This document shows positions 1 to 64,000 of a stretch of 64,000 bases of DNA, in pieces. The stretch comes from Luteibacter jiangsuensis (GTDB lineage Bacteria > Pseudomonadota > Gammaproteobacteria > Xanthomonadales > Rhodanobacteraceae). The notes beneath the pieces are model-generated. The model was not told the origin of the DNA, searched no databases, and saw only the letters and a program-made list of their open reading frames with translations. Positions within the stretch are counted from its first letter, which is position 1. Each line of letters opens with the position of its first letter. Location: positions 1 through 64,000 of the forward strand of contig NZ_JAAQQR010000008.1 of the NCBI RefSeq assembly GCF_011742555.1. The letters run 5' to 3'. The translations under genes and the position numbers were made by a program.

Positions 1-64
1 ATCAATCACTTGCGACCTCTTCCGAGATCACCCTCTGAACATTTCGTCCCGAGGTGAGCCGCCC

Positions 65-92
65 ATTCTATATCGTTTTTCCTGTCCGTCAA
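65..92 (-). promoter_or_regulatory. rRNA-type promoter P2 reading out of the window
   Basis: On the minus strand there is a -35 TTGACG (87-92), a 16-bp spacer and a -10 TAGAAT (65-70), followed by a GC-rich discriminator GGGCGGCTC. An A-tract lies upstream (complement of 107-113), as in UP elements. A 16-bp spacer, GC-rich discriminator and upstream A-tract together are typical of growth-rate-controlled rRNA promoters. No gene follows before the window edge, so an rRNA operon beyond the left end is an inference. Confidence 0.6.
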
Positions 93-185
93 CACCCTCG
101 TGATGCTTTTTTTCGAGGTGGCTGACGATGCCGATATAGCTGCCGTAGCGTTCGTCTTTCGACGTGGGCCGCTGCGGGGAGGCGA

Positions 186-213
186 ATAATACGGATTCCT
201 AAGAATGCCGCAA
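186..213 (-). promoter_or_regulatory. rRNA-type promoter P1, tandem with P2
   Basis: On the minus strand there is a -35 TTGCGG (208-213), a 16-bp spacer and a -10 TATTAT (186-191). An A-rich stretch lies just upstream (complement of 218-238). It has the same geometry and direction as the promoter at 65-92, about 120 bp further upstream, and begins right after the tyrS stop codon. Tandem promoters of this form usually precede 16S rRNA genes. Confidence 0.5.
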
Positions 214-244
214 GACCTTTTGTGAACTTTTTTTGAAACCCGCG

Positions 245-1450
245 TTAAATCAGGCGGATGCGCGCGAAATTTCGCTTGCCCACCTGGAGCACGCCTTCGA
301 ATCCGGCGGTGAACACCCGCGAAGCGTCTTCCACCACGTCGCCGTCGATACGCACCGCGCGCTCCTTGAGCTTTCGATTCGCCTCGGAATTGCTGGGTGT
401 GACGCCCGCAGCGGTCAGAAGCGCCGCCAGGCGAAAGCCTTCCGCGGGCGCCGGGATGTCGGTCAACGGAAGGAGCGACGTGTCCCCTTCCCCGCGCACC
501 ACCGCGTGCCAGCCGGCGATGGCCTGCTCGGCCGCCGCGGCGTCGTGGAAGCGAGTGGCGAGTTCGCGGGCCAGGCGCAGCTTCGCATCGCGGGGGTTGA
601 GCGCACCCGACGCGATGTCGGCTTTCATGCGGGCCAGCTCGTCCAGCGACACCTCGAAGCTCAGCAGCTCGAACCAGCGCCACATGAGGTCGTCGCCGAT
701 CTTCATCGTCTTCGTCACGATGTCGATGGCCGGTTCGTTGATGCCGATGTAGTTGCCCAGCGACTTGGACATCTTGTTGACGCCGTCCAGGCCCTCGAGC
801 AGCGGCATGGTCAGCACGATCTGCGGCGGCTGGCCGTGGTGCTCCTGCAGGGCCCGGCCCATCAGCAGGTTGAATTTCTGGTCGGTGCCGCCGAGTTCCA
901 CGTCGCACTTGAGCGCCACGGAGTCGTACCCCTGCACCAGCGGGTAGAGGAATTCATGGATGGCGATGGGCTGCTCGGCCTTGTACCGCTTGGCGAAATC
1001 GTCGCGCTCGAGCATGCGGGCCACCGTGTGCTGCGCGGCCAGGCGGATCATGTCGGCGGCACCCATCTTGCCGAACCACTCGGAATTGAAGCGCAGTTCC
1101 GTCTTTTCCCGGTCGAGCACCTTGTAGACCTGCTCGGCGTAGGTTTCCGCGTTCGCCAGCACATCCTCGCGGGTGAGCGGCTTGCGGGTGACGTTCTTGC
1201 CCGTGGGGTCGCCGATCATCCCGGTGAAGTCGCCGATCAGGAAGATGACCTGGTGGCCCAGGTCCTGGAACTGCCGCATCTTGTTGAGCAACACGGTGTG
1301 GCCCAGGTGGAGATCCGGCGCCGTGGGATCGAAGCCCGCCTTGATGCGCAGCGGCCGGCCGAGCTTGAGGCGCCCCTCGAGGTCTTCCTTCTTGATGATC
1401 TCGTCCGCCCCGCGGGCGATCGACGCGAGGGCGTGCTCCAGCTCGTTCAT
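245..1450 (-). CDS. tyrS: tyrosine--tRNA ligase
   Basis: Cytoplasmic class I aminoacyl-tRNA synthetase that charges tRNA-Tyr. The 401-residue protein has the HIGH signature as HLGHT near residue 48, inside a [11 protein letters not shown] context. It has the KMSKS loop near residue 228 ([10 protein letters not shown]) and a C-terminal S4-like RNA-binding segment. The length and HLGHT variant fit the TyrZ-like subgroup of about 400 residues found in many proteobacteria. The ATG at 1450 is the only start that keeps the full N-terminus. It is transcribed divergently from the M23 peptidase gene, and its stop is followed at once by two promoters that fire in the same direction. Confidence 0.97.
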
Positions 1451-1563
1451 GTTCTCTCTCTATGGATAGGATCTTCCGACCTTCACGAATGTATGTGAAA
1501 AGGCCGTGGAGTTAATTGTGCGTTAACCGCAAGAACAGATGCAAAGCCTTGATGGGAAAGGCG

Positions 1564-1593
1564 TTGACGTCGTTTGCACAGGGCCGTTATGGT
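1564..1593 (+). promoter_or_regulatory. candidate promoter of the M23 peptidase-anmK operon
   Basis: TTGACG (1564-1569), an 18-bp spacer and TATGGT (1588-1593). Transcription would begin near 1600, upstream of the ATG at 1631. This argues against a longer reading frame beginning at 1574. Confidence 0.4.
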
Positions 1594-1630
1594 ACGCGAC
1601 AACACGGGGCGAGCGGGTACAAGAAAGACG

Positions 1631-3085
1631 ATGAGTGTTCAGAACAGAGGCGCGCACAGCGCCCGCAAGCAGGCCATCCGGCGCAAGGCGCAGCGCCGTC
1701 ATTCGCACTTCTACGACACCCGCGCCCACTGGTCCTTCAGTCGCAACGCCTCGGCCGAACCCCTGAGCTGGAGCCGTGAACGCTGGATCCTTGCCGGCAC
1801 CGCCTTCCTCCTCGTCATTCTTTCCGCGCTCGTCATCCCCGCATGGGCCGGCGCCATGAAGAAGGAATCCGTGATCGCCGCCACCCCGACGATCCACGCC
1901 GTGGTTCCGCTCGCCGTTCCGAAGATCGACCCCAGCAGCGTGAAGCCCATCGTTCCCGTCGAGGAATGGCAGTCGGTGCAGGTGCAGCCCGGCCAGACGC
2001 TCGCCGACATCTTCCTCGCGCAAGGCCTCTCGATGACCGACCTCCAGCGCGTCATCGACGGCGCCGGCGGCAGCAAGGCTTTCCATCGCATCAATCCCGG
2101 TCAGGAATTCCAGTTCCTCATCGGCGGCGACCACACTCTCAAGGGCGTACGCTTCGACCAGGACGAAGCCAGCATCGCCACGCTGCGTCTCGACGGCGCC
2201 TCCCCGCAGCTCACGGTGCAGAAGCGCGACGTGCAGCGGCGCGAACACATCGCCCATGGCGAGATCGACAGCTCGCTGTTCGGCGCGGCATCGAAAGCCG
2301 GCATGAGCAACGCCATGGTGTTGAAGCTCGCCGACGTCTTCAAGTACGACATCGACTTCGTGCAGGACCTCCGTGTCGGCGACAGCTTCACCGTCGTCTA
2401 TGACGACGTCTACAGCGACGGCGCGTTCCTGCGCGAGGGCGACATCGTTGCCGCCGAGTTCGTGAACCAGGGCAAGCGCTATACCGCGTACCGATTCAAG
2501 AACAGCGACGGCAAGGTCGGCTACTTCAGCGAAGAAGGCCGCCCGCTCGCCGGTTCGTTCCTGCGTATTCCGGTCGACTTCACGCGCATCTCCTCGCAGT
2601 TCAGCGCCGGCCGCATGCACCCGATCCTCGGCAAGATGCGCGCGCACAAGGGCGTGGACTATGCCGCACCGTCCGGCACGCCGATCCACGCGGCCGGCGA
2701 CGGTGTCGTCAAGTTCCGCGGCTGGATGAACGGCTATGGCAACTTCGTGGTCATCCAGCACAATGCCACCATCAGCACCGCTTACGGCCACATGTCGCGC
2801 TTCGCCAATCTTCGCGTCGGCCAGCGCGTCAGCCAGGGTAGCACCATCGGTTATGTCGGCATGACGGGTCTCGCCACCGGCCCGCACCTGCATTACGAAT
2901 TCCGCGTCAACAACGTGCAGCGCGATCCACAGACGGTCACCCTGCCCAAGCCGGAACCGCTGCCCGCCGCGCAGCTCGCGAAGTTCAAGAAGGAAGTGGT
3001 GGGTCCGCAGCTTGCCCGCCTGAAACAGGTGGACAGCAACGTCAAGCTCGCCCGGGTCGACACCGGCAAGACCGGCAACGACTGA
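1631..3085 (+). CDS. M23 family murein endopeptidase, membrane-anchored
   Basis: Predicted peptidoglycan DD-endopeptidase of the LytM/M23 class, anchored in the inner membrane and acting in the periplasm. From the ATG at 1631 it is 484 residues. A basic N-terminus leads to one membrane segment (about residues 52-74), then an OapA/LysM-like region and a C-terminal M23 domain. The zinc ligands are visible as RMHPILG, AHKGVD and the closing HxH motif PHLHYEFR. All ligands are present, so it should be active rather than a degenerate EnvC-type activator. An in-frame upstream ATG at 1574 precedes the likely transcription start. It lies 4 bp before anmK, so cell-wall cutting and recycling are co-transcribed. 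Confidence 0.9.
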   Translation: MSVQNRGAHSARKQAIRRKAQRRHSHFYDTRAHWSFSRNASAEPLSWSRERWILAGTAFLLVILSALVIPAWAGAMKKESVIAATPTIHAVVPLAVPKIDPSSVKPIVPVEEWQSVQVQPGQTLADIFLAQGLSMTDLQRVIDGAGGSKAFHRINPGQEFQFLIGGDHTLKGVRFDQDEASIATLRLDGASPQLTVQKRDVQRREHIAHGEIDSSLFGAASKAGMSNAMVLKLADVFKYDIDFVQDLRVGDSFTVVYDDVYSDGAFLREGDIVAAEFVNQGKRYTAYRFKNSDGKVGYFSEEGRPLAGSFLRIPVDFTRISSQFSAGRMHPILGKMRAHKGVDYAAPSGTPIHAAGDGVVKFRGWMNGYGNFVVIQHNATISTAYGHMSRFANLRVGQRVSQGSTIGYVGMTGLATGPHLHYEFRVNNVQRDPQTVTLPKPEPLPAAQLAKFKKEVVGPQLARLKQVDSNVKLARVDTGKTGND

Positions 3086-3089
3086 CCCC

Positions 3090-4214
3090 GTGGCGGCCAG
3101 CAAGGACGGCCTCTACCTCGGCCTCATCTCGGGAACCAGCGCGGACGGCATCGACGCCGCGCTGGTTCGTTTCGCGAACGGCCAGCCGGCCCTCGTCGCC
3201 GGCATCACTCATCCCTGGGACGAAGCATTGCGACGCCGGATACTGGCCGTCGCGCAGGACGAGGTTCGTCTCGACCTGGACGAATACGGTCGATTGGACG
3301 TGGCCGTCGCCAACGCTTTCGCCGACGCCGCCCAGGCCGTGCTCGCAACGGCGGGGGTCGCCGCGCGCGACGTCACCGCCATCGGTTCGCATGGGCAGAC
3401 GATCCGCCATCGTCCCGTTGGCGATCTTCCCTTCACCTTGCAGATCGGCGATCCCTCGGTGATCGCCGAGCGCACCGGTATCGACACCGTCGCCGACTTC
3501 CGCCGTGCCGACGTCGCCGCGGGTGGTCAGGGCGCACCGCTGGTGCCGGCGTTCCACGCCACGGTACTGCGTCCCGAGCGTGGCGCGCGCGTGGTGCTCA
3601 ACCTCGGCGGGATCGCCAACGTCACGAGGCTTTCGGCCGACGGCCACGTCACCGGATTCGACACCGGCCCGGCCAACGGTTTGATGGATGCATGGTGTCT
3701 GCGTCATCGCGGCGAAGCATTCGATCGCGACGGGCGCTTCGCCGCCTCGGGCCACGTCGACGACGAACTGCTCGCCCAGCTCCTGGACGATCCCTACTTC
3801 GCGCTGCCGCCCCCGAAAAGCACGGGGCGGGAACACTTCCATCTGGCGTGGCTCGACATGCACCCACGCGTGGCCGATCTTTCGCCGGAAGACGTGCAGT
3901 CCACGCTGCTGGTCCTCAGCGCGCATTCGGTGGCCGACGCGATCGCGCTCCATGCGGCCGACGCCATCGATGTCGTGGCTTGCGGCGGTGGCGTGCACAA
4001 CACCGCGTTGATGCAGGCGATCGCCAGCCGTCTGGAAGGACGCCCGCTGCATGTCAGTTCGGCGTTCGGTATCGATCCCGACGGCATGGAGGCCATGGCC
4101 TTTGCATGGCTGGCCTACCGCCGGCTGCGTGGCGAGCCGGGAAACCTGCCCGCGGTCACCGGCGCCAACGGATTGCGGCTGCTCGGTGCGATGTACGCCG
4201 CGCCGTCATCTTGA
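3090..4214 (+). CDS. anmK: anhydro-N-acetylmuramic acid kinase
   Basis: Phosphorylates and opens 1,6-anhydro-MurNAc to MurNAc-6-phosphate in cytoplasmic peptidoglycan recycling. The 374-residue length matches the family. The N-terminal ATP-binding signature GLISGTSADGIDAAL is clear, as are the DTVADFRRADVAAGGQGAPL and VLNLGGIANV segments that define AnmK. The start is GTG at 3090, five bases after the M23 peptidase stop, so the pair is probably one operon. The muropeptide permease gene ampG lies 0.5 kb downstream on the other strand, so import and use of murein fragments are neighbours here. Confidence 0.96.
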   Translation: MAASKDGLYLGLISGTSADGIDAALVRFANGQPALVAGITHPWDEALRRRILAVAQDEVRLDLDEYGRLDVAVANAFADAAQAVLATAGVAARDVTAIGSHGQTIRHRPVGDLPFTLQIGDPSVIAERTGIDTVADFRRADVAAGGQGAPLVPAFHATVLRPERGARVVLNLGGIANVTRLSADGHVTGFDTGPANGLMDAWCLRHRGEAFDRDGRFAASGHVDDELLAQLLDDPYFALPPPKSTGREHFHLAWLDMHPRVADLSPEDVQSTLLVLSAHSVADAIALHAADAIDVVACGGGVHNTALMQAIASRLEGRPLHVSSAFGIDPDGMEAMAFAWLAYRRLRGEPGNLPAVTGANGLRLLGAMYAAPSS

Positions 4215-4223
4215 TCGGCGCTT

Positions 4224-4309
4224 CCTGTGGGAGCCGCTTCAGCGGCGATGAGTGCTGGCGGCAAGATTGCCCGCTGCCACGGGATCGCCGCTGAAGCGGC
4301 TCCCACAGG
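4224..4309. repeat. REP-like inverted repeat, copy 1
   Basis: Two 25-bp arms, CCTGTGGGAGCCGCTTCAGC... (4224-4248) and its exact complement (4285-4309), enclose a 36-bp variable centre. The same arms recur at 20685-20768. It sits between convergent genes (anmK and the RHH gene), where the stem-loop could act as a bidirectional terminator or mRNA stabiliser. Confidence 0.9.
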
Positions 4310-4312
4310 GGA

Positions 4313-4621
4313 TCAGAAGGTTTCGGAAGTTTTTGCGGGACGCAGCGACGCGTCGGCGAGCGTCGAAGGCGACGCCTGGGCCAGTGCGGACAAGGCTTCC
4401 TGGAAGGCCGCCTGCTCCTCGGCGTCCCACGCACCCGTAAGGTGCGCGATGTCGCCGGGTTCGAGCAAAAGCTCGTTGAACACGTCGCCAGGACTCAGTC
4501 CGAGCCCATAGCGCAACGCGTGCAGGATCACCTCATTGATCGACCAGCGGCGTTCGCGCGCGAGCGACTTGATACGCTCGGCCATCTGCTCGTCGATGTG
4601 TCTCACCACGATATCCGGCAC
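4313..4621 (-). CDS. orphan ribbon-helix-helix (FitA/Arc-like) DNA-binding protein
   Basis: Small 102-residue protein with an N-terminal ribbon-helix-helix pattern (PDIVVRHIDEQMAERIKSLA, then RRWSINEVILHALRYGL), as in FitA-type antitoxins and Arc-like regulators. The GTG at 4621 is preferred over the ATG at 4642: a perfect Shine-Dalgarno AGGAGGT (complement of 4629-4635) lies 7 bases before the GTG and inside the longer reading. The C-terminal half is acidic and Ala-rich (FNELLLEPGDIAHLTGAWDA). No toxin gene adjoins it, so it is either a solitary regulator or an antitoxin that lost its partner. Its 3' end abuts REP copy 1. Confidence 0.7.
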   Translation of the reverse strand: MPDIVVRHIDEQMAERIKSLARERRWSINEVILHALRYGLGLSPGDVFNELLLEPGDIAHLTGAWDAEEQAAFQEALSALAQASPSTLADASLRPAKTSETF

Positions 4622-4718
4622 GTGCGTGACCTCCTCGCGCATGCCCCCTGTGGCGGCGATCTTACACAGTTTTGGCCCATTGCGAAGATCGTCCGTCCGG
4701 CCTACCCCACCGCGCCGC

Positions 4719-6014
4719 TCATTCCGTGAGGGAATCGACAGGCCGGGGCATGCGCCGCCAGAGCACGGCCAGCACCACCAGGGTGGGCACGATGGACACC
4801 GTGCTCAGCACGAACAGCGACGGGTACCCGGCTTCCTTCACGAGGAAGCCGGAGAAACCACCAAGCAACTTGCCGGGCAGGTTGGCCAGCGCACTCAACA
4901 AGGCGTACTGCGTGGCGGTGAAGCTGCGGTTGACCAGGCCCGACATGAAGGCCACCAGCACCGGCCCGGCGAACCCCTGGGCGAAGTTGTCGCCGGAGAG
5001 CGTGGCGACGAAGGCCCAGGTCTGCCCGGGGTTCATCGCCATGATCAGGTAGAGCATGTTCGACAACGCCACGCCGATGGCGGACACCGCCAAGAGCCGG
5101 CGCATCTCGAAACGGGTGACGGCCCAGCCGCCCAGCAATGCGCCGACGATGCCGACGATCACGCCATAGACCTTCGACACCTCGGCGATCTGCGTCTTGC
5201 TGAAACCCGTGTCGAGGTAGAAGGGATACGCCATCACCCCGAGCATCTGGTCGGGCAGCCGGAACAGGGCCACGAACAGGAGCAGGCCGAGCGAAAGCGC
5301 CAGCCCGTAGCGAGAGAGGAAATCCTGGAAAGGCCGAACGAAGCCTTCCTGCACCGCCTGCCGCCATGGCAGGCGCTCGCGAACCCTGTGCTCGGGTTCG
5401 CGCGCCACCAGCACGGTAACGATGGGGATGGCCAGAAGCGCGCAGATGGTGACGTAGCCGCCCTGCCAACCGAACACGTCGGCAACGATGAGGATGCCCG
5501 CGCCACCGGCGATGAGCCCGAAGCGATAGCCGAGGGTGTAAGTGGCAGCGAGCGCACCCTGCGCTTCCTGCGGCGCGATCTCGACGCGATAGGCGTCCAC
5601 GACGATGTCGATCGTGGCGCCCGCCAGGGCGGCCACGAAGGTCACCGCCATGAACCGGGGAAGCGAGGCTTCCGGCGGCATCGCCGCCATGCCCAGCAGG
5701 CCGGCACCGAGCAGCAGCAGCGCGAACATGAGCCACCCCCGGCGCAGGCCCAGGCGGCCGAACAACGGCAGCCGGAACTTGTCGACGAGGGGCGCCCAGA
5801 CGAACTTGAAGTTGTAGGCGAAGGTGACGTAGCTGGCGATGCCGATCGCCCCATAGTCGACGCCCGCTTCCTTCAGCCATGCGGAAAGCGTGTTGCCCAC
5901 CAGCAGGAACGGCAGGCCGGAGGCCAGGCCGAAGAACAGCATGATCACCGCGCCCGGCTGCGCGAAGGCGGCGTATACGCCGCGCAAGCCCTTGTAACGA
6001 ACGGCTTCGCTCAT
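4719..6014 (-). CDS. ampG: muropeptide MFS permease AmpG
   Basis: Inner-membrane major facilitator that imports GlcNAc-anhydroMurNAc muropeptides for wall recycling; in many Gram-negatives it also links to beta-lactamase induction. The protein has 431 residues and about 12 hydrophobic segments. The AmpG-typical N-terminal half is clear: FGLASGLPFLLVGNTLSAWL, then KFVWAPLVDKF. It is shorter than the E. coli protein, whose extra C-terminal helices are missing, as is usual in this order. It starts 3 bases after the xthA stop, so the two are co-transcribed. Confidence 0.93.
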   Translation of the reverse strand: MSEAVRYKGLRGVYAAFAQPGAVIMLFFGLASGLPFLLVGNTLSAWLKEAGVDYGAIGIASYVTFAYNFKFVWAPLVDKFRLPLFGRLGLRRGWLMFALLLLGAGLLGMAAMPPEASLPRFMAVTFVAALAGATIDIVVDAYRVEIAPQEAQGALAATYTLGYRFGLIAGGAGILIVADVFGWQGGYVTICALLAIPIVTVLVAREPEHRVRERLPWRQAVQEGFVRPFQDFLSRYGLALSLGLLLFVALFRLPDQMLGVMAYPFYLDTGFSKTQIAEVSKVYGVIVGIVGALLGGWAVTRFEMRRLLAVSAIGVALSNMLYLIMAMNPGQTWAFVATLSGDNFAQGFAGPVLVAFMSGLVNRSFTATQYALLSALANLPGKLLGGFSGFLVKEAGYPSLFVLSTVSIVPTLVVLAVLWRRMPRPVDSLTE

Positions 6015-6017
6015 CGA

Positions 6018-6788
6018 TCAGTCGGCGTAGTCGACGGTGAACGGCGCATGGTCGGAAAAGCGTTCGTCGCGATAGATGGAACAATCGCGAAGGCGATCAC
6101 GCAGGCCCGGCGTGACGATCTGATAGTCGATGCGCCATCCCACGTTGTTCGCACGCGCCTGGCCGCGGTTCGACCACCAGGTGTACTCGACGGCATCGGG
6201 CTTGATGGCGCGGAAGCTGTCCACCCAGCCGATCTCCTTGAACAGCAGGTCCAGCCACGCCCGTTCCTCGGGCAGGCAGCCTGAATTCTTCTGGTTCGAG
6301 GTCCAGTTCTTGATGTCGTTCTTCGTGTGCACGATGTTCCAGTCGCCACACAACACGTAGTCGCGTCCGCTCGCGGCCCATTCGCGCAGGATCGGCGTCA
6401 ACCACTCCATGATGCGGAACTTGTACTGCTGCCGTTCGTCGCCCGACGAGCCCGATGGGATATAGAACGAGACGACACTGAGGTTGCCGTAACGCGCTTC
6501 GATGTAGCGACCCTCGCAGTCGAAGTCCTCGCGACCCAGCGACACGCGCACTTCGTCCGGTTCGCGCTTGGAATAGATCGCCACGCCGCTGTAGCCTTTC
6601 TTGCTGCGGGCATCGTGATAGAAGCAATGATGGCCGTCGGGGCGAAACATGGGATCGACGAGTTGCGACTCCTGGGACTTCGTCTCCTGCAGGCAGACGA
6701 TGTCGGCGTCCTGCTTGCGCAGCCATTCGAACACGCCCTTGTTGGCGGCCGAGCGGATGCCGTTGGCGTTCAGGGAAATGATGCGCAT
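6018..6788 (-). CDS. xthA: exodeoxyribonuclease III family AP endonuclease
   Basis: Mg-dependent AP endonuclease and 3'-phosphodiesterase of base excision repair. The ATG at 6788 gives MRIISLNANGIRSA, the family's standard N-terminus; more upstream codons are open but look non-coding. Motifs visible include CLQETKSQ (metal-binding Glu), YSGVAIYSK, LCGDWNIVH (catalytic Asp and Asn) and a closing FSDHAPFTVDY (catalytic His). At 256 residues it has the usual length. It is first in a two-gene unit with ampG and divergent from the GNAT-pyrE unit. Confidence 0.95.
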   Translation of the reverse strand: MRIISLNANGIRSAANKGVFEWLRKQDADIVCLQETKSQESQLVDPMFRPDGHHCFYHDARSKKGYSGVAIYSKREPDEVRVSLGREDFDCEGRYIEARYGNLSVVSFYIPSGSSGDERQQYKFRIMEWLTPILREWAASGRDYVLCGDWNIVHTKNDIKNWTSNQKNSGCLPEERAWLDLLFKEIGWVDSFRAIKPDAVEYTWWSNRGQARANNVGWRIDYQIVTPGLRDRLRDCSIYRDERFSDHAPFTVDYAD

Positions 6789-6868
6789 GGGGCCTTCGAT
6801 GGCGTTCGACGATCCGCGCATCATAACCCGCTCGCGCCGGATGGCCGCGCTCCGACACAATAGCCCTC

Positions 6869-7369
6869 GTGAATCCGATCATCGAAGTCCAACCGGTCGA
6901 CGACACGCTGCGCCCCGCGGTGCTGGCGTTGGCCGTGCATCCCGAGCAATTGCCCTTCGTCGGCCGCGTGGCGGATTCGCTGGCCGACGTGGCCGTCTGC
7001 CGCGACAGCGAGGCGCTGGCCCTTCTGCACGACGCCGAGGTCTTCGGTTATGTGCGCATCGACCGGCACGCCTCGGCCCTCGGCGACCACCCACTGGCCG
7101 AGGGGGCGGTGGCGCTGCGCAGTTTCCTGATCGACGCGTCGAAGCAGGGCCGCGGGCTGGGCCTGGCGGCGCTGGAAGCCATTCGCCGATACGTGGCGGA
7201 GCGACACCCGGACCGGGAACGGATCCTGTTGACCGTGAACGTCCGCAACGCGAACGCGGTGCGGGCCTATCGCCGTGCCGGCTATCGCGAGAGCGACGGG
7301 TTGTACCATGGCGGCAGCGCGGGTCCGCAGCATGTGCTCTGGCGCCCGCTTTCCCCTACGCCTTTCTGA
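6869..7369 (+). CDS. GNAT family N-acetyltransferase
   Basis: 166-residue single-domain acetyltransferase. The acetyl-CoA pyrophosphate-binding motif is QGRGLG in [13 protein letters not shown], followed by a helix and a strand with [19 protein letters not shown], the usual GNAT motif B. The substrate cannot be told from sequence. The start is GTG at 6869. It lies 10 bp upstream of pyrE and is probably co-transcribed. Confidence 0.85.
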
Positions 7370-7379
7370 AGAGACCGCC

Positions 7380-8027
7380 GTGCACGACTACCAGCGCGAA
7401 TTCATCGAACTCACCCTAGCCCGCGACGTTCTCCGCTTCGGCGAATTCACCCTGAAATCGGGGCGGAGCAGTCCCTATTTCTTCAACATGGGACGCATCG
7501 ACTCCGGCGCGGCACTCGCGCGGCTGGGACGTTCCTATGCTGCGGCGGCCGTGCGTTCGGGCGTGCCGTTCGACATGCTGTTCGGCCCCGCCTACAAGGG
7601 CATCGCCCTGGCCGCGGCCACGGCCATCGCGCTGGCCGACGTCGAAGGCCGTGACGTTCCCTGGGCCTACAACCGCAAGGAAGCCAAGGACCACGGCGAG
7701 GGCGGCACCCTGGTCGGCGCCCCGCTGCGCGGCCGGGTGCTGATCGTCGACGACGTGATGACCGCCGGCACCGCCGTGCGGGAGTCCCTGGAACTCATTC
7801 GCGCCCAGGGCGCCGAACCGGCCGGCGTGCTGATCGCGCTCGATCGGCAGGAGCGCGGCCAAGGCGAGCTTTCGGCGGCCCAGGAAGTGTCGGCGCAGTT
7901 CGGCATTCCGGTCATCGCCATCGCCAGCCTGGCCGACGTGCTGTCCTACGCAGGCGAGCGGCCCGAGCTCGCCGCGGAACACGGACGCCTGCTCGCCTAC
8001 CGCGAGCAATACGGCGTGAAGGCCTGA
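7380..8027 (+). CDS. pyrE: orotate phosphoribosyltransferase
   Basis: Converts orotate and PRPP to orotidine 5'-phosphate in pyrimidine synthesis. The GTG at 7380, ten bases after the GNAT stop and behind AAGAGA, gives a 215-residue protein starting [14 protein letters not shown], the family's standard beginning and length. The PRPP-binding loop [20 protein letters not shown] is complete, and [13 protein letters not shown] and [14 protein letters not shown] are also typical. A longer reading that begins inside the GNAT gene is rejected. Confidence 0.96.
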
Positions 8028-8127
8028 CGAAAACGGCGACTGCGTCACGTGCCCGGCGGTGCTTGCCGGCCGGGCACAATACATGCACGCACGCTGGCTA
8101 TACTCCGCAACACAGGAGGGGGAAAGC

Positions 8128-8775
8128 ATGCGAGCAGCGCGGTACATCCTGGTGGGGGCGGCCCTGTGCATCGGCACGGCGGCGTTCGCCGACCAGAAGA
8201 ACAACAACGCCTACCGTTACCGCTGGAAGGATGCTTCAGGCCAGTCGTATTTCAGCGACAGCCTCACCGCGGAAGCGCTGAAGGCCGGCTACGACGTGGT
8301 CAATGCCCAGGGCATGGTGGTGCGTCATGTCGACAGGCAGCTGACCACCGAGGAACGCGCGGCCGCGAAGAAGATCGCCGACCAGAAGGCGGCCGAGGAG
8401 CAGGCCCGGCAACAGCAGGCGCGCGAGGATGCGCAGATGCTCAATGCCTACCCGACCGAAGCCGCGTTCGCGGCCGCCAAGAACGCCGAACTGGACAACT
8501 TCGAGCAGGCGGCAAGGACAACGCGGCTGAACCTCCAGGGGCAGGAGAAAGCCCTGGCCGACCTGCTCAGTCGCGCGGGCGACCTGGAGCGGGCCAAGCA
8601 GCCCGTCCCGCCCTTCCTCACCGAGCGCATCGCCGAACAGCGTGCCACGGTGTCCGCCCTGCGTGACACGCTGGCGCGACAGCAGGCGGCGAAGGAAACC
8701 GCCCGGCTCAACACCGACGCGCAACTGCGGCACTATCGTGCGCTGAAGGCAGCCTCCGCGAACTCCGGGCGTTAA
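8128..8775 (+). CDS. DUF4124 domain secreted protein
   Basis: 215-residue exported protein. A Sec signal peptide (RAARYILVGAALCIGTAAFA) is followed by a DUF4124 module (YRYRWKDASGQSYFSDSLT), a short beta-rich module common in Xanthomonadales envelope proteins. The rest is an Ala/Gln/Glu-rich probable coiled coil (about residues 70-210). The ATG at 8128 is preceded by GGAGGGGG. The function is unknown; the coiled coil suggests a structural or partner-binding role in the periplasm. Confidence 0.8.
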   Translation: MRAARYILVGAALCIGTAAFADQKNNNAYRYRWKDASGQSYFSDSLTAEALKAGYDVVNAQGMVVRHVDRQLTTEERAAAKKIADQKAAEEQARQQQAREDAQMLNAYPTEAAFAAAKNAELDNFEQAARTTRLNLQGQEKALADLLSRAGDLERAKQPVPPFLTERIAEQRATVSALRDTLARQQAAKETARLNTDAQLRHYRALKAASANSGR

Positions 8776-8814
8776 GCGGCAGGCACCCCTGGAGAACCGC
8801 CATCGCGGCGCTGC

Positions 8815-11148
8815 CTAGAACGGCAGCGCCAGGTTCCTGTCCACCGCGAGCAGGCGTTGCCGGAACGCCTGCTTGATGCGCTCCAGCGAACGGCTGCTGT
8901 CCGCATCGAAGCGGAAGATCAGCGCCGGCGACGTATTGGATGCCCTGACCAGCCCCCAGCCGTCGCTCCAGTCGGCCCGAATGCCGTCGATGGTGGCGAT
9001 GCGTGCGTCGTCGAACGACGCGGAGGCACGGAAGGCCTCCATGAACCGGAAGTGCGCCCCTTCGGCCATGGGCATCCGCAGTTCGGGCGTGGACACGCTC
9101 TTCGGCAGGCCGTCGAAGATCTCGCCGACGCTGCGCTCCTCCGGATCGCCGGCGACAATCTCCAGCAACCGGGCCGCGGCATAGATGCCGTCGTCGAAGC
9201 CGTACCAGCGATTGTTGTCGGCAAAGAAGAAATGCCCGCTCATCTCACCCGCCAGCGCCGCGCCCGTTTCGCGCATCTTCGCCTTGATCAGGGAGTGACC
9301 GGTCCGCCACATCAGCGGCACGCCGGCGGCCTCCTGGATCACCGGTCGAAGGTGGCCCGTGCATTTGACGTCGTAGATGACGGTGGCACCGGGATTGCGC
9401 GCAAGCACGTCCTGCGCGAAGAGCATCAACAGACGGTCCGGGTAGACGATCTCCCCGGCCTGCGTCACCACGCCCAGCCGGTCGCCGTCGCCGTCGAAGG
9501 CCACACCGAGGTCGGCGCCGATGGTGTTCACGGCCGCGATCAGGTCGGCCAGGTTGTGCGGGTCGGAAGGGTCGGGGTGGTGATTGGGAAAGCGGCCGTC
9601 CACGTCGCAGTAAAGGGGAATGACCTCGCAGCCGATCTCCTCCAGCACGCGCGGCGCCACCGCACCGGCCACGCCATTGCCGGCATCCACCACCACCTTG
9701 AGCCGGCGCTCCGCCGCCACGTCGCCGCCAATGCGCGACACGTAGGCGTCCAGCACCGGTTGTTCCCGCCAGGTGCCGCCACCATCGGTGGGCAAGCGTC
9801 CTTCCGCGATGCGACGGTGCAGGTCGGCAATGGCGTCTTCCGCCAGGGTCTCGCCGCCGATGACGATCTTGAAGCCGTTGTACTCGGGCGGATTGTGGCT
9901 ACCCGTGACCGACACGCCACAGCCGGTGCCGAAATGGTAGGCCGCGAAGTACACCAGCGGCGTCGGCACCATGCCGAGGTCGATCACGTCGATGCCTGCC
10001 TCGCGCAGGCCGTCCGACAACGCGCCGGCGAGTTCCGCGCCGGAAAGCCTTCCGTCGCGGCCCACCACAATCTCGCGGAGGTCGGCCTCGCGCATGCGCG
10101 CGCCGATGGCCTGGCCGATGCGATGGGCAACCCCGGCGGTGAGCGCCGAGCCCGCCACGCCGCGGATGTCGTAAGCGCGGAAGATCGAGGGATCGACCGC
10201 TTCCGTGTCGCGCGCGGGAACGGCGCGCGCGGGCGGCGGCGGTGTGCTGGATGGCGCGGGCGGGAGGCGCGGCTTGCGTACCACGTCGGCCACGAGGATA
10301 TCTTCCTCCGGCTCGGCCTCCGGCAGCGCGACGGGCCGGCGGCGCCGCGACCACAGCAGGAAGGCGCCGCCACCCAGGCCGACGAGGGTCAGCAGGATGG
10401 CCAGCGCTTCCGAATGCGGAATGACGATGAATGCGCGCGGCATCGCGGCGAAGACATAAAGGGCGGTACCGGCCACCTGCTGCCCTTCCGGCTCGAGTTC
10501 GGCCGAACGCGCGCCGCGGAAAAGCAGTGCCAGGCTGTCGCTGCCGGCGCCCTGGCGCAGTTCGAGGCGCCCGCCGCCGGGCGAAGCGGCCTCGAAACGC
10601 CGGGCCACGTCGTCGAAGGGAAACTCCAGCCAGATCCAGGCCCGCACGGTACCGTTGCCGCTCACCGGCTCGACGATCGTCAGGCGCCGCTCGCCATGGT
10701 CCACGGACGTGGAAGCGGGCGGCACCCCGTCGCTGCCGAGCACGGCCATGAGCTGGGCGGCCTTCGCGTAACCGAACTCGCGATAGTTGGCGCGAACCAC
10801 TTCGTCGAGGCCGCCGCTGTATACCTCCACCGCACGGGCGGCAGGCAACGCGGCGCGCAGCTGCGCCGCGGCCGCGGCATGGTCGTCGATCGTCGCGGCG
10901 AGGCCGCCGTCCGCCACCGCGCGGTGCACCTGCTGGCGCTTGGCCGCCACCAGATCGCTCAGTTCCCTCACGACCTGTCGTTGCGCCGTGCGCGTACGTT
11001 CGGCCGCATCGCCTTCGTCGGCGATCAGCCAGGCCTGCCACGCGCAGAAGGCACCCGCGACGATCAGCAGCGTGGCTCCCGCCAGGGGAATCAACCGCCG
11101 CAGATCCGTCCCGGACAACCCCCTTGCCCCTCCCTCTTTCCGAGCCAT
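8815..11148 (-). CDS. algC: phosphomannomutase/phosphoglucomutase with membrane-anchored N-terminal extension
   Basis: Interconverts hexose 1- and 6-phosphates to feed nucleotide sugars for LPS and exopolysaccharide. The catalytic half (about residues 317-777) has the phosphoserine loop VTGSHNPPEYNGFK, the metal loop FDGDGDRLGVV and the phosphate-binding RASNTSPALIF. The first 315 residues are an added sensor-like region with a membrane segment near 17-40, a periplasmic stretch, and a second membrane segment near 245-268, then a Pro-rich linker. This fused form of 770-780 residues is typical of Xanthomonadales, while the Pseudomonas enzyme has only the catalytic part. It lies downstream of coaBC and dut on the same strand. 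Confidence 0.9.
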   Translation of the reverse strand: MARKEGGARGLSGTDLRRLIPLAGATLLIVAGAFCAWQAWLIADEGDAAERTRTAQRQVVRELSDLVAAKRQQVHRAVADGGLAATIDDHAAAAAQLRAALPAARAVEVYSGGLDEVVRANYREFGYAKAAQLMAVLGSDGVPPASTSVDHGERRLTIVEPVSGNGTVRAWIWLEFPFDDVARRFEAASPGGGRLELRQGAGSDSLALLFRGARSAELEPEGQQVAGTALYVFAAMPRAFIVIPHSEALAILLTLVGLGGGAFLLWSRRRRPVALPEAEPEEDILVADVVRKPRLPPAPSSTPPPPARAVPARDTEAVDPSIFRAYDIRGVAGSALTAGVAHRIGQAIGARMREADLREIVVGRDGRLSGAELAGALSDGLREAGIDVIDLGMVPTPLVYFAAYHFGTGCGVSVTGSHNPPEYNGFKIVIGGETLAEDAIADLHRRIAEGRLPTDGGGTWREQPVLDAYVSRIGGDVAAERRLKVVVDAGNGVAGAVAPRVLEEIGCEVIPLYCDVDGRFPNHHPDPSDPHNLADLIAAVNTIGADLGVAFDGDGDRLGVVTQAGEIVYPDRLLMLFAQDVLARNPGATVIYDVKCTGHLRPVIQEAAGVPLMWRTGHSLIKAKMRETGAALAGEMSGHFFFADNNRWYGFDDGIYAAARLLEIVAGDPEERSVGEIFDGLPKSVSTPELRMPMAEGAHFRFMEAFRASASFDDARIATIDGIRADWSDGWGLVRASNTSPALIFRFDADSSRSLERIKQAFRQRLLAVDRNLALPF

Positions 11149-11170
11149 GGTGCCCCTTGTGTCCCTGAGA

Positions 11171-11626
11171 TCAGCCTACACCCGTGGAACCGAATCCCCC
11201 TTCGCCCCGCTGCGAAGGCGTGAACCCGTCGACCACGCGCAGACGCGCCCGGCCCACCGGTACCAGCAATAGTTGCGCAATCCGGTCGCCCGGCGCGATG
11301 GTCACGTTCGCGTTTCCGCGATTCCAGCAGGAAATCATCAGCGGCCCCTGGTAGTCGGCATCGATCACGCCCACCAGATTGCCCATCACGAGCCCCTGTT
11401 TATGGCCCAGTCCGGAGCGCGGCACGATCAGCGCGCACCAGGCCGGGTCGCCGATATGGATGGCCATCCCGCTCGGAACCAGCAGGCTCTCGCCGGGCGC
11501 CAGCGTGACCGGCGCCTCGACGGCGGCGCGCAGGTCCATGCCGGCGCTTCCCTCCGTGGCCGGTTCCGGCAGGGGAATGCTGTCGCCCAGACGCGGGTCG
11601 AGGATCTTCAGTTCGATGTCGATCAA
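11171..11626 (-). CDS. dut: deoxyuridine 5'-triphosphate nucleotidohydrolase
   Basis: Hydrolyses dUTP to dUMP, preventing uracil incorporation and supplying thymidylate synthesis. All trimeric dUTPase motifs are present: [44 protein letters not shown] and the Gly-rich tail [10 protein letters not shown]. The start is taken as TTG at 11626, which overlaps the coaBC stop (TTGA) and gives 151 residues, the family's length. No ATG or GTG fits before the first conserved strand (IELKILDP). The overlap suggests translational coupling to coaBC. Confidence 0.93.
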
Positions 11627-12834
11627 GGGTGGGTTCCGGAGCCGGAGAGGAAGCGTTCGGCGATGCGCGCGACGAGCTGGCGGGCCAGGTCCGTCTTCGG
11701 CATCTCGGGCAGCGACTCGTCGCCACCCGGCCAGTAGAGGTGCAACGCGTTGTCCGCCACTTCGAACCCCTTGCCGCCACCGACCTCGTTCGCGGCGATC
11801 ATGTCGATGCCCTTCCTGCGCAGCTTCTCGCCCGCGTAGCTGGCGAGCTCGCGCGTTTCCGCGGCGAAGCCCACCAGGAACGGGCGCCCGTCCGCTGCGG
11901 CCAGCGAGGCGATGATGTCGGGGTTCTCGGTGAGTTCGAGGTGAAGGGGAGCCCCCGATGCCTTCTTCAACTTGTGCTCGGAGGTTTCGCTGGGGCGGTA
12001 GTCGCCGACCGCCGCGGCGCCGATGTAGATGTCCGCACCGCGAGCCGCGGACAGCACGGCCTCGTGCATCTGCCGTGCGCTGCGCACATCCACGCGGCGC
12101 ACGCCCGGTGGCGTCGGCAGCGCCACGGGGCCCGCGACCAGCGTCACGTCGGCGCCGGCGTCGCGCGCCGCGCCCGCCACGGCGAAACCCATGCGACCGG
12201 AGCTGCGATTGCCGATAAAGCGCACCGGATCGATGTCCTCGTAGGTGGGCCCGGCACTCACGACCACGCGGCGGCCGCGCAGCGGCTGGTCGCCGAACGA
12301 GGCGACCATGATGTCTCGCAGTTCGTGCGGTTCGAGCATCCGGCCCGAGCCGATGTCGCCGCAGGCCTGATCGCCGTCCGCGGGGCCGAGCACGCCGATG
12401 CCGCGGACACGCAGCGTGCCCACGTTGGCCTGCACCGCAAGGCTCGCCCACATTTGCTGGTTCATGGCCGGAGCGACGTACACCGGCGCCGCGGTGGCAA
12501 GAACCACCGTCGAAAGGAGGTCGTCGGCAAAGCCGTGGGCCAGACGTGCGATGGTGTCGGCGCTTGCCGGCGCGATGAGAACTCGCTCAGCCCAGCGGGC
12601 GAGTTCGATGTGTCCCATGGCGGCCTCGCCCTGCTCGTCCCAGAGGCTCACGCGGACCGGTTGTCCGGAGAGGGCCTGGAAGGTCGTGGGCGTGACGAAG
12701 TGGGTCGCGCCTTCGGTCATCACCACGCGCACCTCGGCCTCGAGGTCGCGCAGGCGGCGGACGAGCTCGCAGATCTTGTAAGCGGCGATACCTCCGGTAA
12801 CGCCAATGAGGATGCGACGCTGGCGAAGACTCAT
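11623..12834 (-). CDS. coaBC: bifunctional phosphopantothenoylcysteine decarboxylase / phosphopantothenate--cysteine ligase
   Basis: Catalyses two consecutive steps of coenzyme A synthesis. The N-terminal CoaC flavoprotein domain (about 1-180) shows [46 protein letters not shown] and a [13 protein letters not shown] loop with the active Cys. The C-terminal CoaB domain (about 185-403) shows [20 protein letters not shown] and [10 protein letters not shown]. At 403 residues it has the normal length. It heads the coaBC-dut-algC unit and is divergent from radC. Confidence 0.96.
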
Positions 12835-12992
12835 GACGAAATCCGCGCTCTTCGGGAGGGCCGCTAGCTTAACGGATTCCGCCCGGCGACTCGGGGCGGT
12901 TTTTCAGAATCGTTCTATCGCCAGACGCCCTGCGCCAACCCTAACTTGTCTCTCGCGCCGTGCGATGCGCGGCACCTACATGAGGCATCACG

Positions 12993-13751
12993 ATGAAACC
13001 CGGGCCCGACGACACGTCCGCCGTTCGCGAAGCACCGATCGCACCCCCGACGTACCGGTCACAGCCCATCCGCAGCTGGGCCACCCACGAGCGCCCGCGC
13101 GAACGCCTTTACGCGCATGGGGCGTCCGCGCTTTCCGACGCCGAATTGCTCGCGGTGCTCCTGGGCAGCGGCAGCGCCGGTAGCGACGCCGTCACCACGG
13201 CCCGCTCCATCCTCTCCCGCGCGGGGGGCCTGGGCCGCCTGCTGTCCGAAGCCGGCGAACTGCCACCCATCAGTGGCTTCGGCCCGGTGAAGCGGGCCCG
13301 CCTCATGGTCGCGCTGGAACTGGCACGCCGCGCACTCAGCGAGGGCCTGGTCGACCTGCCGCGCATCGACAACCCGCGCGACAGCGCCCAATACCTCAGG
13401 GCCCGCCTCGTGCACCTGCGCCACGAGGTCTTCGCCTGCCTCTTCCTCGACACCCGCCACCGCGTGCTGGCCTACGAGGAACTCTTCCGCGGCACGATCG
13501 ACGGCGCCAGCGTCTATCCCCGCGAAGTGGTTCGCGCGTGCCTCCGCCATCACGCCAGCGCGGTCATCCTCGCGCACAACCACCCGTCGGGCGTGGCCGA
13601 GCCCAGCGCGGCCGACCTCGACATCACGCGCACCCTCATCGACGCGCTGGCACTCATGGACATCCGGGTGCTCGACCACCTGATCGTCGGTCACGGCGAG
13701 CCGGTATCCCTGGCCGAACGCGGCCTCATGCAGCGGAACGTCCCGCTCTGA
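12993..13751 (+). CDS. radC: RadC family JAB-domain protein
   Basis: 252-residue protein with an N-terminal helix-hairpin-helix region (about 40-110, GFGPVKRARLMVALELARR) and a C-terminal JAB/MPN domain. The metal signature HNHPSGVAEPSAADLD is intact. The family is named for DNA repair, but the E. coli role in repair was later doubted and the true function remains unsettled. The N-terminus (KPGPDDTSAVREAPIAPPTY) is longer than usual; a start further in is possible but no better candidate is evident. Confidence 0.92.
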   Translation: MKPGPDDTSAVREAPIAPPTYRSQPIRSWATHERPRERLYAHGASALSDAELLAVLLGSGSAGSDAVTTARSILSRAGGLGRLLSEAGELPPISGFGPVKRARLMVALELARRALSEGLVDLPRIDNPRDSAQYLRARLVHLRHEVFACLFLDTRHRVLAYEELFRGTIDGASVYPREVVRACLRHHASAVILAHNHPSGVAEPSAADLDITRTLIDALALMDIRVLDHLIVGHGEPVSLAERGLMQRNVPL

Positions 13752-13788
13752 AAAAAAAAGACGGCGCGAGTGCCGCTCGCGCCGTCTT
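13751..13788 (-). terminator. intrinsic terminator, U-tract on the minus strand
   Basis: An 11-bp GC-rich stem (13760-13770 with 13776-13786) and a 5-base loop. On the minus strand it is followed by nine or more U (complement of 13751-13759). On the plus strand only UU follows the stem. It therefore terminates minus-strand RNA best, yet no minus-strand gene lies to its right before argS. It may also weakly end radC transcripts. Confidence 0.75.
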
Positions 13789-14181
13789 GGGTCACCTTCG
13801 AGGGAGGGGGCAGGCGACCCGCCGTGCCGTTGGCCGGGGAGACACCGGGCACGGGGCGAATCATGACAAGCAGCCATGACAGCCGAATGACGCGTCGCCG
13901 CACAGCCCGTGATTGCGTCGGGCCCGAAGTTATGCACATCGCGCGCTTTTCCCACTTGGACGTCACAGTTCCTGTTTACACGAAGGTACAAATCCTAATT
14001 CATTGAATTTAAAGGCCATGAGTCGTTACGGCCCTGTGTCAACCCCGATGCCTCCGTTACGCCTGCAACCGGGCGCCTTATTGCCCACAGAGTTATCCAC
14101 AGGCAGGAGGTATGCGCACCGGGATGCCCCGGGGGCCCCATCTGATAGGATTGCCGGTTCCATCGCCGCCTCGCGCATCCC
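13789..14181. other. intergenic region radC-argS, no protein gene seen
   Basis: This holds no convincing coding frame on either strand. It contains an AT-rich block (about 13970-14012, including TTTACA at 13975-13980) that probably carries the argS promoter, and a DnaA-box motif near 14093. On the minus strand it could encode a small RNA ending at the terminator 13751-13788; I could not identify a family or a firm promoter. Confidence 0.5.
14093..14101 (+). promoter_or_regulatory. perfect DnaA box upstream of argS
   Basis: TTATCCACA matches the high-affinity DnaA box exactly. A weaker copy, TTGCCCACA, lies 12 bp upstream in the same orientation (14081-14089). They sit about 80-100 bp before the argS start, where bound DnaA could influence transcription. 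A chance match is possible. Confidence 0.4.
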
Positions 14182-15870
14182 GTGAAACAAGAGCTGAAAC
14201 AACTGGTATTGCAGGCCATCGGCGCCCTGCGTGAATCCGGCAAGCTGCCGTCCGACTTCGTGGCGCCGGTCTTCGTCATCGAGCGAACCCGAAGCCGCGA
14301 CCACGGCGATTTCGCCACCAATGCCGCCATGATGATGGCCAAGGCGGCCGGCCGTAAGCCGCGCGACATCGCCACCGACCTTGTCGAAGCCCTGCCGCCC
14401 TCCCCCATGGTGGGCAAGGTGGAGATTGCCGGGCCCGGCTTCATCAACTTCTTCCTGGCCCCGGCCGCCTTCCATGCGGAAATCGAGCAGGCACTGGGCC
14501 AGGGCGGCCGGTATGGCCGCAACAACGACGGCCAGGGCCGCACGGCGGGCGTCGAGTTCGTGTCGGCCAATCCCACGGGGCCGCTGCATGTCGGCCACGG
14601 CCGCGCTGCCGCCATCGGCGACAGCCTCAGCCGGTTGCTGGAGGCCGCAGGCTGGAAGGTATTCCGCGAGTTCTACTACAACGACGCCGGTGTCCAGATC
14701 GCCAACCTGGCGCTTTCCACGCAGGCCCGGGCGAAGGGCATCGCGCCCGACGAGGCCGGCTGGCCGGAGTCCGGCTACCGCGGCGACTACATCGCCGACG
14801 TGGCCCGTGCGTTTCTTGCCCGGGAGTCCGTGGAAGCGGACGGCGAGACGGTGGTTGCCAGCGGCGATGCCGACAATCTCGACGATGTTCGCCGCTTTGC
14901 CGTGGCGTATCTGCGCCACGAACAGGATCTCGACCTCAAGGCCTTCGGCGTCGGCTTCGACGTCTATTACCTCGAGTCGTCGCTCTATACGGAAGGCAAG
15001 GTGGACGAAACCGTGCGCGAGTTGGTTGCCCACGGCCACACCTACGAGGAAGGCGGGGCTCTGTGGCTGCGCTCCACCGATTTCGGTGACGACAAGGACC
15101 GCGTGATGCGCAAGTCCGACGGCACCTACACCTATTTCCTGCCCGACGTCGCTTACCACCGCACCAAGTGGCAGCGCGGCTACGAGCGTGCGATTACGGA
15201 ACTCGGTTCCGACCACCACGGTTCGCTGGCACGCGTGAAGGCAGGCCTGCAGGCGCTCGATGCCGGCATTCCGGCGAACTGGCCCGAGTACGTGCTGCAC
15301 CAGATGGTGACGGTCATGCGCGGCGGCGAGGAAGTGAAGATTTCCAAGCGCGCCGGCTCCTACGTCACCCTTCGCGACCTCATCGACGAGGCTGGCCGCG
15401 ACGCCACGCGCTACTTCCTCATCGCGCGCAAGGCCGACTCGCAGCTGGTGTTCGACATCGACCTCGCCCGCTCGCAGAGCAACGACAACCCGGTCTATTA
15501 CATTCAGTACGCGCATGCCCGCGCCTGCCGCGTGTTTCGCGAACTGGCCGATCGCGGGCTTTCCACCGATCGCGGCAACGGCATCGCCAGGCTCGATCGC
15601 CTGGACACCGAGCACGAGTCGGTACTGATGGTGGAGCTCTCGCGCTACCCGGAAATGGTCGAGTCCGCCGCCGCCAATCTGGAACCGCACCTGATCGCGC
15701 AATACCTTCGGGAGCTCGCGGGCGCGCTTCACAGCTACTATCACGAGCACAAGTGGATCGTCGACGACACCGACCTGCGCGATGCGCGGCTTGCCCTGGT
15801 GGCCGCCACGCAGCAGGTGTTGAAGAACGGTCTCGATCTGCTGGGCATATCCGCCCCGGAGAGCATGTAA
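14182..15870 (+). CDS. argS: arginine--tRNA ligase
   Basis: Cytoplasmic class I synthetase charging tRNA-Arg. The protein has 562 residues. It has the N-terminal Add1 domain, the HIGH motif as [14 protein letters not shown] in a [13 protein letters not shown] context, a KMSKS-like [12 protein letters not shown] loop and a C-terminal DALR anticodon domain starting near [14 protein letters not shown]. The start is GTG at 14182 ([12 protein letters not shown]). The SPOR protein gene begins at the base after its stop codon. Confidence 0.97.
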
Positions 15871-16602
15871 ATGGCAACTCGCAAGAAAGGCAAAGGCCGC
15901 CAGGCCGTCCGCAACGGTTCGAGCGGCATGCCGGGCTGGGGCTGGGCGCTGATCGGCATTCTCGCCGGCGCCATGCTCATGGCCTTCGCCATGCGCGGCA
16001 CGTGGATGCCGATGATGCGCCAGCACGACGGTCCGGAGCCGAATCCGCAGGCCACCGCGCAAAAGGGCAGCGATCCGGGCGTGGTCGACCAGACCGAGGC
16101 CGAGAAACCGAAGAAGCCGTCGTACGACTTCTATTCGGTGCTTTCCGAGAAAGAGGTGCGCATCCCCGACGCGGAGATCCGTGCGCAGGCGAGCGCGGAA
16201 GCCCAGCAGAAACAGCAACAGCAGGCAGCGCAGCAACAGGCTGCGCAACAAGCCGCTGCCGCGCAGCAGCAGGCCCAGGCTAACGCCGCCGCGGCCAATC
16301 TGCCGAAGGCCGCCACCCAGACGGTCACCGCGGTACCGGCGCAGGCCGCTCCCGCCGCTGCCAGCGGCTCGGGTTACCTGCTCCAGGTGGGCGCGTTCCC
16401 GAGCGCCGCGGATGCCGAGGCACTGAAAGCCAAGCTCGCCTTGCAGGGCTTCGTGGCCAACGTGCAGTCGGTGAAGGTGGGCGCGCAGACCTATAACCGG
16501 GTGCGCCTCGGGCCGTTCAAGTCGGCCACGGACCTGGAAAGCACGAAGCAGCGCCTGCAGGCGGCGGGTATCAGCGCCATTGCCTTGAAGGAAGGCGGCT
16601 GA
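15871..16602 (+). CDS. FtsN-like SPOR domain protein
   Basis: 243-residue bitopic membrane protein. A short basic cytoplasmic tail is followed by one membrane segment (about 24-42) and a Gln/Ala-rich periplasmic linker (about 108-140). A C-terminal SPOR domain (about 165-243) begins YLLQVGAFPSAADAEALKAK. SPOR domains bind denuded septal glycan, so a role in cell division is likely. The architecture and its place directly after argS match the FtsN-like gene of other Xanthomonadales. It begins directly after the argS TAA, so the two are translationally linked. Confidence 0.85.
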   Translation: MATRKKGKGRQAVRNGSSGMPGWGWALIGILAGAMLMAFAMRGTWMPMMRQHDGPEPNPQATAQKGSDPGVVDQTEAEKPKKPSYDFYSVLSEKEVRIPDAEIRAQASAEAQQKQQQQAAQQQAAQQAAAAQQQAQANAAAANLPKAATQTVTAVPAQAAPAAASGSGYLLQVGAFPSAADAEALKAKLALQGFVANVQSVKVGAQTYNRVRLGPFKSATDLESTKQRLQAAGISAIALKEGG

Positions 16603-16610
16603 CTTGCTCT

Positions 16611-16692
16611 CGTCATTCCCGCGAAAGCGGGAATCCAGGACCTTGTCGCTTGACCGGAGACCGGGGCCCTGGGTCCCTGCGTTCGCAGGGAC
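16611..16692. repeat. dispersed double-hairpin repeat
   Basis: Two short hairpins in tandem: ATTCCCGC-GAAA-GCGGGAAT (16615-16634) and GTCCCTGC-GTTC-GCAGGGAC (16673-16692), 38 bp apart. The arms CGTCATTCCCGCGAAAGCGG and TGGGTCCCTGCGTTCGCAGG are of a kind widely scattered between genes in gammaproteobacteria. It lies between the convergent SPOR and dehydrogenase genes and may serve as a two-way terminator. Confidence 0.7.
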
Positions 16693-16695
16693 GAC

Positions 16696-17556
16696 TCACG
16701 AGCGGCGCTTCAACCTGATCAGCGCCGAGATGTCATCGTCGCCGTAGCCTCGCGACATCAGTTCGCCGAAGTCCGCCAGGGACCGTTCGATGATGGTGCG
16801 ATCCGTGCCTGCCTCGGTGGCGATGCCGCGCACGATGCCGAGATCCTTGTGCAGCAGGGCCAGCTTGAAGCCCACCGAGAATTCGTTGCGCAGCATGGTG
16901 GCGCCGCGCTTGTCGAGGAACCAGTTGCCGGCCGCCCCGGCCGCGAGCGTCGGCAGCAGACGCTCCGCCTCGAGGCCCAGCGATTCGCCGAGCGCCAGCC
17001 CTTCCGTCACCGCCTGAGCGATGCCCGCGACCAGCACCTGGTTGACGGCCTTCGTCGCCTGGCCGCTGCCCACACCGCCCATGTGCGTGACGCGAGCGGC
17101 ATACGCTTCGAGCACCGGACGCGCGCGCTCGAGCACCGCGGCGTCGCCGCCCACCATCACCGACAGCTTGCCGTTCTTCGCTCCTTCGACGCCGCCCGAT
17201 ACCGGCGCATCGAGGAAATCGACGCCCACCTCGGCAAGCATGAGTGCCGCTTTCTTCGCAGTGGCGGGCGCCACAGTGGAATGATCCACCACGATCGCGC
17301 CCTTCTTCAGGGATGGCAGCAGCGCCTCGACCACGCCGATCACGTCGGCGTCCGCGCTCACGCACAGTGCGATAACGTCGCAGGACGCGCCCATGCCGGC
17401 CATGTCCGGCGCGGCCACGCCCCATTCGGCGGCCAGGGCGTCGGCTTTCGCCTGCGTGCGATTGCCCACGGCCGCGAGAAGCCCCTTGGCATGAAGGTGG
17501 CCGGCCATGGGCGCACCCATCGCGCCCAATCCGATGAAAGCTGCTTTCAGACTCAT
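16696..17556 (-). CDS. NAD(P)-dependent 3-hydroxyisobutyrate dehydrogenase-like oxidoreductase
   Basis: 286-residue beta-hydroxyacid dehydrogenase. The Rossmann motif GLGAMGAPMAGHLHAKG is followed by the substrate loop DAPVSGGVEGAKNGKLSVMV and the catalytic Lys in QATKAVNQVLV. The family includes 3-hydroxyisobutyrate dehydrogenase (MmsB) and tartronate semialdehyde reductase (GarR/GlxR). The substrate cannot be fixed from this sequence, and no valine or glyoxylate pathway genes adjoin it. Confidence 0.88.
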   Translation of the reverse strand: MSLKAAFIGLGAMGAPMAGHLHAKGLLAAVGNRTQAKADALAAEWGVAAPDMAGMGASCDVIALCVSADADVIGVVEALLPSLKKGAIVVDHSTVAPATAKKAALMLAEVGVDFLDAPVSGGVEGAKNGKLSVMVGGDAAVLERARPVLEAYAARVTHMGGVGSGQATKAVNQVLVAGIAQAVTEGLALGESLGLEAERLLPTLAAGAAGNWFLDKRGATMLRNEFSVGFKLALLHKDLGIVRGIATEAGTDRTIIERSLADFGELMSRGYGDDDISALIRLKRRS

Positions 17557-17581
17557 GTTCGTTCCTGGCGTGGGGAAAGCT

Positions 17582-17603
17582 CGGCGCGGCCGGTGCCGCG
17601 CCG
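17582..17603 (-). terminator. candidate hairpin downstream of speA
   Basis: A near-perfect stem CGGCGCGGC / GCCGCGCCG with a 4-base loop lies 10 bp past the speA stop. Only a short CTTT follows on the minus strand, so termination would be weak. Confidence 0.4.
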
Positions 17604-17612
17604 TGCGCGGAT

Positions 17613-19502
17613 TCAGCTGCCTGCGGTTTCCGCGAGATAGGTGTAACCCGTCAAGCCCTTGTCCAGCGTCGCGGCGAGGGTTTCCGCCTCCGCACCGGTC
17701 ACGCCCGCGGCGGCGAGGCGATCGGTGTAGGACTGGCGCAGGGCCTTGAGGTCGTAGCCGACGTAATCGAGCATCAGGTCGGTGGTGTCGCCCCGGCGGA
17801 TGTGCGCGAACTCGTAGCCGTCCTTCGTGGCCCGCACGTTCACCGCGTCGGTGTCGCCGAACAGGTTGTGGATGTCGCCCAGCGTTTCCTGGTACGCCCC
17901 GACCATGAAGATGCCGAGCCGGTAAGACTCGCCGTCCTTAAGGCCGTGCAGCGGCAGGCTGACGTCGACGCCTTCGGCGTCCACGTAGTGGTCGATACGG
18001 CCATCCGAATCGCAGGTGAGATCCGCGATCACGCCTCGCCGCAGCGGCTCCTCGTCCAGGCGTGCAATGGGCACGATGGGGAAGATCTGGTCGATCGCCC
18101 AGATGTCCGGCACCGATTCGAAGACCGAGAAATTCACGAAGTACTTGTCGACCAGCTTCTCGTCCAGGTCGTCCAGGGCCTGGCGATGCGCGCGCTCGGC
18201 CGGCAGCAGGCGCGGCCGCACCGCATTCGCAATGGCGTAGAACAGTTCGTCGAGCTTCGCGCGGTCGCGCAGGTCGAGCTGGCCCAGCGCGTACAGTGCC
18301 TGGCCTTCCGCGAAGTGGTGCTGCGCCTCATGGAAGAGTTCCAGGGGCGGGCGGTGGCCCAGCTCGGCGTGGGTTTCGCGCAGATGCCTGAGCACGGCCG
18401 GTTCGCCGTCACGCTCGGGGGGAATGGCACCTTCCGGCACGGGTTCCACTTCGCTCACGTTCACGACCATCACCGCGTGGTGGGCCGTCATCGCGCGACC
18501 CGACTCGGTGAAGATCACCGGTGCCGCCATACCGTGCTCGGCCACCGCCTCGGCCAGCGGTTGCACGATGCTGGCCGCGTACTGCTCGAGGCTGTAGTTG
18601 ATCGAGTTGTAGCTGCGCGAGCGCGTGCCCTCGTAATCCACACCGAGGCCGCCGCCCACATCCACCACGTCGATGGGCACGCCTAGGCGATGCAGTTCGA
18701 CGAAATAGCGCACGGCTTCGCGCATGCCGGCCGCGATGTCGCGCACGTTCGATATCTGCGAACCCATGTGGAAGTGCTGCAGGCGAAGCGTGTGCTTGAG
18801 GCCCGCGGCATCGAGCCGCTCGATCAGTTCCAGCACCTGGCCGGGGCTCAGGCCGAACTTGCCCTTGTCGCCACCGGTGTTCTGCCACTTGCCGGCGCCG
18901 ATGGAGGCGAGGCGCACGCGCACGCCCAGCAGCGGCTCGACGCCCAGTGCCTTCGCTTCGGCGAAGACGTGGTCGAGCTCCGAAAGTTTCTCGATGACGA
19001 TGTGCACGCGCAGGCCGAGCTTCAGGCCGATGAGGGCCAGCCGCACGTATTCGCGGTCCTTGTAACCGTTGCACACGACCATGCTGCCCGGGCGCGCCTG
19101 GGCGAGCACGGCCATCAGTTCCGGCTTGGAACCGGCTTCGAGGCCGAAGCCTTTGTCGCCCGCCGCGACCAGCTCGCTGACGACGCCGCGCTGCTGGTTC
19201 ACCTTGATGGGATAGATGGCGGTATACGTGCCGGCATAGTTCGCATCGGCGATGGCCTTGCCAAAGGCCCGCTGTAAGTGAGCGAGACGGTCGGCCAGGA
19301 TGTCGGGAAAGCGCACGAGGAGCGGCAGGCGCAAGCCCTCGGCGGTGGCCTTGTCGACGATCGCCGGCAGGTCGAGGGCCGGGCCCTCATCGCCGCGGGG
19401 GCGGATCAGCAGGTGGCCGGTGCCGGCGACGTCGACGTAGCCGTTGCTCCAGTGCGGAATCGCGTAGGTCAGCTTCGCGCGATCGGTGGTCCAGTTCGTC
19501 AT
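17613..19502 (-). CDS. speA: biosynthetic arginine decarboxylase
   Basis: PLP enzyme converting arginine to agmatine, the first step of polyamine synthesis from arginine. From the ATG at 19502 it is 629 residues (MTNWTTDRAKLTYAIPHWSN), the usual length. The PLP-binding Lys is in YPIKVNQQRGVVSELVAAG; other fold III signatures include HFHMGSQISNVRDI, VDVGGGLGVDYEGT and the C-terminal QIFPIVPIARLDEEP. An in-frame ATG at 19520 would add six residues. It is divergent from speE, so agmatine and spermidine synthesis genes share an intergenic region. No agmatinase or agmatine deiminase gene is in the window. Confidence 0.95.
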   Translation of the reverse strand: MTNWTTDRAKLTYAIPHWSNGYVDVAGTGHLLIRPRGDEGPALDLPAIVDKATAEGLRLPLLVRFPDILADRLAHLQRAFGKAIADANYAGTYTAIYPIKVNQQRGVVSELVAAGDKGFGLEAGSKPELMAVLAQARPGSMVVCNGYKDREYVRLALIGLKLGLRVHIVIEKLSELDHVFAEAKALGVEPLLGVRVRLASIGAGKWQNTGGDKGKFGLSPGQVLELIERLDAAGLKHTLRLQHFHMGSQISNVRDIAAGMREAVRYFVELHRLGVPIDVVDVGGGLGVDYEGTRSRSYNSINYSLEQYAASIVQPLAEAVAEHGMAAPVIFTESGRAMTAHHAVMVVNVSEVEPVPEGAIPPERDGEPAVLRHLRETHAELGHRPPLELFHEAQHHFAEGQALYALGQLDLRDRAKLDELFYAIANAVRPRLLPAERAHRQALDDLDEKLVDKYFVNFSVFESVPDIWAIDQIFPIVPIARLDEEPLRRGVIADLTCDSDGRIDHYVDAEGVDVSLPLHGLKDGESYRLGIFMVGAYQETLGDIHNLFGDTDAVNVRATKDGYEFAHIRRGDTTDLMLDYVGYDLKALRQSYTDRLAAAGVTGAEAETLAATLDKGLTGYTYLAETAGS

Positions 19503-19820
19503 GGGGGTGACGATCTCCATTTGATTGTGTCGAGTCCCCCGGAAGAGGGGGGGCGCGGAACAGTCGCAGCGGCGAACCTTGACCTGAAGCGGGCCTGGCG
19601 GCCGGGAGCCTCGCACGCCGCGGGGCCGACCAGACAGTTCTGCGCGACCCGGCGGGCGGCGGCAGACCGGCTATTGTAGCGGCGCCTCATGACATCCGGG
19701 TATCGGCCGGTCCGGGTCGGCGCCGCCCTACTTTCCAACGGCCGCAAGGACTTGGCCGCTTTCCGGCCCGTGGCGGTACAATCCACCGTTTAGCCCCCTA
19801 CCCGTCTTCAGGAAAGCGTC
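19503..19820. promoter_or_regulatory. divergent speA/speE intergenic region
   Basis: No gene is seen here. A -10-like TACAAT at 19777-19782 (plus), with a poorly placed TTGGCC upstream at 19752-19757 (19-bp spacer), could drive speE. On the minus strand another TACAAT (complement of 19673-19678) could drive speA, leaving a leader of about 160 nt. That leader contains a CCCCC/GGGGG hairpin around 19533-19548. Regulation of the leader is only a possibility. Confidence 0.35.
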
Positions 19821-20678
19821 ATGTCGCAGCAGCAGCTCAGCTGGTTCACCGAAGCCCACCAGGCATCGGGCTCCTCCATCGGTTTCCGCGTCGAGCGCCT
19901 GTTGCACGCCGAGAAGACCCCCTTCCAGACCATCGAGATCTACCAGACCACCGACTGGGGCAACCTCATGGTGATCGACGGCTGCGTCATGCTCACCAGC
20001 CGCGACAACTTCCTGTACCACGAGATGATGACCCACCCCGCGCTGTTCACCCACGCCCGGGCCAAGCGCGTCGTCATCATCGGCGGCGGCGACTGCGGCA
20101 CCCTGCGCGAAGTGCTGAAGCACGAGGAAGTGGAGAAGGCCACCCAGGTGGAGATCGACGAGCGCGTCACCCGCCTGGCCGAGCAGTATTTCCCGGAGCT
20201 GTGCGACGCCAACGGCGACCCGCGCGCCGAGCTGCTCTTCATCGACGGCATCAAGTACATGGCGGAAGCCGAGCCGGAGTCGATCGACCTCATCATCGTC
20301 GATTCCACCGACCCCGTCGGCCCGGCCGAAGGCCTGTTCAATGCCGCGTTTTATGCCAGCTGCTACAAGGCGCTCCGCCACGGCGGCATCCTCGTGCAGC
20401 AGTCCGAATCGCCGCTGGCCCATATCGAACTGATCAAGGCCATGCGTGCGGCCATGCGCACCTCCGGCTTCAAGGCCGTGCGCACGCTTCCGTTCCCGCA
20501 GCCGTGCTATCCCACCGGCTGGTGGAGCTGCACCATGGCCCGCAAGGACGGCGATCTCTCCGGCTTCCGCGAGCGCGGTGCGATCAGCAAGGGCTTCGCC
20601 ACGAAGTACTACAACGCCGACGTGCACAAGGGCGCGCTGGCGCAGCCGGAATTCATGCGCGAGCAGCTGGGCGAATAA
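19821..20678 (+). CDS. speE: spermidine synthase
   Basis: Transfers an aminopropyl group from decarboxylated S-adenosylmethionine to putrescine. The 285-residue length is typical. The methyltransferase-like nucleotide loop VIIGGGDCGTLREVLKHEEV is clear, as is the catalytic and putrescine-binding region LIIVDSTDPVGPAEGLFN. AGGAAAG precedes the ATG at the right distance. It ends just before REP copy 2. Decarboxylated SAM would come from SpeD, which is not in the window. Confidence 0.96.
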   Translation: MSQQQLSWFTEAHQASGSSIGFRVERLLHAEKTPFQTIEIYQTTDWGNLMVIDGCVMLTSRDNFLYHEMMTHPALFTHARAKRVVIIGGGDCGTLREVLKHEEVEKATQVEIDERVTRLAEQYFPELCDANGDPRAELLFIDGIKYMAEAEPESIDLIIVDSTDPVGPAEGLFNAAFYASCYKALRHGGILVQQSESPLAHIELIKAMRAAMRTSGFKAVRTLPFPQPCYPTGWWSCTMARKDGDLSGFRERGAISKGFATKYYNADVHKGALAQPEFMREQLGE

Positions 20679-20684
20679 TGCAGT

Positions 20685-20768
20685 CCTGTGGGAGCCGCTT
20701 CAGCGGCGATCCCGCGGCAGCGGGCAAACCTGCCGCGAGCACCCATCGCCGCTGAAGCGGCTCCCACA
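20685..20768. repeat. REP-like inverted repeat, copy 2
   Basis: The same arms as the element at 4224-4309: CCTGTGGGAGCCGCTTCAGC... at 20685-20709 and its complement at 20746-20768, with a different 36-bp centre that itself contains CCGCGGCAGCGGG. It lies between the convergent speE and the hypothetical gene at 20773, only 4 bp from the latter's stop. Confidence 0.9.
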
Positions 20769-20772
20769 CAGT

Positions 20773-21807
20773 TTATTTCTCGACCTTCGCCGGCTCCCAG
20801 CCGGCAGGCGCTTCCGGCGGAATGCCGTAGGCGCGCAGCGCGGCCAGGATCACGCTCATTTCCGTGCCGCCACTGCGGGCAAGTGCCAGCAGCTTCTGCG
20901 CCGTGGCCTTGTCGCCCTGGGCCTGCATGTTGAGCTGCGCGAAGCGCTGCATCTGCCAGATCAGGTTGAGCCGGGCATGCCTGGCATCCTGCTGATCGGC
21001 TTCATTGGGGGAGAGCGTTTCGCGCAAGTGCAGGCCAAGCGAACGGCCGAGGGGACTGCTGCCCCATTCCAGCACCTTGGCCAGCTTCAGGCAGTCGCCG
21101 GCAACGCCCGCGTCGGCCTTGTTGTCTTCGCAGTACTTCGCCGTGGCCTGGAAACCGGGCACCGGCTGGGCGCTGGCCAGGCCGAACACGATCACCATCT
21201 GCACGCCGGCGGCGCCCGAGCCCTGCAAGGCGTTGAAGGTGTCCGCAGGGGGAGGCAGCTGGCTCACCGAATTGGCGAGTGCCTTCAGGCTCGCGCCCAG
21301 GTAATCGTCATAGAGCCTGGCGTTCGCGGCGCGCCCCAGGTCGGCGCGCACGGCATCTCCGGCGTTCTCATGGTCGTCCATGCCCAGCTTCAGCAGCCAG
21401 ACCGCCGCGTTGTCGGGCGCCTGCTTTTCCAGCTGCGCCAGCGCTTCCGCATTGGGGCAGGTGCCGCCCTTGGCATCGCAGTCGGCGAGCCGCGCCCACG
21501 TCACTCGCGGGCCGGCGTCGGCATTCCTCGACGCGCGCTCCAGAAGCGAGTGGTAGCTCAGGACCTCGGGCGGGTTGGCCAACGGGCGAGCAAGCAACGC
21601 GGCGCCCAGCAGGGGCTCGGCCTCGGTGCGTAGGGCCAGCACGCTGGCAAGGTCCTTCTGGAACTGCAGCAGGGCCTTGGTCTGATCCTTCTGTACGACC
21701 GGACCCTTGGCCGGGCCCTTGGCGGCACCGGGCCACGGGCCGTCGGCCAGGGCGGGCAAGGACAGCAGACCCGCAAGGGCCATCACCGCGATGCGACGTC
21801 CGCGCAT
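20773..21807 (-). CDS. secreted hypothetical protein
   Basis: 344-residue protein from the ATG at 21807. It has a Sec signal peptide (RRIAVMALAGLLSLPALADG). The mature part is Ala/Leu-rich and mostly helical, with repeats resembling TPR-type helix pairs (for example AEALAQLEKQAPDNAAVWLL). It carries four Cys that may form disulfides (ADCDAKGGTCPN, KYCEDNKADAGVAGDCL). I do not recognise a named family. It is probably periplasmic, and helical-repeat proteins of this sort often bind partners. Confidence 0.7.
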   Translation of the reverse strand: MRGRRIAVMALAGLLSLPALADGPWPGAAKGPAKGPVVQKDQTKALLQFQKDLASVLALRTEAEPLLGAALLARPLANPPEVLSYHSLLERASRNADAGPRVTWARLADCDAKGGTCPNAEALAQLEKQAPDNAAVWLLKLGMDDHENAGDAVRADLGRAANARLYDDYLGASLKALANSVSQLPPPADTFNALQGSGAAGVQMVIVFGLASAQPVPGFQATAKYCEDNKADAGVAGDCLKLAKVLEWGSSPLGRSLGLHLRETLSPNEADQQDARHARLNLIWQMQRFAQLNMQAQGDKATAQKLLALARSGGTEMSVILAALRAYGIPPEAPAGWEPAKVEK

Positions 21808-21973
21808 GGGCCATCTCCGTGAAATAAAACGACAAGGATACGGCCCGACCATGAATGGAAGCTGCGCAAAGCGGGGCGACGTTCGCCGCCGAAGTCGCTA
21901 CCATCGACGTCTGCTTTCCCTGTTGCATCATGCGCCGGGGGCCACCAATCCTGCGACAGAACAGGAGTTTACC

Positions 21974-22171
21974 GTGGACCAATTCGCCATCTTCGCCAGC
22001 GAACGCGCCGGCTTCTTCGTCGGCTGGGGCACGCTCTCGTTGATCAACGCCGGCCTGGCCCAGGGCAAGAACCGCAGTGGCCTGGCCTGGTGGCTCCTTT
22101 CGCTGGTTCTCGGCCCCATCGCCACGCTCATCCTGGTGATCATGCCCAAGGTGCGCACCAAGCTCTTCTGA
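21974..22171 (+). CDS. small membrane protein, 65 residues
   Basis: The GTG at 21974 is preceded by ACAGGAG at a good distance. The product has an amphipathic start (VDQFAIFASERAGFFVGWG) and two hydrophobic segments (about 14-28 and 38-56), separated by AQGKNRSGLAWWLLS, and a basic end. This layout recurs in small conserved inner-membrane proteins of Xanthomonadales, but no function is known to me. Confidence 0.65.
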   Translation: MDQFAIFASERAGFFVGWGTLSLINAGLAQGKNRSGLAWWLLSLVLGPIATLILVIMPKVRTKLF

Positions 22172-22238
22172 GCCGCAGGCTTGGCCGTAAGCATCGGGGG
22201 TGTGTAGGCTAGGGCTCTCCCAAGGCAGGTGCGCGCGA

Positions 22239-22871
22239 ATGCTTACGACGCTCGTGGCAAGCAGCAAGGGCGGTTGCGGGAAGACCACGCTGGTCACGCA
22301 ACTTGCCACCCATTGGGCCCAGGCGGGTAAGAAAACGGCCGTGATCGATGCGGACCGTCAGCACTCGAGCCTGCGCTGGGTCGGCCGCCGGCCGGAGAAC
22401 GCGCCCTCCATCGTCGCCATCGAAGGCAGCCGCCGCGCCTTCGACCGCCTGCCGGAGGACGTCGAAAGGGTGATCGTCGACACGCCCGCGGGCGTGGACG
22501 AGAAAGACCTCGAACCCTACCTCGAACGTGCCGACGTCATCGTCGTGCCCGTGCTTCCCTCGCATTTCGACCTGGACGCCACGCTGGATTTCCTGAAGGT
22601 GCTCAAGGGCTTCAGCCGCGTGAAACGCGGCAAGCTGCCCGTCGGTCTCGTGGGCAACCGACTCAAACCGTGGACAAACGCAAGCCAGGCCGCCCTCGCC
22701 GAACTGGGCGAACGGGCGCCTTTTCCTGTGGTTGCGGAACTTCGCGACTCGCAAGCGTACGTCTTGCTCACGGCGCTCGGTAAGGGCATCTTCGATTACC
22801 ACTCGGAAAACGTGCGCGGCCACCAGGACGATTGGGCGAAACTGCTGCGCTGGATCAAGCGCAGCACCTAG
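22239..22871 (+). CDS. ParA/MinD-like P-loop ATPase, orphan
   Basis: 210-residue ATPase of the ParA family. The deviant Walker A motif is SSKGGCGKTTLVTQLATHW, with the signature Lys (KGGCGKT). AVIDADRQHSSLRWV and VIVDTPAGVDEKDL follow as Walker A' and B. It lacks the N-terminal HTH of plasmid ParA and has no ParB gene next to it, so chromosome partition is unlikely. Such small orphans often position other cargo. The ATG at 22239 removes a non-conserved upstream extension. Confidence 0.85.
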   Translation: MLTTLVASSKGGCGKTTLVTQLATHWAQAGKKTAVIDADRQHSSLRWVGRRPENAPSIVAIEGSRRAFDRLPEDVERVIVDTPAGVDEKDLEPYLERADVIVVPVLPSHFDLDATLDFLKVLKGFSRVKRGKLPVGLVGNRLKPWTNASQAALAELGERAPFPVVAELRDSQAYVLLTALGKGIFDYHSENVRGHQDDWAKLLRWIKRST

Positions 22872-22934
22872 CAGCCAAGGGGCCGCGTCATCGATCACGC
22901 CACCGAAGGTGGCCTTGCGGAAGAGACGGTACCC

Positions 22935-23405
22935 ATGCACGAACTCATCCTGTTACGCCACGCCGAGGCCACGCCGCACGGCAAGGACGGCAAGGACGAC
23001 CGCGAGCGAAGCCTGACCGAACACGGACGCCGGGAAGCCCGCGCCGCCGGCGAATGGCTCTCGCAGCAAGGCATCTCGTACACGCGCATTCTCTGCTCCC
23101 CCTCCAAACGGACGACGGAAACCGCCGAACTCGCCCTCGGCGAGGTCGAATGGCAGTTGGAAGACGGTATCTACGACGCCACCGTGGGCGAGCTTTACGA
23201 CATCCTCGACAAGAACTGGGACGCGGACGGCGTGGTCCTGGTCGGTCACAACCCCGGTATCGAACAACTGGTGGCGTTCCTCGTCGAAGGGCGCTCCGAG
23301 GACTACCGCGGCATGCCCCCAGCGGGCATCGCGCGTATCCAGTTCGACGGCAAGCTCGAACCCGGCATGGGCAAACTCAAGGTTTTCTGGTCCCCACCGA
23401 ACTGA
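22935..23405 (+). CDS. sixA: phosphohistidine phosphatase SixA
   Basis: 156-residue histidine phosphatase. The catalytic motif is LILLRHAEATPHG (RHA form, as in SixA), with the second His in VLVGHNPGIEQLVAFL. SixA removes phosphate from His-containing phosphotransfer domains such as ArcB or PTS NPr. It is in a row with the ParA-like gene (63 bp upstream) and the YceI gene (10 bp downstream), all on the plus strand. Confidence 0.9.
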   Translation: MHELILLRHAEATPHGKDGKDDRERSLTEHGRREARAAGEWLSQQGISYTRILCSPSKRTTETAELALGEVEWQLEDGIYDATVGELYDILDKNWDADGVVLVGHNPGIEQLVAFLVEGRSEDYRGMPPAGIARIQFDGKLEPGMGKLKVFWSPPN

Positions 23406-23415
23406 GCACGCCCGA

Positions 23416-23970
23416 ATGCGTCACCTGCTGTCGGCGATCGTCGCGCTTCTCGCGGCGGCGCCCCTCTCTGCCGCCGACCTGCGCATCGACCCGGTTCACT
23501 CGCGCGCCGAATTCAGCGTGCGGCTGCTCTGGGTCAGCACGGTCACGGGCAGCTTCGAAGGCATCCGCGGGGAACTGGCCATCGATCCGGCCCGGCACAG
23601 CGCCATCGTCAGCGCCGACATCGACACCGAGAGTGTCCGCATGGAATCGGCGCGCCTGCGCCGCTGGCTGCTGGCGCCCGAGTTCTTCGACGCCAGCCGC
23701 TACCCGCAGATCCACTTCGAATCCTTCCCCGTGCCCTTGCAACTGCTGAGCGAAGGCGGCGACGTGCAGGGCCTGCTCACCCTGAGGGGGGTGACCCAGC
23801 CGGTGACGTTCCATCTGCAGGCCAACCATTGCCCCCCGGCCAGCCTGGCCGGATGCGTGCTGCAATTGAAGGGCATGATCGACCGGACTGACTTCGAGAT
23901 GCGAGGACGCCGGGGCGCCCTCTCGGACCGGGTCAACCTGGGCATGGCCATCGTGCTGACCCACCCCTGA
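23416..23970 (+). CDS. YceI family periplasmic protein
   Basis: 184 residues with a Sec signal (about 1-20, ending LSAADL) and a YceI lipocalin-like barrel that begins LRIDPVHSRAEFSVRLLWVS and ends with a typical MAIVLTHP strand. Family members bind isoprenoid lipids such as ubiquinone precursors in a closed barrel. The two Cys (NHCPPASLAGCVLQL) could form a disulfide. The start is ATG ten bases after sixA. Confidence 0.88.
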   Translation: MRHLLSAIVALLAAAPLSAADLRIDPVHSRAEFSVRLLWVSTVTGSFEGIRGELAIDPARHSAIVSADIDTESVRMESARLRRWLLAPEFFDASRYPQIHFESFPVPLQLLSEGGDVQGLLTLRGVTQPVTFHLQANHCPPASLAGCVLQLKGMIDRTDFEMRGRRGALSDRVNLGMAIVLTHP

Positions 23971-24030
23971 CAAGGCGCGGCGGCGCGCGAACTCACGTCG
24001 CGTTGCTACTCCTCCCCTATCATCCGCGGG

Positions 24031-25989
24031 ATGCGCCGCCTACTCACGCTCCTGCTCCTTGCCGCCACGCTTGCCGCGGGCGGATGTTCGTTATCCCCGG
24101 AGCGAATCCGCAAGGCCGACGCGGTGGTCACCCTCACCGTGGACCGGCAGGACACCTGCGACCCCGTCGATGCGAGCCATTGCGCGACACCCTCCCCCTT
24201 GATCGACGCCGCGCTGGAAGCCGATGCCGCCTCCACGGCGGCGAAGCCGGTGCACGTGGCCACGTTGCTGGAAGACGGTGAAACCGCGCTTGCCGCACGC
24301 ATCAACCTGATCCGCGCGGCCCGCAAGAGCATCGACGTACAGACCTACATCTGGGAACAGGACGACGCCGGCAAACTGGTGCTGGATGAACTGGTACGCG
24401 CGGCCCGCCGCGGCGTCCACGTTCGCATCCTGGCCGACCAGCTGTTCTCCTTCCGCGATCCAGGCCTGCTCGCGGCGCTGGCCCGCGCCAGCGACCGCAT
24501 GGAGATCCGGCTATACAACCCCACGTTCCACGCCGCACGCACGCCGCCGCTGGAATTCGCCGCCGGCATCCTCTGCTGTTTCTACAAATTCAACCAGCGC
24601 ATGCACAACAAACTGCTGGTGGTGGACGACCTCGTGGGCATCACCGGTGGGCGGAACTACGAAGACCGGTATTTCGACTGGGACGACGCCTTCGACTATA
24701 TCGACCGCGACGTGATGGTGGGCGGTCCGGCCGCCGCCGAGATGGGCGCCAGCTTCGAACAGTTCTGGACGCACAAGCGATCGGCACCGCTCACTCACCT
24801 GCGCGATGTGAACCGCGAACTGCTGGCCGACACCGACGACCCGCGCCACTGGAATCCACCCACTTACGACAAACCCGACCGTGTCGCCGCCCTGGTGTCC
24901 GACGCGCTCGACCCCGCATGGGTCGAACAGCACATCACGCGCAACACCCTGCGCATGAACCGCGTGGAATACCTCTCGGACCTGCCCGGCAAGACCGACG
25001 AACCGAAGCGCCGGGAAGCACGAGCGCTTACCCGCCACATCATGGGGCTGGTGCGCGACGCGAAAAGCGAGATCGTGCTGCAAACGCCCTACCTCGTCAT
25101 GAGCAAACCGGCGAAGAAAATATTCAGCGCATTGGGGCGTCGCGCGGACCCGCCGCGCGTGGTGGTGTCGACGAACTCACTGGCATCCACCGACGCGTTC
25201 GCCGTGTATGCGCTGTCGTACAAGCATCGCAAGCGCTACCTCACCGATTACGGATTCGAGATCTACGAACTGAAGCCGCACCCGTTCAATGCGGACCCCG
25301 ACGCCCTGGAAGGCCGCACGAACGCCGTCGATACGCCGCCGGTGGACGGAACCGTTGCCGGAGCGCCGGGAAGCGCTTCAAGCAGCGGCGGCCGGGCACG
25401 GCGCCATGGGCGCGGCGCCACCTCGGAACGGTTCGCGCCTTCGGAATCGTCCAGCCTCCTCGGTATCGGCAGTCGCGCCAGCCGCGGCCCGCGCAACCGC
25501 CCCGCACCGCTGCTGACGGCGGGCGTACGGTTCGGGCTGCATGCGAAATCCATCGTCGTCGACGACACCTTCGCCATGGTGGGCACGCACAATTTCGATC
25601 CACGTTCCGACCACTACAACACCGAGTCCGGCGTGATCATCTACGACAAGCGCTTCGCCGACAGGCTGCGCGATTCGATCCTGCAGGACACGGAACCCGG
25701 CAACGCGTGGACGATCGCGCCCCGGCAGAAGAAGATACCGGTGTTGTCGTCGATCAACGAGTTCATCGGGGACGTGTCGGAACGACTGCCCTTCTTCGAC
25801 CTGTGGCCGTTCCGTTATGCCACCAGTTACGACCTCAAGCCGGGCTGCGTCCCGATGCGCTGGAAGGACCCTCGCTTCTTCGAATGCTACGAGCCCGTGG
25901 GCGACTTCCCCGAAGTGGATGTGTCCCTCAAGCTGATCTACACGCGGATGATCACGGCCTTCGGCAGCTCGGCGGCCGGCATCCTCTGA
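24031..25989 (+). CDS. phospholipase D / cardiolipin synthase-like lipoprotein
   Basis: 652 residues. A lipobox (LAAGGCS, Cys near 19) makes it a predicted lipoprotein. Two HKD motifs are intact: HNKLLVVDDLVGITGG with RNYEDRYF, and HAKSIVVDDTFAMVGTHN with DPRSDHYNTES. The two-HKD layout matches bacterial cardiolipin synthases (ClsC type) and related transphosphatidylases. Between the motifs, about residues 430-490, is a Ser/Gly/Arg-rich low-complexity insert (GSASSSGGRARRHGRGATSE). The closing part (LKPGCVPMRWKDPRFFECYE) is conserved in ClsC-like proteins. The substrate is inferred. Confidence 0.82.
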   Translation: MRRLLTLLLLAATLAAGGCSLSPERIRKADAVVTLTVDRQDTCDPVDASHCATPSPLIDAALEADAASTAAKPVHVATLLEDGETALAARINLIRAARKSIDVQTYIWEQDDAGKLVLDELVRAARRGVHVRILADQLFSFRDPGLLAALARASDRMEIRLYNPTFHAARTPPLEFAAGILCCFYKFNQRMHNKLLVVDDLVGITGGRNYEDRYFDWDDAFDYIDRDVMVGGPAAAEMGASFEQFWTHKRSAPLTHLRDVNRELLADTDDPRHWNPPTYDKPDRVAALVSDALDPAWVEQHITRNTLRMNRVEYLSDLPGKTDEPKRREARALTRHIMGLVRDAKSEIVLQTPYLVMSKPAKKIFSALGRRADPPRVVVSTNSLASTDAFAVYALSYKHRKRYLTDYGFEIYELKPHPFNADPDALEGRTNAVDTPPVDGTVAGAPGSASSSGGRARRHGRGATSERFAPSESSSLLGIGSRASRGPRNRPAPLLTAGVRFGLHAKSIVVDDTFAMVGTHNFDPRSDHYNTESGVIIYDKRFADRLRDSILQDTEPGNAWTIAPRQKKIPVLSSINEFIGDVSERLPFFDLWPFRYATSYDLKPGCVPMRWKDPRFFECYEPVGDFPEVDVSLKLIYTRMITAFGSSAAGIL

Positions 25990-26004
25990 ACGCGCCGCGC
26001 ACGC

Positions 26005-26616
26005 TTACCGCGTCAGTTCGAAGGTAACGGGCAATTCGGCCGTGTAACGATCGGGGCGGTCGGCGGCGGCGAAGCGCCAGTCTCGCACCGCTTCCTGCGC
26101 GGCGCGATCAAGGGACTCGTCGCCACTGGAACGGCCAACGGCGACCCCGGTGACGTCGCCTTCGGGTGTGACCGTCACATGGAGTACCACCTTTCCCTCG
26201 CGATGCGCTCGCAGCGCGGACATCGGATAACGGGGCGACGGCATGTATACCGGCACCAGCGGTTCCGGCGCCGGAGCACGGGCCGCGCCGACCATGCGCG
26301 CCGAGGGCGGCACTACGGAGGCGGACCGCTGAGGGGCGGGCCGTACGGACGGCGGGGCAACCGCGGCCGGACGCGTCGCGGCAGGCGCCACCTGGGACAC
26401 CGTTCTCGACACCATGGCAGGCGCCGCCGTGGGCAGCGTGACCTCGGCGAGACTGCGCGTCTTCGGCGCGCGCTCGTAGGTGAGTGCAGTGAGCCAGCTC
26501 GTGCCGGCAATGCCGACGAGCAATGCCAGAGCGCTGAGGGAGGTGCTGGTACGTAGGGCGAGCATCGGTAGACAGGGCGAAGGCGACGCGAGCGCGTCGC
26601 CGTTTCCTTCCTTCAT
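26005..26616 (-). CDS. TonB C-terminal domain protein
   Basis: 203 residues from the ATG at 26616, which shares its A with the stop codon of the thiolase gene (TGATG). An ATG at 26565 would give 186 residues. One N-terminal membrane segment (LSALALLVGIAGTSWLTAL) is followed by a Pro/Ala/Val-rich spacer (about 45-115) and a TonB-like C-terminal domain (YPMSALRAHREGKVVLHVTV, then DRAAQEAVRDWRF). TonB carries proton-motive energy to outer-membrane receptors. ExbB and ExbD genes are absent, so this is an accessory TonB-like protein. Confidence 0.8.
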   Translation of the reverse strand: MKEGNGDALASPSPCLPMLALRTSTSLSALALLVGIAGTSWLTALTYERAPKTRSLAEVTLPTAAPAMVSRTVSQVAPAATRPAAVAPPSVRPAPQRSASVVPPSARMVGAARAPAPEPLVPVYMPSPRYPMSALRAHREGKVVLHVTVTPEGDVTGVAVGRSSGDESLDRAAQEAVRDWRFAAADRPDRYTAELPVTFELTR

Positions 26617-27902
26617 CAGGGGCGTTCGAGGATGGCCGTGACGCCCATGCCGCCCGCCGTGCAGATGGAGATCAGGCCGCGGCCGGAACCCTTCTGCTCC
26701 AGCATCTTCGCCAGGGTGGCCACGATACGCGCACCGGTGGCCGCGAACGGGTGACCGGACGCGAGACTGGAACCGTTGACGTTGAGCCTGGCCGGGTCGA
26801 TCGAACCCAGCGGAGCGTCCAGGCCCAGCCGCTGGCGGCAGTAGTCTTCGCTTTCCCAGGCCCGCAGCGTGCAGAGCACCTGCGCGGCGAAGGCTTCGTG
26901 GATCTCGTAGAAGTCGAAATCCTGCAGCGTGAGGCCCGCCTGTTTCAGCATGCGAGGCACCGCGACGGTCGGGGCCATGAGCAGGCCTTCGCCATGCACG
27001 AAGTCGACCGCGGCCACCTGCGCGTGCGTGAGGTAGGCCTGGATGGGCAGACCGCGCGCCGCGGCCCATTCCTCGCTGGCCAGCAGCACGGCGGCGGCGC
27101 CGTCCGAAAGGCCCGTGGAATTGCCGGCGGTGAGCGTGCCCTGACCGGAAGTCTTGTCGAAGGCGGGCTTCAGCGCCGCCAGTTTTTCCAGCGTGGTGTC
27201 CGGACGGAGGAAACCGTCGCGCTTCAAGCCGCGGAAAGGCACCACCAGGTCGGCGAAGAAACCGGCGTCGTACGCAGCGGCGAGCTTCCGGTGGCTGGCC
27301 AGGGCCAGTTCGTCCTGCTCCACGCGGCCGATCTTCCACTCCTTGGCCATGAGCTCGCAGTGGTCGCCCATGGACTTGCCCGTGCGCGGCTCGGCCACAC
27401 CCGGGAACGACGGCTTCAGCTCCTTGAACGAGAAGCCCCGGGTGGCGGCCTGGAACTTCTCCTTCACCGTCTTCGCACGGTTCATGGCCAGCAGCCGCTT
27501 GCGCAGCTTCTGCCCGTAGACGATGGGTACGTCGCTGGTGGTGTCGGAACCGCCCGCGATACCGGCTTCCATCTGGCCGGTGGCGATCCTGCTGGCGATG
27601 AGGATGGCGTTGTCGAGGGAGGTGCCGCACGCCCGGGCCGTGGTGATGCCGGGCGTGGTAGGTGCCAGCCCCGAGGACAGCACCGCCTCGCGCGCCAGGT
27701 TCCAGTCCGAGGAATGGCGGATGACGGCGCCCATGGCGACCTCGCCCAGCTCGGCACCATGCAGTCCGAACTTTTCCACCAGTGCCCCGAGCACCTTCAC
27801 CGACATGCCGAAGTTGCCGACATCGGCGTAGGCCGTGTTGTTGCGGCAGAAGGGGATGCGGACGCCGCCGATCACACCCACACGCTTTTGCGTCTTATCC
27901 AT
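26616..27902 (-). CDS. fadI: acetyl-CoA C-acyltransferase, FadI-like thiolase
   Basis: 428-residue thiolase that cleaves 3-ketoacyl-CoA in beta-oxidation or, in reverse, condenses acyl-CoAs. The active Cys is in TTARACGTSLDN, and the second catalytic residues are in YEIHEAFAAQVLCTLRAW and CTAGGMGVTAI. The segment NVNGSSLASGHPFAATGARI is typical of thiolases. The length and the RVGVIGGVRIPFCRNNTAY start resemble the anaerobic-type FadI rather than FadA. No FadJ gene adjoins it. The TonB-like gene is translationally coupled behind it. Confidence 0.88.
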   Translation of the reverse strand: MDKTQKRVGVIGGVRIPFCRNNTAYADVGNFGMSVKVLGALVEKFGLHGAELGEVAMGAVIRHSSDWNLAREAVLSSGLAPTTPGITTARACGTSLDNAILIASRIATGQMEAGIAGGSDTTSDVPIVYGQKLRKRLLAMNRAKTVKEKFQAATRGFSFKELKPSFPGVAEPRTGKSMGDHCELMAKEWKIGRVEQDELALASHRKLAAAYDAGFFADLVVPFRGLKRDGFLRPDTTLEKLAALKPAFDKTSGQGTLTAGNSTGLSDGAAAVLLASEEWAAARGLPIQAYLTHAQVAAVDFVHGEGLLMAPTVAVPRMLKQAGLTLQDFDFYEIHEAFAAQVLCTLRAWESEDYCRQRLGLDAPLGSIDPARLNVNGSSLASGHPFAATGARIVATLAKMLEQKGSGRGLISICTAGGMGVTAILERP

Positions 27903-28086
27903 GCTTGAGAAACTGTCCAGACCGAGGGGATGCCCCAGGGGCAGCCGAGTGCGAAGAAGAGGTCGCGGATGCCGACGATCGCCGACGAACGCGTATCGGC
28001 AAGGCTAACCCGCATCCCTTCCCGGTGAAAGCCCGATCCGGCCGAATGATAGAATTGCGTTCCTTTGCCGTTCGGAAAAACCTGCC

Positions 28087-29214
28087 GTGAACGAGTCGCT
28101 GATCGCCTGCCCCGCCGTACTGGCGCTGGAACTGGCCGGGGACGGCGCGCCCGACCGGCTCGAGCTCACCCGGGACGAGGCCCGCGTGCTGGCCTCCCTG
28201 GTGGCCGACGACCTGCGCGCCCTGCTGCCCGGCATCGAGACCTCGCGCCTGGCCATCGCCGGTGCCCTGTTCGACGGCGTGGAGCTGCTCCGCCCCGGCT
28301 TTCCGGTGTTTGCCACGCTGGAAGAACTGGCGCGGCGGATCCCCCGCGTGACCGACGCCGGCGGCGTGGTCGCCTTCGGCACCCACGAGGGCCACATGCC
28401 CGCGCAGCCGCTGGTGCCCGATCCCGCCTATGCCGGGGGCCCGATGCGGCTCGTACCCTGGATGGTGCTGGCACCCGCCAGCCAGGCGGAGGACATCGCG
28501 GCCGCCATGGAAGTGGAACTGGTCGGACGGGGCGAGGCCGGCACGGCCACCGCGGATTACCTCATGCGCACCCTGGGCATGCGCCTGGAACATGCGAGGT
28601 ATCTCAGCCGCAACGACCTGCTGGCGCTGACCTGCGTGCAATACGAGCACGTGAACCTGGCCCCCCTCTGGACCGTGCTGGAGGCCGCGCTGCTCACACC
28701 CTACAAGGAGGAGACGGCCCTGGGTTCGCGCGGGCTGCCCTTGCACTATGCGGAGGGGCGCGTCGGGGTGCCGGGGCCGTCCGCGTGGTTCGCGCGCGCC
28801 GGCAACAAGGGCGCCAACGCCGCTCACGAATTCGCCGGTACGCTGTTCGAACTCCGCCAGTACGCCGCCCTGCTCGCCGCACACCACGTCCCCCTTCACA
28901 TCGAAGGCGAATCGGCGCAAACGGCGGGCTACCTCGTCGAGCCCATCGCGACGGCGGACCCGGCGCTGCCCCCGCCGGCCCTTTACGCCCATGAGGCCGC
29001 CGGGCTGGGCATGGCCGCCATCACTGTCGCCCAGCCCACGCCGGGCAAGGCCAGGGTGCTGGCCCACGGGTATCCGCTGGCACCCGACGCGCTCGCGCCC
29101 CTGCTCGACGCGCTGGCCAAGGGCTATGGCGCCGCCCACGAGGTTCACGCGCTGGGCCGGATGCTGCTGGACGCCGACGGTGCCCTGTCGGCCCCGGCGC
29201 CCGCGCTGCATTGA
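28087..29214 (+). CDS. conserved hypothetical protein, 375 residues
   Basis: Cytoplasmic-looking, Ala/Leu-rich, with no signal peptide or membrane segment. The start is GTG at 28087 (VNESLIACPAVLALELAG). Notable segments are VAFGTHEGHMPAQPLVPDP and LTCVQYEHVNLAPLWTVLEA. I do not recognise a named family. The even coding bias and length suggest a real, conserved gene. It faces away from the thiolase and stands alone before the PAS-GGDEF-EAL gene. Confidence 0.75.
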   Translation: MNESLIACPAVLALELAGDGAPDRLELTRDEARVLASLVADDLRALLPGIETSRLAIAGALFDGVELLRPGFPVFATLEELARRIPRVTDAGGVVAFGTHEGHMPAQPLVPDPAYAGGPMRLVPWMVLAPASQAEDIAAAMEVELVGRGEAGTATADYLMRTLGMRLEHARYLSRNDLLALTCVQYEHVNLAPLWTVLEAALLTPYKEETALGSRGLPLHYAEGRVGVPGPSAWFARAGNKGANAAHEFAGTLFELRQYAALLAAHHVPLHIEGESAQTAGYLVEPIATADPALPPPALYAHEAAGLGMAAITVAQPTPGKARVLAHGYPLAPDALAPLLDALAKGYGAAHEVHALGRMLLDADGALSAPAPALH

Positions 29215-29266
29215 GGCTCTTTTTTGACGAATCGTCCGATATACGAGAGGAAACCAAGACCGTAGA

Positions 29267-31789
29267 GTGAACCGACGTTATCCCGGTTCCTCCATGCGCT
29301 CATCGATTCCACCCGTCAGCGACTCATCCTCGGACTGGTCCGCGTACCTCCTGGAGCGCACGCCGGCCATGATCGCGTACGTCGACACGGCGATGCGCTA
29401 TCGCTATGCCAGCCCCGCGTACCTCGCGTGGATGAATGTCGGCCACATCGACGTAGTCGGGCGGCCCGTCGCCGAGGTGATCGATCCCGCTCTGTGCGCG
29501 CTCATCGAACCCGACATCCGCGCCGCCCTCGGCGGCACGGCGATGGTGGCCGATCGCGCCATCCGCAACGGCGCCGGCGACCACTATGCGCAGGCCACCT
29601 TCTCGCCCGACGTGGACCGTGACGGCAACGTGCGCGGCGTGGCCATCCTCCTTGCCGACATTTCCAGCCGGCAGGTGCTCGAGGCACGCCTGCGGGAGAG
29701 CGAGCGGCGCTTCGCGCAGGCGTTCCGTTACGCCGCGATCGGCATGGCGCTGGTGCTGCCCGACGGTCGCTGGTTGCAGGTGAACCAGGCCCTGTGCGCC
29801 ATGCTGGGTTACGACGAGCAGGCGCTCATGCGCACGTCGTTCCAGGACGTCACCCATCCCGACGACCTCGCCGCCGACCTGGGGCACGTGGAAAAACTGC
29901 TCTCCGGCGACCGCCTCTCCTACCAGATGGAAAAACGCTACCTGCACCGCGACGGCCACGTGGTGCACGTGCAGCTCAGCGTCTCCCTGGTGCGCGACGA
30001 AATCGGCGGGCCGCTGTATTTCATTTCGCAGGTGCAGGACATCAGTGAACGCAAGGCGTTCGAAGACGCCCTCTTCCGCGAGCGGGAACTCGCCGAGGTC
30101 ACGCTGAAATCCATCGGCGACGCCGTCATCACCACCGACACCCAGCTCATCGTCACCTCGCTCAATCCCATCGCCGAGGCCATGACGGGATGGTCCAGCC
30201 ACGAGGCCGTGGGCCGGCCCATGGACGATATCTTCCAGCTGCGCGATCCGCTCACGCGCCGGCCGATTCCGAATCCGCTGATCATGGCCGTCAGCAAGAA
30301 CAGCATCGTAGGGCTCACCACCGATGCCATCCTCGTGCATCGCAATGGCTTCGACAGCCCGATCGAGGACTCGGCGGCCCCCATCCACGACCATGCGGGC
30401 AATGTGGTGGGCGGCGTGGTGGTGTTCCACGACGTGAGCGAAACCCGTGCGCTGGCCTTGAAAATGGCCCATCTCGCGCACCACGACACGCTCACCGGCC
30501 TGCCGAACCGCGCCCTGCTCACCTCGCGCATGGAATTCGCGGTGACCGCGGCGGCGCGCCGCAACCAGCGCGTGGCGCTGCTGTTCGTCGACGTCGACCA
30601 CTTCAAGCAGATCAACGACTCGCTCGGCCACGCCGCGGGCGACAGCCTTCTCCAGGAAGTGGCCCGGCGTATCCGTGGGGCCGTGCGCACCGACGACACC
30701 GTGAGCCGCCTCGGCGGCGACGAGTTCGTGGTGCTGCTGCCGCAGATCGAGAGCCCCGGCGATGCCAGCGTGGTGGCGGAGAAAGTGCTGTCCGCCTGCG
30801 GGCAGGCGTTCGGCCTGGGCCTGGACACCTCGGCGCTCGCCATCAGCTTCAGCATCGGCATCAGCGTGTATCCCGACGATGCGGAGGACGCCGAGTCGCT
30901 GTTGCGCAACGCCGACACCGCCATGTACGAAGCGAAGATGCAGGGGCGCAACGGCTATCGCTTCTTCAATCCCACGATGAACGAGCGCAACACCGCGCGC
31001 GTGCGCATCGAGGTGGAACTGCGCAAGGCCCTCGCCCGCAACGAACTCAGCCTGCACTACCAGCCCAAGGTGGACGTGGAACTCGGCACCATCATCGGCG
31101 CGGAGGCCCTGCTGCGCTGGCAGATGGACGGCGAAGACGTCTACTCGCCCGAGCAGTTCATTCCCGTGGCCGAAGACTGCGGCCTCATCGTGCCGATCGG
31201 CGAGTGGGCCTTGCGCGAGGCATGCCGCCAGGCGGAGGCCTGGACGCGACTATACCGGCCACTGTCCGTGTCGGTGAACGTCTCGGCGCTGCAATTCCAG
31301 CACACGCGCTTCTTCGAGTCGCTGCGCGCCGTACTCGCGGACACCGGCCTGCATCCCACCCTGCTCGAACTGGAAGTCACGGAACGCACGGTGATGGAAG
31401 GCGGCGACCACATCGCCGAACTGCTGCGCAAGATCAAGTCGCTCGGCGTGGCGCTCAGCCTGGACGACTTCGGCACCGGATATTGCAGCCTCGCGTACCT
31501 CAAGCACTTCCCGGTCGACATCCTCAAGATCGACCGCGCCTTCATACGCGACGTGGCGTGGGACAACGACAGCGCCGCCATCGTCGGCGCCATCGTCGGC
31601 CTGGGCAAGGGCATGAACAAGCAGGTGCTTGCCGAAGGGGTGGAAAGCATGGAGCAAGCCACCTTCCTCGGCTCTGCCGGCTGCTCGCAGATGCAGGGAT
31701 TCCTGTTCGGCAAGCCGATGACCGCGCGCGAGTTCGAGGAACGCATCGCCGTAGTGGACACGGGCGATCCGACGGTGACGCCGGATTGA
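29267..31789 (+). CDS. PAS-PAS-PAS-GGDEF-EAL cyclic-di-GMP signalling protein
   Basis: 840-residue cytoplasmic protein. Three PAS domains (about 15-130, 145-270 and 275-400) precede a GGDEF domain (about 405-565, RLGGDEFVVLLPQ) and an EAL domain (about 585-830, IIGAEALLRWQ). Both catalytic signatures are intact, including EVTERTV and LDDFGTGYCSL in the EAL part, so it may both make and degrade cyclic di-GMP. No membrane segment is seen, so the signal must be internal (redox, light or ligand). The start is GTG at 29267; an in-frame ATG at 29294 is an alternative. Confidence 0.92.
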   Translation: MNRRYPGSSMRSSIPPVSDSSSDWSAYLLERTPAMIAYVDTAMRYRYASPAYLAWMNVGHIDVVGRPVAEVIDPALCALIEPDIRAALGGTAMVADRAIRNGAGDHYAQATFSPDVDRDGNVRGVAILLADISSRQVLEARLRESERRFAQAFRYAAIGMALVLPDGRWLQVNQALCAMLGYDEQALMRTSFQDVTHPDDLAADLGHVEKLLSGDRLSYQMEKRYLHRDGHVVHVQLSVSLVRDEIGGPLYFISQVQDISERKAFEDALFRERELAEVTLKSIGDAVITTDTQLIVTSLNPIAEAMTGWSSHEAVGRPMDDIFQLRDPLTRRPIPNPLIMAVSKNSIVGLTTDAILVHRNGFDSPIEDSAAPIHDHAGNVVGGVVVFHDVSETRALALKMAHLAHHDTLTGLPNRALLTSRMEFAVTAAARRNQRVALLFVDVDHFKQINDSLGHAAGDSLLQEVARRIRGAVRTDDTVSRLGGDEFVVLLPQIESPGDASVVAEKVLSACGQAFGLGLDTSALAISFSIGISVYPDDAEDAESLLRNADTAMYEAKMQGRNGYRFFNPTMNERNTARVRIEVELRKALARNELSLHYQPKVDVELGTIIGAEALLRWQMDGEDVYSPEQFIPVAEDCGLIVPIGEWALREACRQAEAWTRLYRPLSVSVNVSALQFQHTRFFESLRAVLADTGLHPTLLELEVTERTVMEGGDHIAELLRKIKSLGVALSLDDFGTGYCSLAYLKHFPVDILKIDRAFIRDVAWDNDSAAIVGAIVGLGKGMNKQVLAEGVESMEQATFLGSAGCSQMQGFLFGKPMTAREFEERIAVVDTGDPTVTPD

Positions 31790-31816
31790 ATCGCCGCGGC
31801 GCAACCACGTCGCACC

Positions 31817-31923
31817 GTAGGAGCGCGCCCTGCGCGCGACATGTTTTGAGGCCATGCCTCGGAGCTGGCGCGCCAGCTCCACGCGTGCCGCAAAAGGCCG
31901 TCGCGCGCAGGGCGCGCTCCTAC
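31817..31923. repeat. REP-like inverted repeat, second type
   Basis: 24-bp arms GTAGGAGCGCGCCCTGCGCG... (31817-31840) and the exact complement (31900-31923) flank a centre that contains a perfect 20-bp palindrome, GGAGCTGGCGCGCCAGCTCC (31861-31880). The right arm overlaps the last codon and supplies the TAG stop of the acetyltransferase gene at 31920. It lies between convergent genes. Confidence 0.9.
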
Positions 31924-32372
31924 AACAGCGGCGCTTCGTACATGTAATAGTGGCAGCGCTCCATGCCCAGTCCGGCGTACGTGGCCTGCGCCCGCTCGTT
32001 CTCCAATTCCACGTAGAGCCGCAAGCCGACGGCGCCCGCGCCTTCGGCCATCGCTTTCACGTGCGCGTACATGGCCCGGAACACGCCCGACCGGCGCGCC
32101 TCGGGCGCGACATAGACGCTCTGCACCCACCAGAAATCGCCGCAGCGCCAGTCGCTCCACTCGTACGTGACCAACAGGCAGCCCACCGCGATGCCGTCCA
32201 GTTCCGCCACGAGATAGAACCCGCGGCGCGGCTCCTCGAACACGGCCCGCACGCCGCGCCCGATGGTTTCGGCATCCAGCTGCTTCTGTTCCGTTTCCCA
32301 GGCCATGGCGATATTCCAGCGGGCTATCGCATCGGCGTCTTCCGGCGCGGCACGGCGAATCTGTAGTGACAT
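31920..32372 (-). CDS. GNAT family N-acetyltransferase
   Basis: 150-residue acetyltransferase: LQIRRAAPEDADAIARWN at the start, motif A YVAPEARRSGVFRAMYAHV, then LYVELENERAQATYAGLGM. The substrate is unknown. The ATG lies 4 bp behind the ntrC stop and after AAGGA, so it is the third gene of an ntrB-ntrC unit. Its stop codon falls inside a REP element. Confidence 0.85.
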   Translation of the reverse strand: MSLQIRRAAPEDADAIARWNIAMAWETEQKQLDAETIGRGVRAVFEEPRRGFYLVAELDGIAVGCLLVTYEWSDWRCGDFWWVQSVYVAPEARRSGVFRAMYAHVKAMAEGAGAVGLRLYVELENERAQATYAGLGMERCHYYMYEAPLL

Positions 32373-32375
32373 GAG

Positions 32376-33757
<1,382 letters not shown>

Positions 33758-33761
<4 letters not shown>

Positions 33762-34765
33762 GCGCGCTCCATGGGCAGATAAAGCGAGAAGGTGGTTTCG
33801 CCCGGATGACTGGTGTAGCGAAGGTCGCCACCGTGTTCGAGGGCGATCTCGCGGGAGAGGGCCAGCCCCAGGCCCGTGCCTTCGGGATGCCCGGAAACGA
33901 GGGGCTGGAACAGCGTGTCGCGAAGCTCCGCCGGCACACCCGAACCGTCGTCCACGATGTCGACGCGCAAGGCGGCGCGCACGACGCGCTCACCGAGGCG
34001 CACCCCGTGGTCCACGCGCGTGCGCAGGGTGATCGTGCGGGCGCTCGCCTGGGTCGCGTTCCGGGTGAGGTTCAGCAGCACCTGGAGCAGGCGATCGGCA
34101 TCGCCCTGGATGTCCGGCAAGCTCGGGTCGTAGTCGTGCCGCGTGGCAGGCGCGCCCGGCTCCGCCGCGACCAGGGCTTCCAGACGCTCGAGCAATTCGT
34201 GCACGTTCACCGGCGCGATCCGGGCCGAGCCCCCATGGCGCAGGAGCCCGTCGGCAAGCGCCGCCAGACGGTCCGCTTCGGCAATGACCATCGACGCCAG
34301 CTGGCGCAGGTCGTCGTCGCCAAGCCGGCGTTCGAGCAGCTGCGCCGCGCCGCGAAGGCCCGCAAGCGGATTCTTCACCTCATGCGCCAACCCGCGCAGC
34401 GTGGCCGACAAGGGCGTGGCGGCGGGCGTCAGATCGGGCGCCAGGGGATGCACCTCGACCAGGATCCGCTCCTCCGCGACCGGCTGCATCGTGACGTCCG
34501 CCACCAGTTCCCGACCCCGCCCCACGTGGAAGGCGGTTCCACGCAGGTTGAAAGCGCGGCCTTCGCCCAGGGTACGAGCGAGGTGCGGAAGAAGCGCGGG
34601 GTTGCGCAGCAAGGCCGAGAGGTTCTGACCGACGGCGGTCCGGGGGCCCACGTCGAGCATCTCGCCCAGGGCGGGGTTGAGCCATTGCACCCGGCCGTCG
34701 GGCTCGAGCAGAGCCAGGCCTGTACTGAGGAGCGTTAGAAGTTCGGTGTCTTCGGGTGCAGGCAT
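33758..34765 (-). CDS. ntrB: nitrogen regulation sensor kinase NtrB
   Basis: 335-residue cytoplasmic histidine kinase. A PAS domain (about 8-115) precedes the HisKA segment with the phospho-His in GLAHEVKNPLAGLRGAAQLL. An HATPase domain follows, with NLTRNATQAS (N box), VDDGSGVP and GHPEGTGLGLALS. No membrane segments are seen, as in NtrB, which is controlled by PII proteins rather than by an outside signal. Its stop overlaps the ntrC start by 4 bases. Confidence 0.94.
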
Positions 34766-34800
34766 TGCACCAATTTAGGGAAGTCTTGGGTGCGGTGCAA
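34765..34800. promoter_or_regulatory. inverted repeat at the ntrB start
   Basis: TTGCACC (34765-34771) and GGTGCAA (34794-34800) form an exact outer inverted repeat; inner CACCAA and TTGGGTG also pair. The halves resemble the NtrC site consensus (TGCACC...GGTGCA), but the spacing here is 22 bp instead of about 5. It begins at the ntrB start codon, so it could be an autoregulatory site or a leader hairpin. Confidence 0.3.
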
Positions 34801-34962
34801 CATGAAGTGGCTTCGCCATCTTTCCAACGAACCTCGGTTCACGGGAATGGCCCTGGAGTCGGAGGTGCCGTTGCTGTGCAGTGAACGCCACGGTGCCGCA
34901 TCCACTGCGGATCATCTAAACGGAGGAAGGCAAGGTCACCTGTGCCTACGCTTTTGACAGCC

Positions 34963-35628
34963 TTATCGGGACGTCGATACGGCACCTTCTGCGACGTTCC
35001 AGACGCTTCGTGGTTTACCCGTGGGATCGAAAAGGGAAAAGCGCCCCCCTCGGCCCCTGGCCGACATTTCGAACAGGCTCACATCGCCGACGGCCGCATC
35101 TGCATATTCCAGGACAAAGGTGGCTGACCGGTTCTTCTCGTCAACATACATGCCGATGGCATCCCTGTCAGGGTAGTCAAATGAAATTGCCCCGCGGCCA
35201 TTGCTCAGCCAGGAGATCCCACCCCGCTCGTCTCCTGCAGTGTTGTGGATAAAGAGGCCCACGGAATCTCCGATTCGGTGGAAGTTGGCCGGAACCTTGC
35301 CCTGAATCTGCGGTGGAAAGGATTGCCCGACCGTCAGCCGGTCGTGCCCCTGTTCGTCAAGGAACAGCAAGGCGACGGACCCTGCATCGTGGCGGATACG
35401 GTTCGGGACGTCTGGAAAGGGTGCGCCTATGACAATGCGCGCCCGCCGTTGCGCGTCCTCAACAACCAGTCCCCGGACGTGAACGATGCCGGATTGCCTG
35501 CCTGGACCGGCGAAAGCGAATGCCCCGCTTAGCGCCATCGACACCACAAAGAGGCCAATGCAAAGGAAAGTCAGACGGCGGCTCTTCCGCTCTAGTTGTA
35601 GCATCCTGGCTTCGATATCCAATTTCAT
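34963..35628 (-). CDS. hypothetical protein with N-terminal membrane anchor
   Basis: 221 residues from the ATG at 35628, preceded by GAGGGGAC. A short coiled-coil-like start (MKLDIEARMLQLERKSRR) leads into one membrane segment (about 20-40), then a beta-rich domain (RGLVVEDAQRRARIVIGAPF, LLFLDEQGHDRLTVG, FSLFDPTGKPRSVW). Repeated 'strand, D-x-x-G, strand' units suggest a beta-helix or propeller-like fold. I recognise no family. The third-position GC seems lower than in neighbours, consistent with acquired DNA; this is an impression, not a measurement. Confidence 0.65.
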   Translation of the reverse strand: MKLDIEARMLQLERKSRRLTFLCIGLFVVSMALSGAFAFAGPGRQSGIVHVRGLVVEDAQRRARIVIGAPFPDVPNRIRHDAGSVALLFLDEQGHDRLTVGQSFPPQIQGKVPANFHRIGDSVGLFIHNTAGDERGGISWLSNGRGAISFDYPDRDAIGMYVDEKNRSATFVLEYADAAVGDVSLFEMSARGRGGRFSLFDPTGKPRSVWNVAEGAVSTSR

Positions 35629-35726
35629 GCCGTCCCCTCGCCAATTGAAACTCTTCGGACGCACGGCAGCGCGAGAAGGTTTAGCGATGGCGTCGACCTG
35701 CCAAGGACGGAAGACAAATTGCAGGG

Positions 35727-36386
35727 TCAGATAGCGCGAGCCAGAGCACCTTCAACGCTCGAAAACAGGTGCACGAAGCACTTCGAATCGACCGCGTCCT
35801 GCAAGTGTTTCCTCGCCGCCTCTGTATCGCCGAGTGCCAGCGCGGCATAACCGGCGCTGTACGAGCGCACCGGCGAAGGGTTACTGCCGAAGCCCCAAAA
35901 CCTATCGAAGCTCTCATTATCATGTTGAAGGATTCGGAGTACTTCTGAGCGATTGCCAAGGATGCCGTACCACTGGAGGGCCTTCGACAATTGATTCACG
36001 ACGTCCTGGATGGCCCAGGAGAGATTCTTGCCCTCTGCATCGATCGCCCACACATGAGCGATTGAAGAAGGGGACGACATTGTCGGCAAGAGCATCCCTC
36101 GAATCAGGCATCCGGCCTCGTCAGGGAGCAGCTTTCCGTCCTTGACCTTCGGTGGCCATCGCGGCGGGATGTAGGTGGGAAACCATCCCAGATTCACCCG
36201 GAATGAGTGCGGCGTGATGCCGAGAACGTCCGCGTTGTATTTACTGAAGGACTGGACGTTAAAGACATCCACCCCATCCGCGCCGTGCCGCCACGCTGTC
36301 CTGGTAGTGAATGTATCGAAGCCGACTTCCTCAAGAAGGGTCCAGATCCGTCGCTTTACCTCGCGGCTGATCGTCTTGCTATCCAA
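35727..36386 (-). CDS. DUF4304-like hypothetical protein
   Basis: 219 residues with TTG start at 36386 behind CAGGAG. The N-terminal half (SREVKRRIWTLLEEVGFDTF, RTAWRHGADGVDVFNVQSF, then FRVNLGWFPTYIPP) resembles the DUF4304 family, whose function is unknown and whose genes are often found singly in accessory DNA. The C-terminal part (YAALALGDTEAARKHLQDAV) looks like a single helical repeat. Family membership is from memory of the pattern and is uncertain. Confidence 0.55.
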   Translation of the reverse strand: MDSKTISREVKRRIWTLLEEVGFDTFTTRTAWRHGADGVDVFNVQSFSKYNADVLGITPHSFRVNLGWFPTYIPPRWPPKVKDGKLLPDEAGCLIRGMLLPTMSSPSSIAHVWAIDAEGKNLSWAIQDVVNQLSKALQWYGILGNRSEVLRILQHDNESFDRFWGFGSNPSPVRSYSAGYAALALGDTEAARKHLQDAVDSKCFVHLFSSVEGALARAI

Positions 36387-36635
36387 GGTCCGGAACTCCT
36401 GAATTCGGGTTGGCTTCCCGTCTACTCATCGCTTCCATCCTAGCTGTCTCACCAACAGGCGGTCATCTCGGGACGCTCGGGCTCGTTGGCCTCAAGTAGA
36501 AGATCCGATTGCTGTTATCAGTCCGATGCATCCCCGAATGACGTTGGCGGATCCGGCAGCCACCGAGCGCGAGCCGCCCCAACCACGGCATAATAGCCTC
36601 TGCCCAAAGCGGGCCATTACAGGGGAATCGAACGT

Positions 36636-38183
36636 ATGGAGTTGCACTGCCGGTCAGTGTTGCGTGCGTGTGCGCGCATCGTTCTTGCCGTCGCGTTCTG
36701 CGGCGTCGCCGTCCTCGGCGGATGTACCTCGGTTCCTTCGCGCAGTCCTATCGCGCCGAGAGATGCCGACGGTGCCGTCTTCTTCAAGGTGACGGACAAC
36801 TACGCGCTGGAGGCGTGGGAGCTGCCGAGCGCATTCCTCGCTGTCAGGCGGGTCGCCGATGCGGCTAGCCCGGCGACTCCCTGTTACTGGTTGCGACCCG
36901 GGCGGCGGGGACTCGCCGGATCCACCTTCCTTGCCGGCGCATTGCCGCCCGGCACATACGAGTTTCCCAACTTGGGCCTTCCCGGGGAGAAACTGGGCTC
37001 GGGATGTGACCACCATGGCCCGGCTACCGCTCGCTTCTCCGTTGCGCGCGGCCGGCTGACCTACCTTGGAGTCTGGACACAGGAGAAGGCGAGCGGAAAT
37101 CAACAGGCTATCGCGGTCGTTGACGACGGAGAGCGGGCACACCTCGAGCAATCGGTGCCGGGCGAGTTTCCGGAGCTTGCGCGTCTCGTCGGACAGCCAC
37201 CTCTCGGCTTCCTGACACCCAAGAGCGCGGACCAGAACGAGAAGATCACGCAGCAAGTCGTCCGCCGAGGATTCGACACCGATGCCCGCGCGGAAGGCGC
37301 ATCGGGAACCTGGTTCTACGGCACCCGGACGGGCGCCGTGCGGCGCTGGCGTGAAGGCGAGAGCGCCGCTCCGGCCGTGGATACCGGCTACAGGGTTTCT
37401 ATCGAAGCCATTGCGGTGCTGAGCGACAATAGCGTGCTCGCCGGTGGCGAACAGTCCACGCTGCTCCTGTCGCAGGACCAGGGCGCCACGTGGACAACGC
37501 TTGATGTACCCCTTCCGTACGGCGTGATTTTCGGCTTGGCCGTCTACAGGAACGATGTTGTCCTTGCGCTGCTGGACAAAGATGACATCCACATCTATCG
37601 CAGCGGCGCATCCCTTGCGTCCTGGAAAGAGGTCGCCGGCTTCCACACCGAATTCGCATTCTTCTCTGGCGTGCCCAATATCAGGCCGGCTGCATTCGTC
37701 AGCGGCAGCAGCTTGGTGATATCCCTGCCTTCGCGTCACATGGCAATCTACGACATGGCGACGGGCGCGAGTGATACGCGCGATCTCCCCGGCGCTATCC
37801 AGCTGTTCGGCATGAGCGGCGACGGGGCGCTGCATTGCAAATGCGCACCGGTGATCATTACGAACCCGTACGAGAGCCACGACCTGGGCAAGACCTGGGC
37901 CGCCTCGACTCACGACCGTTATTCGTTGATCCCTGCGATGCGTGACCAGACCACGGGCATGGTATGGACCAAGGACGGCATCGATCGCACGCGCGACGGT
38001 GGGCACACGTGGGCACGCGTATCGCGGCCTAGCGGAGCGTTAGTCAACCTGTTCTATTCGCGGGACGGAAAACAGGCCTTCGCCACCGACGGCTTCAGCA
38101 TGTGGCAAAGCACTGATGACGGCGGAACATGGACGCGGGCCTTCAGGCCCAGCGCATCCGGCACCGGACTTCTCACGCGGTGA
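36636..38183 (+). CDS. lipoprotein with BNR/Asp-box beta-propeller repeats
   Basis: 515 residues. The ATG follows AGGGGAA. The signal ends in a lipobox (VAVLGGCTS). The C-terminal two thirds contain at least four Asp-box motifs (S/T-x-D-x-G-x-T-W type): SQDQGATWTTL, SHDLGKTWAAS, TRDGGHTWARV and STDDGGTWTRA. These mark beta-propellers such as sialidases, Ycf48-like factors and glycan-binding proteins. No sialidase FRIP motif or Glu/Tyr dyad is evident, so it is probably a binding or scaffold propeller on the membrane. It has no same-strand partner. Confidence 0.72.
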   Translation: MELHCRSVLRACARIVLAVAFCGVAVLGGCTSVPSRSPIAPRDADGAVFFKVTDNYALEAWELPSAFLAVRRVADAASPATPCYWLRPGRRGLAGSTFLAGALPPGTYEFPNLGLPGEKLGSGCDHHGPATARFSVARGRLTYLGVWTQEKASGNQQAIAVVDDGERAHLEQSVPGEFPELARLVGQPPLGFLTPKSADQNEKITQQVVRRGFDTDARAEGASGTWFYGTRTGAVRRWREGESAAPAVDTGYRVSIEAIAVLSDNSVLAGGEQSTLLLSQDQGATWTTLDVPLPYGVIFGLAVYRNDVVLALLDKDDIHIYRSGASLASWKEVAGFHTEFAFFSGVPNIRPAAFVSGSSLVISLPSRHMAIYDMATGASDTRDLPGAIQLFGMSGDGALHCKCAPVIITNPYESHDLGKTWAASTHDRYSLIPAMRDQTTGMVWTKDGIDRTRDGGHTWARVSRPSGALVNLFYSRDGKQAFATDGFSMWQSTDDGGTWTRAFRPSASGTGLLTR

Positions 38184-38302
38184 CTTCGGTGCCCGGATGC
38201 AGGTGCCGCCGAGTCAAGGCGGCGCCTCACATCTCCTAAGGTTCATCGTCCCCTAGCCATCAATCAGCCCTCGGCCCTGTGTTGCATAAGCGTGCGACCG
38301 GC

Positions 38303-39883
38303 TTACTGGCGACGCATGACGGAATTCGAGATAAGGCCGTGCCTGTCGAGCTGGATGAACACCTGCTGCGCGCCGTGTTCGTGTTGAACGTCGTAGATAT
38401 CCCAGCCGTAATCCGTCACACCTTCGAACTTATAGGACTGCACCGGGCCGAGGTGCGCGAGGTAGTTCCCTACCTGCGCGTGGTTGCGTGCGAAGATCCG
38501 TGCGGCTGCGGGGTCCAGTCCCTCGTTGCCTTCCGGATTGGTCAGAATGCGGCGCAGCGCTTTCTCGCTGTCGGGGAAGGGTTTCTGTACCTTGACCCTC
38601 TCCGCGAGATCGGCGCGAATCCTTTCCGCCGTTGCCCTATCGACACGAGGCGCGTCGATGGCGACATTGCCGTGCTCGCGCACCACCACGGATGCGACCC
38701 GGCCATCGGCCCCTTTCACGAAATCGAGCGTGACATCGATCGCCGGCACGGCGAATTCATGCTCGCCAACGGCGGAAACGGCGATCGTACCCTGTGCCAG
38801 AAACTGGCCGATCGGCGTCACGGTCAGCCCATTCTCCTTGCGCTCCACCGTCAGCAGCGAATAGTCGCTGAGCGCATAGAAGCCGGCGTAGGTATCAAGG
38901 ATGGCTGGATCCACTGCAGGCGCATGGGTGGCGGGCTGTCCGGGCGATTCCGGCGGCGTCACCTGCGCGGCAAACACCGCCATGCCTAGCGCGAGGCTGA
39001 TCATGGCGAAAGCCGAAGCTCGTGCCCATTTGCGCGGTGTGGAAAGCATGATCCTTATCCTCCGCTCGAGAAACGATTTCGATTCGGACATCGCCGTCAC
39101 CGCGGCCACGTACTCGGACTGGTTCTGGCCAACCTGGATCAGGGTTTCGCAGTAGTCGCGGACGTCGCCGCCTTCGCGCAGCACTCGCGCATCGCAATCG
39201 ACTTCGATGGCGCAACGCAGGCGGTGGAACTGCCACCAGAGCAAAGGGCTCCATGGCATCGAGACGAGGAGAGCCATCGCCACCGCGACAAGCAGGGGAT
39301 CGCGTGCAGCCAGGTGCGATTGCTCATGGGCCATGATGTAGCGCTGCTGTGCGGGCGATTCTTCGAGCACCCACGCCGGTATCACCACGCGCGATCGCAC
39401 CAGACCGACGACGGCGGGGCCGACGTCATCAGAAACGAGCACCGGCACGCCATACGCGGTGCCCGGCGTCCAGCGACGCTTGCGCCGGTGGAACACCATC
39501 GTGGTCACGCCCAGGAACAGCAGCAGCGTGCACGAACTCGCCAGCCAGATGTCCGTCAGCATCGTGTCGATGCGTGGCGAGGACGCGTAGGACGTCGCCC
39601 CGCTCCAATCGATCGCCTTGGCGGCAAGCGGAATCGACGTGGTGGCGCCCAGCAACAGGGGTTCCGCGGCCCCCTTGGCCGTCGCGGATGCTTCGGACGA
39701 CACCCACGACCGCGGTATGGAAACCGTTGCCATGGCAACCGGCAAGGCGATCGATGTCGCTATCGCCGCGATCCAGACGCCACGGGTGGGCAGGCGGCGA
39801 TGCTTCGCGGCCTGTTCGGCCAACAGCGCGGCGCCGCCGAACACCGCGGCGACGAGGACGGCGTAGACCATCCAGGCAAGCAT
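38303..39883 (-). CDS. BlaR1/MecR1-like M56 metallopeptidase without a penicillin-binding domain
   Basis: 526 residues. The ATG at 39883 shares its A with the blaI stop (TGATG). N-terminal membrane segments are followed by the M56 zinc motif H186-E-Q-S-H190 (IMAHEQSHLAARDP) and another membrane helix near 275. True BlaR1 ends in a beta-lactam-binding domain with STxK and KTG motifs; none are visible here. Instead there is a DUF3471-like module (LDTYAGFYALSDYSLLTVER) and a tail with a SYKFEGVTDYGWDIYDVQHE segment. On some signal it should cleave or inactivate the BlaI-type repressor. Confidence 0.82.
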   Translation of the reverse strand: MLAWMVYAVLVAAVFGGAALLAEQAAKHRRLPTRGVWIAAIATSIALPVAMATVSIPRSWVSSEASATAKGAAEPLLLGATTSIPLAAKAIDWSGATSYASSPRIDTMLTDIWLASSCTLLLFLGVTTMVFHRRKRRWTPGTAYGVPVLVSDDVGPAVVGLVRSRVVIPAWVLEESPAQQRYIMAHEQSHLAARDPLLVAVAMALLVSMPWSPLLWWQFHRLRCAIEVDCDARVLREGGDVRDYCETLIQVGQNQSEYVAAVTAMSESKSFLERRIRIMLSTPRKWARASAFAMISLALGMAVFAAQVTPPESPGQPATHAPAVDPAILDTYAGFYALSDYSLLTVERKENGLTVTPIGQFLAQGTIAVSAVGEHEFAVPAIDVTLDFVKGADGRVASVVVREHGNVAIDAPRVDRATAERIRADLAERVKVQKPFPDSEKALRRILTNPEGNEGLDPAAARIFARNHAQVGNYLAHLGPVQSYKFEGVTDYGWDIYDVQHEHGAQQVFIQLDRHGLISNSVMRRQ

Positions 39884-40257
39884 CAGGGCTTGTCCTTGTC
39901 GGTCCCTTCCGCCAGCAACTTGCGCATGCGCGCGATCTGTTCGGGGGTGAGCTTCTGGTCCGAGACGAGGTGCGTGAACAGCAACTCCGCGGAGCCCTTG
40001 AACAGCTTGTCCGTCAGGTGCTGCAGCGCGTTCTTGCGCGCCGCCTGCTGTTTCACGCTGGCGAAATAGCGGTGCCCTCGCCCTTCCTCTTCGTAGCCGA
40101 CATAACCCTTCGCCTGCAACGTGCGCAGCACGGTAAGCACCGTGGTGTAGGCAAGCTTGTCGGTCAGGCGCTCGCGTACCTCCGACACCAGCGAGGGGCC
40201 GTGGTCCCACAGCACCTGCATGATGTCCGCCTCGCGGTCGGTGAGCGAGATCTTCAT
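39883..40257 (-). CDS. BlaI/MecI/CopY-family transcriptional repressor
   Basis: 124-residue winged-helix repressor (SLTDREADIMQVLWDHGPSL, then LAYTTVLTVLRTLQAKGYV), with a C-terminal dimer part that contains the protease-sensitive region. It represses its own operon until the M56 partner inactivates it. The operator just upstream (40280-40297) has the expected TAGTAG half-sites. It is co-transcribed with the M56 protease gene through a TGATG overlap. Confidence 0.92.
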   Translation of the reverse strand: MKISLTDREADIMQVLWDHGPSLVSEVRERLTDKLAYTTVLTVLRTLQAKGYVGYEEEGRGHRYFASVKQQAARKNALQHLTDKLFKGSAELLFTHLVSDQKLTPEQIARMRKLLAEGTDKDKP

Positions 40258-40279
40258 GGCCGCATTCCTCGAACGCTAT

Positions 40280-40297
40280 CTACTAGATATGTAGTAG
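40280..40297. promoter_or_regulatory. BlaI-type operator
   Basis: Perfect dyad CTACTA-GATATG-TAGTAG, 23 bp upstream of the repressor's start codon. BlaI/MecI proteins recognise TACTA/TAGTA-type half-sites, so this is very likely the autoregulatory operator. Confidence 0.8.
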
Positions 40298-40411
40298 GGA
40301 TAGTCCAGCGGGGAACACATGTCAACTATGCTTTTAGTGGAGGACCCGCAGCGCCATGCGGGCGGCCATGACTGGCGTGGGTGTTCCCGCGCCAGTAATG
40401 GTCTCAGCGCC

Positions 40412-41185
40412 TCACAGCGGCCTCACCCAAATGTTCCGGAAGCTGATCGGCTGCGAGTGATCGCCATGCGCCTGCAGCTTGATGGGCGCATCGGTATAGG
40501 CCTTGTACTTGGGCTTACCGATGTAGAAGGTTTCGCCGGTGAGCTCGGTGTGGTTCTGCACGAGCACGCCGTTATGGAACAGCGTGACGTATGCCGGCGA
40601 CTTGACCGAGCCGTCGGCGGCGAAGACCGGAGCCGTCCACACGATGTCGTAGGTCTGCCATTCGCCGGGGCGGCGTGCGGCGTTCACGAGGGGAGCGGCC
40701 TGCTTATAGATGCTCGCGGCCTGTCCGTTGACGTAGGTCTTGTTCTCGAACGAATCCATGATCTGGACTTCGTAGCCTTCGTCGCCGGGGCCGGTCGAGG
40801 CAAGGAACACGCCGCTATTGCCGCGGCCCTGCCCTTCGCCGGTGATGTCCTTCGGAATCTGCCACTCCAGGTGCAGCTGGTAGCTGCGGAAGCGCTGCTT
40901 CGTCTGGATGTTGCCGGTGGTCTTGTCCACCGTGACCACGCCCTCGTGCACCTTCCAGCGTGCCGGCGAATGATCTTTCGAAGCTTCCCAGCGGGAAAGA
41001 TCGCGACCGTCGAAAAGCACCACGGCATCGGAGGGCGGCGCGTTTTCCTTCGCGCCCGGCGTGACGACCTTGGGTACCGGTTCCCACTGCTCCGTGGCTT
41101 TCGGATCGTCCTGCGCGGATGCGCCCGCGGAACCGGCCATCGAGATGGCAAAAACGGCGAGGGCTGTCGAGGTGAGGTGCTTCAT
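40412..41185 (-). CDS. DUF1080 / 3-keto-disaccharide hydrolase family protein
   Basis: 257 residues from the ATG at 41185. A Sec signal (KHLTSTALAVFAISMAGSAG, cleaved near SAQ) exports it to the periplasm. The DUF1080 concanavalin-like domain shows VLFDGRDLSRWEASK, FRSYQLHLEWQIPK, GNSGVFLAS, GYEVQIMDSFEN and ISFRNIWVRPL. DUF1080 proteins are now known to cleave 3-keto-glycosides. It is the last gene of an eight-gene operon with a GMC oxidoreductase that would make the 3-keto substrate. Confidence 0.88.
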   Translation of the reverse strand: MKHLTSTALAVFAISMAGSAGASAQDDPKATEQWEPVPKVVTPGAKENAPPSDAVVLFDGRDLSRWEASKDHSPARWKVHEGVVTVDKTTGNIQTKQRFRSYQLHLEWQIPKDITGEGQGRGNSGVFLASTGPGDEGYEVQIMDSFENKTYVNGQAASIYKQAAPLVNAARRPGEWQTYDIVWTAPVFAADGSVKSPAYVTLFHNGVLVQNHTELTGETFYIGKPKYKAYTDAPIKLQAHGDHSQPISFRNIWVRPL

Positions 41186-41205
41186 CGGCGCTCCTGGAGT
41201 GAATG

Positions 41206-42117
41206 TCATACCGCGCAAATCTTGAATGCCTCGGCGAACGAGGCAAAGGGGTCCGGGCCGGCGGGCATGAATTCATGCGCGATGAAGCCCTGGAAATTCA
41301 GGTCCGCGATGGCGGTGGCGATGGCGCGGTAGTTGAGTTCCTGCGTGCCGTCGATCTCGTGGCGACCCGGAACGCCGCCGGTGTGGAAGTGACCGAGCCA
41401 CTGGAAGTTATCGCGGATGGTGCGGATCACGTCGCCTTCCGAGATCTGCATATGGTAGATGTCGTAGAGCAGCTTCACGCTGGGCGAGTTCACGCCCTTG
41501 CACACCGCCACGCCGAACGCCGTGTGGTCGCCCTGGTAGCCGTGGTGGTCCACCTTGCTATTCAGCAGCTCCACATGGAGCGTGATCCCGTTCTCTTCCG
41601 CGTACGGCGCGATCTTCGACAACCCGGCGACGCAGTTATCGATGGCCTGCTTGTCGTCGATGCCTGCCGTGCGGTTGCCGAACATGGTGATCAGGTTCTT
41701 CACGCCGGCACGCTTCGCGAGGGGAATCGTGGTTTCGATTTCCTTGATGAGCGTGGCGTGGTTCTTCGGATCGTTGAACCCCATCGTGATGAAGTTTTCG
41801 CGCTTGGCGGGATACCCCATGGACACGGCCAGGCCGTGGTCCGTCACCACCGACCACTCGTCCGTATAGAGCAGGTCCACGCCGGCGAAACCCATGGCCT
41901 TCAGGCGCTTGCACAGTTCGGGTAGCGGCGCCTTGGACGTCCAGCGGCTGAGCGACTGCTTCAGGCGACCTGGGCCGGCCTTGCCCGACGCGGCCTTGCC
42001 GGCGGTCGTATCGGCCGAGGCGATCAGCGGTGCCGCGCCGAGCGCGGCGGCGGCCGTGGCGAGATGCCCCAGCATGGCGCGACGGCGGTTGTCGGGAAGG
42101 TTGTCCGATGTGGTCAT
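41206..42117 (-). CDS. sugar phosphate isomerase/epimerase-like TIM barrel with Tat signal
   Basis: 303 residues. The N-terminal twin-arginine signal is NRRRAMLGHLATAAAALGAA. A xylose isomerase-like barrel follows, with metal-ligand segments HVELLNSKVDHHG, LYDIYHMQISEGD and the closing GFIAHEFMP. It resembles hydroxypyruvate isomerase-type proteins. In this operon it may epimerise or isomerise a keto-sugar in the periplasm. It starts within the stop of the gene at 42114 (4-base overlap). Confidence 0.83.
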   Translation of the reverse strand: MTTSDNLPDNRRRAMLGHLATAAAALGAAPLIASADTTAGKAASGKAGPGRLKQSLSRWTSKAPLPELCKRLKAMGFAGVDLLYTDEWSVVTDHGLAVSMGYPAKRENFITMGFNDPKNHATLIKEIETTIPLAKRAGVKNLITMFGNRTAGIDDKQAIDNCVAGLSKIAPYAEENGITLHVELLNSKVDHHGYQGDHTAFGVAVCKGVNSPSVKLLYDIYHMQISEGDVIRTIRDNFQWLGHFHTGGVPGRHEIDGTQELNYRAIATAIADLNFQGFIAHEFMPAGPDPFASFAEAFKICAV

Positions 42118-43169
42118 TCGAGCCCCAGGATGGTGCGGTTGAAGGCACGGTCACTGCCGCTCGAAGCGAAATCGTCGAAAGCGCGCTCGGTGACCTTGAT
42201 GATGTGCTTGCGAATGAACGGCGCACCTTCCATCGCGCCCTGCTGTGAATCCTTGATGCAGCACTCCCACTCGAGCACCGCCCAGCCGGGATAGTCGTAC
42301 TGCGCCAGCTTGCTGAAGATCGCGCCGAAATCGATCTGCCCGTCGCCCAGCGAACGGAAGCGTCCCGGCCGGTCGATCCAGCCCTGGTAGCCGCCATACA
42401 CGCCCGAGCGGCCGTTGGGCCGGAACTCGGCGTCCTTCACGTGGAAGGCGCGGATGCGCTCGTGGTAATTGTCGATGAACTGCAGGTAATCCATCTGCTG
42501 CAGCACCATGTGGCTCGGGTCGAAAAGGATGTTGGCGCGGGGATGGTGATCCACCGCATCGAGGAACCGCTCGAAGGTAGCGCCGTCGTGCAGGTCTTCC
42601 CCGGGATGCAGTTCGTAGCAGACGTCCACGCCCACTTCGTCGAACGCATCGAGAATCGGCTTCCAGCGCCGGCCCAGTTCCGCGAACGCTTCCTCGACCA
42701 GCCCGGCCGGACGCTGCGGCCACGGATAGAACAGGTGCCAGGCCAGCGCTCCGGAGAACGTGGCGTGGGCCGTCAGGCCCAGGTTGCTGCTTGCCTTGGC
42801 CGCCAGCTTCAGCTGCTGCACTGCCCATGCCTGGCGCTCGCGTGCATTGCCGCGCAGCGCAGGGGGAGCGAAGCCGTCGAACAGGCGGTCGTACGCCGGA
42901 TGTGATGCGACCAGCTGCCCTTGCAGATGGGTGGACAACTCGGTGACCACCAGCCCGTGCTCGGCGAGCGTGCCGGCAATGTCGTCGCAATACGTCTTGC
43001 TCTGCGCCGCCTGCTCCAGGTCGAACAGGCGGGTATCGTTGGACGGAATCTGCACGCCCACGAAACCGAGCGACGATGCCCAGCGCGCGATCGACGGCAG
43101 CGTGTCGAACGGTGCCTCGTCCGATGCGTACTGGGCAAGGAAGATGCCTGGGCCCTTGAGTGTCTTCAT
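42114..43169 (-). CDS. sugar phosphate isomerase/epimerase-like TIM barrel, cytoplasmic
   Basis: 351 residues without a signal peptide. The xylose isomerase-like barrel shows FVGVQIPSNDTRLFDLE, DVCYELHPGEDLHDG, ILFDPSHMVLQQMDY, AFHVKDAEF and a final GWAVLEWECCIKD; these supply the Glu/Asp/His metal ligands. It is longer than its two operon paralogues and lacks the Tat signal, which suggests a cytosolic step. The gluconate 2-dehydrogenase subunit 3-type gene ends 1 bp upstream. Confidence 0.85.
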   Translation of the reverse strand: MKTLKGPGIFLAQYASDEAPFDTLPSIARWASSLGFVGVQIPSNDTRLFDLEQAAQSKTYCDDIAGTLAEHGLVVTELSTHLQGQLVASHPAYDRLFDGFAPPALRGNARERQAWAVQQLKLAAKASSNLGLTAHATFSGALAWHLFYPWPQRPAGLVEEAFAELGRRWKPILDAFDEVGVDVCYELHPGEDLHDGATFERFLDAVDHHPRANILFDPSHMVLQQMDYLQFIDNYHERIRAFHVKDAEFRPNGRSGVYGGYQGWIDRPGRFRSLGDGQIDFGAIFSKLAQYDYPGWAVLEWECCIKDSQQGAMEGAPFIRKHIIKVTERAFDDFASSGSDRAFNRTILGLE

Positions 43170-43170
43170 G

Positions 43171-43761
43171 TCAGATCTTCAGTGACGTCTCGACAGCCCA
43201 GGCCTTGCCGTTGCCTGCCTGCTTCAACGGGATGTCGCCCTTCCAGGCGCCCGGCACCGGATCGTACTGGAGCACCTGCGTGCAGCCCGGCTGCGAGAGG
43301 AAGAAACCGAGCATCGCGAGCTTCTTGCTCATCAGCACGAAGTCGGCTTCGGGCGCGAGCTTGCTGTCCTTGGGCGCCGTGACGGCTTCATTGTGCAACC
43401 GGGTTACCAGCGCGGTGCGCTGGGTGGGGTCGAGTTGCATGAACGGCTTGCCGCCCGCCTTGTCGAAGGCCGCCATGGCGGTGAGGTAGCGCGTCTGCTC
43501 CTCCTTCGTGTACACCGCTTCGAACATCTGGTCGATGAAGAGCGGCACACCCGCGTCCACCGCGCCCGGCGTGTCGGTGCGCGGAATCACGATGTCCGAT
43601 ACGGCACCGATCAGACCGTACTGCGCAGGCTTGAAGAACTGCGGTGTCTTACCCGACGCCTGTGAAGCCGCGTGCGCCTCCAACACGGCCAGCAACGAGG
43701 GCGCCGCGAGGGCTCCCACGGCCAGCGCGGACATGCTTTTCAACCATTCGCGACGATTCAT
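43171..43761 (-). CDS. gluconate 2-dehydrogenase subunit 3 family protein (small subunit of glycoside 3-dehydrogenase)
   Basis: 196 residues with a clear Tat signal (NRREWLKSMSALAVGALA). The body matches the gluconate 2-dehydrogenase subunit 3 family: AVSDIVIPRTDTPGAVDAGV, then FIDQMFEAVYTKEEQTRYL. In glucoside 3-dehydrogenases this small subunit escorts the folded GMC subunit through the Tat pathway. It follows the GMC gene by 12 bp, so the pair forms the dehydrogenase. A cytochrome c subunit, common in other species, is absent here. Confidence 0.9.
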   Translation of the reverse strand: MNRREWLKSMSALAVGALAAPSLLAVLEAHAASQASGKTPQFFKPAQYGLIGAVSDIVIPRTDTPGAVDAGVPLFIDQMFEAVYTKEEQTRYLTAMAAFDKAGGKPFMQLDPTQRTALVTRLHNEAVTAPKDSKLAPEADFVLMSKKLAMLGFFLSQPGCTQVLQYDPVPGAWKGDIPLKQAGNGKAWAVETSLKI

Positions 43762-43773
43762 GGGTTCGATTCC

Positions 43774-45465
43774 TCAGATGTTGCCGCGCTTCAGTTCTTC
43801 CACGGCGTGGCTGGCCGCACGTGCGGTCAACGCCATGTAGGTCAGGGACGGGTTCTGGCAACCGGAAGAAGCCATGGCCGAACCGTCGGTGATGTACACA
43901 TTCTTGCAGGCGTGCATCTGATTCCAGCCGTTGAGCACCGAGGTCTTCGGATCGCGGCCCATGCGCGCGGTGCCCATCTCGTGGATGCCGGCGCCGACAT
44001 TGGCCGGGATGCTGAACGAATTCACGTCGCGATAGCCCGCGGCGGTCATCATCTCCATGGCATCTTCGATGATCGCCTTGGTGATCATGCGCTCGTTTTC
44101 CTGATGCGCCGCGTCGAAGTTCAGAACGGGCAGGCCATATTTGTCTTTGTGATTCCTGTCCAGCGTCACGTAGTTCTTGTGCGAGGGAAGCATCTCGCCG
44201 AAGCCCATCATCGAGACGTACCACGGGCCCGGCTCCTGCGCGGCCTGCTTGAGCTCCGCGCCCAGCGCCTTGTCGTCGACCAGTCGGGTCCAGTCCTGAC
44301 GGCCGGCGCCACCCTGGTAGCCGAACCCGCGCAGATACTTCTGCTTGTCGCTGCCGATGTTGCGGTAACGCGGAATGTAGAAGCCGTTGGGGCGGCGACC
44401 GGAGTAGTAGCGGTCCTCATGGCCTTCGACCATGGCGCGCGCGCCGTTGCCGAAGATGTGATCCATGATGTTGTGGCCCAACTCGCCGCTGTCGTTGCCG
44501 AAACCGTTAGGGAAGCGGCTGGAGGTGGAGTTCATCAGGATGTGCGTGGTGCCGAAGGTCGAGGCGCACATGAAGATCACACGCGCGAAGTACTCGGTCT
44601 GGTGGCCCGTCTCGGCGTCCAGCACACGCACGCCGGTGGCCTTGCCCTTGTCGTTGTCGTAGATCAGTTCGTAGACGATGGCATTGGTCACCATGGTCAT
44701 GTTGCCCGTGCGCTCGGCGGACGGCAGCGTGGAGGAATTGCTGCTGAAATACCCGCCAAACGGACAACCGCGCATGCACAGGTTGCGGTACTGGCAGGTG
44801 CCGCGCTGCGGGCTCTGGTCGTGCTTCAGCGGCGCCGAAAGATTGGCGGTGCGGCCGATGATGAGCTTGCGGTTGAACTTCGTGTCCAGCTTGCCCTGGA
44901 AGTCCTTCTCCACGCAGTTGAGTTCCATCGGCGGCAGGAAGTCGCCGTCCGGAAGCTGCGCGAGGTGGTCGTTGTTGCCGCTGACGCCGATGAAGTGTTC
45001 AACGTAGTCGTACCAGGGCGCGAGATCCTTGTAGCGGATCGGCCAATCCACGCCCACGCCTTCCTTGCCGTTGGCCTCCAGGTCCATCTCGCTCAGGCGG
45101 TAGCTCTGCCGTCCCCACATGAGCGAGCGGCCGCCGACGTGGTAGCCGCGGAACCAGTCGAAGGGTTTCGTCTCCTCATACGGATTGTCGATGTCGTCGA
45201 CGAACCAGTGCTTGGTGGACTGCGTGATGCCGTAGAACGACGGACGCGTGTGCTTGGGCCAGCGGGCAATGTCTGCCTGGGTCGGCTCGTCGCCATAAGG
45301 CAGTTCCCAGGGCGCCTTCATGGCCGTGGGGTAGTCCAGGTGCTTCACCATGGGGCCGCGGTCGAGCACGAGTGTCTTGAGGCCTTTCTCGGTCAGTTCC
45401 TTGGCGGCCCAGCCGCCACTGACACCGGTACCGACGACGATGGCGTCGAATGTGTTCTTTTCCAT
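43774..45465 (-). CDS. GMC family FAD oxidoreductase (glycoside 3-dehydrogenase large subunit)
   Basis: 563 residues from the ATG at 45465, after GGGAAAGG. The FAD-binding motif is VVGTGVSGGWAAKELTEKG, and the C-terminal catalytic region contains GIHEMGTARMG (His) and NPSLTYMALTARAA (Asn). A Cys pair, RNLCMRGCPFGG, is conserved in this subgroup. It has no signal of its own and would be exported with the Tat-bearing subunit 3 encoded next. The family includes glucoside 3-dehydrogenase and lactose-oxidising enzymes. Sugar oxidation at C3 is inferred from the operon. Confidence 0.9.
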   Translation of the reverse strand: MEKNTFDAIVVGTGVSGGWAAKELTEKGLKTLVLDRGPMVKHLDYPTAMKAPWELPYGDEPTQADIARWPKHTRPSFYGITQSTKHWFVDDIDNPYEETKPFDWFRGYHVGGRSLMWGRQSYRLSEMDLEANGKEGVGVDWPIRYKDLAPWYDYVEHFIGVSGNNDHLAQLPDGDFLPPMELNCVEKDFQGKLDTKFNRKLIIGRTANLSAPLKHDQSPQRGTCQYRNLCMRGCPFGGYFSSNSSTLPSAERTGNMTMVTNAIVYELIYDNDKGKATGVRVLDAETGHQTEYFARVIFMCASTFGTTHILMNSTSSRFPNGFGNDSGELGHNIMDHIFGNGARAMVEGHEDRYYSGRRPNGFYIPRYRNIGSDKQKYLRGFGYQGGAGRQDWTRLVDDKALGAELKQAAQEPGPWYVSMMGFGEMLPSHKNYVTLDRNHKDKYGLPVLNFDAAHQENERMITKAIIEDAMEMMTAAGYRDVNSFSIPANVGAGIHEMGTARMGRDPKTSVLNGWNQMHACKNVYITDGSAMASSGCQNPSLTYMALTARAASHAVEELKRGNI

Positions 45466-45475
45466 GCCTTTCCCT

Positions 45476-46351
45476 TCAGCGCAGCGGGCGCAGGTAGTCG
45501 AAGTCGACGCGCGCGGCGTCAAGAGAGCTCATGCGGGCGAACGGCCCCTCCTGTTCGACGAAGCAGTGCTTCAGTCCGGAGGCGTCGGCAGCCGCCATGA
45601 TCGGTTTGTAGTCGAGTTCGCCGCGGCCGAGTTCGGCCCCGGGATAGTCCGTGCGATGGCCCGGCAGAAAATCCTTCGCGTGCATCAGCGGAATGCGCCC
45701 GGGGTTGGCCTTGAAGTAATCGGCCGGATTCTTGCCGCCGGCAGCGACCCAGCCGCAGTCGAGCTCGAACTGCACGAGCGACTTGTCGGTTTCCTTCAGC
45801 AGCACGTCGTAGAACACCTGGCCACCGCCGACGTCGGTAAACTCGAGATGATGGTTGTGGTACGCATAGCGGAGGCCAGCCTTGCGGGCCTTCTCGCCCA
45901 GGCGGTTGGCGTATTCGGCGGTGCGCTTGGCTTCGTCGAGCGAATACTTGGGCTCGCCCGACGTCTTCCCTTCCTTCTGCATGATCGACGGCAGCATGCT
46001 GCTCACGATGTACGTGGCGCCCAGCGTATGCGCCGCTTCCACGCCTTTGTCGAAGCCGAGGCTGTCGAAGTGCATGCTCGGGCAAGCCAGCCCGGCTTCC
46101 TTCAGCTGGTCGCGCAGGACCTCGGCCGTGCTGGTGATGATGGCCTCGATCTCGGCGTAGCCGATCGACTTCAGGGTCTTGAGCGTGCCGGCCGGATCTT
46201 TCTGGTAGGCGTCGAGCACCATGTAGAGCTGGATGCCCATCGTCTTACCCTTCGTCGCGGCGGCGAGGAGCCGGCCCGGGGCGGCAAGACCGACCCCCAG
46301 CGCCGCGCCACACAGGGCGGAGCGCGCAAGGAACTGCCTGCGATTCATCAT
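45476..46351 (-). CDS. sugar phosphate isomerase/epimerase-like TIM barrel with Tat signal, second copy
   Basis: 291 residues. The Tat signal is NRRQFLARSALCGAALGVGL. The barrel shows MGIQLYMVLDAYQKDP, RYAYHNHHLEFTDV, LVQFELDCGWVAAGG, IPLMHAKDF and a final KHCFVEQEGPF, which supply the metal ligands. The HNHHLEF and ELDCGWV segments are common in periplasmic keto-sugar isomerases of Gfo/GMC operons. It differs from the copy at 41206 enough to suggest another substrate. Confidence 0.86.
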   Translation of the reverse strand: MMNRRQFLARSALCGAALGVGLAAPGRLLAAATKGKTMGIQLYMVLDAYQKDPAGTLKTLKSIGYAEIEAIITSTAEVLRDQLKEAGLACPSMHFDSLGFDKGVEAAHTLGATYIVSSMLPSIMQKEGKTSGEPKYSLDEAKRTAEYANRLGEKARKAGLRYAYHNHHLEFTDVGGGQVFYDVLLKETDKSLVQFELDCGWVAAGGKNPADYFKANPGRIPLMHAKDFLPGHRTDYPGAELGRGELDYKPIMAAADASGLKHCFVEQEGPFARMSSLDAARVDFDYLRPLR

Positions 46352-46369
46352 GAAAGGGTCTCCGGAAGA

Positions 46370-47575
46370 TCAGGGGGTGCCGACGACGGCGGCCGTTGCG
46401 GTGGCTTTGCGGTCCTTGAACAACAGGACGAAAAGGGCGAAGACGAAGGCGGCGAATGCGCCGGCGATGATCCAGATGGCGTGCCAGTCGTGCGTCGCAT
46501 CGGCACGCGTATAGGTCTGCACCACGATGCCGGATAGCCACGAGCCGACGAACATGCCGAGGCCATAGGTCAGGAACGTGATGAGCCCCTGTGTGGCCGC
46601 GCGCAACGCCGGAGGCGCTTCGCGGTCGATGTAGATCTGGCCCACCACGAAGAAAAAGTCGAAGCAGACGCCGTGCAGGACAATACCGAGCCACAGCATC
46701 CACATGAGTTCGCCGGTGCCGCCGAAGGCGAAGAGGCCATAGCGCACCACCCAGGCCAGCATGCCCACGGCCAGCATCCACTTCACGCCCAGGCGGCGGA
46801 AGAACCAGGGAATGAGGAGCATGAAGAACAGCTCCGACATCTGGCCGCCGGTCATCTTGCCCGCGGCATTCACCACGCCGGCTTCGTTGAGGAAGAGGTT
46901 GGTGAAGGCGTAGTAGAACTGCAGCGGGATACAGATGAGGAAAGAGGCCAGCGCGAACACCGCCATGGAGCGCTCGCGGAGCAGGTGCAGGGACTCCAGC
47001 GGCAGCACGTGTCGCCATTCGAAACGGGTGTTGCGTGCCAGCGGCGGCGTCGGCGGCAGGGTGAAGCAGTAGCCCGCCAGCACCACCGAGAGGGCGGCGG
47101 CGAGAAGGAGCGGCGATGCGGTCGCTTCCACGCCCCATGCGCCGACGGCCAGGCCCACGACGATCCAGCCGATGCTGCCGAACACGCGGATGGCACCGAA
47201 CTCTTCCTGGGGATCCTTGATGTGCCGCATGGCCAGCGAGGCGGTGAGCGCCAGGGTGGGCATGTAGCAGAGGCTGTAGGCCAACAGGGGAATGTAAACG
47301 GCCACGAAGGTGGTCTGTTGCGCCGCGACCGCGAGCAATACCGCGCCGAGGAGGTGCAGCAGGGTGAGCACGCGGCGCGTGTCGAACAGGCGGTCGGCAA
47401 GCAGTCCCACGAACAGCGGCGAGATGATCGCGCCCACGGCGGTGGTGCCCGCGACGGCGCCGATCTCGGTACCGGTGAAGTGCAGCGTCTTGCCGAGCCA
47501 GGTGCCGACCGTGACGTACCACGCGCCCCAGATCCCGAACTCGAACAGCATCATCGTTCTAAGGCGCCACTTCAT
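46370..47575 (-). CDS. MFS permease of the nucleoside:H+ symporter type
   Basis: 401 residues, about 12 membrane helices. It has the NupG/XapB-like pattern: LRTMMLFEFGIWGAWYVTVG at the start, SPLFVGLLADRLFDTRRVL, and LHGVCFDFFFVVGQIYIDRE near helix 10. Members of this branch in sugar operons probably carry keto-sugars or glycosides rather than nucleosides. The ATG at 47575 overlaps the stop of the Gfo/Idh gene (ATGA), so the two are translationally coupled. Confidence 0.85.
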   Translation of the reverse strand: MKWRLRTMMLFEFGIWGAWYVTVGTWLGKTLHFTGTEIGAVAGTTAVGAIISPLFVGLLADRLFDTRRVLTLLHLLGAVLLAVAAQQTTFVAVYIPLLAYSLCYMPTLALTASLAMRHIKDPQEEFGAIRVFGSIGWIVVGLAVGAWGVEATASPLLLAAALSVVLAGYCFTLPPTPPLARNTRFEWRHVLPLESLHLLRERSMAVFALASFLICIPLQFYYAFTNLFLNEAGVVNAAGKMTGGQMSELFFMLLIPWFFRRLGVKWMLAVGMLAWVVRYGLFAFGGTGELMWMLWLGIVLHGVCFDFFFVVGQIYIDREAPPALRAATQGLITFLTYGLGMFVGSWLSGIVVQTYTRADATHDWHAIWIIAGAFAAFVFALFVLLFKDRKATATAAVVGTP

Positions 47576-48762
47576 CCGCGTTTCCTCGTTGTGCGTTTGG
47601 TTTCGAGCGGGTTCTCGACCGGTTGCCACAGGCCGCCGGCGGCGTGGCTCTTCAGCATCGCGTCCACCAGCAGGCTGTTGCGGTAGCCGTCGGCGAAGGT
47701 GGGCAGCGCGACCGGCTTCGCTTCCGGGCGGGCGCCGCCGCGGATCCAGGCATACGCATCGGCGATCACGTTTCGGAACGCATCCGCCCATGCCTCCGGG
47801 TGCCCGGCCGGCAGGTGGGCATAGCCTCGGGCGGAAGGATCCAGCAGCGAGGGATCGCGCGTGAGCACGGTGTTCGCCTTCGCGTGATGCCCGATCCAGA
47901 GCTCGTTGGGCTGTTCCTGGCGCCACGCCAGCGAACCTTCGCGGCCGTTCACTTCCAGCCGGAGATCGTTCTTGTGGCCGGGGAGCACCTGGCCCACGGT
48001 GACGCAGCCGCGCGCGCCGTTGTCGAACCGCAGCAGCACGCTGGCCAGGTCTTCGCTGGTGATCTTGCGGCGCTTGCCGGCGGTCTTCGCCGCCCCGGCA
48101 AAGGCTTTCGCCGAAGCCGCCGGCGCTTCGCGCTCGGGCACCACCGTGTGCAGGTCGGCCAGCACGGCGACGATGCGGGCACCGGTCACGTGTTCGGCCA
48201 GGTCGCACCAGTGCGAGCCGATGTCCCCCAGCGCGGAACTGGCGCCCCCCAGCTTGGGATCGAGGCGCCACGTATACGCGCGCTCGTCGGTGAGCCAGTC
48301 CTGCAGGTAGCAACCGTGCACGAACACGCTCTGGCCGATCTTGCCCTTGGCGATCATCGCCCGCGCCTGTTGCACGAGCGGGTAGCCGCGGTAGTTGAAC
48401 GTGACGACATGCGCGACGTTCGCGGTCTGCGCGGCTTCATGAAGTTCGCGCGCCTCCGGCATCGTGGCCGCGAGGGGCTTGTCGGAAATCACGTGCTTCC
48501 CGGCGCGCAACGCCGCCAGCGAGACTTCCCGGTGCAGGTGGTTCGGCGTGGTGTTGTGCACGACGTGCACGGCGGGATCGGCGAGCAGCTCGCGATAGCC
48601 CGCATACGCCTGCCCGGCGTTCAGTTCGCGGGCCCGCTTTTTCGCGGATTCGAGGCTGGAACCGGCGATGCCGACGACCTCGACGTTGCCCAGACGCCGC
48701 ACGGCGTCGAGATGGTGCGCGGCGATGAAGCCCGGACCGACGAGTCCCATGCCGAGCTTCAT
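47572..48762 (-). CDS. Gfo/Idh/MocA family oxidoreductase, first gene of the glycoside operon
   Basis: 396 residues. The Rossmann motif is GLVGPGFIAAHHLDAVRRLG, followed by the typical VVHNTTPNHLHREVSLAALR and HVISDKPLAATMPEARE, with the catalytic Lys in DKPLA. It has no signal peptide, so it acts in the cytoplasm, probably to reduce or oxidise a keto-sugar with NAD(P). It is the first gene of the operon. Its start codon lies 75 bp from a LacI-type operator (48837-48852), and the LacI gene is divergent. Confidence 0.9.
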   Translation of the reverse strand: MKLGMGLVGPGFIAAHHLDAVRRLGNVEVVGIAGSSLESAKKRARELNAGQAYAGYRELLADPAVHVVHNTTPNHLHREVSLAALRAGKHVISDKPLAATMPEARELHEAAQTANVAHVVTFNYRGYPLVQQARAMIAKGKIGQSVFVHGCYLQDWLTDERAYTWRLDPKLGGASSALGDIGSHWCDLAEHVTGARIVAVLADLHTVVPEREAPAASAKAFAGAAKTAGKRRKITSEDLASVLLRFDNGARGCVTVGQVLPGHKNDLRLEVNGREGSLAWRQEQPNELWIGHHAKANTVLTRDPSLLDPSARGYAHLPAGHPEAWADAFRNVIADAYAWIRGGARPEAKPVALPTFADGYRNSLLVDAMLKSHAAGGLWQPVENPLETKRTTRKRG

Positions 48763-48836
48763 CGATCGGTGGTCCTGGCGCTTGTCGAAACCGACTGGCT
48801 TGCCATGTCTTCCCCCGACGGCCCTGCGCCGTCGAA

Positions 48837-48852
48837 ATGTATTCGATTACAT
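48837..48852. promoter_or_regulatory. LacI-type operator O1 (operon side)
   Basis: 16-bp near-palindrome ATGTATTCGATTACAT, 74 bp before the start of the Gfo/Idh gene. It is almost the same as O2 at 48980-48995 and has the central CG-like core often bound by LacI-family regulators. It probably blocks transcription of the eight-gene operon. Confidence 0.75.
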
Positions 48853-48979
48853 CCGCGTTCCTTCGAAGATCGAAAGTCCTTCCCCGGCGCGGATTCGTAA
48901 GTTCCCCCGGGTACCTGCTCGCAGGCTCCCCGAACATGCCAAGATGTAGCAGATGGGTGAAGAAGCCTGCAACGGTTTT

Positions 48980-48995
48980 ATGTAATCCATTACAT
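48980..48995. promoter_or_regulatory. LacI-type operator O2 (regulator side)
   Basis: 16-bp near-palindrome ATGTAATCCATTACAT, 75 bp before the GTG of the LacI gene. It is 143 bp centre-to-centre from O1. Two operators at this spacing allow a DNA loop and coupled control of both divergent transcripts. Confidence 0.75.
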
Positions 48996-49070
48996 TGCAG
49001 CGCAGCATATTCACACGCAACGCCAGGACGTTGTCCGGCGCGTGCTCGGTCAGGCAAAGGATGGAAACGG

Positions 49071-50156
49071 GTGAGCGCAAGGGGATCAAGGCGAAAAGGA
49101 CAGGGAGGCGATGGCCCGCGCAGCGATGTTGCGCCGCAGCCCGTACGCGTGCGCACGGTCAAGGAAATTGCCGCCATCGCAAATGTTTCGGTGGCAACTG
49201 TTTCGCGGGCACTGCAACGCCCCGAGGTTGTCAGCGAGGAAACGCGCCGGCGCATCCATGAGGTTGTGAAGCGTCTGGGCTACACGCCGAACGCCATGGC
49301 GCGCAATCTGCGTACGGCACGAACGCGCCTCGTGGTCGCCCTGCTCCCCGACATTGCCAATCCGTTCTTTTCGGAGGTCATCCGCGGCATCGAGCAGGTC
49401 GCTTACGAGAACGGGTATTCCGTGCTGCTGGGCGAAACGCAGAGCAGCCTCGTGCGCGAACAGTCGTATGCCGACATGGTCGCAGCCCGCCAGGCGGACG
49501 GCATCATCACCATGTTCCATCGCGTGCCGCCGATTCCCGTGGAAGGCCGGCTACCGGTCGTCAACGCGTGCGAATACGTGAAGGACAGCAGCATTTCGAG
49601 CGTCTACGTGGACAACGTCGCGGCCGCCAGCGCCGCCGTCGATTACCTTGTGACCCTTGGGCATCGCGACATCGCCTTCGTGGCCGGCCCCGCCACGAGC
49701 CCGATCTGCGTCGACCGCGAGCAGGGCTATCGGCTCGCATTGCAGCGGGCGGACATCCCCGCCAATCCCGCGCTCGTCGCCGTGGGCGACTTTTCCATCG
49801 AAGCCGGCGAGCGCGCGGTCGAGCTGCTGCTCTCGCAAGGCCAGTCGTTCAGCGCGGTGTTCTGCTCCAACGACGAAATGGCCATCGGCGCGATGCGCGC
49901 CCTGCTCTCCCGCGGGCTGCGCATCCCCGAAGACGTGTCGGTCGTCGGTTTCGACGACATCCGCTTTTCCCGCTACACCTCGCCCGCATTGACCACCGTC
50001 TCGCAGCCGAAGACCGCGCTGGGACGCGAAGCCATGACGATGCTGATCGAGATACTCAACGATCCGGAGGTACCGCCGCGCAAGCGGGTGCTGTCCGCCG
50101 AACTGGTGGTACGCGGGTCGACCGGGCCCCGCGGACGGGGCCCGGGCGCGCGCTAG
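49071..50156 (+). CDS. LacI family transcriptional regulator
   Basis: 361 residues from the GTG at 49071. The HTH is TVKEIAAIANVSVATVSRAL, with the hinge RRIHEVVKRLGYTPNAMARN, then a periplasmic-binding-protein-like effector domain (LVVALLPDIANPFFSEVIRG to VSVVGFDDIRFSRYTSPALT). A start at the GTG 49149 would place the HTH at the extreme N-terminus, which is also common in this family. It faces the eight-gene operon and has matching operators on both sides of the intergenic region, so it should control the operon in response to a sugar. Confidence 0.92.
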   Translation: MSARGSRRKGQGGDGPRSDVAPQPVRVRTVKEIAAIANVSVATVSRALQRPEVVSEETRRRIHEVVKRLGYTPNAMARNLRTARTRLVVALLPDIANPFFSEVIRGIEQVAYENGYSVLLGETQSSLVREQSYADMVAARQADGIITMFHRVPPIPVEGRLPVVNACEYVKDSSISSVYVDNVAAASAAVDYLVTLGHRDIAFVAGPATSPICVDREQGYRLALQRADIPANPALVAVGDFSIEAGERAVELLLSQGQSFSAVFCSNDEMAIGAMRALLSRGLRIPEDVSVVGFDDIRFSRYTSPALTTVSQPKTALGREAMTMLIEILNDPEVPPRKRVLSAELVVRGSTGPRGRGPGAR

Positions 50157-51733
50157 AGCGTCCACCCCGCGCGATAGTCGCGGCGCAGGAACTGGTTGGC
50201 GTCCGCCAGGTTGGTGATGCGCATGTTCTGAGCGTCGTACTCGATCCTGTGGCCCGCGCGCAGCGCCACCACGCCCAGCAGCATGATCTCGGTCAGCTGC
50301 GCGGCATAGGAGAACGGAGAGGATGCCTCTGCTTTCCCCTTGCAGGCATCCACCCAGTTCATCTCGTGCGAGGTCTTGATACGCGCGTACTTCTGCGGAG
50401 GCGTGCCCACGGAATCGTGCAGCGATTGCGGCAGCAGTCGGGGGTTGTCGCCGTACGTCTCGTGGATCAGCTTGCCCTTCGTGCCGACGTAGAGGACACC
50501 GCCGTCCTTCATCTGGCCGGCGCCCATCGCCTCCAACCCGGGCGGCAGCAACGCGCCGTCGTACCAGGTGAGCCGCACCGGCGGCATGCTGCCACGCGCG
50601 GGGAAGTCGAAATAGGTCATCGTCGCCATGGGGTACGACTCGTTGTTGAACGGTGTCGAGACCGTCTCCACGGACGTCGGAAGACCCAGGTTGAGCGACC
50701 AGAACGGCGAATCGATGAGGTGAGCACCCATGTCGCCGATGGCGCCCACGCCCCAATCCACCCACCCGCGCCAGTTGAACGGGTGATACAGCGGGTGGTA
50801 TTCGATCACCGGACCGGGGCCGAGGAAGAGATCCCACTCCAGACCCTGCGGTTTCGGATAGTTGCCGGCCATCGCGTTGGCGAGGCGGGCCATCACCGCG
50901 TCCATGTCCCAGCTCGTGGCAGCCGGCTGCTGCACGGGCCGGGGACGCGGAATGCCCTGCGGCCAGTAAGCCAGCGGACGGTTGGTCCAGGCGTGCACTT
51001 CGCGCACTTCGCCGATGGCACCGGCCGCGATGTATTCGTTGATCAGCCGCGCGTCGTCCGTGGAGTGCCCCTGGTTGCCCATCTGCGTGACGACACGGGG
51101 ATTTTCCTTGGCCTTCCTGGCGAGTTCGCGGGCTTCGTGGATCGACCACGTGAGCGGCTTCTGCACGTACACGTGCTTGCCGAGGCTCATCGCCGTGCTG
51201 GCGATGGTCGCGTGCAGGTGATCGGGCGTGGCGATCACCACCGCGTCGATGTCCTTCTGCTGCTCGAGCATCCGGCGAAAGTCGGTGTGGCGCTTGATCG
51301 AGCCGTACTTGCGGGAAAGCAGCTTCGTCAGCTCGATCTTTTCCTGCAGCTTCTTCCGCTCCGCCGGCGTCTGCGCACGTGCGAGACGGGCCTGTGTCTC
51401 GCCCAGGCCGGCGAACATCTTCTGGAAGGATCGATCCGTGTAGCCCCAGTCCACGTCGCAAAGGGCAACGATGTTCTCGCCGGCCAGCGCGAGCATGTTC
51501 TGCCCGCCCATGCCGCCGACACCGATGCCCGCGATGTTCAAGCGGTCGCTGGGGGCGGTAAAGCCCGTGCCGCCGAGCACGTGACGGGGCACGATCATCA
51601 GCCCCGTGGCGGCGAGCGCCGTGCCTGCGATGAAGTTCCGGCGGGAGAGCTTGACGCCCGCCTCCCCGTCTGCGGCGGTCGCCCCGGAAGCGGGACCCAG
51701 GTTCTGATTCTCGATCTTCGATTTGTCCGACAT
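50153..51733 (-). CDS. Gfo/Idh/MocA family oxidoreductase with Tat signal
   Basis: 526 residues from the ATG at 51733. An N-terminal Tat motif (LSRRNFIAGTALAATGLMIV) predicts export as a folded, cofactor-loaded enzyme. The Rossmann motif is IAGIGVGGMGGQNMLA, followed by AVVIATPDHLHATIASTAM and the catalytic Lys in YVQKPLTWSIHEARE. A large C-terminal domain (WDLFLGPGPVIEYHPLYHPF) matches the long Tat-exported Gfo/Idh class, which often holds its NAD(P) tightly. Its 3' end overlaps the LacI gene end by 4 bases (convergent). Confidence 0.9.
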   Translation of the reverse strand: MSDKSKIENQNLGPASGATAADGEAGVKLSRRNFIAGTALAATGLMIVPRHVLGGTGFTAPSDRLNIAGIGVGGMGGQNMLALAGENIVALCDVDWGYTDRSFQKMFAGLGETQARLARAQTPAERKKLQEKIELTKLLSRKYGSIKRHTDFRRMLEQQKDIDAVVIATPDHLHATIASTAMSLGKHVYVQKPLTWSIHEARELARKAKENPRVVTQMGNQGHSTDDARLINEYIAAGAIGEVREVHAWTNRPLAYWPQGIPRPRPVQQPAATSWDMDAVMARLANAMAGNYPKPQGLEWDLFLGPGPVIEYHPLYHPFNWRGWVDWGVGAIGDMGAHLIDSPFWSLNLGLPTSVETVSTPFNNESYPMATMTYFDFPARGSMPPVRLTWYDGALLPPGLEAMGAGQMKDGGVLYVGTKGKLIHETYGDNPRLLPQSLHDSVGTPPQKYARIKTSHEMNWVDACKGKAEASSPFSYAAQLTEIMLLGVVALRAGHRIEYDAQNMRITNLADANQFLRRDYRAGWTL

Positions 51734-51831
51734 ATGCGCTGCGATCTCCGTCTGGCTATCAGGAAGCGGTCGGGACGAAGCCCCGGATCCCCTAAGGAAG
51801 CCCGAGTTCTTAGCGCAGATTGCAGACAGAT

Positions 51832-52941
51832 TCAAATGCGAGCGTGCTTGCTCATGCGTGCGAGATGCGTGGCAACCCGGCGTGCAGCGAGTCGCGGGCA
51901 CCCTTCTTCGCAGACGATAGCTGCGTTATCGCCGCCATACGGACCATAACGCACAGGGTCGGTGGGGCCGAACAGGCCGACGGTCGTTGCCCGCGTTCCC
52001 GCGGCCAGATGCATGACGCCGCAATCCGCGCTGATGTAGGTACCCGCGGCTTCGATGAAGGCCGCCAGCTTGCGTGGATCGCTGGTGTAGTAGGTAGGAT
52101 AACCGCCGCCGAGTCGCGACATGCCGTCGGCGGACACGAGTTCGATCACGCATGCCTCGCCGTGGAGGGCCACGAGCTCCGTCGTGAAGTCGTGCCACCA
52201 GTTCGTGTCCAGCAGCTTCGATCCCGTGGCATTGGGAAAGATGGCGACGACGGGCAGGTGTCGCTCATTCACCCCCCGCAACACACGCGCCAGCGCGTCC
52301 TGTCCCGCGCGTCGCTCCTGCTCCGTCAGGCGAATATCCAGCGACGGGACATCGATTTCCGCCGCAACGCCGAGCGCCCAGCGCAAGGCCTGAACCGGCC
52401 GGGCCGCCAGGTGCCTCACCTGCCCGTGGGTCGGCATGTCGTCGGTGCGAAGCTGGAGCCGCGCATTCGCCAGCGCACCGGCCACACGTCCGGAGGAAGA
52501 CCCGGCAGCGGCGTCGATCACCAGATCGTATCGGCGGGCCCGCAACTTGCGCAGCGCACGAAACGTCGCCAGGGGACGGCGCACCGCGCGGCGATCGAGC
52601 GTCGTGCAATCGCCGACGATGTCGAAGCCGCGGAACAGAGTCGCCGCGGCCGGTCCGGCCGAGAGCAGATCCACTTCCGCACCGGGGAAGCGCCGCTCGA
52701 TCTCGACCAGCAGCGCCGTGAGCAGCACGGTGTTGCCCAGCCGGTGATTGGGACGGCACACCAGGATGCGCTGGATCCGCTCCGACGCGAGGCCACCGGC
52801 GCCGACGATATTTGCCGGTGCCGGAAGCAAATGGCCCGCCATCCACGCCGCGATGCGCCGGCGCCACGTTGCGAGGCCGCCGTGCAACGGCTTGCGGGCC
52901 GGTTCGGCGGCCGACGGGGAAGGCAAAGACGCACTACGCAT
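51832..52941 (-). CDS. glycosyltransferase family 9 (heptosyltransferase-like)
   Basis: 369 residues from the ATG at 52941; a GTG at 52995 would add 18. It has a GT-B fold: ILVCRPNHRLGNTVLLTALL at the donor-binding N-terminus, VAIFPNATGSKLLDTNWWHD in the middle and ADCGVMHLAAGTRATTVGLF with GPTDPVRYGPYG near the end. This matches heptosyltransferases of LPS core assembly (GT9). No other LPS genes adjoin it. Neither candidate start has a good Shine-Dalgarno. Confidence 0.85.
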   Translation of the reverse strand: MRSASLPSPSAAEPARKPLHGGLATWRRRIAAWMAGHLLPAPANIVGAGGLASERIQRILVCRPNHRLGNTVLLTALLVEIERRFPGAEVDLLSAGPAAATLFRGFDIVGDCTTLDRRAVRRPLATFRALRKLRARRYDLVIDAAAGSSSGRVAGALANARLQLRTDDMPTHGQVRHLAARPVQALRWALGVAAEIDVPSLDIRLTEQERRAGQDALARVLRGVNERHLPVVAIFPNATGSKLLDTNWWHDFTTELVALHGEACVIELVSADGMSRLGGGYPTYYTSDPRKLAAFIEAAGTYISADCGVMHLAAGTRATTVGLFGPTDPVRYGPYGGDNAAIVCEEGCPRLAARRVATHLARMSKHARI

Positions 52942-53099
52942 GACGTGCACCGGCAGGAAAGTGAGAGCACGGTGCCAGAGCAAGCTTACGTACACCTGTG
53001 GGAATTGTGACGCCGGGATTTCCGTTCAGCGGCCGATGCGGTTACGTTTGGCGGTTTAGACGCACGTTCGTCCACGCGCCACCATAGGGGTCAAGCCAG

Positions 53100-55304
53100 A
53101 TGCATCGAGATACGCCATCCGCACGCATGCACGGCATGCGTCGCGTTCTCATTCAGGCCATGCTGGGCCTCTCGCTCGCCTGCGGCGGCGTACAGCCGCC
53201 CGCGCTTGCCAGCACGCCGCCGCAAGGCGCCGTGGATGCGGTCTTTGACGTGGCGCCCGCGCGTGCCGCGCTCGAAAGGTTGGTAGGCAAGGCCCATGCC
53301 GACCAGGTTCGTCTGCGCGCGGTGGCCAGGGGGCAGGCCGATCGCTTCCGCATCCTGGGAGAAGACGGCCATCTGGTCATCGAGGGCACCAGCCCCGCCA
53401 CGCTCCTCGCCGGTTTCGGCTGGTACCTGGAGTACGTGGTGCACGCGAACATCTCGCTGGCCGGCGATCAACTGGATATTCCCCGAACGTTCCCGCTGCC
53501 CGCATCGCCCATCGCGCACGAAGCGAACGGTGCCAACCGGTTCGCGCTGAACGATGTCGACGAGGGCTACACCGAGCCTTATGCCGACTGGGACTACTGG
53601 CAGCACAAGATCGACGTGCTGGCGCTGCGCGGTATCAATCAGGTGCTCGTCTACCAGGGCCAGGAGAAGGTTTACGAGGCCACCTTCCAACGCTTCGGTT
53701 ACACCCGCGACGACATGCTCGCGTGGATCCCCCAAGCGGCGCACCAGCCTTGGTGGTTGCTGCAGAACCTGTGCTGCTCGCCGACACCCATCTCGCAAGG
53801 CATCGTCGACCGGCGAGCGGACCTCGCGCGGAAGATGGCGGACCGCCTGCGACAGCTGGGCATGGTTCCCGTCTTTCCCGGGTTCTACGGCACGGTGCCG
53901 CCGGACTTCGCGAAGCGCAACGCGGGAGCGCACGTCGTTCCCACCGGCGAATGGGACGGCTACAAGCGGCCTGACTGGCTCGATCCGACCGATCCCGTGT
54001 TCGCCAGGGTCGCCGCCGAGTTCTACCGCACCCAGACGGCCATGTTCGGCGACAGCCACATGTACAAGATGGATCCGCTGCACGAGGGCATCGAGGGTGC
54101 CGACCACGGCAGCATCGACCTCGTCGCGGCCACCCGCGGCATCCAGTCGGCGCTCGATCGCGCCCACCCCGGCGCCATCTGGGTGCTTCTGGGATGGGAA
54201 ACCAATCCGCTGCCGCCGATCGTGAAGGGCCTGGACAAAGCGCATGCGCTGGTCGTGGACGGTGAATCCGAAGCCGTGCCGGCCGACACGGACAGGGAAA
54301 CCGAGTGGGCGGGCACACCCTATACGTTCGGCACCATCTGGAACTTTGGCGGGCATACGAACATCGGCGCCAACCTCTCCGTATGGAACGAGCGGTTCTG
54401 GCAATGGAAGAAGAAGGCCGGCAGCCGGATGAATGGCGTGGCCCTGATGCCGGAAGCCAGCGACAACAACCCGGCGGCGACTGCGTTCTTCACCGAGCTT
54501 GCATGGCGAACGGAACCTGTGGATATCGACGAGTGGTTCCGGCAATGGGCCTGGCGCCGATACGGCGGTGCCGCGCCGGATCCGCACGCCGTCGCGGCGT
54601 GGCACATCCTGCAGCGATCGGCCTATAACCTCCCGGCCACATGGGACAGCAAGTACCAGACAGGCTACTTCGAGCTTACCCCTAGCCTTTATGCGCACAC
54701 GCTGCCCCTGGACTACGATCCGGTGGAAATCGAACGTGCCCTCGCCGAACTGGTGCAGGTTGCGCCGGCACTTCGGCAGAGCACCGCGTACCGTCATGAC
54801 CTCACCGACCTCACGCGACAGGCGCTGGCGGTACGTAGCCGCGTCATGCTGCCGGAGATCAACGCGGCCTTCGAAGCGCGCGATGTGGCCCGCTTCGATC
54901 GGCTCACCGGCGATTGGCTCCGCTCGATGAAGCAGCTGGACGCCGTGCTCGGCACGAACCGGCATTTCATGCTGGGACCGTGGCTCGCCCGTGCGAAGGC
55001 CTATGCGACCAGCCCCGCCGAATGGTCCGCGATCAATTACGACGCACGCTCGCTCATCACCATCTGGGGCCGTCCGGACGTCGCCGATTACGCCCGCCGC
55101 GAATGGCAGGGCCTCGTGGGCGATTATTACTACGCGCGCTGGCAGCGTTACTTCGACTCGCTGAGGACGGCACTGCGCACCGGCAACAAGGTGGAGAAGA
55201 TCGACTGGTACGCGTTCGGGGAGACGTGGGCGCACGAGGAGAAGGCCTACCCCACGGAGCCGAGCGGCGACATCCATGCGCTGGCCGAGCAGGTGCTGCG
55301 ATGA
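53100..55304 (+). CDS. alpha-N-acetylglucosaminidase, GH89
   Basis: 734 residues with a Sec signal (MRRVLIQAMLGLSLACGGVQ; possibly a lipobox Cys). The NAGLU domain order is visible: N-terminal ARAALERLVGKAHADQVRLR, central TIM barrel GINQVLVYQGQEKVYEATFQ, and C-terminal helical part. The GH89 acidic residues are present: E329 in KMDPLHEGIEG and E452 in LMPEASDNNP, and the barrel has WNFGGHTNIGANL. It removes terminal alpha-GlcNAc from glycans. It is convergent with the CPA1 antiporter and may use the same sugar-processing genes as the operon upstream. Confidence 0.88.
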   Translation: MHRDTPSARMHGMRRVLIQAMLGLSLACGGVQPPALASTPPQGAVDAVFDVAPARAALERLVGKAHADQVRLRAVARGQADRFRILGEDGHLVIEGTSPATLLAGFGWYLEYVVHANISLAGDQLDIPRTFPLPASPIAHEANGANRFALNDVDEGYTEPYADWDYWQHKIDVLALRGINQVLVYQGQEKVYEATFQRFGYTRDDMLAWIPQAAHQPWWLLQNLCCSPTPISQGIVDRRADLARKMADRLRQLGMVPVFPGFYGTVPPDFAKRNAGAHVVPTGEWDGYKRPDWLDPTDPVFARVAAEFYRTQTAMFGDSHMYKMDPLHEGIEGADHGSIDLVAATRGIQSALDRAHPGAIWVLLGWETNPLPPIVKGLDKAHALVVDGESEAVPADTDRETEWAGTPYTFGTIWNFGGHTNIGANLSVWNERFWQWKKKAGSRMNGVALMPEASDNNPAATAFFTELAWRTEPVDIDEWFRQWAWRRYGGAAPDPHAVAAWHILQRSAYNLPATWDSKYQTGYFELTPSLYAHTLPLDYDPVEIERALAELVQVAPALRQSTAYRHDLTDLTRQALAVRSRVMLPEINAAFEARDVARFDRLTGDWLRSMKQLDAVLGTNRHFMLGPWLARAKAYATSPAEWSAINYDARSLITIWGRPDVADYARREWQGLVGDYYYARWQRYFDSLRTALRTGNKVEKIDWYAFGETWAHEEKAYPTEPSGDIHALAEQVLR

Positions 55305-55307
55305 AAC

Positions 55308-56546
55308 CTATTCCTTCGCGCATACCTTGCGAGCGACTCGACCGACCGTCAGGCCCTGGATGAGCACGGAGAACACGACCACGCCGTAGGTCAGCCCCAG
55401 CACGATGTCCCTTCCTTCGCCGGGGGTGAGGGAGAAGGCGAGCGCGACGGAAATGCCGCCGCGCAGTCCTCCCCACGTCAGAACGCGCCACGACCCCTTC
55501 GGCAGGCGGAACAGCTTCGACAGTGCGGCGACCGGGAGGCCCACGGTCGCGACGCGCGCAAGCAAGGTGACCGCCACAGCGCATACCATCGCCGCCAACA
55601 GGGATGCGGAGAACGCGATGGCGAGCACCTCCATCCCGATCAGGACGAAAAGCACGGCATTGAGGATTTCGTCGACCAGCTCCCAGAACATGTCGATGTA
55701 GCGGCGGGTTGTATCGGACATGGCCTCCGCGCGGCCGCCGTTTCCCACCATCAGCCCGACCACGACCATGGCCAGCGGACCGGACACATGCAGGTGGGTG
55801 GCAAGGGCATAGCCGCCCATGACGGCGGCAAGGGTCAGCAGCACCTCGACCTGGTATTGATCGATGCTCTTGAGCAACCAGAAGGTGGCCCATCCCAGCA
55901 CGAGACCGAACGCCAGCCCGCCACCCGCCTCCTGCAGAAGCAGCAAGCCGGCCTGGCCCGTGCTCGGCACAACGCCACTGGCCGCCACGCCGGCCAGCAG
56001 CGAGAACAGCACCACACCCACGCCGTCGTTGAACAGGGACTCGCCGGCAATGACGAGTTCGAGCGACTTGGGCGCGCCGATCGACTTCAGGATACCCATG
56101 ACCGAGATCGGATCCGTCGGGGAAATGAGGGCCCCGAATAGCAGGCAGTGGATCAGCGGAAGCGACAGCCCGGCAAACGGAAGCACCCACCAGAGAACGA
56201 CGCCCACCACGATGGTCGAAAGGCATGTACCGACGATGGCCAAAGCGGCGATCTGCCATCGATACGCCCTGAGCGTGCTGAGGTCGACATGCAACGCGCC
56301 CGCGAACAGGAGGAGCGACAGCATGCCCTGCATCAACACGTCGGAGAAGTCGATCGATTTCAGCAGGGATTCTTCGCGAGCTTTTATCCCATGATCGATG
56401 CCGAGCGCGTGCAGCCCCACGACGGCCAGCGAAATGAGAAGCGCGATGGCCATCACGCCGATCGTGGACGGCAACCGGAGAAAGCGATGGTTCACGTACG
56501 CCAGGAGCGCCGTCACCACGAGGAAAAGGGCCGCGATATCAAACAT
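55308..56546 (-). CDS. CPA1 family Na+/H+ (or K+/H+) antiporter
   Basis: 412 residues, about 12 membrane helices. The CPA1 ion-site motif is AGESLFNDGVGVVLFSLLAG (ND pair), preceded by GALISPTDPISVMGILKSIG and followed by TWGGLRGGISVALAFSL. This type exchanges cations for protons in pH and salt control. The start overlaps the end of the DUF2254 gene by 8 bases, so the two are co-transcribed. There is no C-terminal TrkA domain. Confidence 0.9.
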   Translation of the reverse strand: MFDIAALFLVVTALLAYVNHRFLRLPSTIGVMAIALLISLAVVGLHALGIDHGIKAREESLLKSIDFSDVLMQGMLSLLLFAGALHVDLSTLRAYRWQIAALAIVGTCLSTIVVGVVLWWVLPFAGLSLPLIHCLLFGALISPTDPISVMGILKSIGAPKSLELVIAGESLFNDGVGVVLFSLLAGVAASGVVPSTGQAGLLLLQEAGGGLAFGLVLGWATFWLLKSIDQYQVEVLLTLAAVMGGYALATHLHVSGPLAMVVVGLMVGNGGRAEAMSDTTRRYIDMFWELVDEILNAVLFVLIGMEVLAIAFSASLLAAMVCAVAVTLLARVATVGLPVAALSKLFRLPKGSWRVLTWGGLRGGISVALAFSLTPGEGRDIVLGLTYGVVVFSVLIQGLTVGRVARKVCAKE

Positions 56547-57879
56547 CCCTGTCGAGCCCGAGCAGTGCGGACGACAACGGCGACCGTGCCGCCATGGCGT
56601 TGCGAATCGTTCCGAAGCGGTGGATGCGACCCCGCACTTCGGCCGCGTCGAAGGTGTTCCCTATCGTTCTCTCCACATCCAGAGCCACCTGCTCGATGTG
56701 CCGGCCGAGCACCGCATGCCGCGTTCTATCCGGCTCCGTTGCCAGCACGACGGTCAATACGTCCACGAGCTTGATGAGCACCGCCGCGTTGCCGGCGGCA
56801 TTCTGGCGAATCATGTGGAACATAACGTCGCACAGGCTTTCGTAGGACACATTCGGCACCCAGAGCGACACCTTGCCGGCGGGAGCATGCACACCGTTCG
56901 GAAGGGTTTTCCCAGCCAGGGTGCACAACGCGGCACCGAGCCTGTCGAGGACACTCATGGCGGTGTGCGGGTCGTTGATGCCTGGGGACAGCGCACGCAC
57001 CGCCACCTCGACCAGCTGGCGCACGGTCTGCTCGGCATCGCCCCGGCTGCCACGGGATGCACCCAGCGCGGTGGCCCTCCGAATCGCGCCGTCGGCATCC
57101 TCGACAGGCACTGTGAGTACCGCCACAGGCATACCGGGTGAAATGTAGTCTCCCCGACGCACGAGCAGGCGTATCGACGTTCCCTGCTCGGCGGCCCAGT
57201 GCGCCAGATCGTCCTCTTCCAGCTGCTGGACGTAACCACGCCTGTCATCGACGACGATGGCTCCCTCCCGCCACGCGCCAAGGTCCGGCGGATCGAGGTT
57301 GTCGCCTTCGACGACAAGTGCGTCGAAAGCCTCGGCAACGTCGTCACTCACCAGATCGATGACAGTGTCCACATTGATGCGGCTTGCCATGTGTCCGACG
57401 AAATAGACGAGCGTCGCCACGCATCCAAAGGCGAGCAACATGCCGAACGACAGTGCCAGGTGCGGCGTGAAGGCCCCCTCCTGTTGTGTGCGAACACTGC
57501 GGAGCACGGTGAGGGCATAGGAGAACGTGCCGAGGAACGCGCCTAGCGAGAACTGGTTGCCGCGGTCGCGGGTGAAATTGCGGAGCAGCCGTGGGCCCAT
57601 CTGCCCGGCGGCCAGCGACAGCGCCGCGATGGTGATCGAAAACACCGTGCCCGCCACACCGATGGTGGACGACGCGATGGCTCCGAGCAGCGTGCGGGCC
57701 CCGGTTCCCCCACCGTTATAGAGCCACGATGAGCCCATGACGGACACGGGCAGCCATCCGCCGCGGTCGATGGCAAGAAGCGCGAACGCAGTGGCCACGC
57801 CGGTGACGACCATAATCGCCGGCAACAGCCAGAACGATTCGGTCATTCTGCCCACCCATTGCTTTACGAGTGCCTTCAT
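56539..57879 (-). CDS. DUF2254 family membrane protein
   Basis: 446 residues from the ATG at 57879. Four N-terminal membrane segments (WLLPAIMVVTGVATAFALLA; LLGAIASSTIGVAGTVFSIT; FSLGAFLGTFSYALTVLRSV; ALSFGMLLAFGCVATLVYFV) precede a soluble C-terminal part with RALSPGINDPHTAMSVLDRL, a hallmark of DUF2254. The function is unknown. It overlaps the antiporter gene and is divergent from an MscS channel, so a role in ion or envelope stress is likely. Confidence 0.88.
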   Translation of the reverse strand: MKALVKQWVGRMTESFWLLPAIMVVTGVATAFALLAIDRGGWLPVSVMGSSWLYNGGGTGARTLLGAIASSTIGVAGTVFSITIAALSLAAGQMGPRLLRNFTRDRGNQFSLGAFLGTFSYALTVLRSVRTQQEGAFTPHLALSFGMLLAFGCVATLVYFVGHMASRINVDTVIDLVSDDVAEAFDALVVEGDNLDPPDLGAWREGAIVVDDRRGYVQQLEEDDLAHWAAEQGTSIRLLVRRGDYISPGMPVAVLTVPVEDADGAIRRATALGASRGSRGDAEQTVRQLVEVAVRALSPGINDPHTAMSVLDRLGAALCTLAGKTLPNGVHAPAGKVSLWVPNVSYESLCDVMFHMIRQNAAGNAAVLIKLVDVLTVVLATEPDRTRHAVLGRHIEQVALDVERTIGNTFDAAEVRGRIHRFGTIRNAMAARSPLSSALLGLDRDV

Positions 57880-58032
57880 GTCATCCCCAATGCATGCGGG
57901 AACTGTAGGGCGGCGCCGAACGATATGCCACTGCCGGCGAGTTTTCCTCGAAGACCACATGACGTCGACAGGCAATGTGTCATCGTCGGTCGCTCCTTTG
58001 CCATCGTGCATCCCGCGCAGACAGGAGCCGTC

Positions 58033-59142
58033 GTGTTCGAATCCTTCCATAGCTGGGCACTCCACTACACCTTTCTCGGCGTTCCGGCGTGGCGCTGGCT
58101 GGTCGGCTCGGCCATTGCCGTGGTTGGCACGCTGCTCGTCCTGACCGCGTTGCGCCTGCTGGCCAGAATCTTTTCGCAGCCTCATACGCCCGCGATCCAG
58201 GCCCTGGGCGTCGCCGCCGCCCGCACGCGGTGGTGGCTTGTTTTCGGTGCCTTCCTGGCCCTTGGCGCGCAGGCCCTGGGTCTGTCGGACCGCACCAATC
58301 GCTACATCGGCCTCGTCGGCACGGTGGCCATTGCCGTGCAGATAGGGCTTTGGGCGAACAGTCTGGTTCGGTCATGGGCCACGACCTCCCTCGCGTCGGA
58401 CCATGTTCGCGGACACAATCCCGTCGTACTTTCGATGATGAGCTGGTTCGCGCGCATCATGGTGTGGACTACCCTTCTCCTTGCGGCATTGAGCATCGCC
58501 GGTGTCAACATCACGGCCTTCGTCGCAAGTCTCGGCGTCGGCGGCGTGGCGGTGGCCCTTGCCTTGCAGAACATCCTCGGCGATCTCTTCGCATCGATGT
58601 CCATCGGACTCGACAAACCCTTCGAGATCGGGCAATTCGTCACGTTCGGCGACGTCGCGGGAACGATAGTGCACGTCGGCGTGAAAACGACCCGCATCCG
58701 CTCGATCACGGGCGAGGAAATCGTCATCGGCAACGCCGAGCTGCTCGGCAACACGCTCCACAACTACGCTCGCATGGAACAGCGGCGCATCGTGTTCACG
58801 TTCGGGGTCACTTATGACACCGATGCGTCGGCGCTGGCGGCCATCCCGGGCATGGTCAGAGACATATGCGACGGGACGGCCGACGTGAAAATCGACCGCG
58901 CGCACTTCAAGGGGTTCGGTGAGAGCTCGCTGGACTTCGAGGTGGTGTACTTCGTCACGACGCCCGATTACAACCGTTATATGGATGCCCAGCAGGCGAT
59001 CAATCTAGCCATGGTGGAACGGTTCGCCGATCGGAATATCGCATTCGCCTTCCCGACGCGCACATTGGCCATGGCCTCGCCGCTCACCATTGCCAGGCCC
59101 CCGCGGGACCGCGCGGTCGCCGAACGCACGGCGCACGCCTGA
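58033..59142 (+). CDS. MscS family mechanosensitive channel
   Basis: 369 residues from the GTG at 58033, preceded by AGGAG; the longer open frame before it is not conserved. Membrane helices occupy about residues 1-165. The pore helix has the MscS pattern ITAFVASLGVGGVAVALALQ, then NILGDLFASMSIGLDKPFEI, followed by a beta domain (ITGEEIVIGNAELLGNTLHN) and a C-terminal alpha-beta domain. It would release solutes on osmotic downshock. It is divergent from the DUF2254-antiporter pair and 17 bp ahead of the DUF4396 gene. Confidence 0.92.
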   Translation: MFESFHSWALHYTFLGVPAWRWLVGSAIAVVGTLLVLTALRLLARIFSQPHTPAIQALGVAAARTRWWLVFGAFLALGAQALGLSDRTNRYIGLVGTVAIAVQIGLWANSLVRSWATTSLASDHVRGHNPVVLSMMSWFARIMVWTTLLLAALSIAGVNITAFVASLGVGGVAVALALQNILGDLFASMSIGLDKPFEIGQFVTFGDVAGTIVHVGVKTTRIRSITGEEIVIGNAELLGNTLHNYARMEQRRIVFTFGVTYDTDASALAAIPGMVRDICDGTADVKIDRAHFKGFGESSLDFEVVYFVTTPDYNRYMDAQQAINLAMVERFADRNIAFAFPTRTLAMASPLTIARPPRDRAVAERTAHA

Positions 59143-59159
59143 GACTGGCGATACCTCAC

Positions 59160-59843
59160 ATGCCCGATTCGGCCTTCCAGTGGATCTGCGTCCTGAGCCT
59201 GGCACTGGGTGTCCTGTGTGCGGCGGGCCTGCTAATGCACTTAGTGAGGCATCCGCCTCACATGCGAATCATGATGGCGGTATGGCCCTTGTGCGCGCTC
59301 TTCGGGTCACTGGGCATCGTGTGGCTGTACGCGCGCTGGGGCCACCGCGGGGCCGACGAGGCGCCGCACTGGGTCACGGTGAGCAAGGGCACTCTCCATT
59401 GCGGCAGTGGCTGTACTCTCGGCGATCTGCTTGCCGAGTGCCTCGTGTTTTTGGCGCCGTCCGTGGCAATCGCATTCGGCTGGCACTGGTTATTCGCCGA
59501 CCGCACCTTCGCCACTTGGGTGCTCGACTGCATCCTCGCGTTCGCCTTCGGCATTCTTTTCCAGTACTTCGCCATTGCGCCCATGCGCGGCCTTTCGGTG
59601 CGCGAGGGAATCAAGGCGGCTGTCAAGGCCGATACCGCGTCGCTCGCCGCATGGCAGGTCGGCATGTTCGCCGTCATGGCCATATTCCAGTTCGTGCTCT
59701 ACCCCGCATGGCTGCACGAGCGGCCGGATGCTGCGAGTCCGGCGTTCTGGTTTGCCATGCAATGGGCCATGGTTGGCGGTTTCATCACGGCGTTCCCGGT
59801 GAACCACCTCCTCATCGTCAAGGGATTGAAGGAAGCGATGTAG
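59160..59843 (+). CDS. DUF4396 family membrane protein
   Basis: 227 residues with about six membrane segments. Notable features are a Cys-containing loop (GTLHCGSGCTLGDLLAECLV) that is common to the family, and a final helix with GGFITAFPVNHLLIVKGLKE. The family has a predicted copper/metal or unknown role; no assay-based function is known to me. It starts 17 bp after the MscS stop and is probably co-transcribed. Confidence 0.8.
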   Translation: MPDSAFQWICVLSLALGVLCAAGLLMHLVRHPPHMRIMMAVWPLCALFGSLGIVWLYARWGHRGADEAPHWVTVSKGTLHCGSGCTLGDLLAECLVFLAPSVAIAFGWHWLFADRTFATWVLDCILAFAFGILFQYFAIAPMRGLSVREGIKAAVKADTASLAAWQVGMFAVMAIFQFVLYPAWLHERPDAASPAFWFAMQWAMVGGFITAFPVNHLLIVKGLKEAM

Positions 59844-60037
59844 CGCCGGCCAGAACTGGGACAAGGCTTGCGCTCCACCTACGGACGGTCTCGCGTCTCG
59901 TAAGGGGCGCGGCCAGCCATGCGATTGGTGCGCCACGCTCACGTCCATGGTTCCCATGGGGCGTCTAGTCCATAACGTCGATCTGACGGATCGTGTTCGG
60001 CCAAAGACCGTCTTCGACGAAGACGTTGGCCAGTGGC

Positions 60038-60772
60038 ATGAACGGTATCCCAGTAAGCTCCCCACCCAAGCACAAGAGCACCATCGTCCTCGTGCACGGC
60101 GCCTGGACGAACGGCAGCGGTTGGCGGTCCGTCCATGATCGTCTGATCGAAAAAGGCTATTCCGTATCGGTGGTGCAGCAGCCTCTGACATCGTTCGAGG
60201 CTGACGTGGCGGCGGTGGCACGTGTCCTCGCCATGCAGGCAGGGCCTGTGGTGCTCGTCGGCCACTGCTATGGTGGAGCCGTCATCACGCGGGTCGGCAA
60301 CGATCCGAAAGTGCGCGCGCTCGTCTACATCGCCGCGCATGCCCTCGAGGAGGGCGAGACGCCCCTCGGCAACGACAGGAAATTCGTGGACCCGGCGAGC
60401 CATGCAGGCATGGACGTGCGGACGACGCCCGATGGATTCCTGTATTTCGAGCCGTCGGCGTATATCGAGGATTACGCCGCGGACCTCGATTCCGCCACCG
60501 CGCATTTCCAGGCCCATGCGCAGGCACTTACGGCGCTCGGCGCATTCGCCGTACCGGCCACGCATCCGGCGTGGAAAGACAAGCCGAGCTGGTACATGGT
60601 CGCGGGCGCGGACCGGATCCTGAGCCCCGACCTCGAGCGCATGTACGGTCGTCGTGCGCGCAGCACCATGGTGGAGATTGCGGGGGCAAGCCACGCGGTA
60701 CACCAGTCGCACCCGCAGGAAGTGGTGGCGTTGATCGAACAGGCCGCGGCGACCGCGGCCATAGCACCCTAG
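60038..60772 (+). CDS. alpha/beta hydrolase with Cys nucleophile position
   Basis: 244 residues from the ATG at 60038. Single-domain hydrolase: oxyanion segment IVLVHGAWTNGSGWRSV, nucleophile elbow VLVGHCYGGAVI with Cys77 where relatives have Ser (GHSYGG), and the C-terminal His in GASHAVHQSHPQEV. Relatives are small esterases and related hydrolases of unknown substrate. The codon is TGC (60266-60268). A G-x-C-x-G elbow is found in dienelactone hydrolases, so activity is still possible. Confidence 0.83.
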   Translation: MNGIPVSSPPKHKSTIVLVHGAWTNGSGWRSVHDRLIEKGYSVSVVQQPLTSFEADVAAVARVLAMQAGPVVLVGHCYGGAVITRVGNDPKVRALVYIAAHALEEGETPLGNDRKFVDPASHAGMDVRTTPDGFLYFEPSAYIEDYAADLDSATAHFQAHAQALTALGAFAVPATHPAWKDKPSWYMVAGADRILSPDLERMYGRRARSTMVEIAGASHAVHQSHPQEVVALIEQAAATAAIAP

Positions 60773-60779
60773 GAAACGC

Positions 60780-61280
60780 TCACGCGACCGCGGTTGGATC
60801 CACCTCTCGGCACGACTCGTCCATGGCCCTCGGGTGGGTGCGGTCGCATGGCCGGTCGTCGACGACCGGCACGGGCTGTGGCGCCACTCGCGTGACGATC
60901 TCCGCGCCGGCGTGCAGCGTCTTGCTGATCGGGCACGCTTCCGCAATGGCCAGCAGGCGGTCGCGCTGCGCCGGCGTGAGATCCCCCTCGACAAATACGT
61001 TGCGTTCGAAGATGTCACGAGCAGTGGCTTCGTCGCGCCGGTGCGTCACCGACGCCTGCACGCGGTCGACCGGAAGACCTTTTCGCCTGGCATACATGCG
61101 GATCGTCATGACCGTGCACGCGCCGAGGGCCGAGCTGAGCAGGTCGTAAGGCGTCGGTCCCGATGCCATACCACCCAGGTCGAGTGGCTCGTCGATCACG
61201 AACGACGGGCCCTGCCCGTGCGCCCTGACCTGGAAGAGACCTTCGCCCGTTTCTTCGACGATCACCGGATTGGACGTCAT
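60780..61280 (-). CDS. OsmC family thiol peroxidase-like protein
   Basis: 166 residues from the ATG at 61280. The OsmC/Ohr fold is visible, with the two redox Cys in [20 protein letters not shown] and [17 protein letters not shown]. The first shows the long helix after Cys typical of the family. These proteins reduce organic peroxides, usually with lipoic acid partners. The last 25 residues ([18 protein letters not shown]) extend past the family's normal end. It is convergent with the hydrolase gene, 7 bp apart. Confidence 0.87.
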
Positions 61281-61465
61281 GACAGCGCTCCTTGGATACC
61301 TGCGCAGATTAACGCGTCCACGCACCGCGACACAGGGCTTCGCTTCACGGCGTGCCGTAGCGATTGTTGTCCCGAGGGCAACATGGCGGGCCTCCGCGGC
61401 GGCTTCCGGCCGGGCGCGCTCATGCCTAACCTTCGGGCATTGCATGCACGACGAGGAATGAGCCC

Positions 61466-62356
61466 GTGGGTCCCGGCCAGGCCAGCACCATCCGAAGACT
61501 TCGCGCCGCGCGCGAGGCGGCCCTGGACGCCTGCGCAGCCAGGGACCGATTCAACGCGATCGCAGCCCACGAGCTTCGGCAGCCCCTTGCTGCACTGACG
61601 ATGCAGGCCGATCTGCTGCGTCGGCTCGGCACACAGCGTGGCGACGCACAGCTTCAGGAGCTCGGCGAAGACATGCGCTCGTCGCTGCACCGGCAGGCAC
61701 GACTCGTCGAGGATCTGCTTGACGTCCATCGTGTGCGCACGGGAACACTACCTCTGAAGACCGCACGGGTGGACCTTGGGCCCCTCGTGTCGCGCGTGGC
61801 GGCAGCCATGGCGGCCACCGTGCCGACCGTGCGCTTGTGCCTGGATGTTCCCGCCGCCGGCGTGCTCTGCTGCCAGGCGGACCCTGTCCGGGTCGAGCAG
61901 ATTGTCAGCAATCTCGTCGAAAACGCGCTGAAGTTTGCCGGTTCATGTGGAACGGTGGACGTTCGGGTCACCGAAAGCGATGGCCATGCGCACATCGTCG
62001 TTTCCGATACAGGCAGGGGCATTGCTCCTGGCCGCGGTGAAAGGTTGTTCGAGCTGTTCGCCCGCCAGCACGATGCAGACTTCGAAGACGGCTCGGGCAT
62101 GGGCATCGGCCTGGCCGTGGTCCATGAGATTGCAAGGGCACACGGCGGACGGGCGCGGGTGCATTCGGCAGGCATAGGTCTGGGCGCCGAATTCGGCGTA
62201 TGGCTGCCCCTGACGAGCCCGCAGCGCACCGATGGGCCTTCCCTGACGCACGGACTGGCGGCGGCAGCGAACCTGCTCGCGCCGACCGGCGCTGCGGCAA
62301 ATGGGTGCTACCGGCCGAAGCAGCGCGGGATCGCCACGGTTCGTACAAGCTTGTGA
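61466..62356 (+). CDS. sensorless histidine kinase
   Basis: 296 residues from the GTG at 61466 (GAGGAA nine bases upstream). The protein begins almost directly with the HisKA phospho-His motif FNAIAAHELRQPLAALTMQA, then HATPase motifs NLVENALKFAG (N), VSDTGRGIAPG (G1) and GSGMGIGLAVVHEIARAHGG (G2). There is no PAS, GAF or membrane sensor, and no response regulator gene is near. Signals probably reach it through a protein partner. A 5-codon open frame (MHDEE, 61445-61462) precedes it, likely by chance. Confidence 0.85.
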   Translation: MGPGQASTIRRLRAAREAALDACAARDRFNAIAAHELRQPLAALTMQADLLRRLGTQRGDAQLQELGEDMRSSLHRQARLVEDLLDVHRVRTGTLPLKTARVDLGPLVSRVAAAMAATVPTVRLCLDVPAAGVLCCQADPVRVEQIVSNLVENALKFAGSCGTVDVRVTESDGHAHIVVSDTGRGIAPGRGERLFELFARQHDADFEDGSGMGIGLAVVHEIARAHGGRARVHSAGIGLGAEFGVWLPLTSPQRTDGPSLTHGLAAAANLLAPTGAAANGCYRPKQRGIATVRTSL

Positions 62357-62373
62357 GCCCAGGATCTGCTTAC

Positions 62374-63276
62374 ATGGCGGATAGCAGACAGCCGAGGGCG
62401 ATACCGATGCAGAATATCCTTTTGCAGACCACGATCGAAGGCGACAGCGACGATTGGCACATCGGTCGCTTTCATCTTCTCAAGGCATTCCTGGAAAGCA
62501 TCCGCGACGAGCATGGCGAGCCCGCATTTCGCGTCACTGCGCGCAACCGCGGACCGGTCGAACACGACGACGCTGTGTTGTCACGGCTCGACGAGTCGGA
62601 CTACGGGCAGCTGTGGCTGTTCGCCGTCGACACGGGTAACGGCCTCACCAGCGAAGATTGCGCGGGCATCAGCCGCTTTCGCCGGAACGGCGGCGGCCTG
62701 CTCGTCACCCGCGACCACATGGATCTGGGCAGTTCCATCTGTAGCCTCGCCGGCGTGGGCGCCGCACACCATTTCCATTCCCGCAACCTCGACCCGGACA
62801 CGAGCCGGCATTGCGTCGACGACACGATCACCACCGACATTTCCTGGCCCAATTACCACTCGGGCGCCAACGGCGATTATCAGAAGGTGGAAGCCGTCGG
62901 CGAGGTACATGCGGTCCTTCACGACCCGGAGTCGGCCGGTGGGGTCGTCGCCTTCCTTCCATCGCATCCGCACGAGGGCGCCGTCGGAGCACCACCCGAC
63001 GATCCGACTGCACGAGTCATCCTGAAAGGACGCAGCCTTAGCACGCAAAGGGATTTCAACATCGCGGTGGCGTTCGAGCAGTCCGAAAGCGGCGGCCGTG
63101 CCATCGCGCAGTCCACCTTCCACCACTTCGCCGATTACAACTGGGACCCGTCCACGGGCTGTCCTTCGTTCGTCTCGGAAGCACCCGGAGACGGACTGCG
63201 GCAGTTCCCCGAGGCGCTCCGCGCCACGAAGCGCTACGTGCGGAATGTCGCCCAGTGGCTCACCGGCGGGACATGA
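62374..63276 (+). CDS. ThuA/class I glutamine amidotransferase-like hypothetical protein
   Basis: 300 residues from the ATG at 62374 (an ATG at 62407 gives 289). The segments YGQLWLFAVDTGNGLTSEDC and ISRFRRNGGGLLVTRDHMDL, and the late GRAIAQSTFHHFADYNWDPS, fit the ThuA-like fold (an aspect of the class I GATase fold). There is no visible catalytic Cys-His-Glu triad. ThuA proteins act in keto-sugar use. Its neighbours (histidine kinase, SDR) do not settle the role. Assignment to a family is tentative. Confidence 0.6.
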   Translation: MADSRQPRAIPMQNILLQTTIEGDSDDWHIGRFHLLKAFLESIRDEHGEPAFRVTARNRGPVEHDDAVLSRLDESDYGQLWLFAVDTGNGLTSEDCAGISRFRRNGGGLLVTRDHMDLGSSICSLAGVGAAHHFHSRNLDPDTSRHCVDDTITTDISWPNYHSGANGDYQKVEAVGEVHAVLHDPESAGGVVAFLPSHPHEGAVGAPPDDPTARVILKGRSLSTQRDFNIAVAFEQSESGGRAIAQSTFHHFADYNWDPSTGCPSFVSEAPGDGLRQFPEALRATKRYVRNVAQWLTGGT

Positions 63277-63292
63277 GCACGAGGTACGAATC

Positions 63293-64000
63293 ATGAACAT
63301 CGTCGTCGTCGGCGGCAGGGGCCTCGTCGGGCGGAACATCGTCGAGCGGCTCCGCAATGAAGGCCATCACGTATCGGCCGTTTCCCGCGCAACGGGCGTG
63401 GATGTGATCACCGGCCAGGGGCTCGCCGAATGCATGGTGGGCGCGGAAGTGGTGATCGACGTGACCAATGCGCCGACCTTCGACGACGAGGCGGCGTTCG
63501 ACTTCTTCCGTACCGCCATCGGCAACCTGCTGGAAGCCGAGCTCGCGGCGGGCGTACGGCACCATGTGACGCTGTCGATCGTGGGCACGCAGCGGCTGGA
63601 AGACAGCCATTACCTGCGCGGCAAGGCGTTGCAGGACCGCCTGATCCGGGCGTCCGGCATTCCGTTCACCATTGTCCATGCGACGCAGTTCTACGAGTTC
63701 CTCGTTGCCATCATCGAGAATGCCGTGCGCGACCAGGTCGCGCGGCTATCGCCTGCGTACATCCAGCCCGTCGCATCGGACGACGTTGCCGCGTTGATGG
63801 CGGTGCTCGCGGTGGGTGAACCGCTGAACGGGTCCATCGAGATCGCTGGCCCGGAAAGGGAAAGGATGTCCGAACTGATCCAGCGTTTCGTCATCGACCT
63901 GGAAGCGCCTTGTGACGTGCAGACCGACGGTCGCGCTCCCTATTTCGGCGCCGTCCTCGATGAGGACAGCCTGGTTCCGGGTGACGGCTCGCTCCAGGGT
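63293..64000 (+). CDS. NAD(P)-binding SDR, NmrA/atypical type, cut by the window end
   Basis: The first 236 codons are visible; no stop occurs before 64000. The N-terminal nucleotide motif is IVVVGGRGLVGRNIVERLRN (G-x-G-x-x-G-like), followed by VIDVTNAPTFDDEAAFDFFR, VTLSIVGTQRLEDSHYLRGK and ASGIPFTIVHATQFYEFL. This matches atypical SDRs of the NmrA or YwnB type that bind NAD(P) and act as reductases or redox sensors. It lies 16 bp after the ThuA-like gene and is probably co-transcribed with it. Confidence 0.85.
   Translation, partial: MNIVVVGGRGLVGRNIVERLRNEGHHVSAVSRATGVDVITGQGLAECMVGAEVVIDVTNAPTFDDEAAFDFFRTAIGNLLEAELAAGVRHHVTLSIVGTQRLEDSHYLRGKALQDRLIRASGIPFTIVHATQFYEFLVAIIENAVRDQVARLSPAYIQPVASDDVAALMAVLAVGEPLNGSIEIAGPERERMSELIQRFVIDLEAPCDVQTDGRAPYFGAVLDEDSLVPGDGSLQG

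Follow-up and report, generated by a model that had tools for sequence, protein, structure and literature searches.

An operon of eight genes on the minus strand of a 64-kb stretch of Luteibacter jiangsuensis DNA (hereafter the window, at its full length) probably constitutes a LacI-controlled catabolic system in which glycosides would be split by oxidation, elimination, hydration and reduction, with the steps distributed over two compartments. The explanation is based here on sequence, gene order, signals, conserved residues and folds. Rather than a new kind of system, the locus represents a variant of the 3-ketoglycoside pathway (LacABC/DUF1080) known from Caulobacter and Bacteroidota. An earlier sequence-only reading of this DNA had proposed that a glycoside is oxidised, cleaved, imported and reduced; this outline was retained, but elimination and hydration are proposed in place of the isomerisation that it assumed. 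The oxidation-elimination-hydration-reduction route is an alternative to glycosidases that has only recently been worked out, and no classical glycosidase is encoded in the operon, as had also been stated. The locus would represent a compact, dedicated and regulated version of this pathway in a gammaproteobacterial genus.

Organization, conservation and probable regulation of the operon

The ORF listing of the window upheld a minus-strand operon of eight genes at positions 40412-48762 (Table 1), with intergenic distances, calculated from the coordinates from gene 1 to gene 8, of -4, 18, 10, 12, 1, -4 and 20 bp. Each of the eight proteins passed its Pfam cut-off, and ORFs, gene order and Pfam all agreed with the eight minus-strand genes, separated by at most 20 bp or overlapping, that had been described before. 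The third-position GC was 0.82-0.87 for the seven operon genes picked by a simple gene-picker; at the position of gene 2 (MFS) the gene-picker took an antisense ORF instead. The eight-gene order, together with the same divergent LacI neighbour, was found in 17 of the 19 fetched relatives with a GMC protein at least 82 % identical, and the preservation of the order argues that the arrangement does not result from chance.

Table 1 Features of the locus, given as positions in the window
Feature	Position	Strand	Basis or remark
Gene 1, Gfo/Idh/MocA oxidoreductase without export signal	47572..48762	-	Pfam
Gene 2, MFS importer, Nuc_H_symport family	46370..47575	-	PF03825, 380.6 bits
Gene 3, Tat-signal TIM barrel, likely Mn-dependent 3-keto-beta-glycoside 1,2-lyase (AtOGE/AL1/BT1 type)	45476..46351	-	Residues, fold
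Gene 4, LacA-like large subunit (GMC oxidoreductase), itself without a signal	43774..45465	-	Pfam
Gene 5, Tat-signal subunit 3 (Gluconate_2-dh3)	43171..43761	-	PF13618
Gene 6, TIM barrel without export signal, likely 2-hydroxy-3-keto-glucal hydratase	42114..43169	-	8RO4
Gene 7, Tat-signal TIM barrel, hydroxypyruvate isomerase / ketose 3-epimerase / YcjR group	41206..42117	-	
Gene 8, secreted DUF1080 (3keto-disac_hyd)	40412..41185	-	PF06439, 150.7 bits; alternative start 41209
Divergent LacI-family regulator	49149..50156	+	Start uncertain, GTG at 49149 chosen
Putative LacI operator 1, TGTATTCGATTACA	48838..48851		
Putative LacI operator 2, TGTAATCCATTACA	48981..48994		
Tat-signal Gfo/Idh protein, BT2158-related	50153..51733	-	Probable accessory, separate transcription unit

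The divergent lacI gene adjoins the operon in all 19 fetched relatives, and both putative operators recur in kin, which is consistent with control of the operon by LacI, a probable part of the overall explanation. Of the 17 congener loci fetched, 12 encode a Tat-exported, BT2158-like dehydrogenase close to the operon. The corresponding protein in the window (50153-51733) matched the solved structures 8TDF and 8TDH with 317 and 303 bits, respectively, and the NCBIfam model BT_2158_fam with 472.1 bits; since the cut-off of 750 was missed, it was not taken as an equivalog of that glycoside 3-dehydrogenase family, though it is related. The eight genes stand as an operon, but the system is larger than the unit first described: the LacI regulator and two putative operators belong to it, and often so does a further dehydrogenase, of the Gfo/Idh type. 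Searches of the whole 64-kb window with Rfam and for tRNA genes gave no matches, no sigma-70 promoter was found in a scan of 40200-49300, and terminator-like sites occurred at the rate of shuffled sequence.

Proposed oxidation of the glycoside

In the periplasm, the GMC protein and subunit 3 encoded by genes 4 and 5 would oxidise the sugar at C3. The GMC protein has three cysteines that are invariant across 11 sequences, and gene 5 was the sole PF13618 match within its own genome. Identities with the Caulobacter vibrioides locus L112 were 57 % for the GMC protein and 34 % for subunit 3. No cytochrome c gene was found within the operon, nor any secreted ORF with a CXXCH motif in the 64-kb window; a relative (42 %) is present on another contig.

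The top match of gene 4 among solved structures was the large subunit of fructose dehydrogenase, which would also suit a GMC pair that oxidises a free sugar or polyol, like fructose and gluconate dehydrogenases, the remaining genes serving general inositol or keto-sugar catabolism; two of the barrels also match IolE, weakly. We regard this as highly improbable, given that DUF1080, lyase and hydratase homologues accompany the GMC gene at many loci and that lactose utilisation involves the homologous lacABC/DUF1080 cluster in Caulobacter (Price et al. 2022, PMC9007349).

Proposed cleavage of the 3-keto-glycoside

Gene 3 likely encodes a 3-keto-beta-glycoside 1,2-lyase. Its residues H165, D198, H224 and E266 correspond to the Mn ligands H132, D163, H189 and E233 of AtOGE, and H167 to the AtOGE base H134, all invariant in 22 sequences. 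Structure models were made for genes 3 and 7, and gene 3 shares its fold with the lyases of the AtOGE/AL1/BT1 type. By analogy with relatives of shown activity, beta-elimination by the gene 3 protein would yield the leaving group and a 2-hydroxy-3-keto-glycal. A keto-sugar isomerase was rejected for gene 3, in view of the lyase fold and catalytic residues. Gene 8 is likely to encode a second enzyme cleaving 3-keto-glycosides; it matched 4QHZ with 278 bits and was 66 % identical to the DUF1080 protein of L112. Relatives with shown activity suggest that gene 3, DUF1080 or both would split the 3-keto-glycoside in the periplasm. The earlier assignment of cleavage to DUF1080 holds in so far as it is a likely cleaving enzyme, but with a lyase-like gene 3 it need not be the sole one.

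Elimination and hydration are one chemistry in opposite directions, and LgdB2, from the levoglucosan pathway, is described as catalysing both (PMC7676230), which would allow gene 3 to be a periplasmic hydratase: DUF1080 would cleave, gene 3 would hydrate much of the glycal outside, 3-keto-hexose would enter the cell and gene 6 would handle the rest inside. The fitness data reported for Caulobacter, in which DUF1080 was essential for lactose use (PMC9007349), agree with such a division. This arrangement is nevertheless unlikely, as the nearest solved relatives of gene 3 with known function carry lyase titles and AtOGE is reported to free the aglycone from 3-keto-phlorizin (PMC10628242); the lyase assignment of gene 3 is preferred.

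Proposed import, hydration and reduction

Gene 6 is likely a 2-hydroxy-3-keto-glucal hydratase. It matched 8RO4, which carries that name, end to end (residues 1-350) with 607 bits, the second-ranked solved match reaching only 149 bits, and on this close kinship to a solved hydratase a keto-sugar isomerase was rejected. Gene 1, with 3V5N and 6A3F as solved relatives, is likely an NAD(P)H-dependent reductase of 3-keto-hexose; with 196.8 bits to the NCBIfam levoglucosan dehydrogenase model, below the cut-off of 650, it was not accepted as an equivalog of that enzyme. Gene 2 passed the broader Pfam Nuc_H_symport cut-off and scored 373 bits against TIGR00889, under the cut-off of 446.1; a plain nucleoside permease was rejected on this score and the sugar context.

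Export signals are absent from genes 1 and 6. The signal-peptide heuristic over-called, giving 'Sec', within the 80 named loci, for 67 of the 100 rows with GMC proteins and for 14 of the 48 with gene 1, and the export calls therefore rest on its Tat calls and on inspection of the N-termini encoded in the window itself. With gene 6 the heuristic gave 'none' in 40 of 42 rows from the named loci and 'Sec' in 17 of 66 rows from all fetched loci, where upstream starts were allowed.

Among the 53 named loci with full flanks, genes 1 and 6 occurred together in 29, gene 1 alone in 3, gene 6 alone in none and neither in 21, the corresponding numbers for genes 2 and 6 being 24 (both), 1 (gene 2 alone), 5 (gene 6 alone) and 23 (neither). 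In two congeners (G012 and G013) genes 1, 2 and 6 lie outside the operon, grouped together elsewhere, and on plasmids of two Rhodobacterales, Paracoccus and Palleronia, a ribose/xylose-type (monosaccharide-type) ABC importer occupies the MFS position. Because the hydratase and the reductase have no export signals and travel with an importer, the import step probably lies between cleavage and hydration, and the absence of a signal from gene 6 places hydration probably in the cytoplasm. What is taken up is probably the unsaturated glycal, the 3-keto sugar or both; no statement of glycal import was found in the parts of the pathway literature covered, and one may exist in print. Judged from its gene company, the MFS protein would take in the glycal and/or 3-keto-hexose, and the relatives of genes 6 and 1 suggest that the former would hydrate the glycal in the cytoplasm and the latter reduce 3-keto-hexose to hexose. 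The cross-phylum comparison shows which genes travel together and suggests the place of the import step, and it offers likely enzyme names for the two proteins termed 'sugar epimerases' in the lactose cluster of Caulobacter.

In the version ascribed to the sequence-only reading, DUF1080 would hydrolyse the 3-keto-glycoside and the TIM barrels would then isomerise the keto-sugar, both outside the inner membrane, and the MFS protein would import the isomerised sugar for reduction. Two of the barrels are indeed exported, gene 7 resembles isomerases and epimerases, and Price et al. (PMC9007349) refer to the Caulobacter barrels as 'sugar epimerases' and to DUF1080 as a hydrolase. This version is quite improbable, as gene 6 is close to a named hydratase and is made without an export signal, and gene 3 is close to lyases, including the catalytic residues; two of the three barrels are most likely a lyase and a hydratase, contrary to the isomerisation proposed for them. 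Of the claim that most steps are periplasmic, oxidation and cleavage are kept, but hydration is probably cytoplasmic. C3 oxidation on the periplasmic side by the GMC protein and subunit 3, periplasmic cleavage, and import followed by reduction are supported by homology, context and published Caulobacter phenotypes.

The exported barrel encoded by gene 7

Gene 7 carries a Tat signal, and its metal-site residues are invariant in 18 sequences. The exported protein would be an enzyme of keto-sugars that resembles epimerases or isomerases, with a YcjR-type 4-epimerase, a hydroxypyruvate isomerase and a ketose 3-epimerase as candidates. The E. coli 3-keto-D-glucoside 4-epimerase YcjR (6WN6) is similar in fold and superfamily metal site, but it differs from the exported gene 7 protein and shares only 19 % identity with it, and other epimerases and isomerases match equally well or better. 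A tentative and rather doubtful extension is that 2-hydroxy-3-keto-glycal, a reactive enone, is formed outside, imported as such and hydrated after entry, while gene 7 is an exported 3-keto-glycoside epimerase converting galacto- or other configurations to the gluco form. One lyase, one importer and a well-conserved hydratase could then serve many glycosides, and the epimerase would account for the fate of 3-ketogalactose, left open by Price et al. (PMC9007349). The epimerase half of this proposal, and a required role of gene 7 as galactoside epimerase, are weakened by the lack of a gene 7 homologue in the genome carrying L112, that of a lactose-using species. The comparison across phyla singles out gene 7 as a conserved exported enzyme that is directly assayable.

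Comparison with known systems

All eight families occurred together in 8 of the 80 named loci, in two phyla and in six cases outside the host's family, and records of plasmids from Xanthomonas sacchari and Hymenobacter volaticus showed the full set as well. Three TIM barrels, two of them Tat-exported, are consequently not the unusual combination that they had been taken for. Of the components of LacABC/DUF1080 clusters, the locus has the GMC large subunit with an adjoining subunit 3 gene, a secreted DUF1080 protein encoded nearby and, as genes 2, 3, 6 and 1, the transporter, the pair of TIM barrels and the reductase; the third dehydrogenase component, a c-type cytochrome in L112, is missing from the cluster. 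Genes 1-6 and 8, seven of the eight, have homologues in the Caulobacter cluster L112, which shares the GMC protein, subunit 3, DUF1080, MFS, lyase-type TIM barrel, Gfo/Idh protein and hydratase as well as LacI. The L112 cluster differs in gene order, and it includes the cytochrome c gene and lacks gene 7, the present locus having gene 7 and no cytochrome c gene.

The Bacteroides BT2157-BT2160-type 3-keto pathway, the enzymes of which are described here after PDB and NCBIfam titles, has relatives of its DUF1080 protein, BT1-type lyase and BT2158-type dehydrogenase at this locus. Here, in contrast, the operon contains a GMC/subunit 3 oxidase, and the BT2158-like protein lies outside it and below the family cut-off.

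The GlycDH/OGE/HYD/Gfo operon of Agrobacterium tumefaciens carries out the same four steps, with oxidation, elimination by a Mn-dependent TIM barrel, hydration and reduction (PMC10628242), and gene 3 retains the OGE residues. Its GlycDH is described as a member of the pyranose oxidase family, the parts of that paper covered name four enzymes with no mention of subunit 3 or DUF1080, and gene 3 differs in being Tat-exported. The levoglucosan pathway (LgdA/B1/B2/C, PMC7676230) runs through the same four reactions and likewise has two TIM barrels, gene 1 being a distant relative of levoglucosan dehydrogenase, whereas the first enzyme of that pathway is an NAD-linked dehydrogenase and the neighbouring importer genes are described as ABC-type.

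Operon layout and export signals

The eight-gene minus-strand order claimed by the sequence-only reading is present in the window from 48762 to 40412, with spacings of -4, 18, 10, 12, 1, -4 and 20 bp, and the operon is real, conserved and regulated. All eight products exceeded the Pfam cut-offs: gene 1 belongs to Gfo/Idh/MocA, gene 2 (MFS importer) to Nuc_H_symport, genes 3 (likely 3-keto-glycoside lyase), 6 (likely 2-hydroxy-3-keto-glucal hydratase) and 7 (epimerase/isomerase-like) to the AP_endonuc_2 TIM barrels, gene 4 has GMC N and C domains, gene 5 (subunit 3) is a Gluconate_2-dh3 and gene 8 a 3keto-disac_hyd (DUF1080) protein. The N-termini, read from the sequence, were Tat-like in gene 3 (MMNRRQFLARS), gene 5 (MNRREWLKS) and gene 7 (RRRAMLGHL ahead of a hydrophobic stretch) and Sec-like in gene 8; no export signal was seen at those of genes 1, 4 and 6.

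In FAD-dependent fructose and glucose dehydrogenases a signal-less GMC subunit stands beside a Tat small subunit, which carries the large subunit through Tat, and by analogy we infer the same arrangement for signal-less gene 4 and its Tat neighbour, gene 5. The GMC cysteines C227, C233 and C237 (query numbering) were invariant in an 11-sequence alignment, and cysteines are likewise present at these positions of the fructose dehydrogenase chain, where presumably an iron-sulfur cluster is bound.

Features of the window around the operon
Feature	Position (strand)	Remarks
LacI-family gene, start uncertain	49149-50156	divergent from operon; best model CytR, 337.6 bits (cut-off of 436 not reached)
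Putative operators, two near-palindromes	48838-48851, 48981-48994	between LacI gene and gene 1
Tat-signal Gfo/Idh protein	50153-51733	convergent with LacI gene; 472 bits to BT_2158_fam
NAGLU family protein (Alpha-N-acetylglucosaminidase)	53100-55304 (+)	all three Pfam domains
Presumed BlaR1/MecR1-type sensor-like gene and small BlaI-like regulator	38303-40257 (-)	downstream of operon; blaR homologues flank operon in some, not all, kin
Long ORFs	36636-38183 (+), 28087-29214 (+), 34963-35664 (-), 62200-63276 (+)	no Pfam match at E 1e-5

Conservation in the genus and close kin

The GMC gene was searched for in 61 genomes (own genome and 60 others); some match was found in 45, and one of at least 82 % identity in 21, own included. 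Of the 23 genomes of the genus, 19, the own one among them, had the GMC at this level and the identical 19 had the hydratase at 70 % or more; G004, G008, G019 and G020 had neither at these levels. Loci were fetched from 19 of the other 20 genomes with the GMC at 82 % or more, G006 (contig of 25 kb) being left out, and with ten others made up a set of 29. All eight genes, in the same order and beside LacI, were found in 17 of the 19 (L038-L051, L062, L064, L066). The loci of G012 and G013 (L063 and L065) keep genes 3, 4, 5, 7, 8 and LacI and are without genes 1, 2 and 6, homologues of which are grouped at another site (L067, L068) with identities of 40-42 %, 49-51 % and 70-74 %. In G012 their neighbours are a gene for a MOSC-domain protein on one side and one for a Na/H exchanger on the other. 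Simple movement of the three genes was ruled out, as the copies are only 40-74 % identical to those of the window; the change is a replacement or a relocation involving an older set of paralogues.

L054, from another family of the same order (G057), has all eight genes in two convergent units, 7-4-5-8 and 3-1-2-6, the latter adjoined by a LacI gene, and fewer than eight were present in L052, L053, L055-L057 and L059-L061. The second DUF1080 gene of the own genome (146.6 bits; G000:C16:230649-231278, L058 9485-10288) lies apart from every operon-gene homologue, no match to operon genes being found in L058.

Regulator, putative operators and the BT2158-like neighbour

When the own genome was scanned for TGTAAWCGNTTACA, allowing at most one mismatch, four places were found: the two near-palindromes and two of the TGTAAACGTTTAC type. 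Both putative operators were found in 20 of the 21 loci from kin, and one of them in L063; these loci represent 20 genomes, as L051 and L073 come from the same one. In 14 whole 19.5-kb loci, scanned with up to three mismatches, 28 of the 29 matches were these two sites.

The Tat-signal Gfo/Idh protein scored below the cut-off (750) of NCBIfam BT_2158_fam, 'glycoside 3-dehydrogenase', and matched the solved dehydrogenases 8TDF and 8TDH with 317 and 303 bits, respectively. Of the 17 congener loci fetched, 12 have a homologue close to the operon (at the opposite end in L062), and both fetched loci from other genera are without one; relatives occur in 11 of the best 80 of 459 confirmed named loci. 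Since a Tat-type BT2158-like gene is placed between the GMC and subunit 3 genes in L092, L108, L110, L118 and L123, the two kinds of 3-dehydrogenase may cooperate.

Gene company in named relatives

Named loci came from a single scan with the GMC alignment, with matches counted from 50 bits upward. Among the best 80 of 459, the number of loci with a match was 72 for subunit 3, 47 for gene 1, 42 for gene 6, 37 for gene 2, 33 for gene 8, 25 for gene 7 and 22 for gene 3, and because the threshold was only 50 bits some rows of genes 1, 3 and 7 may be other superfamily members; seven gene 7 rows are suspect (29-34 % identity, no Tat call), leaving 18 of 25. All eight families occurred in eight of these 80 loci (two Dyella, three Hymenobacter, one each of Mucilaginibacter, Lysobacter and a Stenotrophomonas MAG). 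Median identities in L074-L151, from the same 80, were 62 % for gene 6, 57 % for the GMC, 50 % for gene 8, 47 % for gene 2, 43 % for gene 7, 32 % for gene 3, 31 % for gene 1 and 30 % for subunit 3.

Gene 7 stands directly upstream of the GMC in 7 of the 25 named gene 7 loci among the best 80 of 459 and in three of five plasmid records, and a Parabacteroides record has it without a listed GMC gene. Flavobacterial clusters (L093, L097, L098, L119, L124, L129, L138, L145, L149) often have two GMC genes of 55-58 % identity, approximately 6-8 kb apart, hinting at paired oxidases of differing specificity.

Import step

Flanks were incomplete in 27 of the 80 named loci. In the 53 with full flanks (best 80 of 459, kinship ignored) the hydratase, Gfo/Idh and importer genes co-occur: genes 1 and 6 were both present in 29, gene 1 only in 3, gene 6 only in 0 and neither in 21; the corresponding numbers were 25, 7, 0 and 21 for genes 1 and 2, and 24, 1, 5 and 23 for genes 2 and 6. 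The hydratase and Gfo/Idh protein are predicted to be signal-less, and subunit 3, the lyase, DUF1080 and gene 7 signal-bearing. Plasmids of Paracoccus liaowanqingii and Palleronia, the tables of which are incomplete, list in this order LacI, hydratase, Gfo/Idh, three ABC importer genes, gene 7, GMC, subunit 3 and DUF1080, with the lyase-type barrel last and on the other strand in the former and ahead of gene 7 in the latter, where an MFS gene is also present, beyond LacI. The ABC importer (Pfam BPD_transp_2 and Peripla_BP_4) scored highest with xylose and ribose transporter models, each time below the cut-off. Given the signal-less hydratase and Gfo/Idh protein, their company with an importer and the ABC importer of the plasmids, the imported compound is probably monosaccharide-sized, a glycal or 3-keto-hexose being candidates, and processed inside by the hydratase and reductase. 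Of the route proposed earlier, oxidation and cleavage in the periplasm is probably right, and the roles of the TIM barrels and the import step have been revised.

Comparison with known clusters

No secreted CXXCH ORF was found within the 64-kb window. Three of the 19 kin loci had one (L042, near the stretch end; L046, antisense to gene 8; L066, weak), and none of the CXXCH ORFs in the 19 was an operon gene. A cytochrome c gene was present in all eight distant loci inspected singly (L112, L099, L117, L146, L150, L142, L095, L092) and is listed in the X. sacchari and H. volaticus plasmid tables; the incomplete Paracoccus and Palleronia tables list none. An automatic test found any cytochrome c in only 27 of the 78 named loci L074-L151 (among the best 80 of 459). 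A relative of the L112 cytochrome (42 % identity) is encoded on a different contig of the own genome.

Price et al. (2022; PMC9007349) describe Indibacter alkaliphilus LW1 as beta-galactosidase-negative and report a DUF1080 gene near its LacA, but no gene 8 match was found in the L099 stretch of this strain, where the order is 6, 1, 2, 7, 4, 5, 3. The Caulobacter vibrioides DSM 9893 locus, L112, resembles the window in hydratase (76 %), DUF1080 (66 %), GMC (57 %), LacI (45 %), Gfo/Idh (35 %), subunit 3 (34 %), Tat-TIM (33 %) and MFS (31 %). Gene 7 had no match in this genome and had one in each of the other five genomes searched. As its gene content fits, L112 appears to be the cluster of Price et al. 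(2022); the two proteins called 'epimerases' there would then be the gene 3-type lyase and the hydratase. The L112 cluster also encodes a small cytochrome c, whereas the window operon is without such a gene. The 3-ketoglycoside pathway is a known one, of which the operon is a variant.
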